Shown: in pieces, positions 1-54,393 of the stretch
Layout of the letters: each line of letters starts with the position of its first letter
Position numbering within the stretch: position 1 is the first letter of the stretch
DNA from: Actinomycetota bacterium
GTDB taxonomy: Bacteria > Actinomycetota > Rubrobacteria > Rubrobacterales > Rubrobacteraceae
DNA: 54,393 nt
Reading direction: 5' to 3'
Assembly: GCA_004563715.1 (NCBI GenBank)
Contig: SIRX01000016.1
Coordinates: forward strand, 1 to 54,393
The notes under the pieces: generated by a model
Told to the model about the DNA's origin: nothing
Database searches by the model: none
Seen by the model: the letters and a program-made list of their open reading frames with translations, nothing else
Program-made: the position numbers and the translations under genes

Positions 1-63
1 GCCGGAGCAAGGTTCGTAAACGGAGGGCTGGTAGAAGGAGATGAGGAGAAGGTAGCCGCGTGA
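1..63 (+). CDS. 3' end of an unidentified gene (partial)
   Basis: Frame 1 is open from the window edge to a TGA at 61-63 and encodes 20 residues ending EGDEEKVAA. The Ala/Glu/Val-rich composition is compatible with the C-terminus of a real protein, but no family can be named from so short a tail. The upstream part lies outside the window, so this could be chance. Confidence 0.3.
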   Translation, partial: AGARFVNGGLVEGDEEKVAA

Positions 64-76
64 TCACGGAGTCTGA

Positions 77-184
77 TCCACAACTCTTGACGATACCTCG
101 CGGCGGCTAAACAAGATGGGATTCCGGGCCTCGGCCTTCGAAGGCGGCTTCGACGCCTGGAAGCAACACTACGAGGTCGAGCCC
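77..184 (+). pseudogene. rhodanese-domain C-terminal remnant
   Basis: The frame running through ATG 116 encodes MGFRASAFEGGFDAWKQHY and then EVEP. This is the typical end of a rhodanese (sulfurtransferase) domain, where a G(F/Y)RAS-LEGGF-AW segment follows the active-site helix. Upstream the frame reads DDTSRRLNKM, resembling the segment just after the catalytic CxxxxxTS loop, but a TGA at 74-76 closes it and no catalytic Cys loop is present. The frame stays open downstream to 343 with unrelated sequence. It is therefore best read as a decayed or truncated rhodanese gene. Confidence 0.45.
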
Positions 185-237
185 GCAGGCAGAGAGAGGA
201 GGTGGTCGCCCCGTAGGGGCAATCTCCGGTCAGCTGT

Positions 238-1287
238 CTATCGCCCGGCGAGCTGGTTGGCGTGGGCTATCAGGTTGCGCACCTTCTCCCCGAAAGTGGC
301 GAAACGGGGGTCTTTTGTCTGGCCTTTATGCCAGCGGGCGTAGATCTGCTGCAGGATCACGGCGAGCTTGAAGTAGCCGAAGACCATGTACCAGTGCATC
401 GCCGAGAGGTCACGCCCGCTCTGCTCCGCGTAGCGGTCTATGAACTCCTCGCGCGTCATAAAGCCGGGCGTGGCGGTGACGGTCGGCAGCACTTCCTGAA
501 GCTCCGGCGGATCGCCGGGCTCGACCCAGTAGGAGAGCGAGACGGCGAGGTCGAAAAGCGGGTCGCCGAGGGTGGCCATCTCCCAGTCGAGGACGGCCCG
601 GACCCGGGTGAGGTCGTCCGGGTCGAGGACCAGGTTGTTGAGCTTGAAGTCGTTGTGGATAATGGCCGGCGGCGGGCTCAGGGGGACGTTGGCGGCGAGC
701 CACGCCGTGAGCGGCCCGACCTCCTCTAACTCGTCGGTCTTCGCTTTGTCGTAGCGGGAGATCCAGCCTCTAGTCTGCCGCTCCAGAAAGCCCTCGGGCT
801 TCCGCAATTCCCCGAGCCCGGCCGCCTCGTAGTCCACGGCGTGCAGCTCGACCAGGGTGTCGCAGACCATCGCAGACACTCTCCGGCACAGCCCCCGGGT
901 AGGCTCGACACCCACCGGGAAGGAGTCGTCCACGACGACGCCCTCGCGGCGCTCCATGACGTAGAACGGCGCCCCGATAACGGATTCGTCATCACAGAAG
1001 AAGTATGGCTTCGGGGCGAGCGGGTACGCCGCGTGCAGCCGCGCGAGGAGGGCCGACTCCCGGCCCATGTCGTGGGCCCTGGGCGGCACGGGTCCCAGCG
1101 GCGGGCGGCGCAGCACGCCCTCCCAACTCCCGACCCGGATCAGGTACGTCAGGTTCGACGCCCCGGAGGGGAACTGCCGCACCTCCATCTCGCCCTCGGG
1201 GACGCCGCTCACGCGCTCCCGCAGGTAACGCGCGACCGCCGCCCGGTCAAGGCCTTCTCCCTCGCGGACCTCTATCGTCTCGGCCAC
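238..1287 (-). CDS. phosphotransferase family protein (APH/ACAD10-like kinase fold)
   Basis: The protein has 349 aa and starts at GTG, with a GGGAGGA ribosome site a few bases upstream. It has the aminoglycoside phosphotransferase/protein-kinase-like fold: an N-terminal lobe with FPSGASNLTYLI (nucleotide loop), a catalytic loop IIHNDFKLNNLV (Brenner-type HxD, Asp as base, Asn as metal ligand) and DWEMATLGDPLFDLA as the metal-binding Asp segment. This subgroup resembles the kinase-like domain of ACAD10/11 and bacterial homologues linked to acyl-CoA or hydroxy-acyl metabolism; the substrate is unknown. It lies 12 bp downstream of comB on the same strand and is probably the last gene of the cobalamin operon. 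It is unlikely to be an antibiotic-resistance enzyme. Confidence 0.85.
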   Translation of the reverse strand: MAETIEVREGEGLDRAAVARYLRERVSGVPEGEMEVRQFPSGASNLTYLIRVGSWEGVLRRPPLGPVPPRAHDMGRESALLARLHAAYPLAPKPYFFCDDESVIGAPFYVMERREGVVVDDSFPVGVEPTRGLCRRVSAMVCDTLVELHAVDYEAAGLGELRKPEGFLERQTRGWISRYDKAKTDELEEVGPLTAWLAANVPLSPPPAIIHNDFKLNNLVLDPDDLTRVRAVLDWEMATLGDPLFDLAVSLSYWVEPGDPPELQEVLPTVTATPGFMTREEFIDRYAEQSGRDLSAMHWYMVFGYFKLAVILQQIYARWHKGQTKDPRFATFGEKVRNLIAHANQLAGR

Positions 1288-1299
1288 AGCGGCTCCTCC

Positions 1300-2058
1300 C
1301 TATCCGGCGTCGGACACTCTCTGCGGCGGGTTCGCTTTTTCGGCCCGCAGGAGCCGCCCGTCCCGCACCTCGGCGACAAGCCCGCTCGCCCCCACGTCCC
1401 CGACGAACGCCAGCTCCTCCCGCCGGCCGTGCTCCACGAACCAGCGTCCCGCCCGGCCCCGCTCCAGGACCTCCATCGTCCGGTCCCGGTGCCGCTCCGC
1501 GAAGTCGCGGGCGGTCCAGGCGGCGTCGTTCAGCCGCCAGCCTTCCGTATCCAGGTGTGACATTATGACCGCCGCGCCGAGGAAGTCCTCCAGGGTAAAA
1601 CGTCCGGTGGCGCCGGCGCAGACCAGGTATACCGAGTCCGTCCCGGAGTCCTCCAGGTGGCGGGCGACGGCGGGGGCGTTGCGCAGGCAGCCGACGAGTA
1701 CGTTTTCGGCGGGGGCAGCGTCGGCGATGGCGCGAGTCCCGTTGGTGGTCACGAAGATCACGTCCCTGTCCGCCACGTCCTCCGGCGGGTACTCCCCGGG
1801 GTACGGGCCGAGGTCGTAGCCTTCTATCCGCTCGGCGTCCTGCTCGCCCCCGCGCAGCACGCTCCGCGCGTCGAGCTTCGACCTCACCACTTCAGCTTCC
1901 TCCAGGCTCCCGGCCGGAAAGACGCGGCGGGCGCCGTTCTCCAGGATGGTGAGGAGGGTGGTCGTCGCCAGCAGTACGTCTATGACGACAACGGTCGCGC
2001 CCCCGAGGCGCTCCGGCAGTATCTCCTGCCGCGTCATCAGCACCCGGAGCCTCTTCAT
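1300..2058 (-). CDS. comB: 2-phosphosulfolactate phosphatase family protein (ComB)
   Basis: ComB hydrolyses 2-phosphosulfolactate to sulfolactate in coenzyme M or sulfolactate synthesis, and is Mg-dependent. The protein has about 252 aa, the usual length. Family features are the N-terminal VVVIDVLLATTTLLTIL segment, RGGEQDAERIEGYDLGPYP, a VTTNGTRAI motif and a late FVGDVG segment. ATG 2058 is preferred to the in-frame GTG at 2070 because AAAGGGG lies about 10 bases before it. It sits 45 bp after btuD and 12 bp before the phosphotransferase gene. ComB-like proteins are widespread in bacteria that make no coenzyme M, so the exact substrate here is uncertain. The sulfolactate-degrading genes near 44-48 kb make sulfolactate a relevant metabolite in this organism. 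Confidence 0.85.
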   Translation of the reverse strand: MKRLRVLMTRQEILPERLGGATVVVIDVLLATTTLLTILENGARRVFPAGSLEEAEVVRSKLDARSVLRGGEQDAERIEGYDLGPYPGEYPPEDVADRDVIFVTTNGTRAIADAAPAENVLVGCLRNAPAVARHLEDSGTDSVYLVCAGATGRFTLEDFLGAAVIMSHLDTEGWRLNDAAWTARDFAERHRDRTMEVLERGRAGRWFVEHGRREELAFVGDVGASGLVAEVRDGRLLRAEKANPPQRVSDAG

Positions 2059-2103
2059 GTAAAGCGCCACCCCTTTACAGCTACCGCCTGCAAAGGCCTT
2101 ATT

Positions 2104-3408
2104 CTAGATGTTTTGATACCGGCCGGCCGCCGGCCGGGCGCGGGCGGCCTCGCGGGTGAGCCCGCCGACGGCCTCGTCCACGGACCCGGCCTCCGGCGCC
2201 CCGCGCGCGGCGAGGCGATCCAGGAGCCGGGTCGCCTCGCCGCCGGTGTAATCGCGTTGCTCGGTCCAGAGCGGAAGGCCGCCGCGGAGCAATACGACCG
2301 GCACTCCGGCCTCCTGGGCCGCGGCCGCGGCCTCCAGGTTTCGCAGGTTCCCGCGCCCAACCGGCATGTCGCAGACGACGACGGCCCGCGCCCGGCGGGC
2401 GGCCGCGACGTTGCGCGCGTGGGCGTCTTCCGAAATCGGGGCGTAAGCCTCGCCCTCGATTATGGGGACGCCGAGGGACCGGGCGACGGCGTGGTCGGTG
2501 TCGCCCACGCTCACCACGCCGGCGGAGAAGCCGATCCCCTCCTCCCGGAGCCGGCACATGAGGACCGCGCCAGAGCCGCCGCCGCAGATGACGTGGACCT
2601 CCGGCTCCGACGGCTGCCCGGCGGAGAGCACGCCCACGGGCTGTATCTGGAGTGCCCCGGTACGGGGCGAGATGGAGAGCTCGACCTCAGCCCCGAAGAC
2701 GCCCTCTATGACCTCGGGCCGCAGGGCGACGCTGGGAGGACCGGCGGCGGAGATCCTGCCCCCCTTCATCACCACCACCCGGTGGGCGTAACGGGCGGCG
2801 AGGTTCAGGTCGTGGACGATCATGAGCACCGTCTTCCCGGCGGCGTTGAGCCGGAGCAACACCTCCATAAACGCGACCTGGTGGTGGATGTCGAGGTGGT
2901 TGGTCGGCTCGTCGAGGAGCAGCACCTCCGGCTCCTGGGCCAGCGCCCGGGCGAGCGTGACGAGCTGCTTCTCCCCTCCCGAGAGCCCGCTCAGCCGCCG
3001 GTCGCGCAGGTGCCACACACCGACCTCCCGCAGCGCATCCTCGACGGCCCGGCGGCCCCCAGGGTCCGGGGTGAGACGCCCTTCGTAGGGCGTCCGGCCC
3101 ATTCGCACGACCTCGTGGACCGTGTAGTCGAAGGCCGGCGAACCCTCCTGGGAGACGACGGCGACCTCCCGGGCGAACTCTTTAGGTTTCCAGCTGGAGG
3201 TCCTCCGGCCCTCCAGCAACACCGCCCCGGTGCGGGGCGCGAGCGCCCGGGCCATCGTCCGGAGCAGGGTGCTCTTGCCGCTCCCGTTCGGGCCTACGAC
3301 GGCCAGGAAAGAGCCCGCCGGGACCTCCAGCGTGACGCCGTGGAGCTTGTCGTCGGCCCCGTAGCCGACCCGGACGCCCCGGACCTCCAGCGCCAGCTCG
3401 GGGCTCAT
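2104..3408 (-). CDS. btuD: corrinoid/heme-type ABC transporter ATPase with C-terminal extension (BtuD-like)
   Basis: The protein has 434 aa. Residues 1-255 form a FecE/BtuD-type ATPase: Walker A GPNGSGKST at about 39-47, a Q-loop in VVSQEG, signature LSGGEKQ, Walker B VLLLDEPTNHLD and switch His in IVHDLN. The last 170 residues are a separate domain with CGGGSGAVLMCRL, SVGDTDHAVARSLGVP and VVVCDMPVGRGNLRNLEAA, found in some archaeal and Gram-positive cobalamin/heme ATPases; its role is unknown. The start is ATG 3408, overlapping the btuC stop by four bases (ATGA); an open frame continues upstream but lies inside btuC. It should power corrinoid import with BtuC and BtuF. Confidence 0.88.
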   Translation of the reverse strand: MSPELALEVRGVRVGYGADDKLHGVTLEVPAGSFLAVVGPNGSGKSTLLRTMARALAPRTGAVLLEGRRTSSWKPKEFAREVAVVSQEGSPAFDYTVHEVVRMGRTPYEGRLTPDPGGRRAVEDALREVGVWHLRDRRLSGLSGGEKQLVTLARALAQEPEVLLLDEPTNHLDIHHQVAFMEVLLRLNAAGKTVLMIVHDLNLAARYAHRVVVMKGGRISAAGPPSVALRPEVIEGVFGAEVELSISPRTGALQIQPVGVLSAGQPSEPEVHVICGGGSGAVLMCRLREEGIGFSAGVVSVGDTDHAVARSLGVPIIEGEAYAPISEDAHARNVAAARRARAVVVCDMPVGRGNLRNLEAAAAAQEAGVPVVLLRGGLPLWTEQRDYTGGEATRLLDRLAARGAPEAGSVDEAVGGLTREAARARPAAGRYQNI

Positions 3409-4448
3409 AGCGACTCGCGCTTGCGGCTCTTGCGCAGGAGGTAGAGAAAGAACGGCGCGCCGCAGAAGGCCGTCACGACGCCGACCGGGATCTCGGAGGA
3501 GGGAATCGCGGTCCGGGCGCCGGCGTCGGCCAGCACGAGAAACGCTGCGCCCCACAGGCCCGAGACCGGGATCAGGAGCACGTGCCGGGGTCCGGCGAGC
3601 AGCCGGGCCACGTGCGGCACGATGAGGCCCACAAAGCCGATCACGCCGCTCACCGCCACGGCCGCCGAGGCGGCGAGCGCCGCGAGGGCGACGGCGCGCA
3701 ACTTCATCCGCTCAACCCGGATGCCGAGGTACCCGGCCTGCTCCTCTCCCAACGAGAACACGTCCAGATCTCGCGAGAGCAGGAGCAGCCCGGCGGTGGC
3801 TACCGCCAGGTATGGCAGCGCGACGAGAACCCGGTCCCAGGTCGCGGGCGCGAGCGATCCCAGCAGCCAGAAGAGCACGCTGGAGATCCGGCCGTCGTCC
3901 AACCGCAGGATGAGGAACGAGTAGATAGCCCCCGCGAACGCCCCCACCGCGAGCCCGACGAGCAGCAAGTCCGCCACCGGCACCCGCCCGCCCCGGCGGG
4001 CCAGCACGACGACCACCAGCGCCGCGCCGAGCCCCCCGCAGAACGCGGCGAGCGGCACGGCGGAGAGGCCGAGAAAGCCCGCGGAGAGGCCGAGCGCCGT
4101 CACCAGCACCGCCCCGAGCGCCGCCCCCGGCGAGACCCCGACGATGTACGGGTCGGCCATCGGGTTGCGAAACAGGCCCTGCATGGCGGCCCCGCTCACG
4201 CCCAGGGCGCCGCCGACCAGCGCCCCGAGGGCTATGCGGGGCAGCCGGATGTCCAGGACGATGGCCCTCTCGGCCTCCGCGCCACCGCCCAGCAGCACCC
4301 CGATCACCTCCGCCGGGGAGAGCCAGGCCGGCCCCACGCCTAAAGATACGACGCCCGCGGCGAGCAGGAAGGCCAGCGACCCGAGGACCCAGGAGGCCCC
4401 GGCCAGCCACCCGCGGAGGCGTGTCCCGGCGTGCCTCAGAGCAACCAC
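3405..4448 (-). CDS. btuC: corrinoid ABC transporter permease (FecCD/BtuC family)
   Basis: The membrane permease has 347 aa and about 9-10 transmembrane segments, the normal FecCD length. Typical motifs are DIRLPRIALGALVGGALGVSG, GLFRNPMADPYIVGVSPGAALGA near the first third, and SGVIGFVGLIVPHVARLL (the ATPase-contacting loop) near the C-terminus. The frame is open further upstream, but that part overlaps cobS in another frame. GTG 4448 gives a start overlapping the cobS stop by 13 bases and yields the conventional N-terminus. It lies between cobS and btuD in an operon behind a cobalamin riboswitch, which argues for vitamin B12 or cobinamide rather than iron-siderophore transport. Confidence 0.88.
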   Translation of the reverse strand: MVALRHAGTRLRGWLAGASWVLGSLAFLLAAGVVSLGVGPAWLSPAEVIGVLLGGGAEAERAIVLDIRLPRIALGALVGGALGVSGAAMQGLFRNPMADPYIVGVSPGAALGAVLVTALGLSAGFLGLSAVPLAAFCGGLGAALVVVVLARRGGRVPVADLLLVGLAVGAFAGAIYSFLILRLDDGRISSVLFWLLGSLAPATWDRVLVALPYLAVATAGLLLLSRDLDVFSLGEEQAGYLGIRVERMKLRAVALAALAASAAVAVSGVIGFVGLIVPHVARLLAGPRHVLLIPVSGLWGAAFLVLADAGARTAIPSSEIPVGVVTAFCGAPFFLYLLRKSRKRESL

Positions 4449-5242
4449 CCCGCTCCCGGCACCGCGTGGTGGTACAGGGCCAGGAGGGTCAGGAGCGTTA
4501 CCACCTCGCCCGTCTCGGAGAGCGCCCCGTAGGTGTCGCCGGTAAGCCCGCCGAGAAGCCGGACCATCCAGCGGGCCAGCAGGTGCGCCGCAGCCCATAC
4601 CACGAGCCCGGCCAGGGCGCCCCACGGCGGCGCCAGGAGGAGGCCGGCCAGGAGCGCGGCTGCGGTGGCGAGGTAGAAGTCCCGGAGACGCACCCGGTCG
4701 TGGAAGCCGCGGCCCATGCCGCCCTCCCGGGCCGCCGGAAAAAAGAAGATGCCGTAGATGTCCGCCCACCGGCCCCACACCGGCGCGAGCAGGGCGCCGA
4801 CCCACCAGGCGGGACCGAGGCTATAGAGCGCCCCGGCTTTTATTAGGACGACCGAGACCAGGGCGAGGGCGCCCATCGTGCCGACGCGGCTGTCCTTCAT
4901 GATCTCCAGCTTGCGCTCGCGGGACCGCCAGGAGAGGAGCGCGTCGGCGCTGTCGGCGAGGCCGTCGAGGTGCAGCCCCCAGGTGACCACCATCCAGGCG
5001 ACGACGACCGCCACGGCCCGCAGGGGTTCGCCCCACATCCAGCCGGCCAGAAGACCCGCCGCGACACCGCAGGCCCCGATCAGGAGCCCCACCACCGGGA
5101 ACGCCGCCATCGAACGGGCGACGGTGGCCTCTTTCATCGGCGGCAACCCGGGGACCGGGAAGGCCGTGAGAAAGCGCACCGCTTCCCCGAGGGGCTGCAG
5201 CAGTCCCCAGCGGTTCGCTTTTTCCCGGGCGTTATACGCCAC
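4436..5242 (-). CDS. cobS: adenosylcobinamide-GDP ribazoletransferase (cobalamin synthase)
   Basis: CobS joins alpha-ribazole (or its phosphate) to adenosylcobinamide-GDP, the last assembly step of cobalamin, at the membrane. The 268-aa protein has the hallmark HLDGLADSADALLS, the metal-binding MKDSRVGTMGALAL, and GLTGDTYGALSE near the C-terminus, together with 6-7 hydrophobic segments. The GTG start at 5242 overlaps the cobT stop by 11 bases. Its partners cobC and cobT are immediately upstream. No cobU kinase/guanylyltransferase is visible in the window, so cobinamide activation must be encoded elsewhere. Confidence 0.93.
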   Translation of the reverse strand: MAYNAREKANRWGLLQPLGEAVRFLTAFPVPGLPPMKEATVARSMAAFPVVGLLIGACGVAAGLLAGWMWGEPLRAVAVVVAWMVVTWGLHLDGLADSADALLSWRSRERKLEIMKDSRVGTMGALALVSVVLIKAGALYSLGPAWWVGALLAPVWGRWADIYGIFFFPAAREGGMGRGFHDRVRLRDFYLATAAALLAGLLLAPPWGALAGLVVWAAAHLLARWMVRLLGGLTGDTYGALSETGEVVTLLTLLALYHHAVPGAGWLL

Positions 5243-5675
5243 CGGCCTCCTCGTCCACGCCGGCCTCCTCGAAGGTGGCCATCTCGGCGAGCGCGCGGGC
5301 CGCGGCGACCACCACCGGCATCGCCAGGGCGGCCTCGCTCCCCTCGCCGAGCCGCATCCCGAAGTCTAGCAGCGGCTCCAGGCCCAGGTGGCGCAGGACC
5401 ACCTCGTGGCCGGGCTCGGCGGAGCGGTGGCCGGCGATCATGTAATCCCCGACCCGGGGCGCGAGCCCGGCGGCGAGGGCCGCGGCGGCCAGGACGACAG
5501 CCCGGCTCTCGAAGCGGGGCCGGAGCTTCCCGGTGACACCCGCGAGCCGGACGCCCAAGGCCTCCAGCCGGCCCAACGACCCGGGGGGCTTCGTCAGCCG
5601 GCCCCGCCGCTCGGTCGCCACCTCCAGGACCGCGCCGTCGAGGGGTGGTATCTGGCGGATCTTCTCCAGGATCAC
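5232..5675 (-). CDS. cobT: internally deleted CobT (nicotinate-nucleotide:dimethylbenzimidazole phosphoribosyltransferase)
   Basis: CobT normally has about 350 aa and makes alpha-ribazole phosphate. This frame has only 147 aa. Residues 1-58 match the N-terminus (PPLDGAVLEVA, LTKPPGSLGRLE) and residues from about 70 match the far C-terminus (GDYMIAGHRSAEPGHE, LGLEPLLDFGMRLGEGSEAA, with the catalytic Glu of the GEG motif). About 200 central residues are absent, including the DHGV and GxGDMGIxNTT segments. The junction falls in the Ala-rich VLAAAALAAGLAP. The GTG start at 5675 overlaps the cobC stop (GTGA). The frame is still open and translationally coupled to cobS, but activity is unlikely. 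It is either an in-frame deletion or an assembly collapse. Confidence 0.85.
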   Translation of the reverse strand: MILEKIRQIPPLDGAVLEVATERRGRLTKPPGSLGRLEALGVRLAGVTGKLRPRFESRAVVLAAAALAAGLAPRVGDYMIAGHRSAEPGHEVVLRHLGLEPLLDFGMRLGEGSEAALAMPVVVAAARALAEMATFEEAGVDEEAGGV

Positions 5676-6304
5676 CGGCGCACCCCTTCAAGGGGCGGGA
5701 CCTCATTCAGCGTGCGGACGATGGTCCCGGACGGGTACACGTCGAGGGCGGTGATGCCGCCGGGGTCCGTGCGGAACTGCCAGTGCCGCCCGAACGGGAC
5801 TCCGAGCAGATAGCAGAGCAAAAAGCGTATAGGGCCGCCGTGGGTGACGACGAGCGCGCGGCCACCGCCGTGGCGCTCCAGCAGGTCGCTCCAGGCCGCC
5901 TCGACCCGCGCCCACAGGTCGCCCCCGCTCTCCCCGCCGTGCGCCCGGCTGCGCCAGGCGTCGGCGAAGCGCCCGCGGGCCTGCTCCCCGTAGCGGGCCG
6001 ACACCTCGGCGTGGGTCAGGCCCTCCCAGAGCCCGTGGTCCGCCTCGCGCCACCGTTCGTCGCGCACAAAGCCGGAGTTAGGAGCGGCAACCGCGGCGGC
6101 CAGCCCATCGGTCCGGGAGAGGCCGGAAGAGACGACCGCCGTAAACGTTCCGCGTTGCAGACGGGCGGCCACGGCCGCCGCCCGCGCCCGGCCAAACGGC
6201 GTGAGGGGCCGGTCTGCGCGGCTCTGGTAGCGACCCTGCCGGTTCCAGTCCGTCTGGGTGTGGCGCACGAGCTTTACGTGGGTGTGGTTCCTTCCGGGCG
6301 TCAT
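5672..6304 (-). CDS. cobC: histidine phosphatase, probable alpha-ribazole phosphatase (CobC-like)
   Basis: This is a 210-aa histidine phosphatase. It has the phospho-acceptor motif LVRHTQTDWN near residue 12-21, SGLSRT, the acid segment ERWREADHGLWEG and the second catalytic His in VVTHGGPIR. In a cobalamin operon the likely role is dephosphorylation of alpha-ribazole 5'-phosphate or adenosylcobalamin phosphate. Four-base overlaps link it to btuF upstream and to the deleted cobT downstream. The family is functionally mixed (phosphoglycerate mutase-like), so the role rests on context. Confidence 0.82.
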   Translation of the reverse strand: MTPGRNHTHVKLVRHTQTDWNRQGRYQSRADRPLTPFGRARAAAVAARLQRGTFTAVVSSGLSRTDGLAAAVAAPNSGFVRDERWREADHGLWEGLTHAEVSARYGEQARGRFADAWRSRAHGGESGGDLWARVEAAWSDLLERHGGGRALVVTHGGPIRFLLCYLLGVPFGRHWQFRTDPGGITALDVYPSGTIVRTLNEVPPLEGVRR

Positions 6305-7296
6305 CCACCCCCGTTGGTCGTTTCGACGTCCTCGAAAGCCTCGGGGTGAAGGGTCTCGGCCATCTCCCGCACGCCTTCTACGATCCGGGGCCCCGGACGG
6401 TTCACCAGGTCGTCGTTGATCACGAACACGTTGCCCTGCTGGACGGCGTCCAGCGAGGCGTAGGACGACCGGTTGACGATATCCTCGACGGTTACGCCGG
6501 AGCTCGCCCCGGCCACGTAGAGTTCCGGGTCTTGCTGGAGCAACCGCTCGACCGGGTACTGGGGGTAAGGCTGGTCCGCGTCGGCGGCGACGTTCTGCCC
6601 GCCGGCGAGCTCGATTACGTCCTGCACAAAGCTGCCCGGGCCCACGGTAAACAGCGGATCGTAACCGACCTCGTAGAACACGGTCGGTTCCGGCAGACCC
6701 TCGACCTCCGAGCGTAGCTGGTCCAGCTCGGCCCGCAAGCGTTCCTCGACGACCTGGGCCCGCTCCGGCTCTCCGACAGCCTCGCCCACCAGGCCGACGC
6801 TGTCTATAGCCTCCTCCACGGAGGCGGGGTTGATCACCACGACCTCCGCCCCGGTCTTCTCTTCCAGATCCTGGGCCTGCTCCTCGGTGGTCGTATCGAA
6901 AGAGAGGAAAAGCACGTCTATCCCGAGCGAGGCCACCTTCTCCGCGTTGACCTGCTGGTAGTCACCGATCTGCTCTATGTTCTCTACCTCCGGTGGGTAG
7001 TCGTCCGCCGTCGAAACCCCGGCCACCCGGTCCCCAGCACCCACCGCGAACACCGTCTCTGTGATGCTCGGCGCCATAGAGCCGATCTGAGCCGGCTCCT
7101 CCCCTATCTCCACGCTCCGCCCCAGCGAATCCTCCACCGTGACCGGAAACGCGGCGACCTCGGTAGTCTCCCCGCCGGTTTCTCCACCCTCGGTTTCCCC
7201 GTTCGCGGGATCATCCTGGGCACCCTGTCCGCAACCGGCCAGGACCAGAGCCGACAATAAGAGCGTAGCCAGCAGTACGTTGAGCTTCCTGTACAA
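6301..7296 (-). CDS. btuF: corrinoid-binding lipoprotein of the ABC transporter (BtuF-like)
   Basis: The substrate-binding protein has about 331 aa. TTG 7296 is preferred because GGGAGG lies 5 bases upstream and gives a clean lipoprotein signal, MYRKLNVLLATLLLSALVLA, followed by the lipobox Cys; an upstream ATG at 7326 would put ten extra residues before it. A Glu/Gly/Thr-rich linker precedes a TroA/BtuF fold: SLGRSVEIGEEPAQIGSMAPSI, then VASLGIDVLFLSFD, and the late QDVIELAGGQNVAADA. Being the first gene after a cobalamin riboswitch strongly supports corrinoid as ligand. Confidence 0.88.
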   Translation of the reverse strand: MYRKLNVLLATLLLSALVLAGCGQGAQDDPANGETEGGETGGETTEVAAFPVTVEDSLGRSVEIGEEPAQIGSMAPSITETVFAVGAGDRVAGVSTADDYPPEVENIEQIGDYQQVNAEKVASLGIDVLFLSFDTTTEEQAQDLEEKTGAEVVVINPASVEEAIDSVGLVGEAVGEPERAQVVEERLRAELDQLRSEVEGLPEPTVFYEVGYDPLFTVGPGSFVQDVIELAGGQNVAADADQPYPQYPVERLLQQDPELYVAGASSGVTVEDIVNRSSYASLDAVQQGNVFVINDDLVNRPGPRIVEGVREMAETLHPEAFEDVETTNGGG

Positions 7297-7301
7297 AAGA
7301 A

Positions 7302-7348
7302 CCTCCCAAAAGGTGCGAGTCAACATTACCCGGCAACGTTACGGGAGG
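7302..7348 (-). promoter_or_regulatory. ribosome-site/anti-ribosome-site pair of the riboswitch expression platform
   Basis: On the minus strand the btuF ribosome site GGGAGG (7307-7302) is preceded about 35 bases earlier by its exact complement CCTCCC (7348-7343). Pairing would hide the ribosome site, fitting translational control by the upstream cobalamin aptamer. The pairing is read from the sequence; the switching is inferred. Confidence 0.4.
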
Positions 7349-7410
7349 CGTCAGGAAAAACCGGTGGTGCGCATGTCCCCACTCCTTCCTCGAAGAGCAT
7401 CTGGGTCAGT

Positions 7411-7590
7411 GCGCCCGGCAGGTCTCCTGGCTCGCGGCTCAAGCGCCGGCGGTCGCAACCTTCCCGGGCACCTGGACCCAGTGGCAGAGAGCTCCGTGCT
7501 CCCCGAACGACCCCGGCTCGCCGCACACAGTGGCGGGACCGCGCCGGATTCCAACCGGCTTCCCTTGCACCGCGGCGCTACCTTGTCACG
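7411..7590 (-). promoter_or_regulatory. cobalamin (adenosylcobalamin) riboswitch
   Basis: On the minus strand, 5' to 3', the sequence shows the standard cobalamin aptamer landmarks. These are AAGGGAAGCCGGTTGGAATC and the CGGCGCGGTCCC core, the B12 box GCCACTG (7534-7528), a second GCCACTG in the variable arm near 7485-7479, GGGAAGGTTGCGACC, and the closing GAGCCAGGAGACCTGCC. It precedes btuF by about 115 bases and should repress the corrinoid uptake and salvage operon when cobalamin is plentiful. Confidence 0.93.
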
Positions 7591-7641
7591 GTAAGGTTAG
7601 CCGAAACCCGTCGGCGGCGCACGATAGAGCTCTACACGCCC

Positions 7642-7869
7642 CTACAATCCGGTATCGGCTCGTGAGAGCAGGCGGCGAAGGCCCGTCGCGACGAGCGCGG
7701 TTGCGGCGATCGGGCCGGGGGCGCCACCTCCCGAGACATTACAGTTCCCCGCGATGCTCAGGAGCGGCCTCACGAAGGCCGTAGCGGCGAGAAAAAGATC
7801 AAACTCCACCTCAGGCCGCATGTCGGTTTCACGTTTCCGGACTCTTTTCAGACAGCGTTCGAGAAACAC
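7642..7869 (-). CDS. possible small hypothetical ORF
   Basis: This is a 75-codon GTG-initiated frame between the nucleoside phosphorylase gene and the riboswitch. It has a moderately hydrophobic middle (FDLFLAATAFVRPLLSIAG) and a Gly/Ala-rich C-terminal half. No clear ribosome site precedes GTG 7869 or the internal ATG, and no family is recognised. Apart from this, 7600-7896 shows nothing else; the frame may be chance. Confidence 0.2.
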   Translation of the reverse strand: MFLERCLKRVRKRETDMRPEVEFDLFLAATAFVRPLLSIAGNCNVSGGGAPGPIAATALVATGLRRLLSRADTGL

Positions 7870-7896
7870 CTCGCCCTGTCGCCTGGGGCCCGGAGG

Positions 7897-8619
7897 CTAA
7901 CGGACGAGGGAGCACAGCGCGCCCAGTGCCACCCTCATCATGCGATCCGTCGCCTCACGTTCCCCTTTCCCCTCTATGTGCGAGGGTCCGTCCTGGCGCC
8001 AGAGCGTGTCCACCATTAGCAGGCACCCCGCGCTAGCTCCCCGCATGGCTGCGAGCGTAAAGACCGCTGCCGCCTCCATCTCGACCGCTATCGCACCCCT
8101 CGGATACCACGTATTTTGGGGCGCGGGATCCGGGTCGTAGAACAGGTCGGTGGAGACCACCGGGCCGGCGAAGTGTCTGACCCCGGCCTCCTCGGCGGCT
8201 CTCATGGCGGCCGCGAGCAGCTCGGCGCTCGCCGCCGGGGCCGTGGGGGTTACGCCGGAGAGCTGTCCGACCACCCCCACAAGCGGGAGCGCGGCGGTGG
8301 CCACGACAAGGTCGCCCAGGCGCATCTTGGGGTGGTAGCCTCCGCAGGAGCCTACGCGCAGTAAGTTCCTGGCCCCCAGCCGGACGAGCTCCTCGACCAC
8401 GATCGCCGCCGAGGGCGCTCCTATGCCGGTTGTCTGGACCGTAACCGGCGTCCCCTCGTGAGTGCCGGTGAAGCCGACGAGGCCGCGCTTGTCGGTGACC
8501 TTCTCAGGAGCGTCGAAGAAAGTTTCGGCTATGTAGCGTGTACGGGCGGGGTTGCCGGAGAGGAGCACGTTTTCCGCTATCTGGCCCGACTCCGCTTGCA
8601 CGTGGATCTCGCCCAACAC
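7897..8619 (-). CDS. purine/uridine nucleoside phosphorylase (PNP_UDP family)
   Basis: The protein has about 240 aa and cleaves nucleosides with phosphate to give base and ribose 1-phosphate. Motifs are the N-terminal VLLSGNPARTRYIAE (phosphate-binding), GIGAPSAAIVVEEL, RVGSCGGYHP (phosphate/ribose loop) and AIAVEMEAAAVF (ribose-binding Glu). GTG 8619 is chosen over upstream starts because GGAAGG lies 5 bases before it and the N-terminus then matches family length. DeoD-type purine versus uridine specificity cannot be settled by reading. It is separated by about 300 bases from the cobalamin operon and looks monocistronic. Confidence 0.85.
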   Translation of the reverse strand: MLGEIHVQAESGQIAENVLLSGNPARTRYIAETFFDAPEKVTDKRGLVGFTGTHEGTPVTVQTTGIGAPSAAIVVEELVRLGARNLLRVGSCGGYHPKMRLGDLVVATAALPLVGVVGQLSGVTPTAPAASAELLAAAMRAAEEAGVRHFAGPVVSTDLFYDPDPAPQNTWYPRGAIAVEMEAAAVFTLAAMRGASAGCLLMVDTLWRQDGPSHIEGKGEREATDRMMRVALGALCSLVR

Positions 8620-8723
8620 CGTGTCCTTCCGCTTGCTCTCACGCCTCGAACAGGTTAGCAAGAAAAGGATCGGCGACGGGGTAGCATGTGCTCTCAGTCC
8701 TTCTCACGGGAGGTCGAGCCATT

Positions 8724-9008
8724 ATGGGCACGAAGACCCGCAGCTTCTCTCCGTTATCTCCAGGCATCTCGCTCGAAGAGCTGGTCCCGAACGCCCCCTC
8801 GCCAGGGGAGGCAAGCCATCGGGCGACCCGGTGGTCTTTTCAAGCTCCAACGCGCCGTATTCTTTGACGACCTCTGTTCGGAGCGCCAGCTCGTGCAGGC
8901 TGTGTCCGATTATCTCTCTTCGAGGTGACACCTCGGCCGAGGCCGCCGAGAGCCCCCTGCCCGACCACCCCTCGCCAACATGCATCCGCGAGCGCTACGG
9001 CCTCGAAA
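8724..9008 (+). mobile_element. decayed IS transposase N-terminal remnant (IS1182-like)
   Basis: A start with a GGGAGG ribosome site at ATG 8724 opens MGTKTRSFSPLSPGISLEEL, the characteristic beginning of IS1182/IS5-type transposases. After about 22 codons the match moves to a second frame (FKLQRAVFFDDLCSERQLVQ, then AVSDYLSSR and a stop near 8928). It then moves to a third frame (SPLPDHPSPTCIRERYGLEI, ending near 9008). All three pieces are in the order of a transposase N-terminal half, with frameshifts, deletions and a stop. The DDE catalytic core and terminal repeats are absent. Confidence 0.7.
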
Positions 9009-9144
9009 TTGAAACCTCGCTCACCGTGCGCGAGGCCGACACGATGCTCTCGGAGCTGGCAAGCGGCGGCCACCTGCAGGTGGAGAGCCGGGACGGGGCG
9101 CTCTACTACGCGCTGCCCGGCCGGCGCTCCGAGCTGGACACCTG
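9009..9144 (+). pseudogene. C-terminal fragment of an unidentified gene
   Basis: Directly after the transposase match the same frame continues as SLTVREADTMLSELASGGHL and then QVESRDGALYYALPGR to a stop at 9143-9145. The helix-rich start and the GGHLQVE..DGALYYAL segment look like the end of a winged-helix-type domain. No start or N-terminal part exists, so it is a gene tail left by rearrangement. The family is not identified. Confidence 0.4.
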
Positions 9145-9189
9145 ATCCCCGTCCCCCGCCCACCAGGCTGCCTGGAGGAGTGGGAGGTC

Positions 9190-9852
9190 ATGCGCGCGAA
9201 GCGCTATGAGGTGGCGGTCAACTACAAGCTCATCGGCGAGAACTTCATGGAATACTACCACCTGCCGTGGGTCCACCCGGAGCTGGTCAAGGTCTCCCGT
9301 ATGGAGGACCACTACCGCTGGCAGGGGCCGGGGATGTACACTGGCATGTGCACCACGCCCGTCTCCCAGAACACCGAGGCCGGCGGCTGGGAGGGGCTGC
9401 CCCCGCTGGGCTCCCTCGACGAGGACGACGCCCGGAGCGGGCGCTTCGTCTGGCTCTTCCCCAACACCGCCGTCGTCGTGCTGCCGAACCACGCCTTCGT
9501 CATCATTGCCCACCCCGAGGCCCCCGACTTCACGGTGGAGGAGACGTTCCTGCTCTCCCACCCCGAGTCTGTAGACGTGGAAGGCTCCGGCGCGGCGCTC
9601 GGCCAGCTGATGCGCTTCTGGAACCTGGTGAACCTGCAGGACGTCGAGATCGTCGAAAGGGTGCAGGAGGGCATCTTCAACCCGGCGTACCGGGGCGGAA
9701 GGATGTGCTACCGTTTCGAGGAGCCGCTGCACCGTTTTCAGAACATGGTCGTAGACAAGATGGTCGGGATAGACCGGGTGCCGCCGGGCGACGAGGTGGA
9801 GATGAGCCAGATGTTCGTGGACCCGGCGGAGGCTTCCGACCGGACGAACTAG
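9190..9852 (+). CDS. 5'-truncated Rieske oxygenase alpha subunit (catalytic domain only)
   Basis: The 220 aa match only the C-terminal catalytic (SRPBCC) domain of aromatic ring-hydroxylating or choline-monooxygenase-like oxygenases. YEVAVNYKLIGENFMEYYHL begins the domain, followed by PWVHPEL; the two His of this segment and a later Asp are the expected mononuclear iron ligands. The N-terminal Rieske [2Fe-2S] domain (CxH...CxxH) is missing. The upstream frame keeps family-like residues (LEEWEVMRAKR) back to about 9169 and then becomes unrelated. Deletion by the adjacent rearrangement is the likely cause. Without the Rieske centre it should be inactive. An aldehyde dehydrogenase gene follows after 12 bp. 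Confidence 0.75.
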   Translation: MRAKRYEVAVNYKLIGENFMEYYHLPWVHPELVKVSRMEDHYRWQGPGMYTGMCTTPVSQNTEAGGWEGLPPLGSLDEDDARSGRFVWLFPNTAVVVLPNHAFVIIAHPEAPDFTVEETFLLSHPESVDVEGSGAALGQLMRFWNLVNLQDVEIVERVQEGIFNPAYRGGRMCYRFEEPLHRFQNMVVDKMVGIDRVPPGDEVEMSQMFVDPAEASDRTN

Positions 9853-9864
9853 AAAGAGCCTGCC

Positions 9865-11301
9865 GTGACAGAGATCCGCAACCGGCTGTTCATCGCCAAC
9901 GAGTGGACACCCGCCCGCGACGGGCGCACCTTCGAGACCGTGGACCCCTCCACGGAAGAGGTGCTCGCCGCGGTCGCCCGCGGCGGTCCGGAGGACGTAG
10001 ACGACGCGGTCTCCGCCGCCCGCGAAGCCTTCGAGGGGCCGTGGCGGCGCGTCACGCCCGTCGAACGCGGGCGGCTCCTCTACCGGGTAGCGCGCGAGCT
10101 GGAGGCCAGGCTCGACGAGTTCGCCCGGCTGGAGACGCTGGATACCGGCAAGCCGCTGGCGCACGCGCGCGGCGAGATCTCCGGCTGCGTCGGCTACCTC
10201 GACTACTACGCGGGCGCGGCGGACAAGATCCACGGCGAGACCATCCCGCTCGGGCCGGACTACCTGAACTACACCGTCCGCGAGCCGGTCGGCGTCACGG
10301 CCCACATCGTGCCCTGGAACATGCCGCTCAGCATGGTCTGCCGGAGCCTCGCCCCGGCGCTAGCCGCGGGCAACACCGCCGTCGTAAAGCCCGCCGAGCA
10401 GACGCCCCTCACCGCGCTCAAGTTCGCCGAGCTGTTCCTGGACCTGGGCTTCCCCCCGAGCGTCTACAACGTCGTGCCCGGCTTCGGCGAGGACGCGGGG
10501 AGGGCGCTCAGCGAGCATCCGGGCATAGACTCCATCACCTTCACCGGCTCCGTCGAGACCGGGCGGGCAATCCTGCGCGCCGCGGCGGAACACGTCCGGC
10601 CGGTGGTTCTGGAGCTCGGCGGCAAGTCGCCCCAGATCGTCTTCGCCGACACCGACCTGGACCTCGCCGCAAGCGAAGTCGCCAAGGGCATCTACTCCAA
10701 CACCGGCCAGTACTGCGACGCCGGTTCGCGGCTGGTCGTGGAGGAAGGCGTCCGCGAGCCGCTGCTGGAGAAGGTGATCGAGCACTCCCGCCGGATTAAG
10801 CTCGGCGCGGGCCTCGACGACCCGGACATGGGACCGCTGGTCTCGTCCGAGCACCTGGAACGAGTCCTGGGCTACATAGACACCGGTCAGCGGGAAGGCG
10901 CCGAAATGCTCATCGGGGGCCGGGCCGAGGAGCCCGAACGCGGGTACTTCGTATCACCGACCGTCTTCGACGGCGTAGAGAGCGGCATGCGGGTCGCGCG
11001 GGAGGAGATCTTCGGTCCCGTGCTGTGCGTGATGCCCTTCTCGCACGACGAGGAGGCGGCGGAGATCGCCAACGACACGAGCTACGGGTTGGCCGCCGGC
11101 ATCTTCACAGAGGACATAGACCGCGCCCTCCGCTTCGCGAACGACGTCGAAGCCGGGTACGTCATGATCAACGAGTACCACACCGGCGGCGTCGGCTCCC
11201 CGTTCGGCGGCTTTAAGCAGAGCGGCATCGGGCGCGAGAAGGGGCTGGTCGCGCTAGATAACTACACCCAGATAAAGACCGTCGTGGTGCGCGTGAGATA
11301 G
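9865..11301 (+). CDS. aldehyde dehydrogenase (NAD(P)+-dependent)
   Basis: The protein has 478 aa, normal for the ALDH superfamily. Catalytic residues are in place: Asn152 in PWNMP, the Glu250 general base in LELGGK and the nucleophile Cys284 in NTGQYCDAGSRL. FTGSVETG is the nucleotide-binding turn, and EEIFGPVL and SPFGGFKQSGIGRE are also present. The GTG start at 9865 lies 12 bp after the truncated oxygenase stop, so the two probably formed an operon oxidising an amine or aromatic side chain (for example choline to betaine aldehyde to betaine). With the oxygenase broken the present substrate is open. Confidence 0.88.
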   Translation: MTEIRNRLFIANEWTPARDGRTFETVDPSTEEVLAAVARGGPEDVDDAVSAAREAFEGPWRRVTPVERGRLLYRVARELEARLDEFARLETLDTGKPLAHARGEISGCVGYLDYYAGAADKIHGETIPLGPDYLNYTVREPVGVTAHIVPWNMPLSMVCRSLAPALAAGNTAVVKPAEQTPLTALKFAELFLDLGFPPSVYNVVPGFGEDAGRALSEHPGIDSITFTGSVETGRAILRAAAEHVRPVVLELGGKSPQIVFADTDLDLAASEVAKGIYSNTGQYCDAGSRLVVEEGVREPLLEKVIEHSRRIKLGAGLDDPDMGPLVSSEHLERVLGYIDTGQREGAEMLIGGRAEEPERGYFVSPTVFDGVESGMRVAREEIFGPVLCVMPFSHDEEAAEIANDTSYGLAAGIFTEDIDRALRFANDVEAGYVMINEYHTGGVGSPFGGFKQSGIGREKGLVALDNYTQIKTVVVRVR

Positions 11302-11317
11302 ACCCGGGGGTCGATAG

Positions 11318-12124
11318 TCACCTCCCGGTAAACTCCGCCGGACGCTTCTCGAAGAAAGCCGTGACTCCTTCTTTGTGGTCTTCAGTGCGCCCGCAAAACG
11401 TTTGCCCTTCGGCTTCCTTTTCCAGCGCGGTCTCCAGGTCACTCTCGAAGCTGGCGTGCAGGACCTTCTTTATCTGCCCGAGGGTGCGGGTGGGCATGGC
11501 GGCCAGGCGCCCGGCGAGCGCGGCGGCTTCTCCGGCCAGGGCGTCGTCGGGGACGACCTTGTTCACGAGGCCGGTGCGCAGGGCCTCCTCCGCCTCCACC
11601 GCGTCGCCGAGCATGGACATCTCCATCGCCCGCCCCAGTCCGACGACGCGCGGCAGGAAAAAGGAAACGCCGGCGTCGGGCATGAGCCCGATCTTGACGA
11701 ACGCCACGGAGAACTTGACGCTCTCGGCGGCGACGCGCAGGTCGCAGGCCAGCGCGAGCCCCACGCCCGCGCCGTAGACCGGCCCGTGCAGGGCGGCGAC
11801 CACGGGTTTCTCCATGCCAGTGATCCTGGTTATGGTCCGGCTGTAGGTCCGGCGAAGGTACTCGCCGAGGTCGGGCGTCTCGCCGCCGTCGCGCCGCAGG
11901 TCCTCACCCCGCAGGTCCGCCCCCGCGGAGAAGCCCCGGCCCTCGCCCCGGAGGACGACGCAGCGGATCTCCTGGTCCTCGGCGGCGCGGTTGAGGGCGT
12001 CGTGGAGGTCCCTGTGGAGTTGGGCGTCGAAGGCGTTGAGCACGCCGGGGCGGTTCAGGTAGAGGGTGGCGACGGCGCCAGTCCTCTCGTAGATTACGGT
12101 ATCGAAGCTAGCGCTCCCGGGCAT
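11318..12124 (-). CDS. enoyl-CoA hydratase/isomerase (PaaG-like crotonase)
   Basis: This is a 268-aa crotonase-fold protein. The oxyanion-hole segments are RGFSAGADL and HGPVYGAGVGLALACDLRVA, and KFSVAFVKIGLMPDAGVSFF is typical of the PaaG/2-(1,2-epoxyphenyl)acetyl-CoA isomerase branch. The position after the second oxyanion segment carries Asp in MPDAG, as in isomerase members. ATG 12124 follows the acetoacetyl-CoA synthetase stop by a single base, so the two are co-transcribed. Hydratase versus isomerase activity is not resolved. Confidence 0.85.
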   Translation of the reverse strand: MPGSASFDTVIYERTGAVATLYLNRPGVLNAFDAQLHRDLHDALNRAAEDQEIRCVVLRGEGRGFSAGADLRGEDLRRDGGETPDLGEYLRRTYSRTITRITGMEKPVVAALHGPVYGAGVGLALACDLRVAAESVKFSVAFVKIGLMPDAGVSFFLPRVVGLGRAMEMSMLGDAVEAEEALRTGLVNKVVPDDALAGEAAALAGRLAAMPTRTLGQIKKVLHASFESDLETALEKEAEGQTFCGRTEDHKEGVTAFFEKRPAEFTGR

Positions 12125-12125
12125 G

Positions 12126-14102
12126 CTAGATCTTCTCCGCCAGTTCCTCGAAGTAGTCGAGGGCTTCGGGATTGCTCAGGGAGTCCTTGCTGGCGGCCTC
12201 GTCGGCGGGCTTGCCGGCCAGGATCTTCTTTACCGGCACCTCCAGCTTCTTGCCGTTGAGGGTCTGCGGGATCCCGGGTACGGCGAAGACCTCGTCGGGC
12301 ACGTGGCGCGGCGAGCAGTTCTCGCGGATGCTCCGGGCGATCTCTTTCTTGAGGCCGTCGTCCAGCTCGGCCCCCTCTTCGAGCACGACGAAGAGCGGCA
12401 TGACCGAGGCGCCCTCGCCGCGGGGCACGTCCACCACGAGGCTGTCCTGGATGCCGGGAACGGCGGAGACGGCGCGGTAGATCTCGGCGGTCCCCATCCG
12501 GATGCCGCCGCGGTTTATGGTGGAGTCGCTGCGGCCGTAGATCACAGCGCTGCCGCGGGGCGTAATCTTGATCCAGTCCCCGTGCCGCCACACGCCCGGG
12601 TACATGTCGAAGTAGCTCCCTTTGTACCGCTCGCCGTCCTCGTCCCCCCACAGAAAGAGCGGCATGGAGGGCATGGGCTCGGTGATGACCAGCTCCCCAA
12701 CCTCGTCGACGACGGGCACGCCCTTCTCGTCGAAGGCGTGGACGCTGGCCCCCAGCGACCGGCACTGAAGCTCGCCCATGTGGACCGGCAACAGCGGGCA
12801 GCCCCCGACGAAGGCGGTGCACAGGTCGGTGCCGCCGCTGGTGGAGAAGAGCCACACGTCCCCCCCGACGTGCTTATAGACCCACGCGAAGCCCTCCGGC
12901 GGCAGCGGCGAGCCGGTGGAGCCTATGGACCGCAGCGCGGAGAGGTCGAAGTCCTTGCCGGGCTCCAGGCCGGCGTCCTTGCAGGCGGTCAGGTAGCTGG
13001 CGCTGGTGCCGAAGCAGACCATGCCGGTCTCCTCGGCGAACTCCCAAAGGGTGTTCATGTCCGGGTAGCCGGGGCTGCCGTCGTACAGGAGCGCCGTCCC
13101 CCCGACGAGCAGGCTCGCGGCCACGATGTTCCACATCATCCAGCCCGTGGTAGTAAACCAGAAAAAGGGGTCGCCCGGCTTTACGTCCATGTGCAGGTCG
13201 AGCTTCTTCAGGTGCTCCAGCAGGATGCCGCCGTGGCCGTGGACGAGGGCCTTGGGCAGCCCGGTGGTCCCGGAGGAGTAGAGAACCCAGAGTGGGTGGT
13301 CGAAGGGTACCGGCTCGAACCCCAGCTCCGCGCCGGCGTTCTCGGAGATCAGGTCGCCCCACAACACCGCGTCCTGGAGGCTCTCCGCGCTAGCCCCCGG
13401 GTCCAGGTACGGGAAGAGCACGGTCTTTTCGAGGCCCGGTATCTCGCTCTGGATGCGACGCACGACCTCCATCCGGTCGTAGTCCTTGCCGCCGTAGCGG
13501 TAGCCGTCAACCGCGATCAGGACCTTCGGCTCGATCTGGCTGAAGCGATCCACGACGCTGCCGGCCCCGAAGTCCGGCGAGCAACTCGACCATATAGCCC
13601 CGAGCGAGGCCGTGGCGAGCAGGCCCACTATCGCCTCCGGGGTGTTCGGCGCGTAGGCCACCACCCGGTCGCCCTTACCCACGCCCAGGGACCTGAGGCC
13701 CGCGGCGAGGGCCGCCACCTGCTCGCGCAGCTCCCGCCAGGTGATCTCGCCGGTCTCCCGGACCTCCGAGCGGTGGATGATGGCCGGCTCGTCGGGCCTG
13801 GCCTTGCGGAAGGCGTGCTCGGCGTAGTTCAGCTCCGCGCCGGGGAACCACTCCGCCCCCGGCATCTGGCGGCTGCCCAGCACCTCCGCGTACGGTTTAG
13901 ATGCCTCTATCTCGTAGTACTCCCACAGCGAGCCCCAGAAAGCCTCCAGGTCCGCCACGGACCACTCCCACAGCTCCTCATAGTTCTCGAAAGAGAGCCC
14001 CCGGCTCTCCTCCAGCCACCGCATGTAGCGGGAGATATTCGAGTCCTCCTTGAGCTGCTCCGAAGGTTCCCAGAGCAGCGTCCCCTCGGTCGCCTCGGCC
14101 AT
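12126..14102 (-). CDS. acetoacetyl-CoA synthetase
   Basis: The 658-aa enzyme of the ANL superfamily activates acetoacetate with ATP and CoA. The N-terminal LWEPSEQLKEDSNISRYMRW and WFPGAELNYAEH are characteristic of acetoacetyl-CoA synthetases rather than acetyl-CoA synthetases. The AMP-binding motif is YSSGTTGLPKALVHGHGG, followed by STSGGTDLCTAFVGG and the hinge YGRSDSTINRGGIRMGT. A C-terminal KLEVPVKKI holds the catalytic Lys. It is co-transcribed with 3-hydroxybutyrate dehydrogenase upstream and a crotonase downstream, which fits ketone-body or PHB-derived acetoacetate use. Confidence 0.93.
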   Translation of the reverse strand: MAEATEGTLLWEPSEQLKEDSNISRYMRWLEESRGLSFENYEELWEWSVADLEAFWGSLWEYYEIEASKPYAEVLGSRQMPGAEWFPGAELNYAEHAFRKARPDEPAIIHRSEVRETGEITWRELREQVAALAAGLRSLGVGKGDRVVAYAPNTPEAIVGLLATASLGAIWSSCSPDFGAGSVVDRFSQIEPKVLIAVDGYRYGGKDYDRMEVVRRIQSEIPGLEKTVLFPYLDPGASAESLQDAVLWGDLISENAGAELGFEPVPFDHPLWVLYSSGTTGLPKALVHGHGGILLEHLKKLDLHMDVKPGDPFFWFTTTGWMMWNIVAASLLVGGTALLYDGSPGYPDMNTLWEFAEETGMVCFGTSASYLTACKDAGLEPGKDFDLSALRSIGSTGSPLPPEGFAWVYKHVGGDVWLFSTSGGTDLCTAFVGGCPLLPVHMGELQCRSLGASVHAFDEKGVPVVDEVGELVITEPMPSMPLFLWGDEDGERYKGSYFDMYPGVWRHGDWIKITPRGSAVIYGRSDSTINRGGIRMGTAEIYRAVSAVPGIQDSLVVDVPRGEGASVMPLFVVLEEGAELDDGLKKEIARSIRENCSPRHVPDEVFAVPGIPQTLNGKKLEVPVKKILAGKPADEAASKDSLSNPEALDYFEELAEKI

Positions 14103-14147
14103 GCGCCATCACCCCTTCTGGTCGTTCTCCACTAAATAATACCCGTT

Positions 14148-14933
14148 CTAGCGGGCCGTCCAGCCGCCGTCCATCGTAAGCGACGCCCCGTTGATAAACG
14201 ACGCCTCCGGCGCGCAGAGGAACGCGGCGACCTCGGCGACTTCTTCGGGTTCGATCAGGCGCTTTATCGCGGGCTCGGTTAGCATGATCTCCTCTATTAC
14301 CCGGTCCTCGGAGATGCCGTGGGTCTTGGCCTGGTCGGAGATCTGCTTCTCCACCAGCGGCGTGCGCACGTAGGCCGGGCAGATGCAGTTGGACGTGACG
14401 CCCTTCGGCCCGCCCTCCCGGGCGAGGACTTTGGAGAACCCTTCGAGCCCGTGCTTGGCCGAGACGTACGCCGACTTGTAGGGGGAGGCCCGCAGCCCGT
14501 GTACGGACGAGATGTTTATGACCCGGCCCCACTCCTTCTCGTACATCCCCGGCAGCGCGGCCCGCACGATCCTGAACGGCGCCTCCAGCATGACCCGCAG
14601 GATGGTTGTGAACTTCTCCGGCGGGAACTCCTCGACGGGCGCCACGTGCTGCAAGCCGGCGTTGTTGACCACGATGTCCGCCTCGACCTCCAGGCCGTCC
14701 AGCACCCCGTAGTCGGAGAGGTCCGCCTCGATAGCCTCCCCGCCGAACTCCCCGGCCACCCTCCCGGCGGCCGCGCCGTCCAGGTCCACCACGGTAACCC
14801 GCGCCCCGGCCCGGGCCAGCCTTTCGGCGCACGCCCGGCCGATACCGCTCGCGCCCCCGGTTACCACAGCCCGTTTATCACCCAGGTCCACGTTGACGGC
14901 CGAAAACCTCGTCCCGGCGCTTACGTCGTCCAC
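14148..14933 (-). CDS. bdhA: 3-hydroxybutyrate dehydrogenase (SDR family)
   Basis: This 261-aa short-chain dehydrogenase oxidises (R)-3-hydroxybutyrate to acetoacetate with NAD+. It shows the Rossmann motif TGGASGIGRACAERLA, NNAGLQHVAPVEEFP (highly typical of bacterial 3-hydroxybutyrate dehydrogenase), catalytic Ser in ISSVHGL and YxxxK in SAYVSAKHGLEG. CPAYVRTPLVEKQI is also family-specific. The GTG start at 14933 has GGGAGG five bases upstream. It lies between a hydrolase gene and the acetoacetyl-CoA synthetase gene on the same strand. Confidence 0.93.
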   Translation of the reverse strand: MDDVSAGTRFSAVNVDLGDKRAVVTGGASGIGRACAERLARAGARVTVVDLDGAAAGRVAGEFGGEAIEADLSDYGVLDGLEVEADIVVNNAGLQHVAPVEEFPPEKFTTILRVMLEAPFRIVRAALPGMYEKEWGRVINISSVHGLRASPYKSAYVSAKHGLEGFSKVLAREGGPKGVTSNCICPAYVRTPLVEKQISDQAKTHGISEDRVIEEIMLTEPAIKRLIEPEEVAEVAAFLCAPEASFINGASLTMDGGWTAR

Positions 14934-14983
14934 AGTTGCCTCCCTTTCCTCGAAACCGATCCTTTACTTTCCCGTGCCCACGC

Positions 14984-16051
14984 TCAAATGTGCTCTTCGA
15001 GAAAGCCGAACAACAACCTCCGGAACTCCTCCGGCTTCTCCACGTGCGGGGTGTGCCCGCAGTCCCCGATCACCTCCTCCCGGTAGCCGCCTCCGTTCGC
15101 CCGGTACCGTTCCAGCACGGCCCGCGTCTGGGAGACCATCGGCTGCGGGGGATAGACCTCCGGTCCCGGCCAACCCGGCACGGCCTCGAGCTGGCCGAGG
15201 TACCCGAAGTCTAGGAAAGAAGTGTCGGAGACGATGGCGTCGTCCGACCCCCGCACCCAGAGCACGGGAGGTTTGGGGTCCACCTGCGCGAACCCCTCCA
15301 GGTTGCAGTACCGGGGCGAGATCGCATTGTTGACGCCCCGCTCCCCCGGCGCCACTCCGGGCCAGTTCTCCGAGCCCGCCGCGTCTCCCGGGTAGCTGCC
15401 CTCACCGACCGCCATCGAGAGCATCGCGGATACGAAGACCTCCTCCCGCTCCGCCGTGGCCCGGAAGGGCGGCTTGAAGTACAGGGCGTTCATGACGTTG
15501 CGCGGGGAGTTCGCGTCCTCTTCCGTACGGTCCCTCTCGGCCAGGCGCCGCGTAAAGTCCGGGTTCGCCGTTCCGCCCCCGGAGCCTGCGTAGTCCGGCC
15601 AGCAGGGCGTCCCTCCCTCGTCCTTCGTCCCCCCGAACCCGTAGGGCGACATCGGGTTGATCAGGGCCAGGGAGGCCACCCCGTCCGGGTGGTCCATCGC
15701 GTACCGCAAGGCCACGGTCCCGCCCATCGACCAGCCGACGAGGTGGACTTTCTCTGCTGCCAGGCCCAGGGCCTCCACCAGCGCGCGCAGGTCGTCGGCG
15801 AAGTCCCCGAGGCCCCGTGCCGCGTCCACGGGCATTGTCTCGCTCCCACCGAACCCCCGGAGGTCCGGGGCCACAGCCCGGTAACGGTCCGGCAGCGCCG
15901 CCAGGGTCTCCTCGAAAAAGCGGGAGGAGGAGACGTTGCCGTGCACGAAAAAGACCGGCACACCGTCCTCAGCGCCCCGCCAGAGAACGTGGGTCCTCAG
16001 CCGCGAGGTTTCTACGTACCCGGCGTTCACGCCCTCCGCAAAGTTGTCCAT
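14984..16051 (-). CDS. alpha/beta hydrolase
   Basis: This is a 355-aa alpha/beta hydrolase with HGNVSSSRFF (oxyanion region), DLRGFGGSE, the nucleophile elbow GWSMGG (Ser108) and the catalytic His in DCGHTPHVEKPEEF near the C-terminus. A long cap insertion of about 100 residues (roughly 135-240) is larger than in most simple hydrolases. No signal peptide is visible, so it is probably cytoplasmic. The start is ATG 16051 behind GGAGGGAG. Its place between a solute symporter and bdhA suggests it releases 3-hydroxybutyrate from an oligomer or ester, but this is contextual. Confidence 0.75.
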   Translation of the reverse strand: MDNFAEGVNAGYVETSRLRTHVLWRGAEDGVPVFFVHGNVSSSRFFEETLAALPDRYRAVAPDLRGFGGSETMPVDAARGLGDFADDLRALVEALGLAAEKVHLVGWSMGGTVALRYAMDHPDGVASLALINPMSPYGFGGTKDEGGTPCWPDYAGSGGGTANPDFTRRLAERDRTEEDANSPRNVMNALYFKPPFRATAEREEVFVSAMLSMAVGEGSYPGDAAGSENWPGVAPGERGVNNAISPRYCNLEGFAQVDPKPPVLWVRGSDDAIVSDTSFLDFGYLGQLEAVPGWPGPEVYPPQPMVSQTRAVLERYRANGGGYREEVIGDCGHTPHVEKPEEFRRLLFGFLEEHI

Positions 16052-16092
16052 CCTGCTCCCTCCGGTCGTTCGTCAGGCCCGGGACGGGCTCT

Positions 16093-16119
16093 GCGGGGCG
16101 TTCTCCGGGAACGCCCCGC
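16093..16119 (-). terminator. GC-rich hairpin after the symporter gene
   Basis: A perfect 11-bp inverted repeat (GCGGGGCGTTC and its complement) encloses a 5-base loop, starting 12 bases after the symporter stop. There is no T-tract, so it could be a weak terminator, a processing site or an mRNA stabiliser that lowers expression of the downstream hydrolase genes relative to the symporter. Confidence 0.5.
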
Positions 16120-16131
16120 GAGGCTCCTTAT

Positions 16132-17601
16132 CTACCCCTCGAAGACCCGCTTCACCTCCGGGGAAGTCTTGTCCTCCCGCGGCTGGGTCACGAGAGAGAC
16201 CCCGATAAACACTATGATAGCCACCGCAAGCGCGAACGCGCCGTTAACGACGCCCTCCGGCAGCAGGACAAGGTCGTTGCGCGCCCCGATCTCCAGCACG
16301 AAGTTCAGCACGATGCCGACGATTATGCTCCAGATCGCCCCTTGCTTCGTGGCCCGCGGCCAAACCAGCCCGAGGACCACCGCCGGGAAGATCGCCGCCG
16401 CGAACGCCCCCCAACCGAAGACGCCCAGCAGGGCGACCAGCGTGTCCAGGTAGAGCGAGAAGAGCAGCGAGAGCACCAGCAACAGGGCGACCACGACCCG
16501 GCTCCAGAGAAGCTCGTTACGGACGGGTACATTCAACGAGCGGGGTATGTCCCGGATAAGGGCCGCCGCGCCGAGGTTCAAGAAAGCGTCGCCGGTGGAC
16601 ATGATCGCGGCCAGGATGCCGGCGAGGCCGAGGCCGGCCAGGATCGCCGGGGTGAACTCCACGAAAAACGTGGTGAGCGCCTGGTCCGGCGTCTCGAGCT
16701 GGGGGAACTCTCCCCGGATGCTGAGAGAGAGCGCCGAGAGGCCCACGCCCGCCACCAGGAGCATCGTCAGCAGGTACGCCAGCGCCGAGGTAAGGGCGCC
16801 CCACTTCAGCTCTTTGGTATCCCCGATCATGAGGAACTTGGTGAGGAGCTGCGGCTGGCCCGCCGCCCCGAGGCTGAACAAAAAGAGGTAACAGGCTATC
16901 GTGAGGGCCGAGACCGTGCCGAACGGCGAGGCGAGGGCCGGGTCCGAGCCCTGGAGCGTCTCGGTGATGTTGAGCACCCCGCCGCCGGCGTTGATCGCCA
17001 GAAAGACCACTATGATCGAGACCCCGACCATGATGACCCCTTGGAAGAGGTCGGTGTAGACGGCGGCGATAATGCCGCCGCCGACGGCGTAGATGCCCAG
17101 TATCAGCAGCCCGATGATCGCGCCCGTTGTAAACCCGAAGGGGAAGATGGCCGCCATGATCACGCCGGTCGCCTGCACCTGCACCCCGAGGTACCCGATG
17201 ACGCCCAGGGCGACCGCCACGCCCATCCAGCCGCGCACGCCCCGGCTGCCGTAGCGGCGCTCGACCACGTCGCCCAGCGTGTAGACCTCACCGAGGTTGG
17301 CCAGACGCCACATCCTCTTGGCCGCCAGGAACCACGCCAGCACGAAGCCCAGCGGCGCGGCAAAGCCGATGCCGGCTACAAAGCCCCCGAGGCCCGCGTC
17401 GAACGTGAGCCCGGTCCCTCCCAGCACCCCGAAACCGCTCTGGATCGAGGTAAAGACCGCCATCGCCACCACGAACATACCGAGGCTCCGGCCCGCCACG
17501 AAAAAGTCCGAGGTGTTCTTTGTCCGGGCCGTGGCCCACACCCCGATAAATATGGTTACCAGCAGGTATACGACTACGACGCTTATTATCGTGGTGCTCA
17601 C
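16132..17601 (-). CDS. sodium:solute symporter family protein
   Basis: The 489-aa SSS-family transporter has about 13 hydrophobic segments. The SSS signature region is seen in GVWATARTKNTSDFFVAGRS near the N-terminus and in the Gly-rich GGGIIAAVYTDLFQGVIM, with LAGILAAIMSTGDAFLNLGAA carrying the conserved Ser/Thr of the second sodium site. The GTG start overlaps the stop of the small membrane partner by four bases. Its neighbours suggest a monocarboxylate such as 3-hydroxybutyrate, acetoacetate or a short-chain acid as substrate. Confidence 0.88.
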   Translation of the reverse strand: MSTTIISVVVVYLLVTIFIGVWATARTKNTSDFFVAGRSLGMFVVAMAVFTSIQSGFGVLGGTGLTFDAGLGGFVAGIGFAAPLGFVLAWFLAAKRMWRLANLGEVYTLGDVVERRYGSRGVRGWMGVAVALGVIGYLGVQVQATGVIMAAIFPFGFTTGAIIGLLILGIYAVGGGIIAAVYTDLFQGVIMVGVSIIVVFLAINAGGGVLNITETLQGSDPALASPFGTVSALTIACYLFLFSLGAAGQPQLLTKFLMIGDTKELKWGALTSALAYLLTMLLVAGVGLSALSLSIRGEFPQLETPDQALTTFFVEFTPAILAGLGLAGILAAIMSTGDAFLNLGAAALIRDIPRSLNVPVRNELLWSRVVVALLLVLSLLFSLYLDTLVALLGVFGWGAFAAAIFPAVVLGLVWPRATKQGAIWSIIVGIVLNFVLEIGARNDLVLLPEGVVNGAFALAVAIIVFIGVSLVTQPREDKTSPEVKRVFEG

Positions 17602-18029
17602 CGCGCGCCTCCCTCGCTCTCCAACTCATCCGACGCCTCTTTCTCCTCGACGACCTCCTGCACGTCCTCCTGCTTGAAGGTCAGCCCGTACAGAACCCCG
17701 GCCAGGATGACCAGCAGCGGGAAGCTGATGATGTAGAGCGCCATCGGCGGGGTCATGCCCAGCACGTAGTCGGTCCTCCCGGTGGGCTCTCCGCCGGTCA
17801 TAAGGTCCAACACCACGAAGAGCAACCCGTACAGGATGACGATCGAGCCCGCGACCGCGAGCGGCCACTTCCGGCCCGGAAGCTCCCTCGTGTAACCGAA
17901 CAGGATGCAGATGCCGATCACCGGGATCAACGGGTAGAGCACCACGCGCCAGGAGCTGAGAAGCATCCCGACCAGCATCAAGACCGTCAGGCCCAGAAAA
18001 GCGTAGATCAACCTGTTGGACTGTTCCAT
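17598..18029 (-). CDS. small membrane protein, probable symporter partner subunit
   Basis: The 143 aa contain four predicted transmembrane helices (about residues 8-26, 30-46, 56-76 and 94-116) and a Glu-rich cytoplasmic tail EDVQEVVEEKEASDELESE. It overlaps the symporter start by four bases (GTGA), an arrangement seen where an SSS transporter has a small accessory subunit. No catalytic motif is present. It is the first gene of the ketone-body operon, divergent from the PucR-type regulator. Confidence 0.7.
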   Translation of the reverse strand: MEQSNRLIYAFLGLTVLMLVGMLLSSWRVVLYPLIPVIGICILFGYTRELPGRKWPLAVAGSIVILYGLLFVVLDLMTGGEPTGRTDYVLGMTPPMALYIISFPLLVILAGVLYGLTFKQEDVQEVVEEKEASDELESEGGAR

Positions 18030-18261
18030 GTCTTACTGCCTCCTTTGGAGTTCCGGCCTCTTCTTACTCTGAAGGTCGAGACCGGACCCGAACGAGACCC
18101 GGCCCGGCCCCCACACCCGCCTGTCTATAGCCTCGACGCCCGGGCAGAGCCGCGGCAGGCTCCTTTCGGACCATCCATAGAGGTCTTTTTCTGCTCTCAT
18201 GCCAAGCTCCTTTTGGCCTCTCCCCAGAGAAACTCGTCAACCGCTGATTGTAAGGAACCGG

Positions 18262-18276
18262 ATGGTCAGCTACCAT
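18262..18276. promoter_or_regulatory. inverted repeat in the regulator/symporter divergent region
   Basis: ATGGT-CAGCT-ACCAT lies about 60 bases before the regulator start. A longer-range pair GGACCATCC (near 18166) and GGATGGTC (18259-18266) repeats the same core in the same 300-base divergent region. They are candidate operator sites for the PucR-type regulator; no known consensus was matched. Confidence 0.3.
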
Positions 18277-18332
18277 GTCTGCGGGGACAAAGCTGGAAGC
18301 TCTCTTTTGTGGGGCGCCACAAGAAAAGGGTG

Positions 18333-20486
18333 ATGGTGGGAAACCTACAGAGATCGGGCCTGTCCGCGTTCGACCACCTCGAGCGCGCGGCGTTGTTCCC
18401 GGAACATCGCGCGACAGAGCTAGAGAAGGCCCTGACGGCCATTTCCCGAGAGCTGTCCGCAGCCGGGACCGCGCTCCTGCGTCCGCACTCCGCGGGCGGC
18501 TCCCTGCAGATAACCTACGCGGGGGAGAAGGCGCGGGCTCTGCGGCGCCGGCTCGACCCCTACCGCGAAGCTCCCCTGGGGGACGTGGGCGCCGCCCTGT
18601 CCGGGAACCCGCGTCTCGTCCCGGGCCTCGAGCTCGTCTGCCTGCCCTTGAAGCCAAAAACGAGCCACGCGGGAGGCCTGTGGGTCGTCTGGGTGGGCGC
18701 CGGCACGGGACCGTTTCTCCCGGACGGGGCGGTGGAACGCTTCCGTTCGGCCCTGGAGTCGTTTCTGGAGGTGGAGGACAAAGAGCGGCTCTACTTGCGC
18801 AACCCGGCGAACCCCCTGGACCGCGACCTGGCGCGAGCCCTGAGAGAGGGTGACGAGCAGGCGCTGCCGGCGTTGCTGGCCTTTACCCGGACGGTCGGCG
18901 GCGCGGACATCGCGTACTGGGGCGCGGTACACGACGACGTGGTAGACGTGGGGTGGCAACTGGGGGCCGAGGATCGCGGTTTCGGTTTCCAACTGCCGCT
19001 CGGACAGGGCGTCGGGGGCCGGGCCTTCGCCCAGGATTCGCCGCTGCTCGTACCAGACTACAGAAACTGCCCCTACCGGTACCCGGGCGTCAGCGACGTC
19101 ACGGACAGCGAGAAGGTGCGCTCCGTACTGGCCGTCCCGGTACACGGCGCCGACCAGCGCCGGGGCGCGGTGCTCTACGCGGTGCGCCGCGCGGTGGACG
19201 CTTTCGACCCCGCGGAGCGCATCATGCTCCGCCGGCTCGCGCGCAACATCGAGCCGGTCCCCGGCCTCGGCCCCCCGCCCAAGCAGTTCTCCGTCCCGGG
19301 CCGGGATCGGTTGCGGGAGTCCCGGTCGGGGCTGCGCGAGGTAATGCTCAACGCCGACCAGGTAACGGATGTCGAAGCCTGGTTGGAGGATCTGGTCCGG
19401 GGCCCGGCTATCTTGGTGGACGACCGGGGGCGGCCGTACGCGGCCAGGAACAACGACCGGCTGGAGCAGCTTCTGGCGGCCCCCGGCGGGCAGGAGCCCC
19501 CGTGGGCCGTCCCCCTGGAGGAACCCGCCACGAAAACCGCCCGGGGACGGCTCTACCTGTGGCCCTCGGTGGATCTCCCGCCCGGCGGATGGCCGGATTT
19601 TCTGGAGGATACCGCCGCGGCCTGCAACATAGTGATCGACCGGGCGGAGGAGTCGCACGAGCGGCTGCACCGCCGGCGGGCGCAGTGGCTCCGGGGTGTG
19701 GAAGGAGGGAGCGCCGAGCCCGGGCTCCGCCGGGAGGGAAACCGGCTGGGGCTGCCCGCCGACCGGGGGGAGGTTTGGGCCGTAGCCTGGTCCGGGCGGC
19801 GCCTCGGCTCCGCCGGCCAGCGGGAACAAACCCGGCTGCGGATGCTGGCCGAGGACGTCGCGCTCGACGCGTTGGGCAGCCCGCTGATCTTCCTGGAAGA
19901 AGGTCTGGCGGCGCTGCTGCTCAAGGACCTGGGACAGACCTCCCCCTCGGGCGTTCGGGACGAGCTGCTCCGGGTTCTCGGGTCCGGTCCCGTGTGGCTC
20001 GTGCACGGTGGTTTCTACGGTTCGTTCGAGGAACTGGGGGCCGCGCTACTGCAGACCGTCCGGGCCGCGCGGCGCGTCCGGGACGAAGCCGGCGAGCGTT
20101 ACGTCCTGGAGGTCGGCGACGGGGGGCTGGACGCCCTGCTGGAGAACCCCCGGCTCTCGAACGACCTGCTCTCGTTCGCGGACAACCTGCTCGCCCCCAT
20201 AACGGCCTACGACGAGAGGAACGGCACCCAGCTGACCGTCACGCTCTGCCTGACGCTGACCTCCGGCTCCACGCAGGAGGTGGCCCGCCGCCTGTACGTC
20301 CACGCCAACACGGTCCGCTACCGGTCGAGGCGGGCGGAGGAGATCCTGGGCCGGGACCTGGCAGTGCCCAAGGAACGGGCCGCCGCGACCCTGGCGGCGT
20401 TCGTGTGGCTGCAACGGCGCTCCGTTCCGTCTGGCCCGACGAACGGCCTCCCGGTCGCAGAGGCAGCCGGAGCCCGGCTCAAGTGA
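18333..20486 (+). CDS. PucR/CdaR-type transcriptional regulator with GAF domain
   Basis: The protein has about 717 aa. Roughly residues 160-310 form a GAF-like sensor (GQGVGGRAFAQDSPLLVPDY, KVRSVLAVPVHG), a middle part resembles the GGDEF-like region of PucR proteins, and the C-terminus carries the PucR helix-turn-helix: AYDERNGTQLTVTLCLTLT followed by VARRLYVHANTVRYRSRRAE. The frame is open to 18045, but ATG 18333 (GTG at 18330 and 18336 are alternatives) behind AAGAAAAGG is preferred because upstream sequence lacks protein character. It is divergent from the ketone-body operon and convergent with atoE, so it probably controls short-chain acid use. The stop overlaps atoE by 8 bases. Confidence 0.8.
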   Translation: MVGNLQRSGLSAFDHLERAALFPEHRATELEKALTAISRELSAAGTALLRPHSAGGSLQITYAGEKARALRRRLDPYREAPLGDVGAALSGNPRLVPGLELVCLPLKPKTSHAGGLWVVWVGAGTGPFLPDGAVERFRSALESFLEVEDKERLYLRNPANPLDRDLARALREGDEQALPALLAFTRTVGGADIAYWGAVHDDVVDVGWQLGAEDRGFGFQLPLGQGVGGRAFAQDSPLLVPDYRNCPYRYPGVSDVTDSEKVRSVLAVPVHGADQRRGAVLYAVRRAVDAFDPAERIMLRRLARNIEPVPGLGPPPKQFSVPGRDRLRESRSGLREVMLNADQVTDVEAWLEDLVRGPAILVDDRGRPYAARNNDRLEQLLAAPGGQEPPWAVPLEEPATKTARGRLYLWPSVDLPPGGWPDFLEDTAAACNIVIDRAEESHERLHRRRAQWLRGVEGGSAEPGLRREGNRLGLPADRGEVWAVAWSGRRLGSAGQREQTRLRMLAEDVALDALGSPLIFLEEGLAALLLKDLGQTSPSGVRDELLRVLGSGPVWLVHGGFYGSFEELGAALLQTVRAARRVRDEAGERYVLEVGDGGLDALLENPRLSNDLLSFADNLLAPITAYDERNGTQLTVTLCLTLTSGSTQEVARRLYVHANTVRYRSRRAEEILGRDLAVPKERAAATLAAFVWLQRRSVPSGPTNGLPVAEAAGARLK

Positions 20487-21795
20487 GCAGCAGGAGCCCG
20501 GCGGTTATGATGACGCCCGAGACCAGGAGCGCCATTACACAGTAGCCCATAACGTCGCGGGCCTGCAGGCCCGCGATGCCCAGCGCGGGCAGGAGCCAGA
20601 AAGGCTGCACCATGTTCGTCCAGGCGTCCCCCCAGGCCACACCCATCGCCACCTGGCCCATGTCCGCCCCCATCTGCCCGGCGGCCTCCACCATCACCGG
20701 ACCCTGCAAAGCCCACTGCCCACCCCCGGAGGGGGCGAAAAAGTTCACTATACCGCCGCTGATAAACGCCCAGAAAGGCAGCGTCGCGGGGGTTGCGATA
20801 GCGTTGAACCAGCCAGCGATGACCTCGATCAGGCCGGAGTCGCCCATCATGCCGATAACCCCGGCGTAGAAGGGGAACTGGAGTATGATCCCGGCGCTGG
20901 CCCCGACGGACTCGCGCAGGGAATCCAGGTAGCTCCGGGGCGTGACGTGCAGGATGATGCCGGCGATGAGGAAGATGAGGATGACGATGTTGAGGTTCAA
21001 CCCCCCGCCGCCCGCGAACCAGGCCACCAGGTAGACCACCCCGGCTACCCCGATGATCCCGGAGAGCCACGGCGTCTTCTCCAGCCACTCCGCCGGCGTC
21101 GCCGGACGGCTCCGGTCTTCTTCCGGCTCTGACTCTCTAAGAACCTCGGCGTCCACGACCACGCGGTCCTCGACCGGGGGCAGCATCGAGCGGTTCAGGA
21201 GGGGCAGGGTGACCAGCAGGACACCTGCTATCGCGAGGTTGTACGGAGCGAAGATCGTCTCGCTCGCCGGGATGATGCCCACCGCGTCCTCCAGGAAGTG
21301 GCCCGGGGTGGCGATCACCAGCGGCACGGAGCCGGAGAACCCGGCATGCCACACCAGAAAGCCGCTGTACGCGCTGGCGATCACCAGCCGGTAGTCCAGG
21401 TTCCTTACCTGCAAGGCCATCTCGCGGGCCAGCAACGCGCCGATGATCAGGCCGAAACCCCACTGGATAAAGGAGGCCACGGTGGCGAAGACCGTGGTTA
21501 TGATGATGGCGCTCGCCGGTCCCCCGGCGCGCCGGGCCACGGCCTCCAACGCGGCCCGGACGACCCGGGTGCGCGCCAGCACGTACCCGGTGACCAGGAC
21601 CAGGACCATCTGCATCGAGAACTCCAGCAACCCGAAGAGCCCCGCGCCCCAGAACTCGACCATGTCGAGCGCCGAGGAGCCGGTCAACACCATGCCCATG
21701 AGAAACACGACGAGCGTCAGCGAGATCGCGAACAGCCACGGGTCCGGCAGATACCGTTGCATCATGACGACGAAAAACCCAGACACTTTCTGCAT
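20479..21795 (-). CDS. atoE: short-chain fatty acid transporter (AtoE family)
   Basis: The 438-aa membrane protein has about 11-12 hydrophobic segments. AtoE-family features are the N-terminal YLPDPWLFAISLTLVVFLMG, FATVASFIQWGFGLIIGALL, SGFLVWHAGFSGSVPL and NFFAPSGGGQWALQGPVM. It should import short-chain acids such as acetoacetate or butyrate. Its presence next to acetoacetyl-CoA synthetase and 3-hydroxybutyrate dehydrogenase supports the same pathway. The gene converges on the PucR regulator with an 8-base overlap of stop codons. Confidence 0.9.
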   Translation of the reverse strand: MQKVSGFFVVMMQRYLPDPWLFAISLTLVVFLMGMVLTGSSALDMVEFWGAGLFGLLEFSMQMVLVLVTGYVLARTRVVRAALEAVARRAGGPASAIIITTVFATVASFIQWGFGLIIGALLAREMALQVRNLDYRLVIASAYSGFLVWHAGFSGSVPLVIATPGHFLEDAVGIIPASETIFAPYNLAIAGVLLVTLPLLNRSMLPPVEDRVVVDAEVLRESEPEEDRSRPATPAEWLEKTPWLSGIIGVAGVVYLVAWFAGGGGLNLNIVILIFLIAGIILHVTPRSYLDSLRESVGASAGIILQFPFYAGVIGMMGDSGLIEVIAGWFNAIATPATLPFWAFISGGIVNFFAPSGGGQWALQGPVMVEAAGQMGADMGQVAMGVAWGDAWTNMVQPFWLLPALGIAGLQARDVMGYCVMALLVSGVIITAGLLLLT

Positions 21796-21845
21796 ACTCC
21801 ACCCCTTTTTGATGTTCGATCAGAGAGAGCCCGAAGTACCGCGCG

Positions 21846-22451
21846 TCAGCCTCGCTCCAGCGCATCCTCCACGAAGTGCAGCCGGTCGTTGCCCCAGAAC
21901 ATCTCGCCGCCCACAAAGAACGCCGGGGCCCCGAAGACGCCCCGCTCCAGCGCCCCGGCCGTCGCGCTCTTAAGCGCCTCCTTCGCCTCCGGCGCGGCGG
22001 CCCCCTCCAGTACCTCCTCCGCATCGAGCCCCGCCCGGCGCGCCGCCTCTGTTATGGGACCGTCCTCGTCGGCCTCCTCGCGTCCTTTCGGCGCGCCGCC
22101 TTCCTCCCAGAACAGCGCGAACGCCTCCCGGGTAAAGGCCTCCAGGGCCCCCAACTCCCGGCAGACCACCGCCGCCCGCATCGTCTTCAGGGTGCGGAAG
22201 GGAAAAGGCTCCGGGAACTCTAGCGGCACGCCGTAGAAGTTCGCCCACCGCGCTATGTCGCGCCGCTGGTAGCGGCTCTTGGCCTCGATTTCTATTGGAG
22301 CCTGGATGCCAGCCGCCTTGTGCACGGCGCCGAGCAACATCGGCTGCAAGGCCAACTCCGCGTCGCGCTCCTCGCAGACGCGGCCCAACTGCGTGTACGC
22401 TAGATAAGCGTACGGGCTCACCAGATCGTAGTAGAACTCCACCGTCCTCAC
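21846..22451 (-). CDS. DsbA-superfamily protein, 2-hydroxychromene-2-carboxylate isomerase-like
   Basis: The 201-aa thioredoxin-fold protein matches the kappa-GST/HCCA isomerase branch. It begins with YYDLVSPYAYLAY, where Ser replaces the CxxC of DsbA, and ends with the cis-Pro segment RGVFGAPAFFVGGEMFWGND. It should be a cytoplasmic glutathione- or thiol-dependent isomerase/transferase. Its own start is 100 bases from the Rrf2 gene stop, and it lies 50 bp upstream of atoE on the same strand. A role in aromatic degradation is known for the family but not supported by these neighbours. Confidence 0.82.
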   Translation of the reverse strand: MRTVEFYYDLVSPYAYLAYTQLGRVCEERDAELALQPMLLGAVHKAAGIQAPIEIEAKSRYQRRDIARWANFYGVPLEFPEPFPFRTLKTMRAAVVCRELGALEAFTREAFALFWEEGGAPKGREEADEDGPITEAARRAGLDAEEVLEGAAAPEAKEALKSATAGALERGVFGAPAFFVGGEMFWGNDRLHFVEDALERG

Positions 22452-22561
22452 GGATACCCCCTTGCTCCGTTTCCGGCGACCAGCTTACCCCGAACCCGGG
22501 CTTCGCGCCCGGGCGGTTATCCGGAGAACACCGGGGAATCCGAGCGACGCTGGTAGATCAA

Positions 22562-23029
22562 TTAATGGTGTTGCCAGGCTTCGAGGTCCCGGGTGAGCCG
22601 GCTGACGGCTTCGGGAAGCTCCCCGCTTACCACGTCGGCCAGGGTCACCTCCTCCAGCACCGCGCGCAGGCTGGCCCGGACGGCGATCCAGACCTCCCTT
22701 ATGGGCTCCGCCGCCCCCTCGTAGGTCACGTCCTCTGGCCACTCGTTGCGCACGTTGGCCAGCGGTCCTTCCACCGCCCGCAGTACGTCGGCCAGGGAAA
22801 CCTCTTGCGGCGGGCGCGCGATCTGATAGCCACCCCCGGCCCCCCGACGGGTCTTTACCAGGCCGGCGCGCTTGAGGTCGAAGAGGATGTTTTCGAGAAA
22901 CTTCTTCGGGATATTCTGGGCTTCGGAGACATAAGCGCCTTTCACGGATCCCGATCCCACCCCGTCCCACGCCGCGGCCAACTCCGCCATGGCGCGCAAC
23001 GCGTAATCTCCTCGGGCCGTCACTTGCAA
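22562..23029 (-). CDS. Rrf2-family transcriptional regulator (CymR-like)
   Basis: The 155-aa Rrf2 protein opens with TARGDYALRAMAELAAAW, and the winged helix continues with AQNIPKKFLENILFDLKRAG and VKTRRGAGGGYQIARPP. The cluster of three Cys used by IscR/NsrR to bind an iron-sulfur centre is absent, which points to the CymR/sulfur-assimilation type. It is divergent from the sulfate transporter operon across a 347-base region holding a promoter and a short inverted repeat. It most likely represses that operon according to cysteine/sulfide status. Confidence 0.87.
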   Translation of the reverse strand: MQVTARGDYALRAMAELAAAWDGVGSGSVKGAYVSEAQNIPKKFLENILFDLKRAGLVKTRRGAGGGYQIARPPQEVSLADVLRAVEGPLANVRNEWPEDVTYEGAAEPIREVWIAVRASLRAVLEEVTLADVVSGELPEAVSRLTRDLEAWQHH

Positions 23030-23312
23030 GCCAAAACGCCTCCTGCTCCCACCTCACATATCCGGTGCTCGGAGAAAGGATAACATCTCGTGCGGCCGGA
23101 CCCTCGTATATCCAGACCGCTCCGAAAAGCCTCGTTTGCCAGGCACACCAGGCTATGCTGGGCGTCGAACGCCAAACTGGAGGGCCGGCGTTCCCGGCGC
23201 AAACCGAAACCTCCCCCGCGAACCGCCTGAACAAAAACGAGGTCGTCTGCTAACCTATGCCGCTGACTCCAGGACCTTGACTCCGAGAAGGCAGCGTGGT
23301 TTAAATACCGGC

Positions 23313-23341
23313 TTGACAACTTTGTCTACTGTTTTGATGAT
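23313..23341 (+). promoter_or_regulatory. sulfate operon promoter with overlapping inverted repeat
   Basis: TTGACA (23313-23318) is followed after 17 bases by GATGAT (23336-23341), a plausible primary-sigma promoter. The inverted repeat GACAA-CT-TTGTC (23315-23326) overlaps the -35 box and is a natural operator candidate for the divergent Rrf2 regulator. The area is AT-rich compared with its surroundings. The rest of 23030-23312 shows nothing further. Confidence 0.5.
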
Positions 23342-23376
23342 AAATGAGATCACACGCAATTAAGGAGAGTTGAAGT

Positions 23377-24390
23377 TTGTTGGCGAGGTCGATAACACGC
23401 AGGTTTCGTCTGGCGGCGGGTCTGCTCCTGCTCGCGGGGTTGTCGTTGGGTGGGGCGGCTGGTTGCGGGGCCGCGGCGGCTGAGGGAGAGCCGAACCTTT
23501 TGCTGGCCGCGTACTCGACGCCGCGCGAGGCTTACGTGGAGGTAATGGAGGAGTTCCAGCAGACGGAAGGGGGGCGGGACGTCACGTTCGACACGTCCTT
23601 CGGGTCTTCCGGGGAGGTAAGCCGGGCGGCGGACGCGGGCTTGCCGGCGGACGTGGTCGCTTTCTCGCTGGAGCCGGACATGACGCGGCTGGTAGAGAGC
23701 GGGCTCGTGGACGAGGACTGGAACCAGGACGGCTACGACGGGATGGTCACGGACTCGGTGGTCGTCATCGCGGTCCGGGAGGGCAACCCCAAGGGCATAG
23801 AGGGTTGGGAAGACCTGATCGAGCCCGGGGTAGAGGTACTCGCGCCCAACCCCTCAACCTCCGGGGGAGCCAAGTGGAACTTCATGGCCGCCTACGGGGC
23901 CCAGCTGGACGCCGGCCGCTCCGAGGAGGAGGCATTGGAGTACATCGGGGCGCTGCTGGATAACATCGCGGTACAGGACAAGAGCGCCCGGGAATCGCTC
24001 AACACGTTCATAACCGGCAAGGGTGACGTGATCCTCGCCTACGAGAACGAGATGATCCTGATGGAGCAGCTCGGCTACGACTTCGAGTACATAGTGCCCG
24101 AGTCGACCATCCTCATAGAGAACCCGGTCGCCGTGGTCAACACCAGCCAGAACCCGGAGAAGGCTCGGGACTTCCTGGACTACCTCAGGACGCCCGAGGC
24201 ACAGAGGATCTTCGGGGAGCAGGGCTACCGGCCGGTGGTCCCCGAAATCCTGGAGGAGTTCGACTACCCCGAGCCGCCGGACCTGTTCACCGTGGCGGAT
24301 TACGGCGGCTGGGAGAGCGTGGACGAGGAGTTCTTCGGGCCGGAGGGCAAGATCACGCGGGTGGTCGAGGAGAGGGGGCTCGCCAGATGA
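23377..24390 (+). CDS. sulfate/thiosulfate ABC transporter substrate-binding lipoprotein
   Basis: The 337-aa protein belongs to the Sbp/CysP family. It has a lipoprotein signal with lipobox GGAAGC and then the family segments LLLAAYSTPREAYVEV, DTSFGSSGEVSRAADAGLPADVV and NPSTSGGAKWNFMAAYG, whose Ser/Gly main-chain groups bind sulfate. TTG 23377 (or the next codon, also TTG) follows GGAG by 9 bases. It is the first gene of sbp-cysT-cysW-cysA, and its stop overlaps the cysT start by four bases. Confidence 0.93.
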   Translation: MLARSITRRFRLAAGLLLLAGLSLGGAAGCGAAAAEGEPNLLLAAYSTPREAYVEVMEEFQQTEGGRDVTFDTSFGSSGEVSRAADAGLPADVVAFSLEPDMTRLVESGLVDEDWNQDGYDGMVTDSVVVIAVREGNPKGIEGWEDLIEPGVEVLAPNPSTSGGAKWNFMAAYGAQLDAGRSEEEALEYIGALLDNIAVQDKSARESLNTFITGKGDVILAYENEMILMEQLGYDFEYIVPESTILIENPVAVVNTSQNPEKARDFLDYLRTPEAQRIFGEQGYRPVVPEILEEFDYPEPPDLFTVADYGGWESVDEEFFGPEGKITRVVEERGLAR

Positions 24391-25223
24391 GCACCGCGAG
24401 AAGTTCATCCCGGTCTCCCGGACGCTCCGGTCTCGGTGGGATCTTCGGCGGCGAGGCGTTGCAGCGGGGAACGGTGCTCATGTACCTGAGCCTCATCGTG
24501 CTCATACCGCTCGCCGCGGTGGTGTGGACCTCCGGCGAGGAGGGGTGGTCCGGGTTCTGGGCGGCCATAACCGCGCCGGAGGGGATGGCGGCCCTGAGGC
24601 TCACCTTCGGGGCGGCGTTCGTGGTGACGGCGATCAACGCCGTGGCCGGGACGCTTATCGCCTGGGTCCTGGTCCGCGACTCGTTCTGGGGCCAGGGAAT
24701 TTTCAACAGCGTGATAGACCTGCCCTTCGCCCTGCCGACCATCGTTGCCGGCCTGACGCTCCTGGCGCTCTACGGGCCGGGCAGCCCGGTGGGAATAGAC
24801 ATCGCCTACGCGCCGGTGGCGGTGGTCGTCGCGCTGCTGTTCGTGTCGCTGCCGTTCGTGGTGCGGGCCGTACAGCCGGTGCTGGAGGAGCTGGACACGG
24901 AGATGGAGGAGGCTGCGGCGTCCCTGGGCGCGAGCCGGTTCACCATCTTCCGGCGCATCATCCTGCCGACCCTCATGCCGGCGATCCTCGGCGGCTCCGG
25001 GCTCACGTTCGCCCGCTCCCTCGGGGAGTTCGGGGCGGTCGTCCTGGTCACCGGCAACATCGCCTTCGAGACACAGGTGGCCTCGGTCTACATCTTCGGC
25101 CAGATCGAGGGCGGAGATATCCCGGCCGCCTCGGCCGTCTCGGTGGTGCTGCTCGCGTTCTCGCTGCTGGCCCTTATCGGGTTGAACGTCGTGCAGGGGA
25201 GGTGGACCCGGCATGAAGAGTAG
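24387..25223 (+). CDS. cysT: sulfate ABC transporter permease CysT
   Basis: This 278-aa inner-membrane permease has six predicted helices after a polar N-terminus of about 25 residues. The cytoplasmic EAA loop is EEAAASLGASRFTIFRRIIL, which contacts the ATPase. LPFALPTIVAGLTLLALYG and TFARSLGEFGAVVLVTGNI are typical of CysT/CysU. The ATG overlaps the binding-protein stop (ATGA), and the gene overlaps cysW by 11 bases. It forms the transmembrane channel together with CysW. Confidence 0.94.
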   Translation: MSTARSSSRSPGRSGLGGIFGGEALQRGTVLMYLSLIVLIPLAAVVWTSGEEGWSGFWAAITAPEGMAALRLTFGAAFVVTAINAVAGTLIAWVLVRDSFWGQGIFNSVIDLPFALPTIVAGLTLLALYGPGSPVGIDIAYAPVAVVVALLFVSLPFVVRAVQPVLEELDTEMEEAAASLGASRFTIFRRIILPTLMPAILGGSGLTFARSLGEFGAVVLVTGNIAFETQVASVYIFGQIEGGDIPAASAVSVVLLAFSLLALIGLNVVQGRWTRHEE

Positions 25224-26007
25224 GCTCGCTCTCCGGGCCGTGGCGCTCGGGTACCTGGGGTTCCTCATCCTCCTGCCCGTGGGAGGGGTCTTCTGGATCA
25301 CCTTCCGGGACGGCTTTATGCCGTTCTGGGAGTCCATCACCACGCCCGAGGCCCTCAACGCCTTCTACCTGACGGTCTTTGCCGCCGTGGTGGCCGTAGT
25401 CGCCAACACGGTCTTCGGCGTGGCCGCGGCCATAATGCTCGTCCGGCGCCGCTTCCCCGGCAAGCAGCTGCTGAGCGCGCTCATAGACCTGCCGCTGGCG
25501 GTCTCCCCGGTCGTCGTGGGGCTCGCCCTGATCCTAGTCTACGGGACCTACGGCTGGTTCGGGGGCTGGCTGGCCGAGCAGGGGATACTGATAATCTTCT
25601 CGTTCCCGGGCATCATCCTGGCTACCGTCTTCGTCTCGCTGCCGTTCGTGGTGCGCGAGGTGGTGCCGGTGCTGCGCGAGGTCGGCACCGAGCAGGAGCA
25701 GGCCGCCTCTACCCTGGGGGCCTCCTCCTGGCAGACGTTCTGGCGGGTCACGTTGCCCTCCATCCGGCCCGGGGTCACCTACGGCATAGTGCTCACCACG
25801 GCCAAGGCCCTCGGCGAGTTCGGGGCCGTCTCGGTCGTGTCGGGGCGCATTATCGGCCGCACGGAGACGCTCACCCTGCACGTCGAGGACCGCTTCCAGG
25901 CGTTCGACCTCGCCGGGGCCTACGCCGCCTCGGTCGTTCTCGCCGTGCTCGCCCTGGGGACCCTGTTCGCCATGAACCTGTTAAAGCCCAAAGAAGAGAA
26001 AGCGTAG
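25213..26007 (+). CDS. cysW: sulfate ABC transporter permease CysW
   Basis: This is a 264-aa permease with six hydrophobic segments. The motifs are LPLAVSPVVVGLALILVYG, the EAA loop EQAASTLGASSWQTFWRVTLP and AKALGEFGAVSVVSGRIIGR, the last diagnostic for CysW. ATG 25213 lies inside the end of cysT, indicating translational coupling. The C-terminus ends in NLLKPKEEKA, 24 bases before cysA. Confidence 0.94.
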   Translation: MKSRLALRAVALGYLGFLILLPVGGVFWITFRDGFMPFWESITTPEALNAFYLTVFAAVVAVVANTVFGVAAAIMLVRRRFPGKQLLSALIDLPLAVSPVVVGLALILVYGTYGWFGGWLAEQGILIIFSFPGIILATVFVSLPFVVREVVPVLREVGTEQEQAASTLGASSWQTFWRVTLPSIRPGVTYGIVLTTAKALGEFGAVSVVSGRIIGRTETLTLHVEDRFQAFDLAGAYAASVVLAVLALGTLFAMNLLKPKEEKA

Positions 26008-26031
26008 CGCCAGTGCGGAAGGAGAGCCAGC

Positions 26032-26985
26032 ATGGGAATAACCGTTAGCAACATCTCCAAGAGGTTCGGAGACTTCGTAGCCCTCGACGACGTTTCGCTG
26101 GACATCCAGAACGGGTCGCTCACGGCCCTGCTCGGACCGTCCGGCTCCGGCAAGTCCACGCTGCTGCGTGTTATCGCGGGCCTGGAGAACCCGGACTCCG
26201 GCGAGGTGGTGATCTCCGGTCAGAACAAGACCGGCACGCCCCCGCAGCAACGCGGCGTGGGCTTCGTCTTCCAGCACTACGCAGCCTTCAAGCACATGAC
26301 CGTGGAGGACAACGTAGCCTTCGGGCTCAGGATCCGCAAACGCTCCAAGGACCAGACCAGAGAAAAAGTCCACGAGCTGTTGGAGCTCGTGCACCTCGAA
26401 GGCTTCGCCCACCGCTACCCGTCCCAGCTCTCCGGCGGCCAGCGTCAGCGCATGGCGCTCGCCCGCGCCCTGGCCATAGAGCCGGAGGTGTTGCTCCTGG
26501 ACGAGCCGTTCGGCGCGCTGGACGCCTCGGTGCGCAAGGACCTGCGGGCCTGGCTGCGGCGACTGCACGAGGACATGCCGGTGACCACCGTGCTGGTCAC
26601 CCACGACCAGGAAGAGGCGATGGAGGTCGCCAGCGAGATCGTGGTCATGAACGACGGGGCCATAGAGCAGATCGGCGATCCGACAGAGGTCTACGAGAAC
26701 CCGGCTACCGAGTTCGTGATGAGCTTTATCGGGCCGATAACCCGCTTGCAGGGCGCTTACGTCCGGCCCCACGACCTCCGCATCCAGCTGGAACCCAACG
26801 GCAAGACCTCCGAGGCCCGGGTAGAAGAGCTCTTACACCTGGGCTTCGAGGTCCGGGTGCACCTCCGCCTCTCCAACGACGAGGACATCTGGGCCCAGAT
26901 CACGCGCGACACGGCTTCGCAACTCGACCTGAAGAACGGCAAGACCGTCTACATCGTCACCGACCGCAGCAGGAGCTTCGGATAG
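26032..26985 (+). CDS. cysA: sulfate ABC transporter ATP-binding protein CysA
   Basis: This 317-aa ATPase energises sulfate/thiosulfate uptake. It has Walker [10 protein letters not shown] at 35-43, Q-loop [20 protein letters not shown], signature [15 protein letters not shown], Walker [17 protein letters not shown], the D-loop and switch His in [14 protein letters not shown] short TOBE-like C-terminal part starts at [11 protein letters not shown]. The gene has a GGAG-type ribosome site 24-30 bases after cysW and closes the transporter operon. Confidence 0.95.
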
Positions 26986-27015
26986 CAGCCCCCGGCTAAA
27001 AGACGTTGTAGCCCC

Positions 27016-27852
27016 ATGCTGGAGTGGACGCTGCGGTTTCCGGTCTCCGGCGTCGAGGCGAACCCGCTGGCGCTCTTGCTGGTGGCGTTCGTGGTCTCCG
27101 CGCTGTGCGCCCCGGCGGGGGTCTCGGGGGCGTTCCTGCTGCTGCCGTTCCAGGTGAGCGTCCTGGGCTTTACCAGCCCGGCGGTGAGCCCGACGAACCT
27201 GATCTACAACGTCCTGGCCACCCCCGGCGGGATCTACCGCTATTCCACGGACCGGAGCATCTCCTGGCCGCTGGCCCGCACGATAATCCTCGGTTCACTG
27301 CCGAGCGTCTTCGTGGGGGCCGCTCTCCGGGTGACGGTCTTCGCCGATCCCGAAGCATTCAAGGTCTTTGTCGGGGCGGTGCTGCTCTACCTCGGAGCCC
27401 GGCTCCTGCTGGAGGTGTTCGGCTATCCCGACCGCGCCCGGCCAGCCCGCGGTACGCCGCCCGGTACGCCGCCCGGTGCCGGCTCGGTGCTGGTCCTGGC
27501 CTTCCTCGTCGGCGTGGTCGGGGGCGTATACAGCATCGGCGGCGGGGCGATCATCGCGCCGTTCCTGGTCGCCATCTTCCGCATGCCGGTGCGGTCCGTC
27601 GCCGGGGCGGCGCTGGTGGGTACCTTCGTGACCTCGGTGGCCGGCATAGCGTTCTTCGAGCTGCTGGAAGCGCTGGGCGCCGGAGGAGAGGTTCCCGTCT
27701 CCCCGGACTGGCTATTAGGCGCGGTGCTCGGCGCTGGCGGGCTGGCAGGGACCTACGCCGGGACCTACGCCGAGCGCCTGCTGCCGGAGGCCGGCATCAA
27801 GGGCGTCCTGGGAGCCCTGGTATGTCTGCTCGCCGTCAGCTACCTTCTGTAG
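27016..27852 (+). CDS. TauE/SafE-family membrane permease (sulfite/sulfonate exporter type)
   Basis: The 278-aa membrane protein has about 8 helices in the two-repeat TSUP pattern: PAGVSGAFLLLPFQVSVLGF and SPTNLIYNVLATPGG in the first half, GVYSIGGGAIIAPFLVAIF in the second. A hydrophilic middle loop contains the small repeat GTPPGTPPGAG. It follows cysA by 30 bases on the same strand, so it is likely part of the sulfur operon, perhaps exporting sulfite or another sulfur oxyanion. Confidence 0.85.
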   Translation: MLEWTLRFPVSGVEANPLALLLVAFVVSALCAPAGVSGAFLLLPFQVSVLGFTSPAVSPTNLIYNVLATPGGIYRYSTDRSISWPLARTIILGSLPSVFVGAALRVTVFADPEAFKVFVGAVLLYLGARLLLEVFGYPDRARPARGTPPGTPPGAGSVLVLAFLVGVVGGVYSIGGGAIIAPFLVAIFRMPVRSVAGAALVGTFVTSVAGIAFFELLEALGAGGEVPVSPDWLLGAVLGAGGLAGTYAGTYAERLLPEAGIKGVLGALVCLLAVSYLL

Positions 27853-27906
27853 CGGCGATGACCACGGCGAACGCGCGTCGTTCCGGAAGGACATTTCCTG
27901 GACTAT

Positions 27907-27960
27907 AAACCCGTCAGCTTCCAGGAAGCGTTCTGGTCCTGGGTGAAGCTGGGTTTCATC
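27907..27960 (+). pseudogene. chromate transporter (ChrA) N-terminal remnant
   Basis: One frame encodes KPVSFQEAFWSWVKLGFI, closely resembling the first helix of ChrA chromate transporters (consensus VSFREAF-W-KLGFI followed by FGGPAG). The FGGPAG motif and everything after it are missing; the frame runs into the ATP sulfurylase remnant. It looks like a gene remnant fused end to end with another. The match is short, so the call is tentative. Confidence 0.45.
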
Positions 27961-27982
27961 AAGCGCCCGCCCGAAAAAGCGT

Positions 27983-28288
27983 CGCGCCTCGAGAAGGTTG
28001 CGCTGGGACCCCCGGACGCTCTCGGACCTGGAGATGATCTCCACCGGCGTCTTCTCACCCCTTACCGGCTTTATGAAACAATGCGTCTCTCGGACGGCAT
28101 TGCCTGAAGCACGCCGATCACGCCGTCCAAACGAACCAGGCTCACGCCTGTTTCTCTCCGACATGAAGGTGCGGGAGATGTTCGCCCGGGAAGAGTACCC
28201 GCCACCGGAGTTCTCCCGCCCGGAGGTCGTGAAGGTCTTATCGAGAGGTTCGAAAGCAGATAGGAAACGTAGTAGATTGTTCCGGTAA
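27983..28288 (+). pseudogene. sat: ATP sulfurylase (sat) remnant with internal deletion and frameshift
   Basis: A frame entered at TTG 27998 encodes DPRTLSDLEMISTGVFSPLT and GFM, the N-terminal signature of bacterial Sat. The next expected piece, YETMRLSDGI, is present in another frame (about 28070-28105) and ends in TGA. Back in the first frame, SDMKVREMFAREEYPPPEFS followed by RPEVVKVL matches the far C-terminus (GT-VRE-L--GE-PPPEF-RPEV). The central two thirds, including the QTRNPxHRAHE nucleotide motif, is gone. It sits directly before cysC, where an intact sat would be expected. Confidence 0.82.
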
Positions 28289-28306
28289 CATTTGAAAGGA
28301 GATAAC

Positions 28307-28930
28307 GTGGACGGAGACTCAGGACGTCAGGACGAGGGGTTGCAGAGTCAGGTAGAAGAAGGCCGGGGGTTTACCGTGTGGTTCACGGGGCTCTCCGGGG
28401 CGGGAAAAACGACCATCGCCGAGATCGTCGAAAAGGAGATCCGGGACCGCAACCGGCGGGTGGAGGTCCTGGACGGCGACATCGTGAGGACTAACCTCTC
28501 CAAAGGCCTGGGCTTCTCCCGGGAAGACCGCATCGTCAACGTGCTGCGGATAGGCTTCGTGGCAAACCTCCTCACGCGCAACGGCGTCGCGGTGGTCGTC
28601 AGCGCCATCTCCCCCTACAAGGAGGCCCGCGACCAGGTACGGCGCCGGATCATAGATTTCGTGGAGGTCTTTGTAGACGCCCCCCTGGAGGTGTGTGCCG
28701 AGCGGGACGTAAAAGGCCTCTACAAGAAAGCCTTTTCCGGCGAGATACAGGGCTTTACCGGCGTCTCGGACCCCTACGAGCCGCCCGTGGCCCCGGATCT
28801 GGTTCTCAAAACCGCCGAAGAAAGCCCGGAGGAGAGCGCCCACCGGGTAATAGAGAAGCTGGAGTTCTTCGGCTACCTCTGGTCCCCGGGGACCACCCGG
28901 CACCCGGAGTTCGGCGAGTACCGCTGGTAG
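28307..28930 (+). CDS. cysC: adenylylsulfate (APS) kinase
   Basis: CysC phosphorylates APS to PAPS with ATP. The 207-aa protein shows P-loop [21 protein letters not shown] (APS site), [29 protein letters not shown] and [15 protein letters not shown] 28307 is preferred over the in-frame TTG at 28292 because AAGGAG lies 5 bases before it. The C-terminal tail ([16 protein letters not shown]) extends beyond most CysC proteins. The upstream sat gene is broken, so APS supply must come from another locus. Confidence 0.93.
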
Positions 28931-29098
28931 CCGGGGATATCCGGGAGCCGGGCACGAGTCCGGGGAGACTTCGCCCGGACGAGTTTCTAGGGCGCTTCCG
29001 CCTGTCTCTCCGGGAGTACGGCTAGAGTATCTGCCGAACCCTGTTCTGGGAGGCCGGATCGAGCGGGCGCGGTTTGCCCGGCTCCCCGCTAGTCTCCA

Positions 29099-29239
29099 CT
29101 AGTCGCCGCCGAAACGGCTCCGCTGCCGGTTGCGCTTGTAGTTGTTGCGGCTCGGCGCGTAGACGAACCAGTAGGAACCTACCAGGATTCCTACAAACAA
29201 GATCAAGGCTCCGATAAACTGCAGGTACTCGGTCTCCAT
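29099..29239 (-). CDS. small single-pass membrane protein (46 aa)
   Basis: ATG 29239 has a clear AAGGAGA ribosome site about 7 bases upstream and opens a 46-codon frame. A short polar N-terminus precedes one hydrophobic helix (FIGALILFVGILVGSYWFVY), then an Asn/Arg/Lys-rich tail (NNYKRNRQRSRFGGD) that should lie in the cytoplasm. No family is recognised. The transmembrane-plus-basic-tail design and the strong ribosome site make it a believable gene. It is divergent from the TSUP gene at 29.5 kb. The sequence 28931-29098 shows nothing recognisable. Confidence 0.65.
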   Translation of the reverse strand: METEYLQFIGALILFVGILVGSYWFVYAPSRNNYKRNRQRSRFGGD

Positions 29240-29518
29240 CGAATATCTCCTTTCGACGCCCCTTCTGGATATATTCTACGACAATCAGCCCCGTTTGGCG
29301 CGAGCCTGTAACGGCCGTTCTACCGGGCTTCCGGTCTGGTTTCCTGGCTCGAACCGTAGTATGATGGCCGCCGTGCGCCGGCCGTTCGATGTCAAAGAGA
29401 AACTATAGTTAAACACCGGACGGTTCGCCGCTCCCCGAAACTCGCGTTTCTCTACGGAGCCCCGATAGGGCTCCTGGGAGGCCTCATCGGGCTGGGAGGA
29501 GCGGAGTTCCGCCTGCCG

Positions 29519-30211
29519 GTGCTCGCCGGCATCCTGGGCTACCCGGCCCGGCGGGCGGTGGCCCTCAACCTCGCCATCAGCCTCATCACCATAGCGAGCG
29601 CCCTGGCGGTCCGTTCCGGGACGCTCTCCCTGGCGCCCGTGTTCGAGATGCTGCCGGTGGCGCTCTCGATGATCGCCGGGGCGGTCTGCGCCGCCTACGC
29701 GGGAATAGGGCTCGTGCACCGCATAAGCGAGCGGCTGCTGGAGCGCCTGATCCTGGTGCTGCTCCTCGTGATCGGCGCGGCTCTCATCGTCGAGGCGTTC
29801 CTGCCGGGCGAGGCACCGGCGCTGCTGCCCGAGCCTCTGGCGCCGCGCCTGGCAGCCGGGGTGCTCTTCGGGTTGGTAATCGGGCTGGTCAGCAGCCTGC
29901 TCGGGGTGGCGGGCGGGGAGTTGATCATCCCCACGCTCATCTTCGCCTTCGGGGCGGACGTCCGGGTTGCGGGCACCCTGAGCCTGATCATAAGCCTCCC
30001 TACCGTCGCCGTGGGGGTGGCCCGCCACACACGACTCGGCGCCTTTAAAGAGCGCCGGGATCTCTCGCAGACGGTGGCTCCGATGGGAGCCGGGTCGGTA
30101 CTGGGGGCGGTAGCCGGGGGTCTGCTGGTCGGGCTCGCGCCCGCGGCGGCGCTCAAGCTCATCCTCGGCGTGATCCTGATCATCTCGGCCGTAAAGATCT
30201 TCCGCCACTAG
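29519..30211 (+). CDS. TauE/SafE-family membrane permease, start codon unclear
   Basis: The 230 aa from GTG 29519 hold about 7 helices of a TSUP permease (GYPARRAVALNLAISLITIA, VIGLVSSLLGVAGGELIIPT, SLPTVAVGVARHT). Family similarity continues upstream in the same frame to about 29438 as KLAFLYGAPIGLLGGLIGLG and GAEFRLPV, the usual first helix. No ATG, GTG or TTG exists in frame before 29519 back to the stop at 29357. A -10-like TATGAT lies at 29360-29365. Translation may begin at a rare codon (for example ATA 29405), or a frameshift has damaged the 5' end. Substrate unknown; the family moves sulfite, sulfoacetate or other anions. Confidence 0.75.
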   Translation: MLAGILGYPARRAVALNLAISLITIASALAVRSGTLSLAPVFEMLPVALSMIAGAVCAAYAGIGLVHRISERLLERLILVLLLVIGAALIVEAFLPGEAPALLPEPLAPRLAAGVLFGLVIGLVSSLLGVAGGELIIPTLIFAFGADVRVAGTLSLIISLPTVAVGVARHTRLGAFKERRDLSQTVAPMGAGSVLGAVAGGLLVGLAPAAALKLILGVILIISAVKIFRH

Positions 30212-30276
30212 AGGGCATCCGGCGGCCAGGAAGTCTGCGGACCCGCCTTCGTTCCGGGCGCTGCGGGGGAAAGGGC

Positions 30277-31254
30277 CTACTCCTGATAGCCCTGCGCCTT
30301 GCGCGTCATGTAGCGGGCCGTGAAGATCACGACGAAGGCGAAAGCCAGGACCAGCACCGACAGGGCCACCGCCGCGTCGAAGTCCCGCTCCAGCTCGCTG
30401 AAGATCGCCAGCGGGATGGTCTGGGTGACGCCCTGGAAGTTGCCGGCGAAGATGATCGTGCCGCCGAACTCTCCCAAGGCTCTCGACCACGACATCACCG
30501 CCCCGGCCAAGAGCGCCGGGAACGCCAGCGGCACCGTGACCCTGAGAAAGACCGTGATCCCGCGCGCTCCGTCCACCATCGCCGACTCTTCTACCGCCCG
30601 GTCTACCTGCGCGAAGCCCACGCTGGCTTGCCGCACGTAGAAATGGCTCGCTGCGAACAGCTCAGCCATTACCACCGCGGCGGTGGTGAAGCTTATGGTG
30701 ATGCCGAAGGCGGTCAGGTGCTCGCCGAGCAGCCCCGCCCGGCCGAACGCCAGGAGTAACGCTATACCCGCCGCCGAGGGCGGCAGCACGGCCGGGATGT
30801 CCACCAGTGAGTCTACGAGCCGCTTGCCCGGGAACTCGTAGCGGGCCAGAACGTAGGCGGCCGGCGTCCCTACGATGAGGATGATCACCATGGTGACCGC
30901 CGTGGTAAAAGCGCTCAGGCGCAGGGCATCCAAGGCCACCGGCGAGGTCATCGCCTCCCAAGTCTCCTCGCTAAGGGTCCAGATAACCAGGCTTACAAGA
31001 GGGAGGGCGATAAACCCGGCCAGGAGCGCCAGCGCCGCCACCCCGATCCCGGGAGGTCCGTTCTTGCTAAAGAGGCTGGAGAGGCTTCGCCGGAACCTCC
31101 CACCTCCTCCGGCCCCACGCCCGCCCGCCGGACGTCCAGCAGGACGCCCAGTCGGGCGCTTTCGCGGTTCCTGTCCGGGAGCTCGGGGAGAGGCGGCCTG
31201 CTCCACCGTCGCCTGCTCTCGGCGGGGGGTCCCGTCGCTACCCGGCCGGCTCAA
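30277..31254 (-). CDS. modB: molybdate ABC transporter permease ModB
   Basis: The 325-aa permease has five to six helices in the last 260 residues: VDIPAVLPPSAAGIALLLAF, the EAA-type loop EESAMVDGARGITVFLRVTV and SRALGEFGGTIIFAGNFQG, as in ModB. The N-terminal 60 residues are an unusual Arg/Pro/Gly-rich stretch (GRPAGRPAGGRGAGGGG); the TTG start at 31254 overlaps modA by 17 bases, and a later start is possible. No modC ATPase follows, since the next gene is convergent, so the ATPase must be supplied from elsewhere (possibly CysA). Confidence 0.87.
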   Translation of the reverse strand: MSRPGSDGTPRREQATVEQAASPRAPGQEPRKRPTGRPAGRPAGGRGAGGGGRFRRSLSSLFSKNGPPGIGVAALALLAGFIALPLVSLVIWTLSEETWEAMTSPVALDALRLSAFTTAVTMVIILIVGTPAAYVLARYEFPGKRLVDSLVDIPAVLPPSAAGIALLLAFGRAGLLGEHLTAFGITISFTTAAVVMAELFAASHFYVRQASVGFAQVDRAVEESAMVDGARGITVFLRVTVPLAFPALLAGAVMSWSRALGEFGGTIIFAGNFQGVTQTIPLAIFSELERDFDAAVALSVLVLAFAFVVIFTARYMTRKAQGYQE

Positions 31255-32032
31255 AACCCCAGCTCTCCAGTATGCGCTGGCCCTCCTCGGAGAAGACGAA
31301 CTCTACCCACTCCTCCGCCAGCTCCTCGTTCTGCGTGGCGCTAGCTACGGCTATCGGGTAGGTGGCGACCACGTTCAATTCCGGTGGAATTTCCACTATC
31401 TCCACCCGCTCCTCTATGTCCGGGGTTATGTCGCTCTCGTAGACGAAGGTGGCGTCGGCCTCGTTGAGGGAGACCCGGTTGGCGGCCGCCTTCACGTCCA
31501 CCTCTCTAGAGGAGATGTTGCCGAGCACCCGCCCGGAGAAGTCCTCCCCGTACTCAGCGTCGGCGTTCGAGAGCAACGCCTCGGTATATTCGGCCACCGG
31601 AACCCCGTCTTCGGCCAGAACCAGCGTCACGCTCTCGCCGGCGAGATCTCCGAGGCTCTCTATCCCGGCCGGGTTGCCCTCGGGCACGATCACGGCCAGC
31701 TCGTTGGTTACGAAGGCCCTAGGCTCCTCCACCAGCCCATCTTCCAGGGCGCTGTCCATCTTTTCTTCGTCGGCCGAGGCGAACACGTCGGCCGGGGCGC
31801 CTTGCTGGATCTGGGTCAAGAGCGCGGAGCTGCCGGCGAAGTTCAGGCGCACCTCCGCGCCCGGGTTCTCTCCTTCGAAAGCCTCCTTCATCTCCCCGAA
31901 GGCGTCTATGAGCGAGGCCGCGGCGAAGACGTTTATGCTGCCATTCCGTTCGCCGCCCCCACACCCGGCCAGCACCGCTAGCAGGAATACCGGGACGAAG
32001 ACCATAAGCGCATGCCTTCGTCGGCTATCCAA
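31238..32032 (-). CDS. modA: molybdate-binding lipoprotein ModA
   Basis: The 264-aa binding protein has a lipoprotein signal (VFVPVFLLAVLAGC) followed by INVFAAASLIDAFGEMKEAF, FAGSSALLTQIQQGAPADVF and FASADEEKMD, the ModA oxyanion-binding segments with Ser residues. Later come VTLVLAEDGVPVAEYTEALL and YPIAVAS. TTG 32032 supplies an Arg-rich n-region (DSRRRH); ATG 32005 is the alternative start with GAAGG nearby. It overlaps modB by 17 bases. Confidence 0.9.
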   Translation of the reverse strand: MDSRRRHALMVFVPVFLLAVLAGCGGGERNGSINVFAAASLIDAFGEMKEAFEGENPGAEVRLNFAGSSALLTQIQQGAPADVFASADEEKMDSALEDGLVEEPRAFVTNELAVIVPEGNPAGIESLGDLAGESVTLVLAEDGVPVAEYTEALLSNADAEYGEDFSGRVLGNISSREVDVKAAANRVSLNEADATFVYESDITPDIEERVEIVEIPPELNVVATYPIAVASATQNEELAEEWVEFVFSEEGQRILESWGFEPAG

Positions 32033-32164
32033 AACGTGTCTAACGTTTCCCTTCTAGCGTGCTCGTCTCCGGTCTCTCCTGAGCCGGCCTCGCCCGTTTC
32101 CGGCCGGGGCCTTGAAAAGCAATCATATAAACGACCAACCCGAAAGTCTTCGTGCAATGTGCAC

Positions 32165-32275
32165 AAACCTCCGCCGAACGGGGGCGAAAACCGGGGGCTT
32201 CCCGGAGAGCGAGCAGTTCTTCCCCGGCGCGGGGCATGCCGCGTTGCCCGGCGCTCCGGCCAGTGCTAACATCGT
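32165..32275 (-). promoter_or_regulatory. structured leader upstream of modA, possible Moco-type riboswitch
   Basis: Read on the minus strand, GGCCGGAGCG and CGCTCTCCGGG can pair and enclose CGGGCAACGCGGCATGCCCC and GCGCCGGGGAAGAAC. The order GCAAC, GGCAT, CCGCGC, GGGGAA recalls the core of the molybdenum-cofactor RNA motif, and modAB is a known target class of that motif. The similarity is from memory and partial, so only a structured-leader call is firm. The rest of 32033-32349 shows nothing else besides the ribosome site of the next gene. Confidence 0.4.
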
Positions 32276-32349
32276 TCCATCGCCGCGGTAGAACAGTGGG
32301 GAAACGTTCGCGCGCAGAGCGGCGGCTCACGCCGCCGGAAGGAGGAGAG

Positions 32350-33963
32350 ATGAAGGGCCTGATCCAAGACTACCAGCTCACGGTGCCCGCGATACTCCAG
32401 CGGACGGAGACGCTCTACGGGCCGAAGGAGATCGTCACCCGCAAGCCCGACAAGAGCTTCCACCGCTACACTTACACGGACTTCGTAACCCGCGCCAAAA
32501 AGCTGGCCGTCGCCCTGGACGACCTGGGCCTGGAGCCCTACGACCGGGTCGCCACCCTCGCCTGGAACACCCACGAGCACCTGGAAGCCTACTTCGGCGT
32601 CCCCTCGTCCGGGAGGGTACTCCACACCATAAACCCGCGCCTGAGCCCGGACGACATCGCCTACATCATCGAGCACGCCGGCGACCGGGTGCTCCTTATA
32701 GACGAAACGATGGTGAAGCTTCTCGACGGCTTCAAGGACGACGTGAGCCTGGAGCACGTGTTCGTCTTCGGCTCGGCGCCCGAGGGCCTGGAGAGCTACG
32801 AGGACCTCCTCGCGGGCGCCGACGAGGGCGCGTTCAGGTACCCGGACCTCGACGAGGAGGACGCCGCGGCGATCTGCTACACCTCGGGGACCACGGGCCG
32901 GCCAAAGGGCGCCCTGTACTCGCACCGGGCCATCGCGCTGCACTCGATGGCCTCGGCGATGGCCGACACCATAGGCATCCGGGAGCGGGACGTGGTGATG
33001 CCCGTGGTCCCGATGTTCCACGTCAACGCCTGGGGGCTGCCGTACACCTGCACGCTGGTCGGGGCCACGCAGGTCATGCCGGGCGCCCACCTCGACCCCG
33101 AGAGCCTGCTGGAAGACCTGGCGAACGAGCGGGTCACCGTCACGGCGGGGGTGCCCACGATCTGGCTCGGCATCCTGCACGCCCTGGACGCGGACCCGGA
33201 GACCTACGACCTGTCCGCCCTGCGGAGCATGATCGTCGGCGGCTCGGCGGCGCCGGAGGGCGTGATCCGGGCCTACAAAGAGCGCCACGGCCTGAACGTC
33301 GTCCACGCCTGGGGCATGACCGAGATGTCGCCCCTGGGCACCATCTGCAACCTGCGCTCCATGATGGACGACCTCACCGAGGACGAGCGCTACCGGATAA
33401 AGGCCAAGCAAGGCTCCCCGGTGCCGTTTATCGAGGTGCGGGCGATGGCCGAGGGCGAGCCGGTCCCCTGGGACGGGGAGAGCATGGGCGAGCTGGAGGT
33501 CCGCGGGCCCTGGGTGGCGAGCGCGTACTTCAACACCGACGAGGGCGCCGACAAGTTCACCGACGACGGCTGGTTCCGCACCGGCGACATCGTCACCATA
33601 GACGAGAACGGATACGTCGAGATCCAGGACCGCACCAAGGACCTTATAAAGAGCGGCGGGGAATGGATCTCCTCGGTCGCCCTGGAGAACGCCCTGATGT
33701 CCCACGAGGCCGTGGCCGAGGCCGCCGTTATCGCCATCCCCGACGAGAAGTGGCAGGAGCGCCCGCTCGGGGTTGTGGTGCTCAAGGAGGGCGCGGAGGC
33801 CACGGAGGAAGAGCTGCTCTCCCACCTCTCCGGTGAGTTCCCGAAGTGGTCCCTGCCGGACGCCATGGAGTTCGTGGAGGAGATCCCGCACACCGCCACC
33901 GGCAAAGCCCTGAAGATGAAGCTGCGCGAGCAGTTCCAGGACTACACCCCCGCCGGAAGCTAG
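32350..33963 (+). CDS. fatty-acid/medium-chain acyl-CoA ligase (AMP-forming)
   Basis: The 537-aa ANL-superfamily ligase activates a carboxylic acid to its CoA thioester. Motifs are P-loop CYTSGTTGRPKGALYSHRA, HAWGMTEMSPLGT, the ATP-binding DGWFRTGDIVTIDENGYVEI, hinge RTKDLIKSGGEWIS and the C-terminal catalytic Lys in PHTATGKALKMKLRE. ATG 32350 has GGAGGAGAG right before it; the frame is open upstream but has no protein character there. This subgroup generally acts on medium or long-chain acids. It heads a plus-strand run with a hydrolase, thiolase and SDR. Confidence 0.9.
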   Translation: MKGLIQDYQLTVPAILQRTETLYGPKEIVTRKPDKSFHRYTYTDFVTRAKKLAVALDDLGLEPYDRVATLAWNTHEHLEAYFGVPSSGRVLHTINPRLSPDDIAYIIEHAGDRVLLIDETMVKLLDGFKDDVSLEHVFVFGSAPEGLESYEDLLAGADEGAFRYPDLDEEDAAAICYTSGTTGRPKGALYSHRAIALHSMASAMADTIGIRERDVVMPVVPMFHVNAWGLPYTCTLVGATQVMPGAHLDPESLLEDLANERVTVTAGVPTIWLGILHALDADPETYDLSALRSMIVGGSAAPEGVIRAYKERHGLNVVHAWGMTEMSPLGTICNLRSMMDDLTEDERYRIKAKQGSPVPFIEVRAMAEGEPVPWDGESMGELEVRGPWVASAYFNTDEGADKFTDDGWFRTGDIVTIDENGYVEIQDRTKDLIKSGGEWISSVALENALMSHEAVAEAAVIAIPDEKWQERPLGVVVLKEGAEATEEELLSHLSGEFPKWSLPDAMEFVEEIPHTATGKALKMKLREQFQDYTPAGS

Positions 33964-33990
33964 CCGGGCACGAACCAGAGGGAGGAGCGT

Positions 33991-35739
33991 TTGAGCCCGA
34001 CCGAGGTCCTGGTCCAGCAGGACGTGCCGGCCACGATGCGCGACGGTGCCACCCTGATGGCCAACGTCTACCGGCCTGCCGCCGGCGGCCCCTACCCGGT
34101 ACTCCTCACCCGCCTGCCCTACGGCAAGGACCTCCCCTTCAACACCACCTACTTCGACCCGCTAAAGGCCGCCCGCGCCGGCTACATCGTCGCCGTCCAG
34201 GACGTGCGGGGCCGCTACGCCTCCGAGGGTTCCTTTACCCCGTTCGTCAGGGAGTTCGAGGACGGATACGATTCGGTCGAGTGGGCCGCGCGGCTCCCCG
34301 GTTCGAACGGCCGGGTCGGCATGTTCGGCGTCTCGTACTACGGCAAGACCCAGTGGCACGCCGCCGTGATGCGACCACCAGCGCTCAAGAGCATGGTCCC
34401 CGGCATCACCTGGGGCGACCACCTCAACGGCGTCCAGATGCGCGGCGGCGCCCAGGAGCTGGGCCTCATGCAGTACTGGGCCCAGGCCACCCTCGCCCCC
34501 GAAGCCCTGTTCCGCCGCTACCGGGGAGATCCCGGCCAGTTGGAGAAGAAGCTGCCTTCCCTCGTCGGCTCCATAGACACCCTGCTAGCGGGCGGCGGCT
34601 ACGACACGCTGCCCCTGACGGAGCTGCCCGACCCCGACGACCTCACGCCCTTCGTGCGCGGCGGCCTTACCCGCGGCGTGGAAGACGAGACCTGGGAGTA
34701 CCTGAGCATCGACGGCAGGTACGACCGGGTGGACGTCCCGACGTTCCACGTCGGCGGCTGGTACGACTGCTTTATCGGGGAGACGTCGCGCCAGTACGCG
34801 GCCATGAAGGAGCAATCGGAAGCGCGGGGCCTGCGGCCGCCGCGCATGCTCGTCGGCCCCTGGACCCACGGCATGTTCGAGAGCACCGTCGGCGAGCTGG
34901 ACTTCGGCGTCGGCAGCTCCGGGCTCTTCCTGAACTACCACGGCGACCTCACCGACCGGCACCTCCGCTGGTTCGACGCCACGATAAAAGGCGAGGAGAC
35001 CGCCCTGGAATCCACACCGCCAGTCGAGGTCTTCGTTATGGGCGAGAACCGCTGGCGCGGCTACGAGAGGTGGCCCGTGCCCGGAGCCCGCGAGGAGCGC
35101 TGGTACCTGCGCCCGGACGGCGCGCTCTCCCGCGAGGGACCACCCTCCTCAACGCCCGACGAGTACGACTACGATCCGCGAGACCCGGTGCCGACGATGG
35201 GCGGCGCGGTCCTGCTCGCGCCCATCCACGGCGCCGGCCCGTGCGACCAGCGTCCCATAGAGGCGCGCCCGGACGTGCTAACCTACACGAGCGAACCTCT
35301 CCGGGAGGGCCACACCGCGCTCGGCGCCGTACACGCCACGCTCTACGCCGCCTCCTCCGCCCCCGATACCGACTTCGTCGTCCGGCTCGTGGACGTGCAC
35401 CCCGACGGGCGGGCGATGGTTGTCGCCGACGGGGTTATCCGGGCCAGCGCCCGCGAGAGCTACCCGGCCCCCGGCGTCATAGAGCCGAAACCTCCGAGCC
35501 CCATAGAGCCCGGCGAGGTCTACGGGTACTCCGTAGACCTGTGGACCACCGGCATCACGTTCCTCCCCGGCCACCGGATACGGGTCGAGGTGACCTCCAG
35601 CTCCTTCCCCCGCTGGGATCGCAACCCGAACACCGGCGAAAGCGGTGCCCGCTCAGCCCGCACGGCGGTCGCCCGGCAGCGCATTTTCCACGACCCCGAA
35701 CGCCCGAGCCACGTTACACTTACCGTGGTAGACGGCTGA
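33991..35739 (+). CDS. CocE/NonD family hydrolase (X-Pro dipeptidyl-peptidase S15 type)
   Basis: The 582-aa serine hydrolase has an N-terminal alpha/beta domain with [16 protein letters not shown] and [16 protein letters not shown], and nucleophile elbow [25 protein letters not shown] carries the acid region and [12 protein letters not shown] the catalytic His. A C-terminal jelly-roll domain (XPGT) follows from about residue 330, containing [23 protein letters not shown] 33991 follows GGAGGAG by about 4 bases. Family members cleave esters such as cocaine, acyl-homoserine lactone or glutaryl amides; the substrate here is unknown. Confidence 0.9.
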
Positions 35740-35755
35740 CGAAGGAGCGTTCACC

Positions 35756-36922
35756 ATGTCGGAGCCGGTGATCCTGGAGGCGGTGCGCACCCCGTTCGGG
35801 CGGCGCGGCGGCGCGCTGCGCGAGATACGCCCGGACGCCCTGCTCGCCCACGCGCTGCGGGGCCTCGCGGACCGGGCCGGGATAGACCATGTTCAGGTCG
35901 AGGACGTGATCTCCGGCTGCGTCACCCAGGCCGGGGAGCAGGGGGCGAACGTCGGCCGGCTCGCCACGATGCTCGCGGGCTTCCCCGTCGAGGTCCCGGC
36001 GGTCTCCATAAACCGGATGTGCGGGTCCAGCCAGCAAGCGGTCCACTTCGCCTCCCAGGCGATCGCCGCCGGGGACATGTCCTACGCCGTCGGCTGCGGC
36101 GTCGAGAGCATGACCCGCGTTCCGATGTTTAGCGACGTTGGTGGAGCGCCCGACGCCGGAGCCGTCTTTCAGGCGCTGAACTCCGAATTGCTGGAACGGC
36201 AGGAGCTGGTGCACCAGGGCGAGAGCGCGGAGCGTATCGCCGACCAGTGGGGCGTGACCCGCGAGGACGCCGACGCCCTCTCCGCCGAGAGCCACCGGCG
36301 CGCGGCTGAAGCCAACCGGCACACCGGCCGGGAAGTCCTGCCCGTCGCCGGGCTGGACAAAGAAGGAAGAGAGGTCGAGCTGTCCGCCGACGAGGGCGTC
36401 CGGGAGACGGTGGACCCGGAGAAGATGGCGGCGCTCGGGACGGTGTTCCGGCCCGACGGGGTGGTGACGGCCGGGAACTCGTCACAGATCTCCGATGGCG
36501 CCGCGGCGGTGCTCGTCGGCGACCGGGAGAAGGCCGAGGCCGACGGCCTCACGCCGAAAGCCCGCTTCCGGGCGCGGGTGGTGGTCGGCGACGACCCGGC
36601 CCTGCAGCTCATGGGGGTGGTACCGGCGACCCGGCTCGCGCTCAAGAAAGCGGGCCTCAGCATAAGGGACGTGGACTGGATCGAGGTAAACGAAGCCTTC
36701 GCCACCGTGGTCCTCGCCTGGGCCGACGAGCTGAAGCCCGACATGGACCGGGTAAACCCGTGGGGCGGCGCTATCGCCCACGGGCATCCGCTCGGGGCGA
36801 CCGGCGCGGGCCTCCTGGCGAAGATGCTCGCGGGCCTCGAAGCAACCGACGGGCATCTGGGATTGCAGGTCATGTGCATCGGCCACGGCATGTCCACCGC
36901 GACGGTCGTCGAACGCCTCTGA
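35756..36922 (+). CDS. thiolase (acetyl-CoA acyltransferase)
   Basis: The 388-aa thiolase catalyses CoA-dependent cleavage or condensation of 3-ketoacyl-CoA. The acyl-accepting Cys89 lies in [19 protein letters not shown]; the C-terminal catalytic pair is in [16 protein letters not shown] (His) and [16 protein letters not shown] (Cys). NEAFA is also present. Its stop overlaps the start of the SDR gene by one base (TGATG), indicating coupled translation of a 3-hydroxyacyl-CoA dehydrogenase/thiolase pair. Confidence 0.93.
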
Positions 36923-37698
36923 TGGAGATAGCGAACCGCACGTTCCTGGTGAGCGGCGGCGGCTCCGGGCTCGGGGCGGCAACCGCCCGAACGCTCGCGG
37001 AGGCTGGCGGCAAGGTCCTCGTCGCCGACCTGAACGCGGAGGCCGGAGAGGAGACCGCCGCCGGGATCGGCGAGTCGGCTCTCTTCGTAGAGACCGACGT
37101 GACCGACGAGCGGAGCGCGCACGCCGCCATAGACGCCGCGGTTCACGGGCTCGGCGGCTTGCACGGGCTCGTCAACTGCGCCGGGGTCGCCACGGCGGAG
37201 AAGGTGCTCGGCCGGGACGGGCCGCACGAGCTGGGGTCCTTCATAAAGGCCGTGCAGGTGAACCTGGTCGGCACCTTCAACGCGATCCGGCTCGCGGCCG
37301 CCGTGATGAAGTGGAACGAGCCCGTAGGGGGCGAGGACGACGGGGAGCGGGGCGTCGTGGTCAACACGGCGAGCGTGGCGGCGTTCGACGGCCAGATCGG
37401 GCAGGCCGCCTACGCCGCGTCCAAGGGCGGCGTCGTCTCCATGACCCTGCCTATCGCCCGGGAGCTGGCCCGGTACGGCATCCGGGTCATGACCATTGCC
37501 CCCGGCATCTTCGACACCCCGATGATGGCCGGGCTGCCGGAGGAGGCCCGCGCGTCGCTCGGGAAGCAGGTCCCCTTCCCCTCCCGGCTCGGCCGGCCCG
37601 GGGAGTACGCGGCGCTCGTCCGGCACGTTATCGAGAACCCCATGCTAAACGGCGAGGTCATCCGGCTGGACGGCGCGATCCGGATGGCGCCCCGGTAG
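36922..37698 (+). CDS. SDR-family 3-hydroxyacyl-CoA dehydrogenase (HSD17B10-like)
   Basis: This 258-aa short-chain dehydrogenase has [20 protein letters not shown] (NAD-binding turn), [35 protein letters not shown] with the catalytic Ser and YxxxK (YAASK), and [12 protein letters not shown]. The sequence pattern, especially the [11 protein letters not shown] segment and [11 protein letters not shown], is that of type-II 3-hydroxyacyl-CoA dehydrogenases. The ATG at 36922 shares a base with the thiolase stop; the longer open frame upstream is a shadow of thiolase. It works with the thiolase in beta-oxidation. Confidence 0.9.
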
Positions 37699-37712
37699 CG
37701 GGGCTGCTCCGT

Positions 37713-38417
37713 TCAGGGGGTCAGCAGCACGAGCGCGGCGTACGTCGCCACCCCCACAACGAACCAGCCGTAGCGGGAATGCTCGTAACCCGGCAGCTCG
37801 TTTCGGAAGACGTTCTGCAGCAGAAAGCCCGCGAGCAGCGCCATTGACAGGTCGGAAACCGGCTCCGAAGGCGCGGTGAGCACCCGCACGAGCCAACCCG
37901 CGAGCGGGGCGAGGGTCAGGACGTACCGGCCGGCGAACTCGTAATCATCGGGATGGTGCGAACGGAGCACGTAGTCCTTGTAGACCAGGTGCAGCCCTAT
38001 GGCGGCGGAGCCGAGGAGCGCGATGACGAGGTTCTCCGCGACGCCGGCGGGCAGCGCGAAAACTATCGTCCACGTGTACAACCAGCTCAAGGCTATGTGC
38101 ATCCAGAAAACCTGTGAGGAATGGCTGTTCGCCGCGGCCTCGGAACGCCTCCACAGCATCTGCTCCAGGCCGAAGAACACGAGAAAGCTGACCAGGATAA
38201 CGAAGTGGATGGCATCCCCGAGCCACTCGTGGGAGGCCTCGATCTCGGGGAAGAGGTGTAGAAAGACGTAGGCGGCGGCTATACCCCCGCCGGCCGAGCG
38301 GGCGACGTTCTCCCGGCGGCGCAGAAAGCGGCGTATCCGCGGCCCGGCCAGGTAGATCCCGGCCAGTATCACGGCCACCAACAGGCCGTAGTCCAGTATT
38401 TCCAACGTTCGCTGCAC
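37713..38417 (-). CDS. multi-pass membrane protein, ZIP-transporter-like
   Basis: The 234 aa hold about seven hydrophobic segments. AGGGIAAAYVFLHLFPEIEA and HFVILVSFLVFFGLEQML recall ZIP-family metal permeases, but the usual His/Asp metal ligands in helices 4-5 are not clear, and an HSSQVFWMHIALSWLYTW segment is unusual. It converges on the SDR gene 14 bases away and lies 100 bases from the thioesterase gene. Function is not assigned. Confidence 0.7.
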   Translation of the reverse strand: MQRTLEILDYGLLVAVILAGIYLAGPRIRRFLRRRENVARSAGGGIAAAYVFLHLFPEIEASHEWLGDAIHFVILVSFLVFFGLEQMLWRRSEAAANSHSSQVFWMHIALSWLYTWTIVFALPAGVAENLVIALLGSAAIGLHLVYKDYVLRSHHPDDYEFAGRYVLTLAPLAGWLVRVLTAPSEPVSDLSMALLAGFLLQNVFRNELPGYEHSRYGWFVVGVATYAALVLLTP

Positions 38418-38517
38418 GAGCTATACCTTGGGCCAGAACCCGGGCGTCATTATATGGAAGTGCCAGGTCTCCGGGCGTTTAACAGACGGCGCCCACCGCT
38501 TTTCGCTACCAAACGGT

Positions 38518-38901
38518 TTATGCACCGTCAAGGATCTCTCGGGGAACCCTGCGCGCCTTGCCGGTCGCGAGCTCTATGCAGCCGTGGCGGGTGTAGCCGC
38601 TGGAGACCACCTCTCCGCCCCGCGAGAGCGTGTAGGAGAAGCGGAGCGAGGCCCGGCCCAGGTCTGTCAGCTCGGTGCACAACGTAAGCTCGTCGTCGAA
38701 GAAGGCGGCTTTTCTGTAGAAGAGGCGCGCCTCGACGACCACGAAGCCGTAGCCCCGCTGCTCCAACTCCCGGTAGGAGAGGCCGGCTGCGCGGAGCCAC
38801 TCCACGCGGCCGACCTCGAAGTACGAAAGGTAGGAAGCGTTGTTTACGATCCCCTGGGCGTCCGTCTCGGAGTATCGGACGCGGATGGAAGTCTCGTGGA
38901 C
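38518..38901 (-). CDS. 4-hydroxybenzoyl-CoA thioesterase family (YbgC-like), non-canonical start
   Basis: The hotdog-fold thioesterase has about 127 aa. It opens HETSIRVRYSETDAQGIVNN, with catalytic Asp in the SETDAQG motif, followed by YLSYFEVGRVEWLR, normal for YbgC. No ATG, GTG or TTG lies in frame near the expected start. The GTC at 38901 (or ATC at 38886) stands where a start should be; the frame only reaches a standard start far upstream inside the crotonase gene. It follows crotonase by about 18 bases. It should hydrolyse short or medium acyl-CoA. A rare start codon or a sequencing error may be involved. Confidence 0.8.
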   Translation of the reverse strand, partial: VHETSIRVRYSETDAQGIVNNASYLSYFEVGRVEWLRAAGLSYRELEQRGYGFVVVEARLFYRKAAFFDDELTLCTELTDLGRASLRFSYTLSRGGEVVSSGYTRHGCIELATGKARRVPREILDGA

Positions 38902-38918
38902 GCTATGTCGGCTCTCGC

Positions 38919-39695
38919 CTACTGGCCCTTGAACTGCGGCTTGCGTTTCTCGGCGAAGGCGCCCATGCCCTCGCGTGCGTCCTCGGTGGCGAAAAGCAGG
39001 GCAAACTGGTCCGCCTCGTACTCCAGGCCGCTGATCAGGTCCACGTCCGGCGCCCGGTTGGTCGCGGTCTTGGCGTGCCGGACGGCGACGGGGCCGTTGG
39101 CGGCGATCTCCGCGGCCAGCTCCCGGGCCGCGTTCAGGGCTTCGCCCTGGGCAACGACGCGGTTGATCAGCCCTATCTCCTTCGCCTCGGCGGCGTCTAT
39201 GCGGCGTCCGGAGAAGATTAGTTCTTTGGCCAGGGCCGGCCCGATCAGGCGCGGCAGGCGCTGGGTGCCGCCCATGCCGGGCAGGATGCCCAGGCCGACC
39301 TCCGGGAAGCCGAAGAGGGCGTTCTCGGCGGCGATGCGGATATCGCAGGCGAGCGCCAGCTCGCACCCCCCGCCGAGGGCGAAGCCGTTGACGGCGGCTA
39401 TCGTGGGTACGGGGCTCCGGTCCAGGAGGGCCATCGCGGCGTGCCCGATCTCCGCGAAGCGTTTGGCCTCCAGGGGCAACATCTCGTTCATGGCCGAGAT
39501 GTCCGCGCCCGCGACGAACGAGCGCTCCCCGGCGCCCGTCACGATGATCGCGCGCGGCTCCTCCCGCTCCACGTCCAGCAGGGCCTGCCCGATCTCCTCG
39601 GTAACCTGCGGGTTGAGGGCGTTGAGCTTCTCCTGGCGGTCGATGGTCAGGACGGCGACGCCGTCCTCCCCACGCTCCAGTTTTACGTAGTCCAA
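38919..39695 (-). CDS. enoyl-CoA hydratase (crotonase)
   Basis: The 258-aa hydratase has both oxyanion-hole segments (SFVAGADISAM and VNGFALGGGCELALACDIRI) and the two catalytic Glu: one in GGCELALACD and one in FGFPEVGLGILPGMGGTQRL. The C-terminal AFAEKRKPQFKG is typical. TTG 39695 lies behind GGAG. It should hydrate crotonyl-CoA and related enoyl-CoA, and is co-oriented with the mutase subunit upstream and the thioesterase downstream. Confidence 0.92.
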   Translation of the reverse strand: MDYVKLERGEDGVAVLTIDRQEKLNALNPQVTEEIGQALLDVEREEPRAIIVTGAGERSFVAGADISAMNEMLPLEAKRFAEIGHAAMALLDRSPVPTIAAVNGFALGGGCELALACDIRIAAENALFGFPEVGLGILPGMGGTQRLPRLIGPALAKELIFSGRRIDAAEAKEIGLINRVVAQGEALNAARELAAEIAANGPVAVRHAKTATNRAPDVDLISGLEYEADQFALLFATEDAREGMGAFAEKRKPQFKGQ

Positions 39696-39719
39696 GATGT
39701 CTCCTTTGTCGGCGCCCGG

Positions 39720-40118
39720 CTAGCTGACCGGGACGGCTTCCCAGACGTACTCTACAGCTTTCCGGGTGGGAGTTCCGGGGGTGAAGACCTCGCCGACGCC
39801 AACCTCCTTGAGCTTCGGGATGTCCTCTTTCGGGATGGTGCCGCCGACGAAGACCAGGATATCGTCGGCCTCGTTCTCGCGGAGCAGCTCGACGACCCGG
39901 GGGACGAGCGTCATGTGGGCCCCGGAGAGTATGGAGATACCGATGGCGTCCACGTCCTCCTGGATGGCGGCCTCGACGACCTGCTCGGGCGTCTGGTGGA
40001 GCCCGGTGTATATGACCTCCATCCCCGCGTCGCGCAGGGCGCGGGCAATGATCTTGGCCCCCCGGTCGTGACCGTCGAGGCCAACCTTCGCCACCACCAC
40101 CCGTATCGTACGCTCCAT
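39720..40118 (-). CDS. cobalamin-binding subunit of methylmalonyl-CoA mutase type
   Basis: The 132-aa stand-alone B12-binding domain has the lower axial ligand motif DGHDRG (Asp15, His17, Gly20). [19 protein letters not shown] follows, then [20 protein letters not shown] and [10 protein letters not shown], as in the C-terminal part of methylmalonyl-CoA mutase. In this arrangement the catalytic TIM-barrel subunit is a separate gene, not found in the window. It lies 7 bases after the phosphofructokinase-like gene and 24 bases before crotonase. Its need for cobalamin links it to the uptake operon at the window start. Confidence 0.9.
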
Positions 40119-40125
40119 AATGCTT

Positions 40126-41295
40126 CTATTCTAACCTATCGAGGCCGTCCGCCGCCCCGGCGACGTTCGGGGGATGGGCGGAGAGATCCTCCCCCACCAG
40201 CGGCCGGAGCCACTCCTTGAACTCCCCGCAAATCTCACCGGGTGACGCCCTCCATTCCTCCGGGAGCGGTCGCTCCATCCCCGCCACGCTCTCCAGAGCA
40301 ACCTCCCGTACCTCCACCTCGTAGGGAGAGGAGCTCCTGCGCGCGAGGCCGGGCATCACGCAACTGCGGCCGGCGCGCAGCATCCGGGCCGCCTCTTCTC
40401 CCAGCATCCGGGCCTCCCGGCGGTCCACGGGCGAGGCCGCGAGCGCGCAGCTCCTCTGGGCCATCCCGAGCACCTCTCCCCGGGCGGGGAGCCCTAGTTC
40501 TCCGGCAATCAGCGAGGCCAGCTCCGGCGCCACGCCGCCGACGACCGGCTCGACGAGCGGAGCTTCCGCCCGCGACAGCAGCCCCTCGCTGACCACCACC
40601 ACGGCGTAGCCGTAGGTTCGGTACACCTCCTGTACATCGCCGAGGAACGCGCCCCGGTCGAAGCCGCGTTCGGGGACGTAGATCAGGTGCGGCGGGTCTT
40701 CCGGCTTCTCCCGGAGACAACCGCCGCCCATCGCCAGCCACCCCGCGTTGCGGCCCATCGTCTCCAGAACGCGTACCGACTCGAAGTTGCGCATGGACTC
40801 CAGGTCTTTGCCCACGTCCCGGACCGTGGCGGCGACGTACCGGGCGGCGCTGGCGAAGCCGGGCGCGTGGTCGGTGCCGACGAGGTCGTTGTCTACCGTC
40901 TTGGGTACGCCGAGCACGGCCAGCTCGTGTCCTATCCTCCGGGCGGCGCGTTCCATTTGCAGGCAGGCCCACATGGTCCCGTTGCCCCCGATGAGGACGA
41001 GCCCGTCTATGCCGCGGCGGGCGAGGTTCCGGGCGCAGCGGTCGAAGCCTTCTCCGTCCAGGGGCCACCGCCCGGCGCCGAGCCAGGCACCGGGCATCTC
41101 GGCTGCCTGCCGGCTACGGCCCACCACGGAGGGAGGCAGCGGAACCAGGCGGCCTTCGTCCAGCCCCTGCAAACCGTTTAAGGCGCCGTAGACCTCGCAG
41201 CCTGCGACGGCCGCCTCCAGAAAGCCGAACAGGCTAGCGTTGAACACCGCGGTCGGCCCGCCCGACTGCCCAACGGCCACCCGCATCCGGCTCAC
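40126..41295 (-). CDS. 6-phosphofructokinase-like sugar kinase (PfkA family, atypical)
   Basis: The 389-aa protein has the PFK fold: [38 protein letters not shown] at 103-110, [19 protein letters not shown] at 130-148 with the catalytic Asp, and [12 protein letters not shown]-type segment [10 protein letters not shown]. The nucleotide/metal loop is GGNG instead of the GGDG of ATP enzymes or GGDD of pyrophosphate enzymes, so the phosphate donor and substrate are uncertain. GTG 41295 follows AAGGAG. It lies 9 bases after an isomerase-like gene in the sulfonate cluster, so phosphorylation of the isomerised sulfosugar is a reasonable hypothesis; ordinary fructose 6-phosphate is the alternative. 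Confidence 0.8.
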
Positions 41296-41304
41296 CGCCG
41301 CTCC

Positions 41305-42651
41305 TTACCGGCCGTGCTCGACCACCTCCACACCCAGAAGGCGGCCGAGCTCCACGAAGTCCTGCGCCCAATCCCCGTAGACGAGGCCGTAGTGCGGCTC
41401 CCAGCCTTCTTCCAGGAGTTCGTGGAGCAGCCTCCGGGCCTCCACGTCGGGGCGCACCACCGCGCAGGTGCCGAAGAACTGCTGCGGCGCCTCTACCACC
41501 TCGCCCCGGAAGACCAGCAGCCGGAAGCGCTCCCCGCTGCGTCCGAGACGGGCTACCGTGACCCGGCCCGGCTTCAGCCCCATCTCCAGGGTAAGCCCGA
41601 TCCCTCGGTTGGGATGTACCCCCGCCCGCGCCCCGTAGACCGGGTTCGCCAGCGACGGCGCCCCAGACCCGTCGTGCCAGAAGACGAAGCCGCCAGACGA
41701 GCCGTCCAGGTATGCCAGGTCTCCCAGGTAGACCGGGGTCCCGGACAACACCTGGCCCGCGTACATGGTGATGGCGCCGTGTACGTCCGACTCGTTGGCC
41801 GCCGGGAGGCCGGCGTCTGTTAGCAGGGACATAGCCCCGTCGGCGGCCGCGCCGTATTCGTCGAAGAACTCCGGCCAGTTCCGGACCGCCAGCGCCCTGA
41901 GCCCGTTCTCCGCCGCGTACCGGCGCAGGTAGGCTGTAAGCCGAGCAAACCTCACGACCGTTTCCTGCCCGGGGTCTACGCCCGACACCTTCTCCCGAGT
42001 TTCCTCGACCACCGGCCTCCACTCCTCCTCCGGTACCTGGGCCGCGCCCTCGAAGACCTCGTTCAGGTCCACGCGGTGCAGCCGGGTCCCGAGAAGCCGC
42101 TGCAGTCCGCCTTCGTCCGTATCCGCAAAGAAAAAGCCCGGCGGGTGTTCACCGACCACCCCGACGACCAGCCGGGACAAGGCGCCGGCCACTTTCTGCA
42201 CCCGGATACTGCGCTCCAGCTTTTCCCTGAGCCCCACCTCCCCCGGGTCGCCGTACACGAAGGAGTAAGGGTACCGGAGGCCACGCAACAGGTGGGCGGC
42301 CGAGTTTCCTCCGGTAAGAGAGTTGAGCCGGAGACGGGCGCCCGTCTCCGGTTCGTTTACGGACCAGATCACCACGGGAACGCCCAGCCTCTCGGCCGCG
42401 AGCCGGACGAACCGGGCGTCCACGAAGGTGGTGAGCTGGACGACGGCCAGGTCCCCGGATACATGCTCCAGCGTCTTCTCCAGCTCCTCCGGCGACACGA
42501 TGATCTTCTCCGGCGCCGCCACCTCTACCGGGAGGCTCCGCAGATAAAGGAGGGTGTCTTCGAACACCCGGCGGGCGGAGTCTATGTCGAAGGTCTCCCG
42601 TCCGACGGGGAGGTAAGCAATCTTCGGCGGTCCCTCAAGAGTGTCCTTCAA
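41305..42651 (-). CDS. L-fucose/L-arabinose isomerase-like protein
   Basis: The 448-aa protein resembles the fucose/arabinose isomerase superfamily. There is an N-terminal Rossmann-like part (VVQLTTFVDARFVRLAAERL) with VVGEHPPGFFF, and a C-terminal half with ALAVRNWPEFFDEYGAA, AANESDVHGAITMYAGQVLS (metal-binding Glu), LGDLAYLD and FVFWHDGSGAPSLAN (His). No signal peptide is present. It sits between the sugar-binding protein gene and the phosphofructokinase-like gene with 18- and 9-base gaps. In context it may convert sulfoquinovose to sulfofructose; an ordinary aldose-ketose isomerase role is the alternative. Confidence 0.78.
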   Translation of the reverse strand: MKDTLEGPPKIAYLPVGRETFDIDSARRVFEDTLLYLRSLPVEVAAPEKIIVSPEELEKTLEHVSGDLAVVQLTTFVDARFVRLAAERLGVPVVIWSVNEPETGARLRLNSLTGGNSAAHLLRGLRYPYSFVYGDPGEVGLREKLERSIRVQKVAGALSRLVVGVVGEHPPGFFFADTDEGGLQRLLGTRLHRVDLNEVFEGAAQVPEEEWRPVVEETREKVSGVDPGQETVVRFARLTAYLRRYAAENGLRALAVRNWPEFFDEYGAAADGAMSLLTDAGLPAANESDVHGAITMYAGQVLSGTPVYLGDLAYLDGSSGGFVFWHDGSGAPSLANPVYGARAGVHPNRGIGLTLEMGLKPGRVTVARLGRSGERFRLLVFRGEVVEAPQQFFGTCAVVRPDVEARRLLHELLEEGWEPHYGLVYGDWAQDFVELGRLLGVEVVEHGR

Positions 42652-42669
42652 GCCGCCACCTTCCGCCTT

Positions 42670-44013
42670 CTACTCCGCACGCTCGAACATGCCCTGCATC
42701 TGCTCTTCGAGCGTCTGTACGGCCTGCTCGGCGGAGATGTTCCCGTTGAGCTGGGCGTTGAACTGCTCGGACATAACCAGGGATATGTCCGAGTAGTAAG
42801 GCGAGACGGGACGGGGACGGGCGTTCTGGATTGCCTCCTTGCCCCGCGCCGCCACCGGCACCTCGTCGAGCAACTCCTGGTCCTCGTACAGGCTCTGGAG
42901 GGTCGGCAGCCGCGTGCTCTCGACGGCGAAGGTCCTCTGTTGCTCCGGGGCGACCATGTACTCGATAAAAGTCCAGATCTGGTCCAGCTTGTCTTCGGAG
43001 GCGGCGCTCACGAAGAAGTTCCACCCGCCGAGGGCGCTGAAGCTCTCGTTGTCGGGGTCCATGACCGGGATGGGCGCGATGTCCACCTGCTCCGGCTGTA
43101 CGTTGGTCTCGTCTTCGTCGTACAGGAGTCCGTAGACAAAGGGCCAGTTGCGCATAAAGACCGCGTCGCCGCGGGTAAAGGCGGCCTGGGACTCCTGGGT
43201 GTTGTACTGACCCGTGGAGATCGGCGAGATGCCGTCCTCCAGCATGCTCCGGCGCATCTGCAGCCCCGCGATGGAGGCGGGGCTGTTTATGACGACTAGG
43301 TCGCCGTCCAAAACGTCGCCGCCCGCGTTCCAGATGTACTCCAGGGCGTCGGCGACGCCGCCCTCGTCCTGGCTGCCCTGGAACACGAAACCGTAGTTCT
43401 CCCCCGTGGCCTCCCGGACGCCGAGCGTCATCTCCTTCATCTCGTCCCAGGTCTGGGGCGGCCCGGAGAACCCGGCCTCTTCCAGCAAGTCCGTGCGGTA
43501 ATAGAACATGCCCGCGTCGGTAAACCAGGGCACACCCCACACCCGTCCCTCGTAAGTGATGGCGTCCACCTGTCCTTCGAGGTGGTCTCCCCGCATGTCT
43601 CCGCCGAAGCGGTCCGACAGGTCCAGTATGTAACCCGGAGCCGCGAGTTGGGCGGTCCAGATCACGTCGCCCCCGATCAGGTCCAGGGTCGGGGATCCCG
43701 CCTGGAACTCGGTTCGCAGCTGGTCGAAGTACTCGACGCTGTCCGACGGCATCTCCCGCCAGTCTACGCGCAGCTCGCCCTCGTGCTGCTGGTTGAACTC
43801 GTCGATGAGCTTGCGCAGCCCGCCGGCCTCGTCCGGGATAAAGCCAAACTGTATGGTTTCTTCTCCGCCGCCCTGTTGCTGTTGCTGCTCATCGCCGCCG
43901 CACCCCGCGACGCCGAGCAGGGCCGCCCCCGCGAGCCCGGCACCACCGAGCTTGAGGAACCTGCGCCGGCTGAACTTTCTGGAGAACGTTTTCAGGGCTT
44001 TTTCTCTACCCAT
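42670..44013 (-). CDS. extracellular sugar-binding lipoprotein of an ABC transporter (Tat signal)
   Basis: The 447-aa family-1 solute-binding protein has a twin-arginine signal (SRRRFLKLGGAGLAGAALLG) that also ends in a lipobox (VAGC, then a Gly/Asp/Gln-rich linker with QQQQQ). The mature part shows IQFGFIPDEAGGLRKLIDEF, YEGRVWGVPWFTDAGMFYYR and FSALGGWNFFVSAASEDK. Such proteins deliver mono- or oligosaccharides. ATG 44013 follows GGAAGGAGG. No permease or ATPase genes adjoin it, so partners are encoded elsewhere. Its context suggests a sulfoquinovose-containing ligand, unproven. Confidence 0.88.
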   Translation of the reverse strand: MGREKALKTFSRKFSRRRFLKLGGAGLAGAALLGVAGCGGDEQQQQQGGGEETIQFGFIPDEAGGLRKLIDEFNQQHEGELRVDWREMPSDSVEYFDQLRTEFQAGSPTLDLIGGDVIWTAQLAAPGYILDLSDRFGGDMRGDHLEGQVDAITYEGRVWGVPWFTDAGMFYYRTDLLEEAGFSGPPQTWDEMKEMTLGVREATGENYGFVFQGSQDEGGVADALEYIWNAGGDVLDGDLVVINSPASIAGLQMRRSMLEDGISPISTGQYNTQESQAAFTRGDAVFMRNWPFVYGLLYDEDETNVQPEQVDIAPIPVMDPDNESFSALGGWNFFVSAASEDKLDQIWTFIEYMVAPEQQRTFAVESTRLPTLQSLYEDQELLDEVPVAARGKEAIQNARPRPVSPYYSDISLVMSEQFNAQLNGNISAEQAVQTLEEQMQGMFERAE

Positions 44014-44089
44014 GTGCTCCTCCTTCCCTAATCCTTTCCCCCGAACGTCGTTGCAAATTCTGCTACATTTACGCGCTCACCTCGATCCT

Positions 44090-45154
44090 TCAAGCGGCCG
44101 CTGCTGGCAGGGGTACGCCGTACTGCCCGGCCAGCTCCGCGAGCTCTTCGACTACGGTCTCGGGAAGGGCGATGCCCTCCCGGGTTTTCTCTAGAAAGGC
44201 CCGGTAGCGCCTCTCCCCCGGATACAGCACCTCCTCCGCGCCCGCCGCCCGGGGCGTAGCCTTTATTTCCCCGATAAACTGATCCACCCTCGCGTAGTAC
44301 TCGTCCAGGGGCATCCAGCGCGCGATGTCCAGCAGGATAAAGCTGTGGCCGACGCCGGACGGCGAGGCTCCTTCTTCGTAGATGTTGTTGACGTGGGGAC
44401 CAAACGCGGCCCCGGAGAGCACGCCCGAGAGCATCTCCACGGCAAGGGCGAGCGCGTAACCTTTGGGGCCGCCGAGCGGCAGCACGGCCCCCTGCAAGGC
44501 CGCGGCGGCGTCGGTGGTCTCCCGGCCCTCACCATCCACGGCCCAGCCCGGGGGTATCGGCAGGCCCTGCTGGGCGGCGAGGATGATCTTGCCCCGGGCC
44601 ACGACGCTGGAGGACATGTCTACGATGACGGGCGGCTCCCGGCGGGTAGGGAAGCCGAAAGCTATGGGGTTGGTGCCGAAGTACGCTTTCCTGCCGCCCC
44701 ACGGGACGATGCCGGGCGGCGAGTTGGTGGTGGCGATCAGGGCCATCCCCTCCCGGCAGGCCATCTGGCAGTAGTAGGCTGCCGTCCCGAAGTGGTTGCT
44801 GTTGCGCACCGCGACCGCGGCGATGCCCGCCTCCCAGGCGACCGGTATCGCAGCTTCCAGGGCGCGGTAGGAGGCTACCTGCCCCAGCGCGTTGCCGCCG
44901 TCCACCCGCAGAACGGCCCCGGAGCGCTCCACCCGGACCTCGGGACGGGCGGAGATCCGGCCCTCCCGCACCCGCCGGGCGTAGATCGGCAGGCGGCTTA
45001 CCCCGTGGCTGTCCGTTCCTTCCAGGTTGGCCCGCACCAGGGAGTCCGCCACCACGCGGGCGTCTTCTGGCGGCAACCCGAGGCTCTCTAGAACCCCTTT
45101 ACAGAAACCGGTCAGCTTTGCCGGGTGGTAGCGTCCGATACCATCTCCTTTCAC
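44090..45154 (-). CDS. comC: Ldh2/MDH2-family dehydrogenase, probable (R)-sulfolactate dehydrogenase (ComC-like)
   Basis: The 354-aa NAD(P)-dependent 2-hydroxyacid dehydrogenase of the malate/L-lactate (type 2) family. Family motifs are EGTDSHGVSRLPIYARRVRE, AVRNSNHFGTAAYYCQMA (catalytic His), YFGTNPIAFGFPT and LGGPKGYALALAVEMLSGVL. The GTG start overlaps the slcC-like stop. The family includes malate, ureidoglycolate and sulfolactate dehydrogenases; placement beside SlcC-like and SuyAB genes favours interconversion of (R)-sulfolactate and sulfopyruvate. Specificity is inferred from neighbours. Confidence 0.8.
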   Translation of the reverse strand: MKGDGIGRYHPAKLTGFCKGVLESLGLPPEDARVVADSLVRANLEGTDSHGVSRLPIYARRVREGRISARPEVRVERSGAVLRVDGGNALGQVASYRALEAAIPVAWEAGIAAVAVRNSNHFGTAAYYCQMACREGMALIATTNSPPGIVPWGGRKAYFGTNPIAFGFPTRREPPVIVDMSSSVVARGKIILAAQQGLPIPPGWAVDGEGRETTDAAAALQGAVLPLGGPKGYALALAVEMLSGVLSGAAFGPHVNNIYEEGASPSGVGHSFILLDIARWMPLDEYYARVDQFIGEIKATPRAAGAEEVLYPGERRYRAFLEKTREGIALPETVVEELAELAGQYGVPLPAAAA

Positions 45155-46098
45155 CCCGCCAGGCAGAGCGAGGGCTCACCCCGTAACACCTTCACGACCT
45201 CTTCGGCGACCAGCACCGAGGTCTTTACCTGCGCCTCCTCCGTGAGGCCGGCGACGTGCGGGGTGAGCACCACGCGGCCGCTCTTCAACAGCGGGTTGTT
45301 CTCCCCCGGCGGTTCTTTCTCCAATACATCCAGTACCGTCCCGCCGATCAGGCCCTCGTCTATAGCCCGGGCCAGGTCTCCTTCGTCCACCACGCCCCCG
45401 CGGGAGGTGTTGATCAGCCAGGCGCCTGGTTTCATCTTCTGCAGTACCGGCCGCGAGAACAGCCCCCGCGTGGCCGCGTTCAGGGGCACGTGCAGGCTCA
45501 CGAAGTCGGCGGCGGCCAGCAGGGTGTTCAGGTCTACGAGCTCGACGCCGGTCTCGACTATCGGGTAGTCGTAGGGCGTCACGTAAGGGTCGTGGCCCAC
45601 CACCCTCATGCCGAAGGCCGCCGCCCGGCGGGCCACCCGGTGTGAGATCTCCCCCACCCCCACGAGCCCCAGGACTTTGCCGTGGACCTCGGAGCCGGTG
45701 AAGCGCCGCCGGTCCCAGCCCCCCGCCCGCACGTCCTCTGCGGCGCCCGGCAGGTCCCGCGAGACGTGGAGGACGGCGGCCATCACGTACTCGGCCACCG
45801 ACACCGCGTTGGCGTTCCGGGCGTAGACGACGGGCACGCCCCTCTCGCGGGCCGCTGCGAGGTCGATGTTGTCCAGCCCAACCCCGAGACGGCCCACGAC
45901 CTTGAGAGACGGAGCCCCCCTGATAAGCTCCGCCCCGACCCGGGTCTGGTTGCGGACGACGAGGGCGTCGGCGGCCCGCGCCTTTCCGCGGAGCCTCTCG
46001 GGGAACTCCCACAACCGGGGATCGTACTCGACGCTCCCGAAAGCCTCCAGTACCTCCAGGCCCTCGGGCCAGATCACCTCCGTAACCAGCACGTTCAC
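45151..46098 (-). CDS. slcC: D-isomer 2-hydroxyacid dehydrogenase, probable (S)-sulfolactate dehydrogenase (SlcC-like)
   Basis: This 315-aa NAD-dependent dehydrogenase of the phosphoglycerate dehydrogenase family has VVGRLGVGLDNIDLAAARER, ANAVSVAEYVMAAVLHVSRD, the nucleotide loop GLVGVGEISHRVARRAAAFG, NTSRGGVVDEGDLARAI, EKEPPGENNPLL (catalytic Glu) and LTPHVAG (catalytic His). The dinucleotide loop has GVGEI where most members have GxGxI. SlcC of sulfolactate-degrading bacteria is in this family; pairing with the ComC-like gene would invert (S)- to (R)-sulfolactate via sulfopyruvate. The GTG start overlaps the gntR stop. Confidence 0.82.
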   Translation of the reverse strand: MNVLVTEVIWPEGLEVLEAFGSVEYDPRLWEFPERLRGKARAADALVVRNQTRVGAELIRGAPSLKVVGRLGVGLDNIDLAAARERGVPVVYARNANAVSVAEYVMAAVLHVSRDLPGAAEDVRAGGWDRRRFTGSEVHGKVLGLVGVGEISHRVARRAAAFGMRVVGHDPYVTPYDYPIVETGVELVDLNTLLAAADFVSLHVPLNAATRGLFSRPVLQKMKPGAWLINTSRGGVVDEGDLARAIDEGLIGGTVLDVLEKEPPGENNPLLKSGRVVLTPHVAGLTEEAQVKTSVLVAEEVVKVLRGEPSLCLAG

Positions 46099-46838
46099 GC
46101 CGGCTCTTCCTCGCGCGTGCCGGCCGGGTCTCTCCCGGGCCTCGCCACCGCCGACTCCACGGACCGCAGGTGGTCCAGCATGGCCTCGCGGGCGGCGGGG
46201 GCGTCGCGGGCCTCTATCTCCTCCAGTAGCCGGGTGTGCTCGTCGAGCGAGAGCCGCGCCCGGCCCGGAATCCGCAAGGTCTCGTGCCGCGCCGTGGCCA
46301 GGAGGTCGAGGAGGGTGAGCATCACCCGCACGAGCACCAGGTTCTGCGACGCCTCGGCAATGCCCACGTGGAACTGGGCGTCCCGCTCGCTGAGAATTTT
46401 AGGGTCCCCCGGGTGCCGGGCGGCATCCTCCAGTATCCCGCGCAGGCGCTCGACGTGGTGGGCGCTCCGGCGCTGGGCGGCCCACCCAGCGGCCTCGACC
46501 TCCAGCGTCCGGCGGACCTCGAACAGGTCCTGCAACCCCGCGCCCCGCAGGGGAAACGCGCCGGACAGCCCTCCGAGGCGGCCCATCATATTCTCCTCGG
46601 CGCTCGCCACGAAGATGCCCGAACCCCGCCGCACCTTGAGGATGCCGCGCCCGGAGAGGGTCTTGACGGCGTCGCGCAGGGCCGTGCGGCTCACCCCGAA
46701 CTGCTCCGCCAGCACCCTCTCGGGCGGCAGCCGGTCTCCAGGCCTGAGCCGGCCGCCGATGATAGCGTCGGTTATCTGGGAGATGATCCCCTCCCCTAGC
46801 GACCCGCTGCCGGGTACCGTCTTGAAGGTTACGTCCAT
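46095..46838 (-). CDS. GntR/FadR-family transcriptional regulator
   Basis: The 247-aa regulator has an N-terminal winged helix (GEGIISQITDAIIGGRLRPG, DRLPPERVLAEQFGVSRTAL, LSGRGILKVRRGSGIFV) and a C-terminal all-helical FCD effector domain (LFEVRRTLEVEAAGWAAQR, DAQFHVGIAEASQNLVL, EHTRLLEEIEARDAPAARE). The His/Asp set of metal-binding FCD domains is at least partly present. It is inside the sulfolactate operon and overlaps slcC by four bases. Its likely operator is the palindrome at 48319-48331. Confidence 0.88.
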   Translation of the reverse strand: MDVTFKTVPGSGSLGEGIISQITDAIIGGRLRPGDRLPPERVLAEQFGVSRTALRDAVKTLSGRGILKVRRGSGIFVASAEENMMGRLGGLSGAFPLRGAGLQDLFEVRRTLEVEAAGWAAQRRSAHHVERLRGILEDAARHPGDPKILSERDAQFHVGIAEASQNLVLVRVMLTLLDLLATARHETLRIPGRARLSLDEHTRLLEEIEARDAPAAREAMLDHLRSVESAVARPGRDPAGTREEEPA

Positions 46839-46852
46839 CTCCCCGGCGAGCG

Positions 46853-48004
46853 CTAGGCGCTCGGGTAGAGCTTGGTCATGACGAACTCCCTGTGGCCCAG
46901 GACCTCGGCCGCGGTGAGCCGGCCTTCCGCCGTCCGGCGGACGTTGTCCATCAGCAGCTCCCCGGCTTCGGGAAGCGTGATCTCCCGGGAGAGCAGGCCG
47001 CTCACGTCCACGTCTACGTGCTCGGCCATGGAGGCCGCCGTGTCGGGGTTGGCGGTTATCTTGATGACCGGCACTATAGGGTTGCCCACCACGTTGCCCT
47101 GGCCCGTGGGGAAGAGGTGCACGACGGCCCCGCCCGCGGCCATGAGCGTGACGTGCTCAGCGGCCGCCGAGGAGCTGTCCATGAAGTAGAGCCCGGGGCC
47201 GTCCTGCGGGGCCTCCGCCGGTCCCAACACCCCGACGACCTCCCGGCTGCCGGTCTTCTCGATGTTCCCAAGGGCTTTCTCCTCGATGGTGGAGAGCCCG
47301 CCCTTTATGTTGCCCTGGGTGGGCTGGGAGCCCAGCAGGTCCACCCCCCGGGACTCGATGCCCGAGACGTAAGCCTCGTAGGTCTCCATGAACCTCTCCC
47401 GCAACTCCGGGGTGGCCATCCTGTCGGCGATGAGGTGCTCGCCACCCGTAAGCTCCGAGGTCTCTCCGAAAAAGACCGTGCCCCCCTCGTCAACGAGCCG
47501 GTCCACGCACACCCCGACCGTCGGGCACGAACCCAGCCCCGTGGTGGTGTCCGACTCGCCGCACTTGAGGCTGACCACGACCTCGGAGAGGTCCACCGGC
47601 TCCCGCCGCTTTTCTGAAGCCCCCTGCACGAACTCCTTCGCCGCCCACGACGCCCGGCGAACCGTCTCCAGGTCTCCGTAGCCCTCTATCGAGAACGCGG
47701 CCACGGGCTTGCCGGTCTCCGCGATGCCCCCGGCAACCCTCTCCGTCCAGTTGTCCTCGATCCCGATGACCACCACCGCCGCGACGTTGGGGTTGGCGCC
47801 GGTGCCGATCATGGTCCGGAAGTGCAGCTCCAGGTCTTCCCCGTACTGCAAGCGCCCATACGAATGCGGCAGGGCCAGCGTCCCCCGGATGTGGCTCGCG
47901 ACCGCCTCGCACGCCGCGTTAGAGATGTCGTCCACCGGCAGTATCGCGACGTGGTTCCTGACCCCCACCCGGCCGTTCTCCCGACGGTACCCGTAGAGCT
48001 CCAC
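46853..48004 (-). CDS. suyB: (R)-sulfolactate sulfo-lyase beta subunit (SuyB; UxaA family)
   Basis: The 383-aa UxaA-family catalytic subunit removes sulfite from (R)-sulfolactate to give pyruvate. It opens with [20 protein letters not shown], followed by [58 protein letters not shown] (metal-binding Cys of the KCG-SD motif) and [23 protein letters not shown] 48004 begins 2 bases after the suyA stop; GTG 48013 is an alternative. Altronate and galactarate dehydratases share the fold, but the split small/large genes and adjacent sulfolactate dehydrogenases favour SuyB. Confidence 0.82.
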
Positions 48005-48006
48005 CC

Positions 48007-48285
48007 CTACCACCTCGCGCTCTTGAGGTTGTGGGTGTGCACGTAGTCGCCCACCGAGAGGCCATCCGGAGCCTTGCCGATCTGGACGCCGTACTCGACG
48101 ACCGCACCCCCCGGCTCGCACTCCCGGACGGCGACCTTGTGCCCCAGCGGGACATCTCCCCCGGCGACCACCTCGACCGTAGAGTCATCGTCCATGTAAA
48201 CCCCCACCACCCGCTCACCAGCCCCTATCTTCGAGGTCGCTACCCCTACGTGATCACCGCGCTTGTGTACGAGAAACTTGTGCAC
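48007..48285 (-). CDS. suyA: (R)-sulfolactate sulfo-lyase alpha subunit (SuyA; SAF domain)
   Basis: This small subunit of 92 aa is a SAF-type beta-clip domain: [54 protein letters not shown] and the C-terminal THNLKSARW, closely following SuyA/UxaA-N proteins. The His of GHK and HTHN are family-conserved. GTG 48285 lies close to a GGAGGAGAGG ribosome site. It is the first gene of the operon and is divergent from the GH31 glycosidase gene. Confidence 0.82.
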
Positions 48286-48318
48286 CCCTCTCCTCCGCTC
48301 TATAAGGTGTTTCCCAGA

Positions 48319-48331
48319 TTGGTAATACCAA
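48319..48331. promoter_or_regulatory. GntR-type operator palindrome between suyA and the glycosidase gene
   Basis: TTGGTA-A-TACCAA is a perfect 13-base palindrome of the TTGGTnnnACCAA-like form bound by FadR/PdhR/LldR-type GntR regulators. The half-site TACCAAAG (48326-48333) recurs at 48347-48354, exactly 21 bases (two helical turns) away on the same strand. The site is 34 bases before the suyA start, so binding would block the suyA promoter region. The regulator at 46095-46838 is the natural candidate. Confidence 0.68.
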
Positions 48332-48451
48332 AGTTTTGTGAGATACTACCAAAGCGATGTCTATGGCGCAACAACGCCCGGGGAGGGCTGGGGGTTTGCC
48401 GGGGAGTAGCGGGGAGCCCGCGGACGGGCCCCAGCCTTCGGGACGGCCGGT

Positions 48452-50716
48452 TTGAGGGCTTCCGGTTGGATCGGACACCTTCTGATCGCCGCCGTGGGCG
48501 TGGCGGCGTTGTTCGCCGTCCGGGCGCTCGCGGCCCGGAGGAACAGCATAGACAGAGGGGACCTGAGGGTAGTCTCCGGCGTGCCGTTCGGCCCGTTTCG
48601 CGTCGGTAGCTTCGTCGTCTCCCTGACGGCTGACGACGAGCCGTCTGGTTTCGTCCTGCGCGTAACGCATGTCTCTAGCCCGGACCGCGTACTCTGGGAG
48701 AGCATCCCCGGCCGGAACTTTGTCTCCGCCGCCCGGGGCCAGGAAACCGTCCGGGACCGCAGGTCCCACTACTCCATCAGCGACAGAATTCTAGAGCGGT
48801 ACCCGGACCAGACAATCGAAAGCGTCGAGGAGAACGAAGGTTCGCTGCGGATCTCCGGCCGGCTCGCCGGGAGAAAAGGAGCCGGACAGGTCGGCTACCA
48901 GCTAACGTTCTCGCCCGCCTCGGACGGGCGGCTGCGCTTCGAGGCCGAGGCCGACGGAACCTGTAACCGGGTCTACCTCACCTACGCCTCCTCCACGCGG
49001 GAGCGTTTCTTCGGCTTCGGCGAGCAGTTTACCTACCTCGACCCGAAAGGCAGAAAGCTGCCCATCTTCGTCGGCGAGCAGGGCGTCGGCCGGGGGGCGC
49101 AGCCCGCGACCCTGCTCGCCAACCTCCGGGCTGGGACCGGTGGCTGCTGGCACACCACCTACGCGGGCGTGCCCCACTACATAACCAGCGGGTTGCGCTC
49201 CCTGTTCCTCGAAAACTACGAGTACTCCGCCTTCGACCTGCGCAAAAAAGACGAGGTGCGGGCGGAGGTCTTCTCCTCGGAGATGGCCGGGCAGATCGTC
49301 CACGGGCGGTCCCCGGAGGAGTTGATCGAGGCGTACACGGAGTACGCCGGCCGGATGCGGCCGTTGCCGGACTGGGTTTTGGGCGGGGCCGTCGTGGGGT
49401 TGCAGGGGGGCCTGGAGAAGGTGCGGCGGACCTACGAGGAGCTGGTAGCGTCCGGCGTCCCCCTCGCCGCGCTCTGGCTCCAGGACTGGGTGGGCCAGCG
49501 CCAGACCAGCTTCGGCTCCCAGCTCTGGTGGAACTGGGAGCTGGACGAGGAACATCACCTGGTTTGGGACGTCTTCGGCAGGGACCTGCTAGCCGGAAAC
49601 GTGCGGCTGATGACCTACATAAACCCCTTCGTGGTCGACGTTTCGGGCAAAAAGAGCTATCGCCGCAGCCTGATCGAGGAGGCCGCGCGAGAGGGTTACC
49701 TGGTGCGGGACAGCCGGGGTGAGCCGTACATGATCCCCATAACGGACTTCTCCGCCGCCCTCGTGGACCTCACCAACCCGGCGGCCCGGGAGTGGCTCAA
49801 ACAACTCATAAAAGAGATGATCTCCGGCGGCGTCTCCGGGTGGATGGCGGACTTCGGGGAAGGTCTGCCCTACGACGCCGTCCTCCACTCGGAAGAGAGC
49901 CCGAAGACCTACCACAACCGCTACCCCGAGGAGTGGGCAAAGGTGAACCGCGAGGCCGTAGAAGAGGCTGGCAGGGAAGGCGACGTAGTCTTCTTCCACC
50001 GCTCAGGGTACACCAGAAGCCCCAGATACGCCGCCCTCTTCTGGGCCGGGGATCAGCTCGTGAGCTGGGACCGGCACGACGGCTTGAAGAGCGCGATAAC
50101 GGGCCTGCTCTCCAGCGGTTTCTCCGGCTACAGCCTCAACCACTCCGACACCGGCGGCTACACCGCCATCGAGTTCCCCCCGCTGAGCTACCGTCGTTCC
50201 AGGGAGTTGCTGATGCGCTGGAGCGAGCTTTCGGCCTTCACGGTCGTCATGCGCACCCACGAGGGAAACCGGCCCGAGACAGGCTACCAGGTCTACTCGG
50301 ACCAGGAAACCCTCTCTCACTTCTCCCGGATGGCCCGGGTCTATAAAGCGTGGGAGCCCTACAGAAAAGAGCTGGTGGTGGAGGCGGCAGAAAAGGGGCT
50401 GCCGGTGATCCGGCATCCCTTTATCCACTACCCGGAGGACCGGGAGGTGTGGGACCTGCTCTACCAGTTCATGGTCGGCCGGGAGTTCGTGGTGGCGCCG
50501 GTGGTAGAGCCGGGCGCCCGGCAGGTTCAGGCGTACCTGCCGGAGGGCAGGTGGACGCACGTCTGGAGCGGCAGGCCCTACGGCTCGGTAGGCGGGAAAG
50601 GCGCGTGGGTGGAGGTAGAAGCCCCGCTGGGAGAACCCGCCGTCTTCTACAGAGAAGGCAGCGCCGCCGGTCTCGCCTTCCGGCGGGAGTTGGGGCGTAT
50701 GGGGCTTCTAGGCTAG
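48452..50716 (+). CDS. GH31 glycosidase, YihQ (sulfoquinovosidase)-like, membrane-anchored
   Basis: The 754 aa begin with a signal-anchor helix (about 7-24, followed by AARR), then the GH31 N-domain and catalytic barrel. The nucleophile is Asp467 in GWMADFGEGLP and the acid/base Asp534 in FWAGDQLVSWD. LGIQGG-, AQDWSG- and HSDIGGY-type segments of E. coli YihQ correspond to GLQGG (Gln318), LQDWVG (Gln344) and HSDTGGY (Tyr570). At the sulfonate-binding Arg of YihQ this protein has Gln357 (TSFGSQLWWNW) while the Trp (360) is kept. TTG 48452 gives the anchor; the ribosome site is weak. It likely cleaves an alpha-glucoside outside the membrane; sulfoquinovoside specificity is uncertain. Confidence 0.82.
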   Translation: MRASGWIGHLLIAAVGVAALFAVRALAARRNSIDRGDLRVVSGVPFGPFRVGSFVVSLTADDEPSGFVLRVTHVSSPDRVLWESIPGRNFVSAARGQETVRDRRSHYSISDRILERYPDQTIESVEENEGSLRISGRLAGRKGAGQVGYQLTFSPASDGRLRFEAEADGTCNRVYLTYASSTRERFFGFGEQFTYLDPKGRKLPIFVGEQGVGRGAQPATLLANLRAGTGGCWHTTYAGVPHYITSGLRSLFLENYEYSAFDLRKKDEVRAEVFSSEMAGQIVHGRSPEELIEAYTEYAGRMRPLPDWVLGGAVVGLQGGLEKVRRTYEELVASGVPLAALWLQDWVGQRQTSFGSQLWWNWELDEEHHLVWDVFGRDLLAGNVRLMTYINPFVVDVSGKKSYRRSLIEEAAREGYLVRDSRGEPYMIPITDFSAALVDLTNPAAREWLKQLIKEMISGGVSGWMADFGEGLPYDAVLHSEESPKTYHNRYPEEWAKVNREAVEEAGREGDVVFFHRSGYTRSPRYAALFWAGDQLVSWDRHDGLKSAITGLLSSGFSGYSLNHSDTGGYTAIEFPPLSYRRSRELLMRWSELSAFTVVMRTHEGNRPETGYQVYSDQETLSHFSRMARVYKAWEPYRKELVVEAAEKGLPVIRHPFIHYPEDREVWDLLYQFMVGREFVVAPVVEPGARQVQAYLPEGRWTHVWSGRPYGSVGGKGAWVEVEAPLGEPAVFYREGSAAGLAFRRELGRMGLLG

Positions 50717-50722
50717 AACCGC

Positions 50723-51550
50723 CTAACCTCTCGTAACCGGGTTCGTGAGCGTGCCCAGCCCCTCTATCTCGACCGTTACCTCGTCGCCCTCCTTCAAAAA
50801 GACCTTCGGGTCGCGGGCCATGCCGACGCCGGGTGGCGTGCCGGTCATGATCACGTCGCCGGGCTCCAGCGTCATGCCCCGCGAGAGAAAGGAGACCAAC
50901 TCGGCCACGGTAAAGACCATCTTCGAGGTAGAGCCGTCCTGCATTACCTCGCCGTTGAGGACGCACCGGATGGAGAGGTCCTGCGGGTCCGCGATCTCGT
51001 CTTTGGTGACCAGGTACGGACCCGTGGGCGCGAAGGTGTCGAGCGACTTGCTCCTCGTCCACTGCCCGCCCTCGGAGAACTGGAGGTCTCTGGAGGACAC
51101 GTCGTTGGAGTTCATGTAGCCGAAGACGTAGTCCAGGCCCTCGCCGGGTTCCACGCCCCGCGCCCGGCGCCCGATAACCACGGCGAGCTCCGCCTCGTAG
51201 TCCACCTTCTCCGTTATCTCGGGGATGCGGATGGGTTCCCCCGGCCCGATGATGGTGTTCGGGTACTTGGCGAAGACGATGGGCTTGTCGGGGATCTCGG
51301 CCCCGGTCTCGGCGGCGTGGTCCTCGTAGTTGAGGCCGATCGCGACGATCTTGCCGGGCCGGGCTATGGGGGCGTGCAGGCGGACCTCTTCGAGCGGCAC
51401 GGCGTCGCCACCCACCGGCTGTTTCTCCGCCCCCTGCTCGATCAGGGCCAGCATGTCGCCGGTCTCGCCCGCCAGCTCGCGCACCGCGCCGTCCTCGACA
51501 AAGCCGATTCTGGAATCTCCCTCGTTCACCGAATACGTGACCAGCTTCAA
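50723..51550 (-). CDS. fumarylacetoacetate hydrolase family protein
   Basis: The 275-aa protein has an N-terminal small domain and the FAH fold: IVAIGLNYEDHAAETGAEIP, VFAKYPNTIIGPGEPIRIPE, DYEAELAVVIGRRARGVEPG (metal-binding Glu), GYMNSNDVSSRDLQFSEGGQ and VIMTGTPPGVGMARDPKVFL. Members hydrolyse acylpyruvates, act as ureidoglycolate lyases or decarboxylate oxaloacetate. TTG 51550 follows GGGGAG by 4-5 bases. It converges on the glycosidase with 6 bases between stops. Its role in the sulfonate cluster is not clear. Confidence 0.88.
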   Translation of the reverse strand: MKLVTYSVNEGDSRIGFVEDGAVRELAGETGDMLALIEQGAEKQPVGGDAVPLEEVRLHAPIARPGKIVAIGLNYEDHAAETGAEIPDKPIVFAKYPNTIIGPGEPIRIPEITEKVDYEAELAVVIGRRARGVEPGEGLDYVFGYMNSNDVSSRDLQFSEGGQWTRSKSLDTFAPTGPYLVTKDEIADPQDLSIRCVLNGEVMQDGSTSKMVFTVAELVSFLSRGMTLEPGDVIMTGTPPGVGMARDPKVFLKEGDEVTVEIEGLGTLTNPVTRG

Positions 51551-51731
51551 AGTTCTCCCCTTTCCAAAAGCCCGCTATCGGCGGAGCCAATCTTAGCAGC
51601 AACCGGGGTCCGGCAGCCTTCGAAAATACGCAATTTGGGTGATACGCTGGCCTCCGGGTCAGGCTACGATGTGCCTGTCACCCGGGCGAGTGATGAAGAG
51701 TGGTGGGAAAAGGACAAGAACGCATACAGTG

Positions 51732-52898
51732 ATGGCGAGCGGTGCGACAGGCAACCCGGAGGCCGTACAAAGTGTTGGCCTGAGCGTATGTTTGCTCGGG
51801 GGATTTCGGGTCTCGGTGGGTACGCGGCCCGTCGGGGAAGACAGGTGGCGGTTGCGAAAGGCGCGGTGCCTGATCAAGCTGCTCGCCCTGGCGCCGGGGC
51901 ACCGGCTCCACCGGGACCAAGTGACGGACCTGCTCTGGCCGGACCTGGGCCTGAAGGCCGCTACCAACAACTTGCACTACGCACTCTACACCGTCCGCCA
52001 CGCCCTGGGACCAACAACTGGCAGCCGCTTCCTGAACCTCAAGGACGAGCGGCTGACGCTCAGCCCCGACGCCCCATTGTGGGTGGACGTCGAGGCTTTC
52101 GAGGAGGCTGCCGCCACAGCCCGCAGGACGCGGAAGCCCGCAGCCTACCGGGCAGCGCTGGACCTGTACGCCGGAGAGCTGCTGCCGGAGGACCGCTACG
52201 AAGACTGGACGGCGGAGCGCCGGACCGGGCTGCACAACACCTACCTAGCCCTGCTCGAGGAGCTGGCGGCGCTGCATGAGTCCCGGGTCGAGACCATAGC
52301 GGCTATAGATGTGCTGCAGCGGCTGGTGGAACACGAGCCCACACAAGAAGAGGCGCACGCCGCTCTCATGCGCCTCTTTGCCGCCACCGGCCAACGCTAC
52401 CGGGCCCTCTGCCAGTACGAGCACCTGCGGGAAGCCCTTGCGCGCGAGCGTGGCACCGGGCCCGGCGCCGCCACCCGCCGCTTCTATGCGGAGGTAGTGT
52501 CCGGCGACGCACCGTCCACCGACACGTCGCCCATCATCCGGCGAACATCCCGGCCACCGAGTCTACCCCGACACAACCTGCCCAGCGCCCTCACCAGCTC
52601 CAGCGGGCTAGAGCATGAGGAATCAAAGTTAAAAAAGACCCTCTCTGTAACCCGCCTGCTGACGCTGACCGAATCCGGCGGAACGGACCAAACTCCCTCG
52701 GAAAACGGACTCACCCGACGTGAGTACCAGGTTGCGCTCCTCACCGCCCGCGGCCTGCCCAACCGTCAGATCGCCAGGGAACTCACGATCTCCGAGCGCA
52801 CCGTCGAGAACCACGTCGCCCACATCCTGCGCAAGCTCGGCTTCCGTTCCCGCACCCAGGTCGCCGCCTGGGTGGCGGAGCGCGAGCGCCCCTCCTGA
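51732..52898 (+). CDS. SARP/BTAD-type regulator with additional C-terminal LuxR helix-turn-helix
   Basis: This cytoplasmic regulator has about 388 aa. The N-terminal OmpR-type winged helix (LSVCLLGGFRVSVG, RKARCLIKLLALAPGHRLHR, LLWPDLGLKAATNNLHYALY) is followed by the bacterial transcriptional activation domain (residues about 105-250: LYAGELLPEDRYEDWTAERR, AIDVLQRLVEHEPTQEEAHA). After a Ser/Pro/Thr-rich linker comes a LuxR/GerE domain (LTRREYQVALLTARGLPNRQ, IARELTISERTVENHVAHIL). ATG 51732 is preferred because the N-terminal domain begins soon after; the frame is open from 51639, with ATG 51693 as alternative. It precedes the cupin and SnoaL-like genes on the same strand. Confidence 0.83.
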   Translation: MASGATGNPEAVQSVGLSVCLLGGFRVSVGTRPVGEDRWRLRKARCLIKLLALAPGHRLHRDQVTDLLWPDLGLKAATNNLHYALYTVRHALGPTTGSRFLNLKDERLTLSPDAPLWVDVEAFEEAAATARRTRKPAAYRAALDLYAGELLPEDRYEDWTAERRTGLHNTYLALLEELAALHESRVETIAAIDVLQRLVEHEPTQEEAHAALMRLFAATGQRYRALCQYEHLREALARERGTGPGAATRRFYAEVVSGDAPSTDTSPIIRRTSRPPSLPRHNLPSALTSSSGLEHEESKLKKTLSVTRLLTLTESGGTDQTPSENGLTRREYQVALLTARGLPNRQIARELTISERTVENHVAHILRKLGFRSRTQVAAWVAERERPS

Positions 52899-53025
52899 AA
52901 ACACCGGGCGATCCGCCATCCGCGAAAGATGAGTGGTTCCACCTACGCCTTGCAGTCCTCCAGCTAAGAGCCAGCTAAGAGCTCCCGGCTATCGTGAGTA
53001 CAACACCAAAGAAAGGCAGAAACAC

Positions 53026-53535
53026 ATGACGATAGAGCGCAAAGGAGCCCGACCCTACTCGCGACGGCTGGGAGGAGAGGAGAGCTACTGGACGATGGGC
53101 GTCTACCTCATGACCTGGCTAGCTGAGGGCAAGGACACCAACGGACAATTCTCGCTGGTGGAAGTGGTTGCCCGCAAGGGCACCGAGCCGCCCCCGCACA
53201 CCCACTCCCGCGAAGATGAAGCCTATTACATCCTGGAGGGAGAGATGACCTTCCAGGTCGGTGAGCAGACCATAGAGGCGGGGCCGGGAGACTACGTTTG
53301 GCTGCCACGCGGGATACAGCACGTCCCGATAGCGAAGACTCCCGAGATCCGGGTGCTGGCCGTGATCACGCCGGCGGGGCTCGAGGAGGCCTTTAAGCAA
53401 GTGAGCGAGCCAGCGCGGGCTCCCACCCTGCCGCCGCCACCCGAAGAACCACCCGACATGGAGCAGATGCGGCAGGTACTGGCCGTCTTCGAGGCGTACG
53501 GTGCTGAGTTCGCTTTACCCTCGCAGCAGGAGTAG
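53026..53535 (+). CDS. cupin domain protein
   Basis: The 169-aa single-domain cupin has motif 1 EPPPHTHSREDEAYYILEGE (His/His/Glu metal ligands) and motif 2 GPGDYVWLPRGIQHVPIAK (third His). The C-terminal 45 residues are Pro/Glu-rich then helical. ATG 53026 is preceded by AAAGG about 9 bases upstream. No signal peptide is present. The ligand is unknown; quercetinase-like and small-molecule-binding functions occur in the family. The 198 bases to the next gene hold nothing recognised. Confidence 0.85.
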   Translation: MTIERKGARPYSRRLGGEESYWTMGVYLMTWLAEGKDTNGQFSLVEVVARKGTEPPPHTHSREDEAYYILEGEMTFQVGEQTIEAGPGDYVWLPRGIQHVPIAKTPEIRVLAVITPAGLEEAFKQVSEPARAPTLPPPPEEPPDMEQMRQVLAVFEAYGAEFALPSQQE

Positions 53536-53733
53536 CAGGCCGGTACGGCCCGCCGGTTCCCGAACCTCCGTCGGAGACGAGCGGCTGGCGTGCCTAGCCC
53601 AGACCGGCGGCGCGCGGTTGGCAAAGTAAAGGAGGCGCGTAGAGACGAAAGAACTGGACCACCGATTACGAAGAGCCGCCACGGGACGACGCCCGGAGCG
53701 CAGAATGAAACAACGAGTCACAAAGGAGAGAGC

Positions 53734-54163
53734 ATGTCGGCAGAAGGCAACAAGGATGTCTCGCGTCGCCTGATCGAGGAAGTCTTCACCGGTGGCGACC
53801 TGGAGCTAGCGGACGAACTGATGACCGCCGACGCGGTCACGCACGATCCCCAGAGTCCCGAACTGCCGCGCGGTCCCGAGGGTACGAAACAGGTCGTCTC
53901 CACCTACCGCTCGGCTTTCCCGGACCTCCGCTTCACGGTCGAGGACGTATTCGGGCGAAGGGGACAGGGTCGCCCTCCGCTGGACCGCGAGCGGTACCCA
54001 CCGGGGCGACCTGCCAGACATTCCGGCCACGGGGAAGGAGTCCACGGTCTCCGGGATTACGATAGACCGCTTCGAGAACGGCCGTATAGCAGAGAGTTGG
54101 ACCAACTGGGACACGCTGGGGATGCTGCAGAACCTAGGGGTCGTCTCCACAGGAAGGGAGTAA
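53734..54163 (+). pseudogene. SnoaL-like polyketide cyclase family protein, frameshifted
   Basis: ATG 53734 follows AAAGGAGAG. The first frame encodes EGNKDVSRRLIEEVFTGGDL, ADELMTADAVTHDPQSPELP and FPDLRFTVEDVFG, the start of a SnoaL/ester-cyclase family protein. At GGG 53953-53955 one extra base shifts the frame. In the next frame the family pattern continues without loss (EGDRVALRWTASGTHRGDLP, GITIDRFENGRIAESWTNWD, LGMLQNLGVV) to TAA at 54161-54163. Removing one G restores a protein of about 142 aa. It is a recent frameshift or a sequencing error; without correction translation ends near 54172. Confidence 0.85.
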
Positions 54164-54170
54164 AACAAAC

Positions 54171-54356
54171 ATGAGGGCACTCGACTGCGAATGTGGAGGC
54201 CATCTGGAGGCCACCAGCGACGAAGAACTCTTTGAGCGGGCACGCGAACACGTAGACCGGGACCACCCGGAAATGAGTCTAACCGACGAACAGGTGGTCA
54301 ATGTCTGGAAAGTTGTGGGTTTGGTTTTCCTACGGCTTCGAGAGCGTCCATCGTGA
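54171..54356 (+). CDS. DUF1059-family small protein
   Basis: The 61-aa protein starts MRALDCECGGHLEATSDEEL and continues FERAREHVDRDHPEMSLTDE, a pattern of DUF1059: two Cys near the N-terminus (CxC), an acidic helix and a HxxxxHP motif that may bind metal. ATG 54171 lies 7 bases after the SnoaL-like stop. GGAAGGGAG upstream can serve as ribosome site. Function is unknown. The remaining 37 bases to the window end hold nothing. Confidence 0.75.
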   Translation: MRALDCECGGHLEATSDEELFERAREHVDRDHPEMSLTDEQVVNVWKVVGLVFLRLRERPS

Positions 54357-54393
54357 GGTAGCGCTTCAGCGCCCACTCTTCACTGCTCCTCAA

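Follow-up and report, generated by a model that had tools for sequence, protein, structure and literature searches.

Gene content of the window

The window analysed here is a 54,393-nucleotide stretch of DNA from an actinomycete of the Rubrobacteraceae. It contains on its plus strand an open reading frame of 754 amino acids with a TTG start (48452-50716) that encodes a GH31 protein. This gene is divergent from a suyA-like gene, with 166 bp between the two, and the minus-strand genes run contiguously from 48285 to 40126, some overlapping by a few bases. The features are as follows.

48452..50716, plus strand: GH31 protein with the sulfoquinovosidase (SQase) fold, predicted to be exported, with a QQQWY pocket, Gln357 at the YihQ Arg301 site, Asp467 as nucleophile and Asp534 as acid/base (family profiles, YihQ alignment, AlphaFold, Foldseek)
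48461..48541, plus strand: N-terminal hydrophobic helix, residues 4-30, signal or anchor (AlphaFold model, clade comparison)
49520..49522, plus strand: codon CAG for Gln357, at the YihQ Arg301 position (alignment and codon read)
48007..48285, minus strand: SuyA-like small subunit, (R)-sulfolactate sulfo-lyase (sequence match)
46853..48121, minus strand: SuyB-like subunit (GD_AH_C), true start probably near 48010 (Pfam and identity)
46095..46838, minus strand: GntR/FCD regulator (NCBIfam and Pfam profiles)
45151..46098, minus strand: D-2-hydroxyacid dehydrogenase, candidate (S)-sulfolactate dehydrogenase, SlcC-like (profiles; role by context)
44090..45154, minus strand: Ldh_2 family protein, candidate (R)-sulfolactate dehydrogenase, ComC-like (NF040650 is the top NCBIfam match, below cut-off)
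42670..44013, minus strand: sugar ABC substrate-binding lipoprotein (profiles)
41305..42651, minus strand: SqvD/SftI-like sulfoquinovose (SQ) isomerase (NF048012, 494.6 bits; cut-off 700)
40126..41295, minus strand: PfkA-family kinase, candidate sulfofructose kinase SqiK (profiles)

The SuyB-like protein shared 62-66% identity with proteins of Cupriavidus pinatubonensis and Paracoccus, and SuyAB of these genera has been described as sulfolactate sulfolyase (PMC9594981). Altronate dehydratase was ruled out as the function of the UxaA-like genes, because plasmid relatives were the closest (60-69% identity, compared with 38-42% for haloarchaeal UxaA) and because the two loci of Cupriavidus/Paracoccus SuyB relatives that we viewed carry hpsN/hpsO in one case and a sulfate exporter in the other. 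The sulfolactate sulfo-lyase module (SuyA, SuyB and two dehydrogenase families) is complete at the window locus.

As in sulfo-EMP2 (SqvD, SqiK and SqiA; PMC9594981), an SqvD-like isomerase gene and a PfkA-family kinase gene lie side by side, with the isomerase scoring below the NCBIfam cut-off. Its NF048012 score was higher than those of homologs beside YihQ-type genes (415, 287 and 207) and lower than that of the Sporosarcina protein (815). Unlike sulfo-EMP2, the window cluster is from an actinomycete, is combined with candidate sulfolactate dehydrogenase genes and SuyAB, and lacks a linked SqiA class II aldolase, SLA dehydrogenase/reductase and DUF4867 gene; ABC permease genes are also absent from the cluster. 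The window's genome has a single PF01116 match, next to gap-pgk-tpi-like genes where a contig ends. According to reviews, sulfo-EMP2 is a pathway of Firmicutes (PMC12890257). In this actinomycete window, SqvD-like, SqiK-like, sulfolactate dehydrogenase and SuyAB genes were seen in a single run (minus strand, 40126-48285). Directly downstream of the kinase gene lie genes for a B12-binding domain, an enoyl-CoA hydratase and a thioesterase (minus strand, 38518-40118). On the plus strand at 23377-27852, roughly 12 kb away from the SQ cluster, inspection by eye showed genes of a sulfate-type ABC transporter with a TSUP-like permease gene after them.

Fold and active site of the GH31 protein

The open reading frame scored 832 bits against the YihQ profile NF007746/PRK10426 (cut-off 553), and its Pfam matches, PF01055 and PF21365, place it in GH31. 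Its AlphaFold model, built with 54 related sequences, had a mean pLDDT of 94.2, and Foldseek gave target TM scores of about 0.95 to SQases compared with about 0.6-0.7 to other GH31 enzymes. The closest PDB relatives were the SQases 8r56, 5aed, 5ohy and 6pnr. By alignment to E. coli YihQ, the catalytic pair corresponds to Asp405 (Asp467) and Asp472 (Asp534), and the pocket residues Gln318, Gln344, Gln357, Trp360 and Tyr570 correspond to Gln262, Gln288, Arg301, Trp304 and Tyr508, respectively. The stretch around Gln357 is ungapped (SFG-SQ-LWWNW in the window protein and SFG-KR-VMWNW in YihQ) and its flanking residues are conserved (SFG..LWWNW), so the assignment of Arg to Gln is safe. A preliminary description of this DNA had claimed both the Gln in place of the Arg and the retention of the catalytic Asp pair and the other four pocket residues; the alignment and the CAG codon bear this out, and all of its residue numbers were correct.

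In known GH31 SQases the sulfonate is held by an Arg, and ordinary GH31 α-glucosidases have a DxD-type carboxylate at the site of YihQ Gln288. The window protein retains the Gln288-type residue, and no Asp, at the site of this carboxylate. It shares with E. coli YihQ, the A. tumefaciens SQase, BmSQase and E. rectale SftG a common fold (TM about 0.95), the Asp pair and the equivalents of Gln262, Gln288, Trp304 and Tyr508; it differs from them in the Gln at the Arg301 site, in its N-terminal export or anchor segment and in belonging to a separate clade, which is also marked by an LWWNWELD motif and by an extended loop that follows the INPF strand. The fold and the four pocket equivalents of YihQ-type SQases are thus present, and the Arg and a place inside the YihQ clade are not. 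The window protein is SQase-like in its anatomy and, judged strictly on these features, does not count as a YihQ-type SQase.

Distribution of the Gln variant

The protein was present in 11 of 39 Rubrobacteria genomes. Nine other Rubrobacteraceae homologs extend over the site, and every one of them has the Gln, while the paralog in the window's own genome (L002) has Arg. A scan of named genomes yielded 80 relatives, which belong to Chloroflexota, Spirochaetota, Myxococcota, Hydrogenedentota, Pseudomonadota, Bacillota, Bacteroidota, Actinomycetota and one Haloferax. In a tree built without trait columns, whose rows are a search-ranked sample rather than a census and several of whose deep branches are poorly supported, a YihQ clade of 19 rows was set apart from a 60-row group that contains the window protein, and about ten rows fell between the two. 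In the 60-row group, with both Asp kept, the pocket was QQQWY in 42 rows and QQRWY in seven. The tree requires about seven Gln/Arg changes, which indicates that this residue switched more than once. A sequencing or annotation quirk of a single gene was ruled out as the source of the Gln, which is clade-wide. Judged from these sequences, the exported clade (about 60 sampled proteins from many phyla) is a sister to the cytoplasmic YihQ-type SQases and is apparently uncharacterised. We found no earlier description of the Gln variant in the open literature, where our coverage was incomplete and a prior report is possible.

Four residues, Trp359, Trp372, Arg500 and Arg638, are near-invariant in the exported Gln clade and not in YihQ-type enzymes. 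Searching the alignment for a replacement Arg, we found the clade-specific Arg500 and Arg638 and a mostly kept Arg near position 405, and could assign no clear Arg or Lys substitute beside the sulfonate.

Gln at the Arg301 site was also found in five cytoplasmic spirochaete proteins of the YihQ type. The loci of four of these (L085, L092, L096 and L100) carry transketolase pairs, RpiB-like and/or DUF4867 genes, and such genes mark sulfo-TK or related clusters (PMC9594981). Like the window protein, these four combine a Gln at the Arg301 site with otherwise conserved pocket residues; unlike it, they have no N-terminal anchor and branch with YihQ rather than with the exported clade. Since these predicted YihQ-clade proteins lie in sulfo-TK-type loci, Gln alone is no sign of lost SQase function, and we did not accept the view that Gln marks a protein as not an SQase.

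N-terminal segment and predicted export

The N-terminus of the window protein is MRASGWIGHLLIAAVGVAALFAVRALAARRNS. The hydrophobic helix noted in the preliminary description was recovered in the model (residues 4-30), and most clade relatives have a hydrophobic, Tat or lipobox N-terminus at the equivalent place. A true start downstream of the helix was checked and is not favoured: upstream of the helix, as far back as the stop at 48407, TTG 48452 is the sole start, and most clade relatives have a matching N-terminus. An internal GTG at codon 15 or 17 would truncate the helix. A possible AxA cleavage site can be read at Ala25-Leu26-Ala27, and several Arg follow the helix, so that the helix may be either a signal peptide that is cleaved off or an anchor that stays uncleaved; an inward-facing orientation of the helix is still conceivable from the sequence.

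About three quarters of the 60-row group have a 16-residue uncharged hydrophobic stretch some 60-90 residues before the conserved LW motif, and a few further rows have a Tat or lipobox motif, as counted with a simple script, not with dedicated signal-prediction software. The same script found no hydrophobic, Tat or lipobox segment in any of the 19 YihQ-clade rows, and no clear hydrophobic N-terminal segment in the relative from a second Rubrobacteria genus (genome G014). These counts support export as a predicted property of the clade and not of the window gene alone.

Linkage to sulfoquinovose genes

In the second Rubrobacteria genus, on one contig, the gene for a Gln-type GH31 protein is convergent with an isomerase-like gene, which is followed by SqiK-like, SuyB and SuyA genes; the isomerase-like gene is a weak SQ isomerase match (134 bits). 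SuyB was found in nine Rubrobacteria genomes, and most Rubrobacteraceae with the Gln enzyme have no isomerase. SQ isomerase, yih or sulfo-TK-type genes were present at all 17 YihQ-clade loci with enough flank and at two of 46 exported-group loci, both from Rubrobacteria; these markers were hand-picked and relatives are not independent, and a Fisher p is only a guide to this difference. Genome-wide, an SftI-grade isomerase was absent from all 24 exported-clade genomes and present in all four controls. A YihS homolog was found in one of the 24 (Haloferax, 32% identity) and in both of two controls. Because of the low linkage, the absence of SftI-grade isomerase and the near absence of YihS, the exported clade is generally not tied to isomerase-dependent SQ pathways, to which this comparison was confined.

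These counts fit the main rival reading, to which we give less than an even chance, in which the exported QQQWY clade acts on an α-glycoside without a sulfonate, such as an α-glucosyl- or α-glucuronosyl-lipid head group or glucosylglycerol, and the window gene is an ordinary member that adjoins SQ genes by chance or local recruitment. Besides the 44 of 46 loci without SQ linkage and the genomes without SftI-grade isomerase (24/24) or YihS (23/24), the near-invariant Trp359, Trp372, Arg500 and Arg638 show that the clade has changed at more than the Arg301 site, and the SQase role could fall to the Arg paralog in the same genome. However, apart from the Arg301 site the SQase pocket is intact, down to the Gln in place of the usual carboxylate; SQ linkage occurs in two Rubrobacteria genera in two arrangements; and cytoplasmic spirochaete homologs in sulfo-TK-type loci also have the Gln.

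The Arg paralog and GH188

The second exported-type GH31 copy of the genome (C139:29206-31425; L004:14207-16456) is 64% identical to the window protein and has the Arg and a full QQRWY pocket. It is divergent from sulfatase-like, Fe-ADH-like and ALDH genes. No SQ genes were found beside it in the stretch read, and the adjoining ALDH, considered as a possible SLA dehydrogenase, was only 34% identical to the Bacilli enzymes of sulfo-EMP2-type loci. In one reading the paralog with its complete pocket is the working SQase and the window gene is a duplicate, relaxed or redundant, that now has little function. This reading is very unlikely in our view, given that the window gene is intact, retains all catalytic residues and groups with conserved Gln orthologs of other genera, and that the paralog has no SQ genes next to it in the region read.

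GH188 SQases with an altered sulfonate-binding residue have been described, in clusters that carry genes for a fucose isomerase, an SF kinase, a PGDH-like protein and sulfolactate sulfo-lyase (PMC11465081). They resemble the window system in a variant residue at the sulfonate site and in a similar gene cluster, but GH188 has an unrelated NAD-dependent fold, and at the window locus a GH31 enzyme takes its place. No close SqgA-like GH188 protein was found in the window's genome with a putative GH188 from locus L130 as query (best match 31%, partial), and GH188 was ruled out as the SQase of this genome.

Proposed role

The local evidence, namely a pocket kept bar one residue, the divergent SQ/sulfolactate cluster and the second genus, favours release of a sulfosugar outside the cell for the window gene, and the clade-wide evidence calls for caution on an SQ role. 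We propose, with a probability of about 0.5, that the window GH31 is an exported SQase variant feeding the adjacent cluster. The SQase fold, four of the five pocket residues, the Gln288-type residue where other GH31 enzymes have a carboxylate, the SQ/SuyAB cluster, the closeness of SuyB to proteins from sulfonate loci, the G014 locus, the spirochaete Gln proteins, the lack of a close GH188 and the clade-wide hydrophobic N-termini count for this proposal. Counting against it are linkage at two of 46 exported-clade loci, no SftI-grade isomerase in 24 of 24 genomes, most Rubrobacteraceae without an isomerase, the gaps in the cluster, and the weak isomerase and unclear N-terminus of G014. In addition, the Arg paralog could be the real SQase, and loss of the Arg that contacts the sulfonate is expected by itself to weaken SQ binding. 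The preliminary description had suggested an altered substrate, either another glucoside or a differently bound sulfosugar. For this member, the genes 166 bp away (SQ isomerase-like, SqiK-like, sulfolactate dehydrogenase candidates and SuyAB) favour the sulfosugar; for the clade as a whole, the missing linkage outside Rubrobacteria and the genomes without SftI-grade isomerase and mostly without YihS speak against an SQ role. The clade-wide spread of the Gln, the Arg paralog and the sulfonate gene cluster went unnoticed in that description.

We computed the fold, pocket, helix, cluster and its second occurrence, and we infer the substrate, the mode of sulfonate binding, the localisation and the flux through the cluster. 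As an exported SQase variant, the protein would be held at the membrane by its N-terminal helix or released after it. Outside the membrane it would act as a retaining GH31 α-glycosidase of the SQase type, with Asp467 as nucleophile and Asp534 as acid/base, on α-sulfoquinovosides such as sulfoquinovosyl glycerol from cyanobacterial or plant sulfolipid. Trp360, and Tyr570 via water, would bind the sulfonate, with Gln357 as a neutral hydrogen-bond donor in the Arg's stead. The freed SQ would be taken up via the binding protein (42670-44013) and pass through the SqvD-like isomerase and the SqiK-like kinase, and then through an aldolase and an SLA dehydrogenase encoded outside the cluster. Sulfolactate would then be epimerised by SlcC/ComC and cleaved by SuyAB to pyruvate and sulfite. 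The cluster could in this way let one actinomycete convert SQ fully to pyruvate and sulfite.

A substrate other than SQ-glycerol, either a glycoside of another sulfosugar or the sulfolipid itself, with Gln357 fitting a differently placed anionic group, is improbable. A sulfonate-degrading cluster adjoins the gene, the predicted extracellular placement suits a lipid or polymer, and a sulfofucose pathway that ends in sulfolactate sulfolyase has been reported (PMC12421959), but the adjoining isomerase matches the SQ isomerase family and nothing points directly to another sulfosugar.

Beyond the proposed SQase variant at this locus, the exported QQQWY clade may, tentatively, represent a separate and widespread GH31 specificity of an extracellular enzyme for a 6-modified or lipid-linked α-glycoside to which no GH31 enzyme has so far been assigned; its Rubrobacteria members would have been recruited to sulfolipid breakdown, binding the sulfonate without the Arg. 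The yihQ family serves as an environmental marker of SQ-degrading microbes (PMC13219744). With a large exported Gln sister clade, either YihQ-based annotation miscalls many non-SQ genomes as SQ degraders, or extracellular SQ release is far commoner than thought.

Related genes were also seen at other loci. One locus (L122, G026:C19) has the sulfolactate module and a weak SQ-isomerase-like gene (129 bits), with no GH31 gene found there. In three loci of other Rubrobacteria (L123, L124 and L125), SuyAB adjoins sulfite-oxidase-like and TSUP-like genes, as judged by eye. At L130, on a plasmid from the phototroph Ca. Chlorohelix allophototropha, an SQ-isomerase-like gene (343 bits) is accompanied by a PfkA-type kinase, ALDH, sugar ABC genes, Gfo/Idh/MocA and a sulfite/nitrite reductase.
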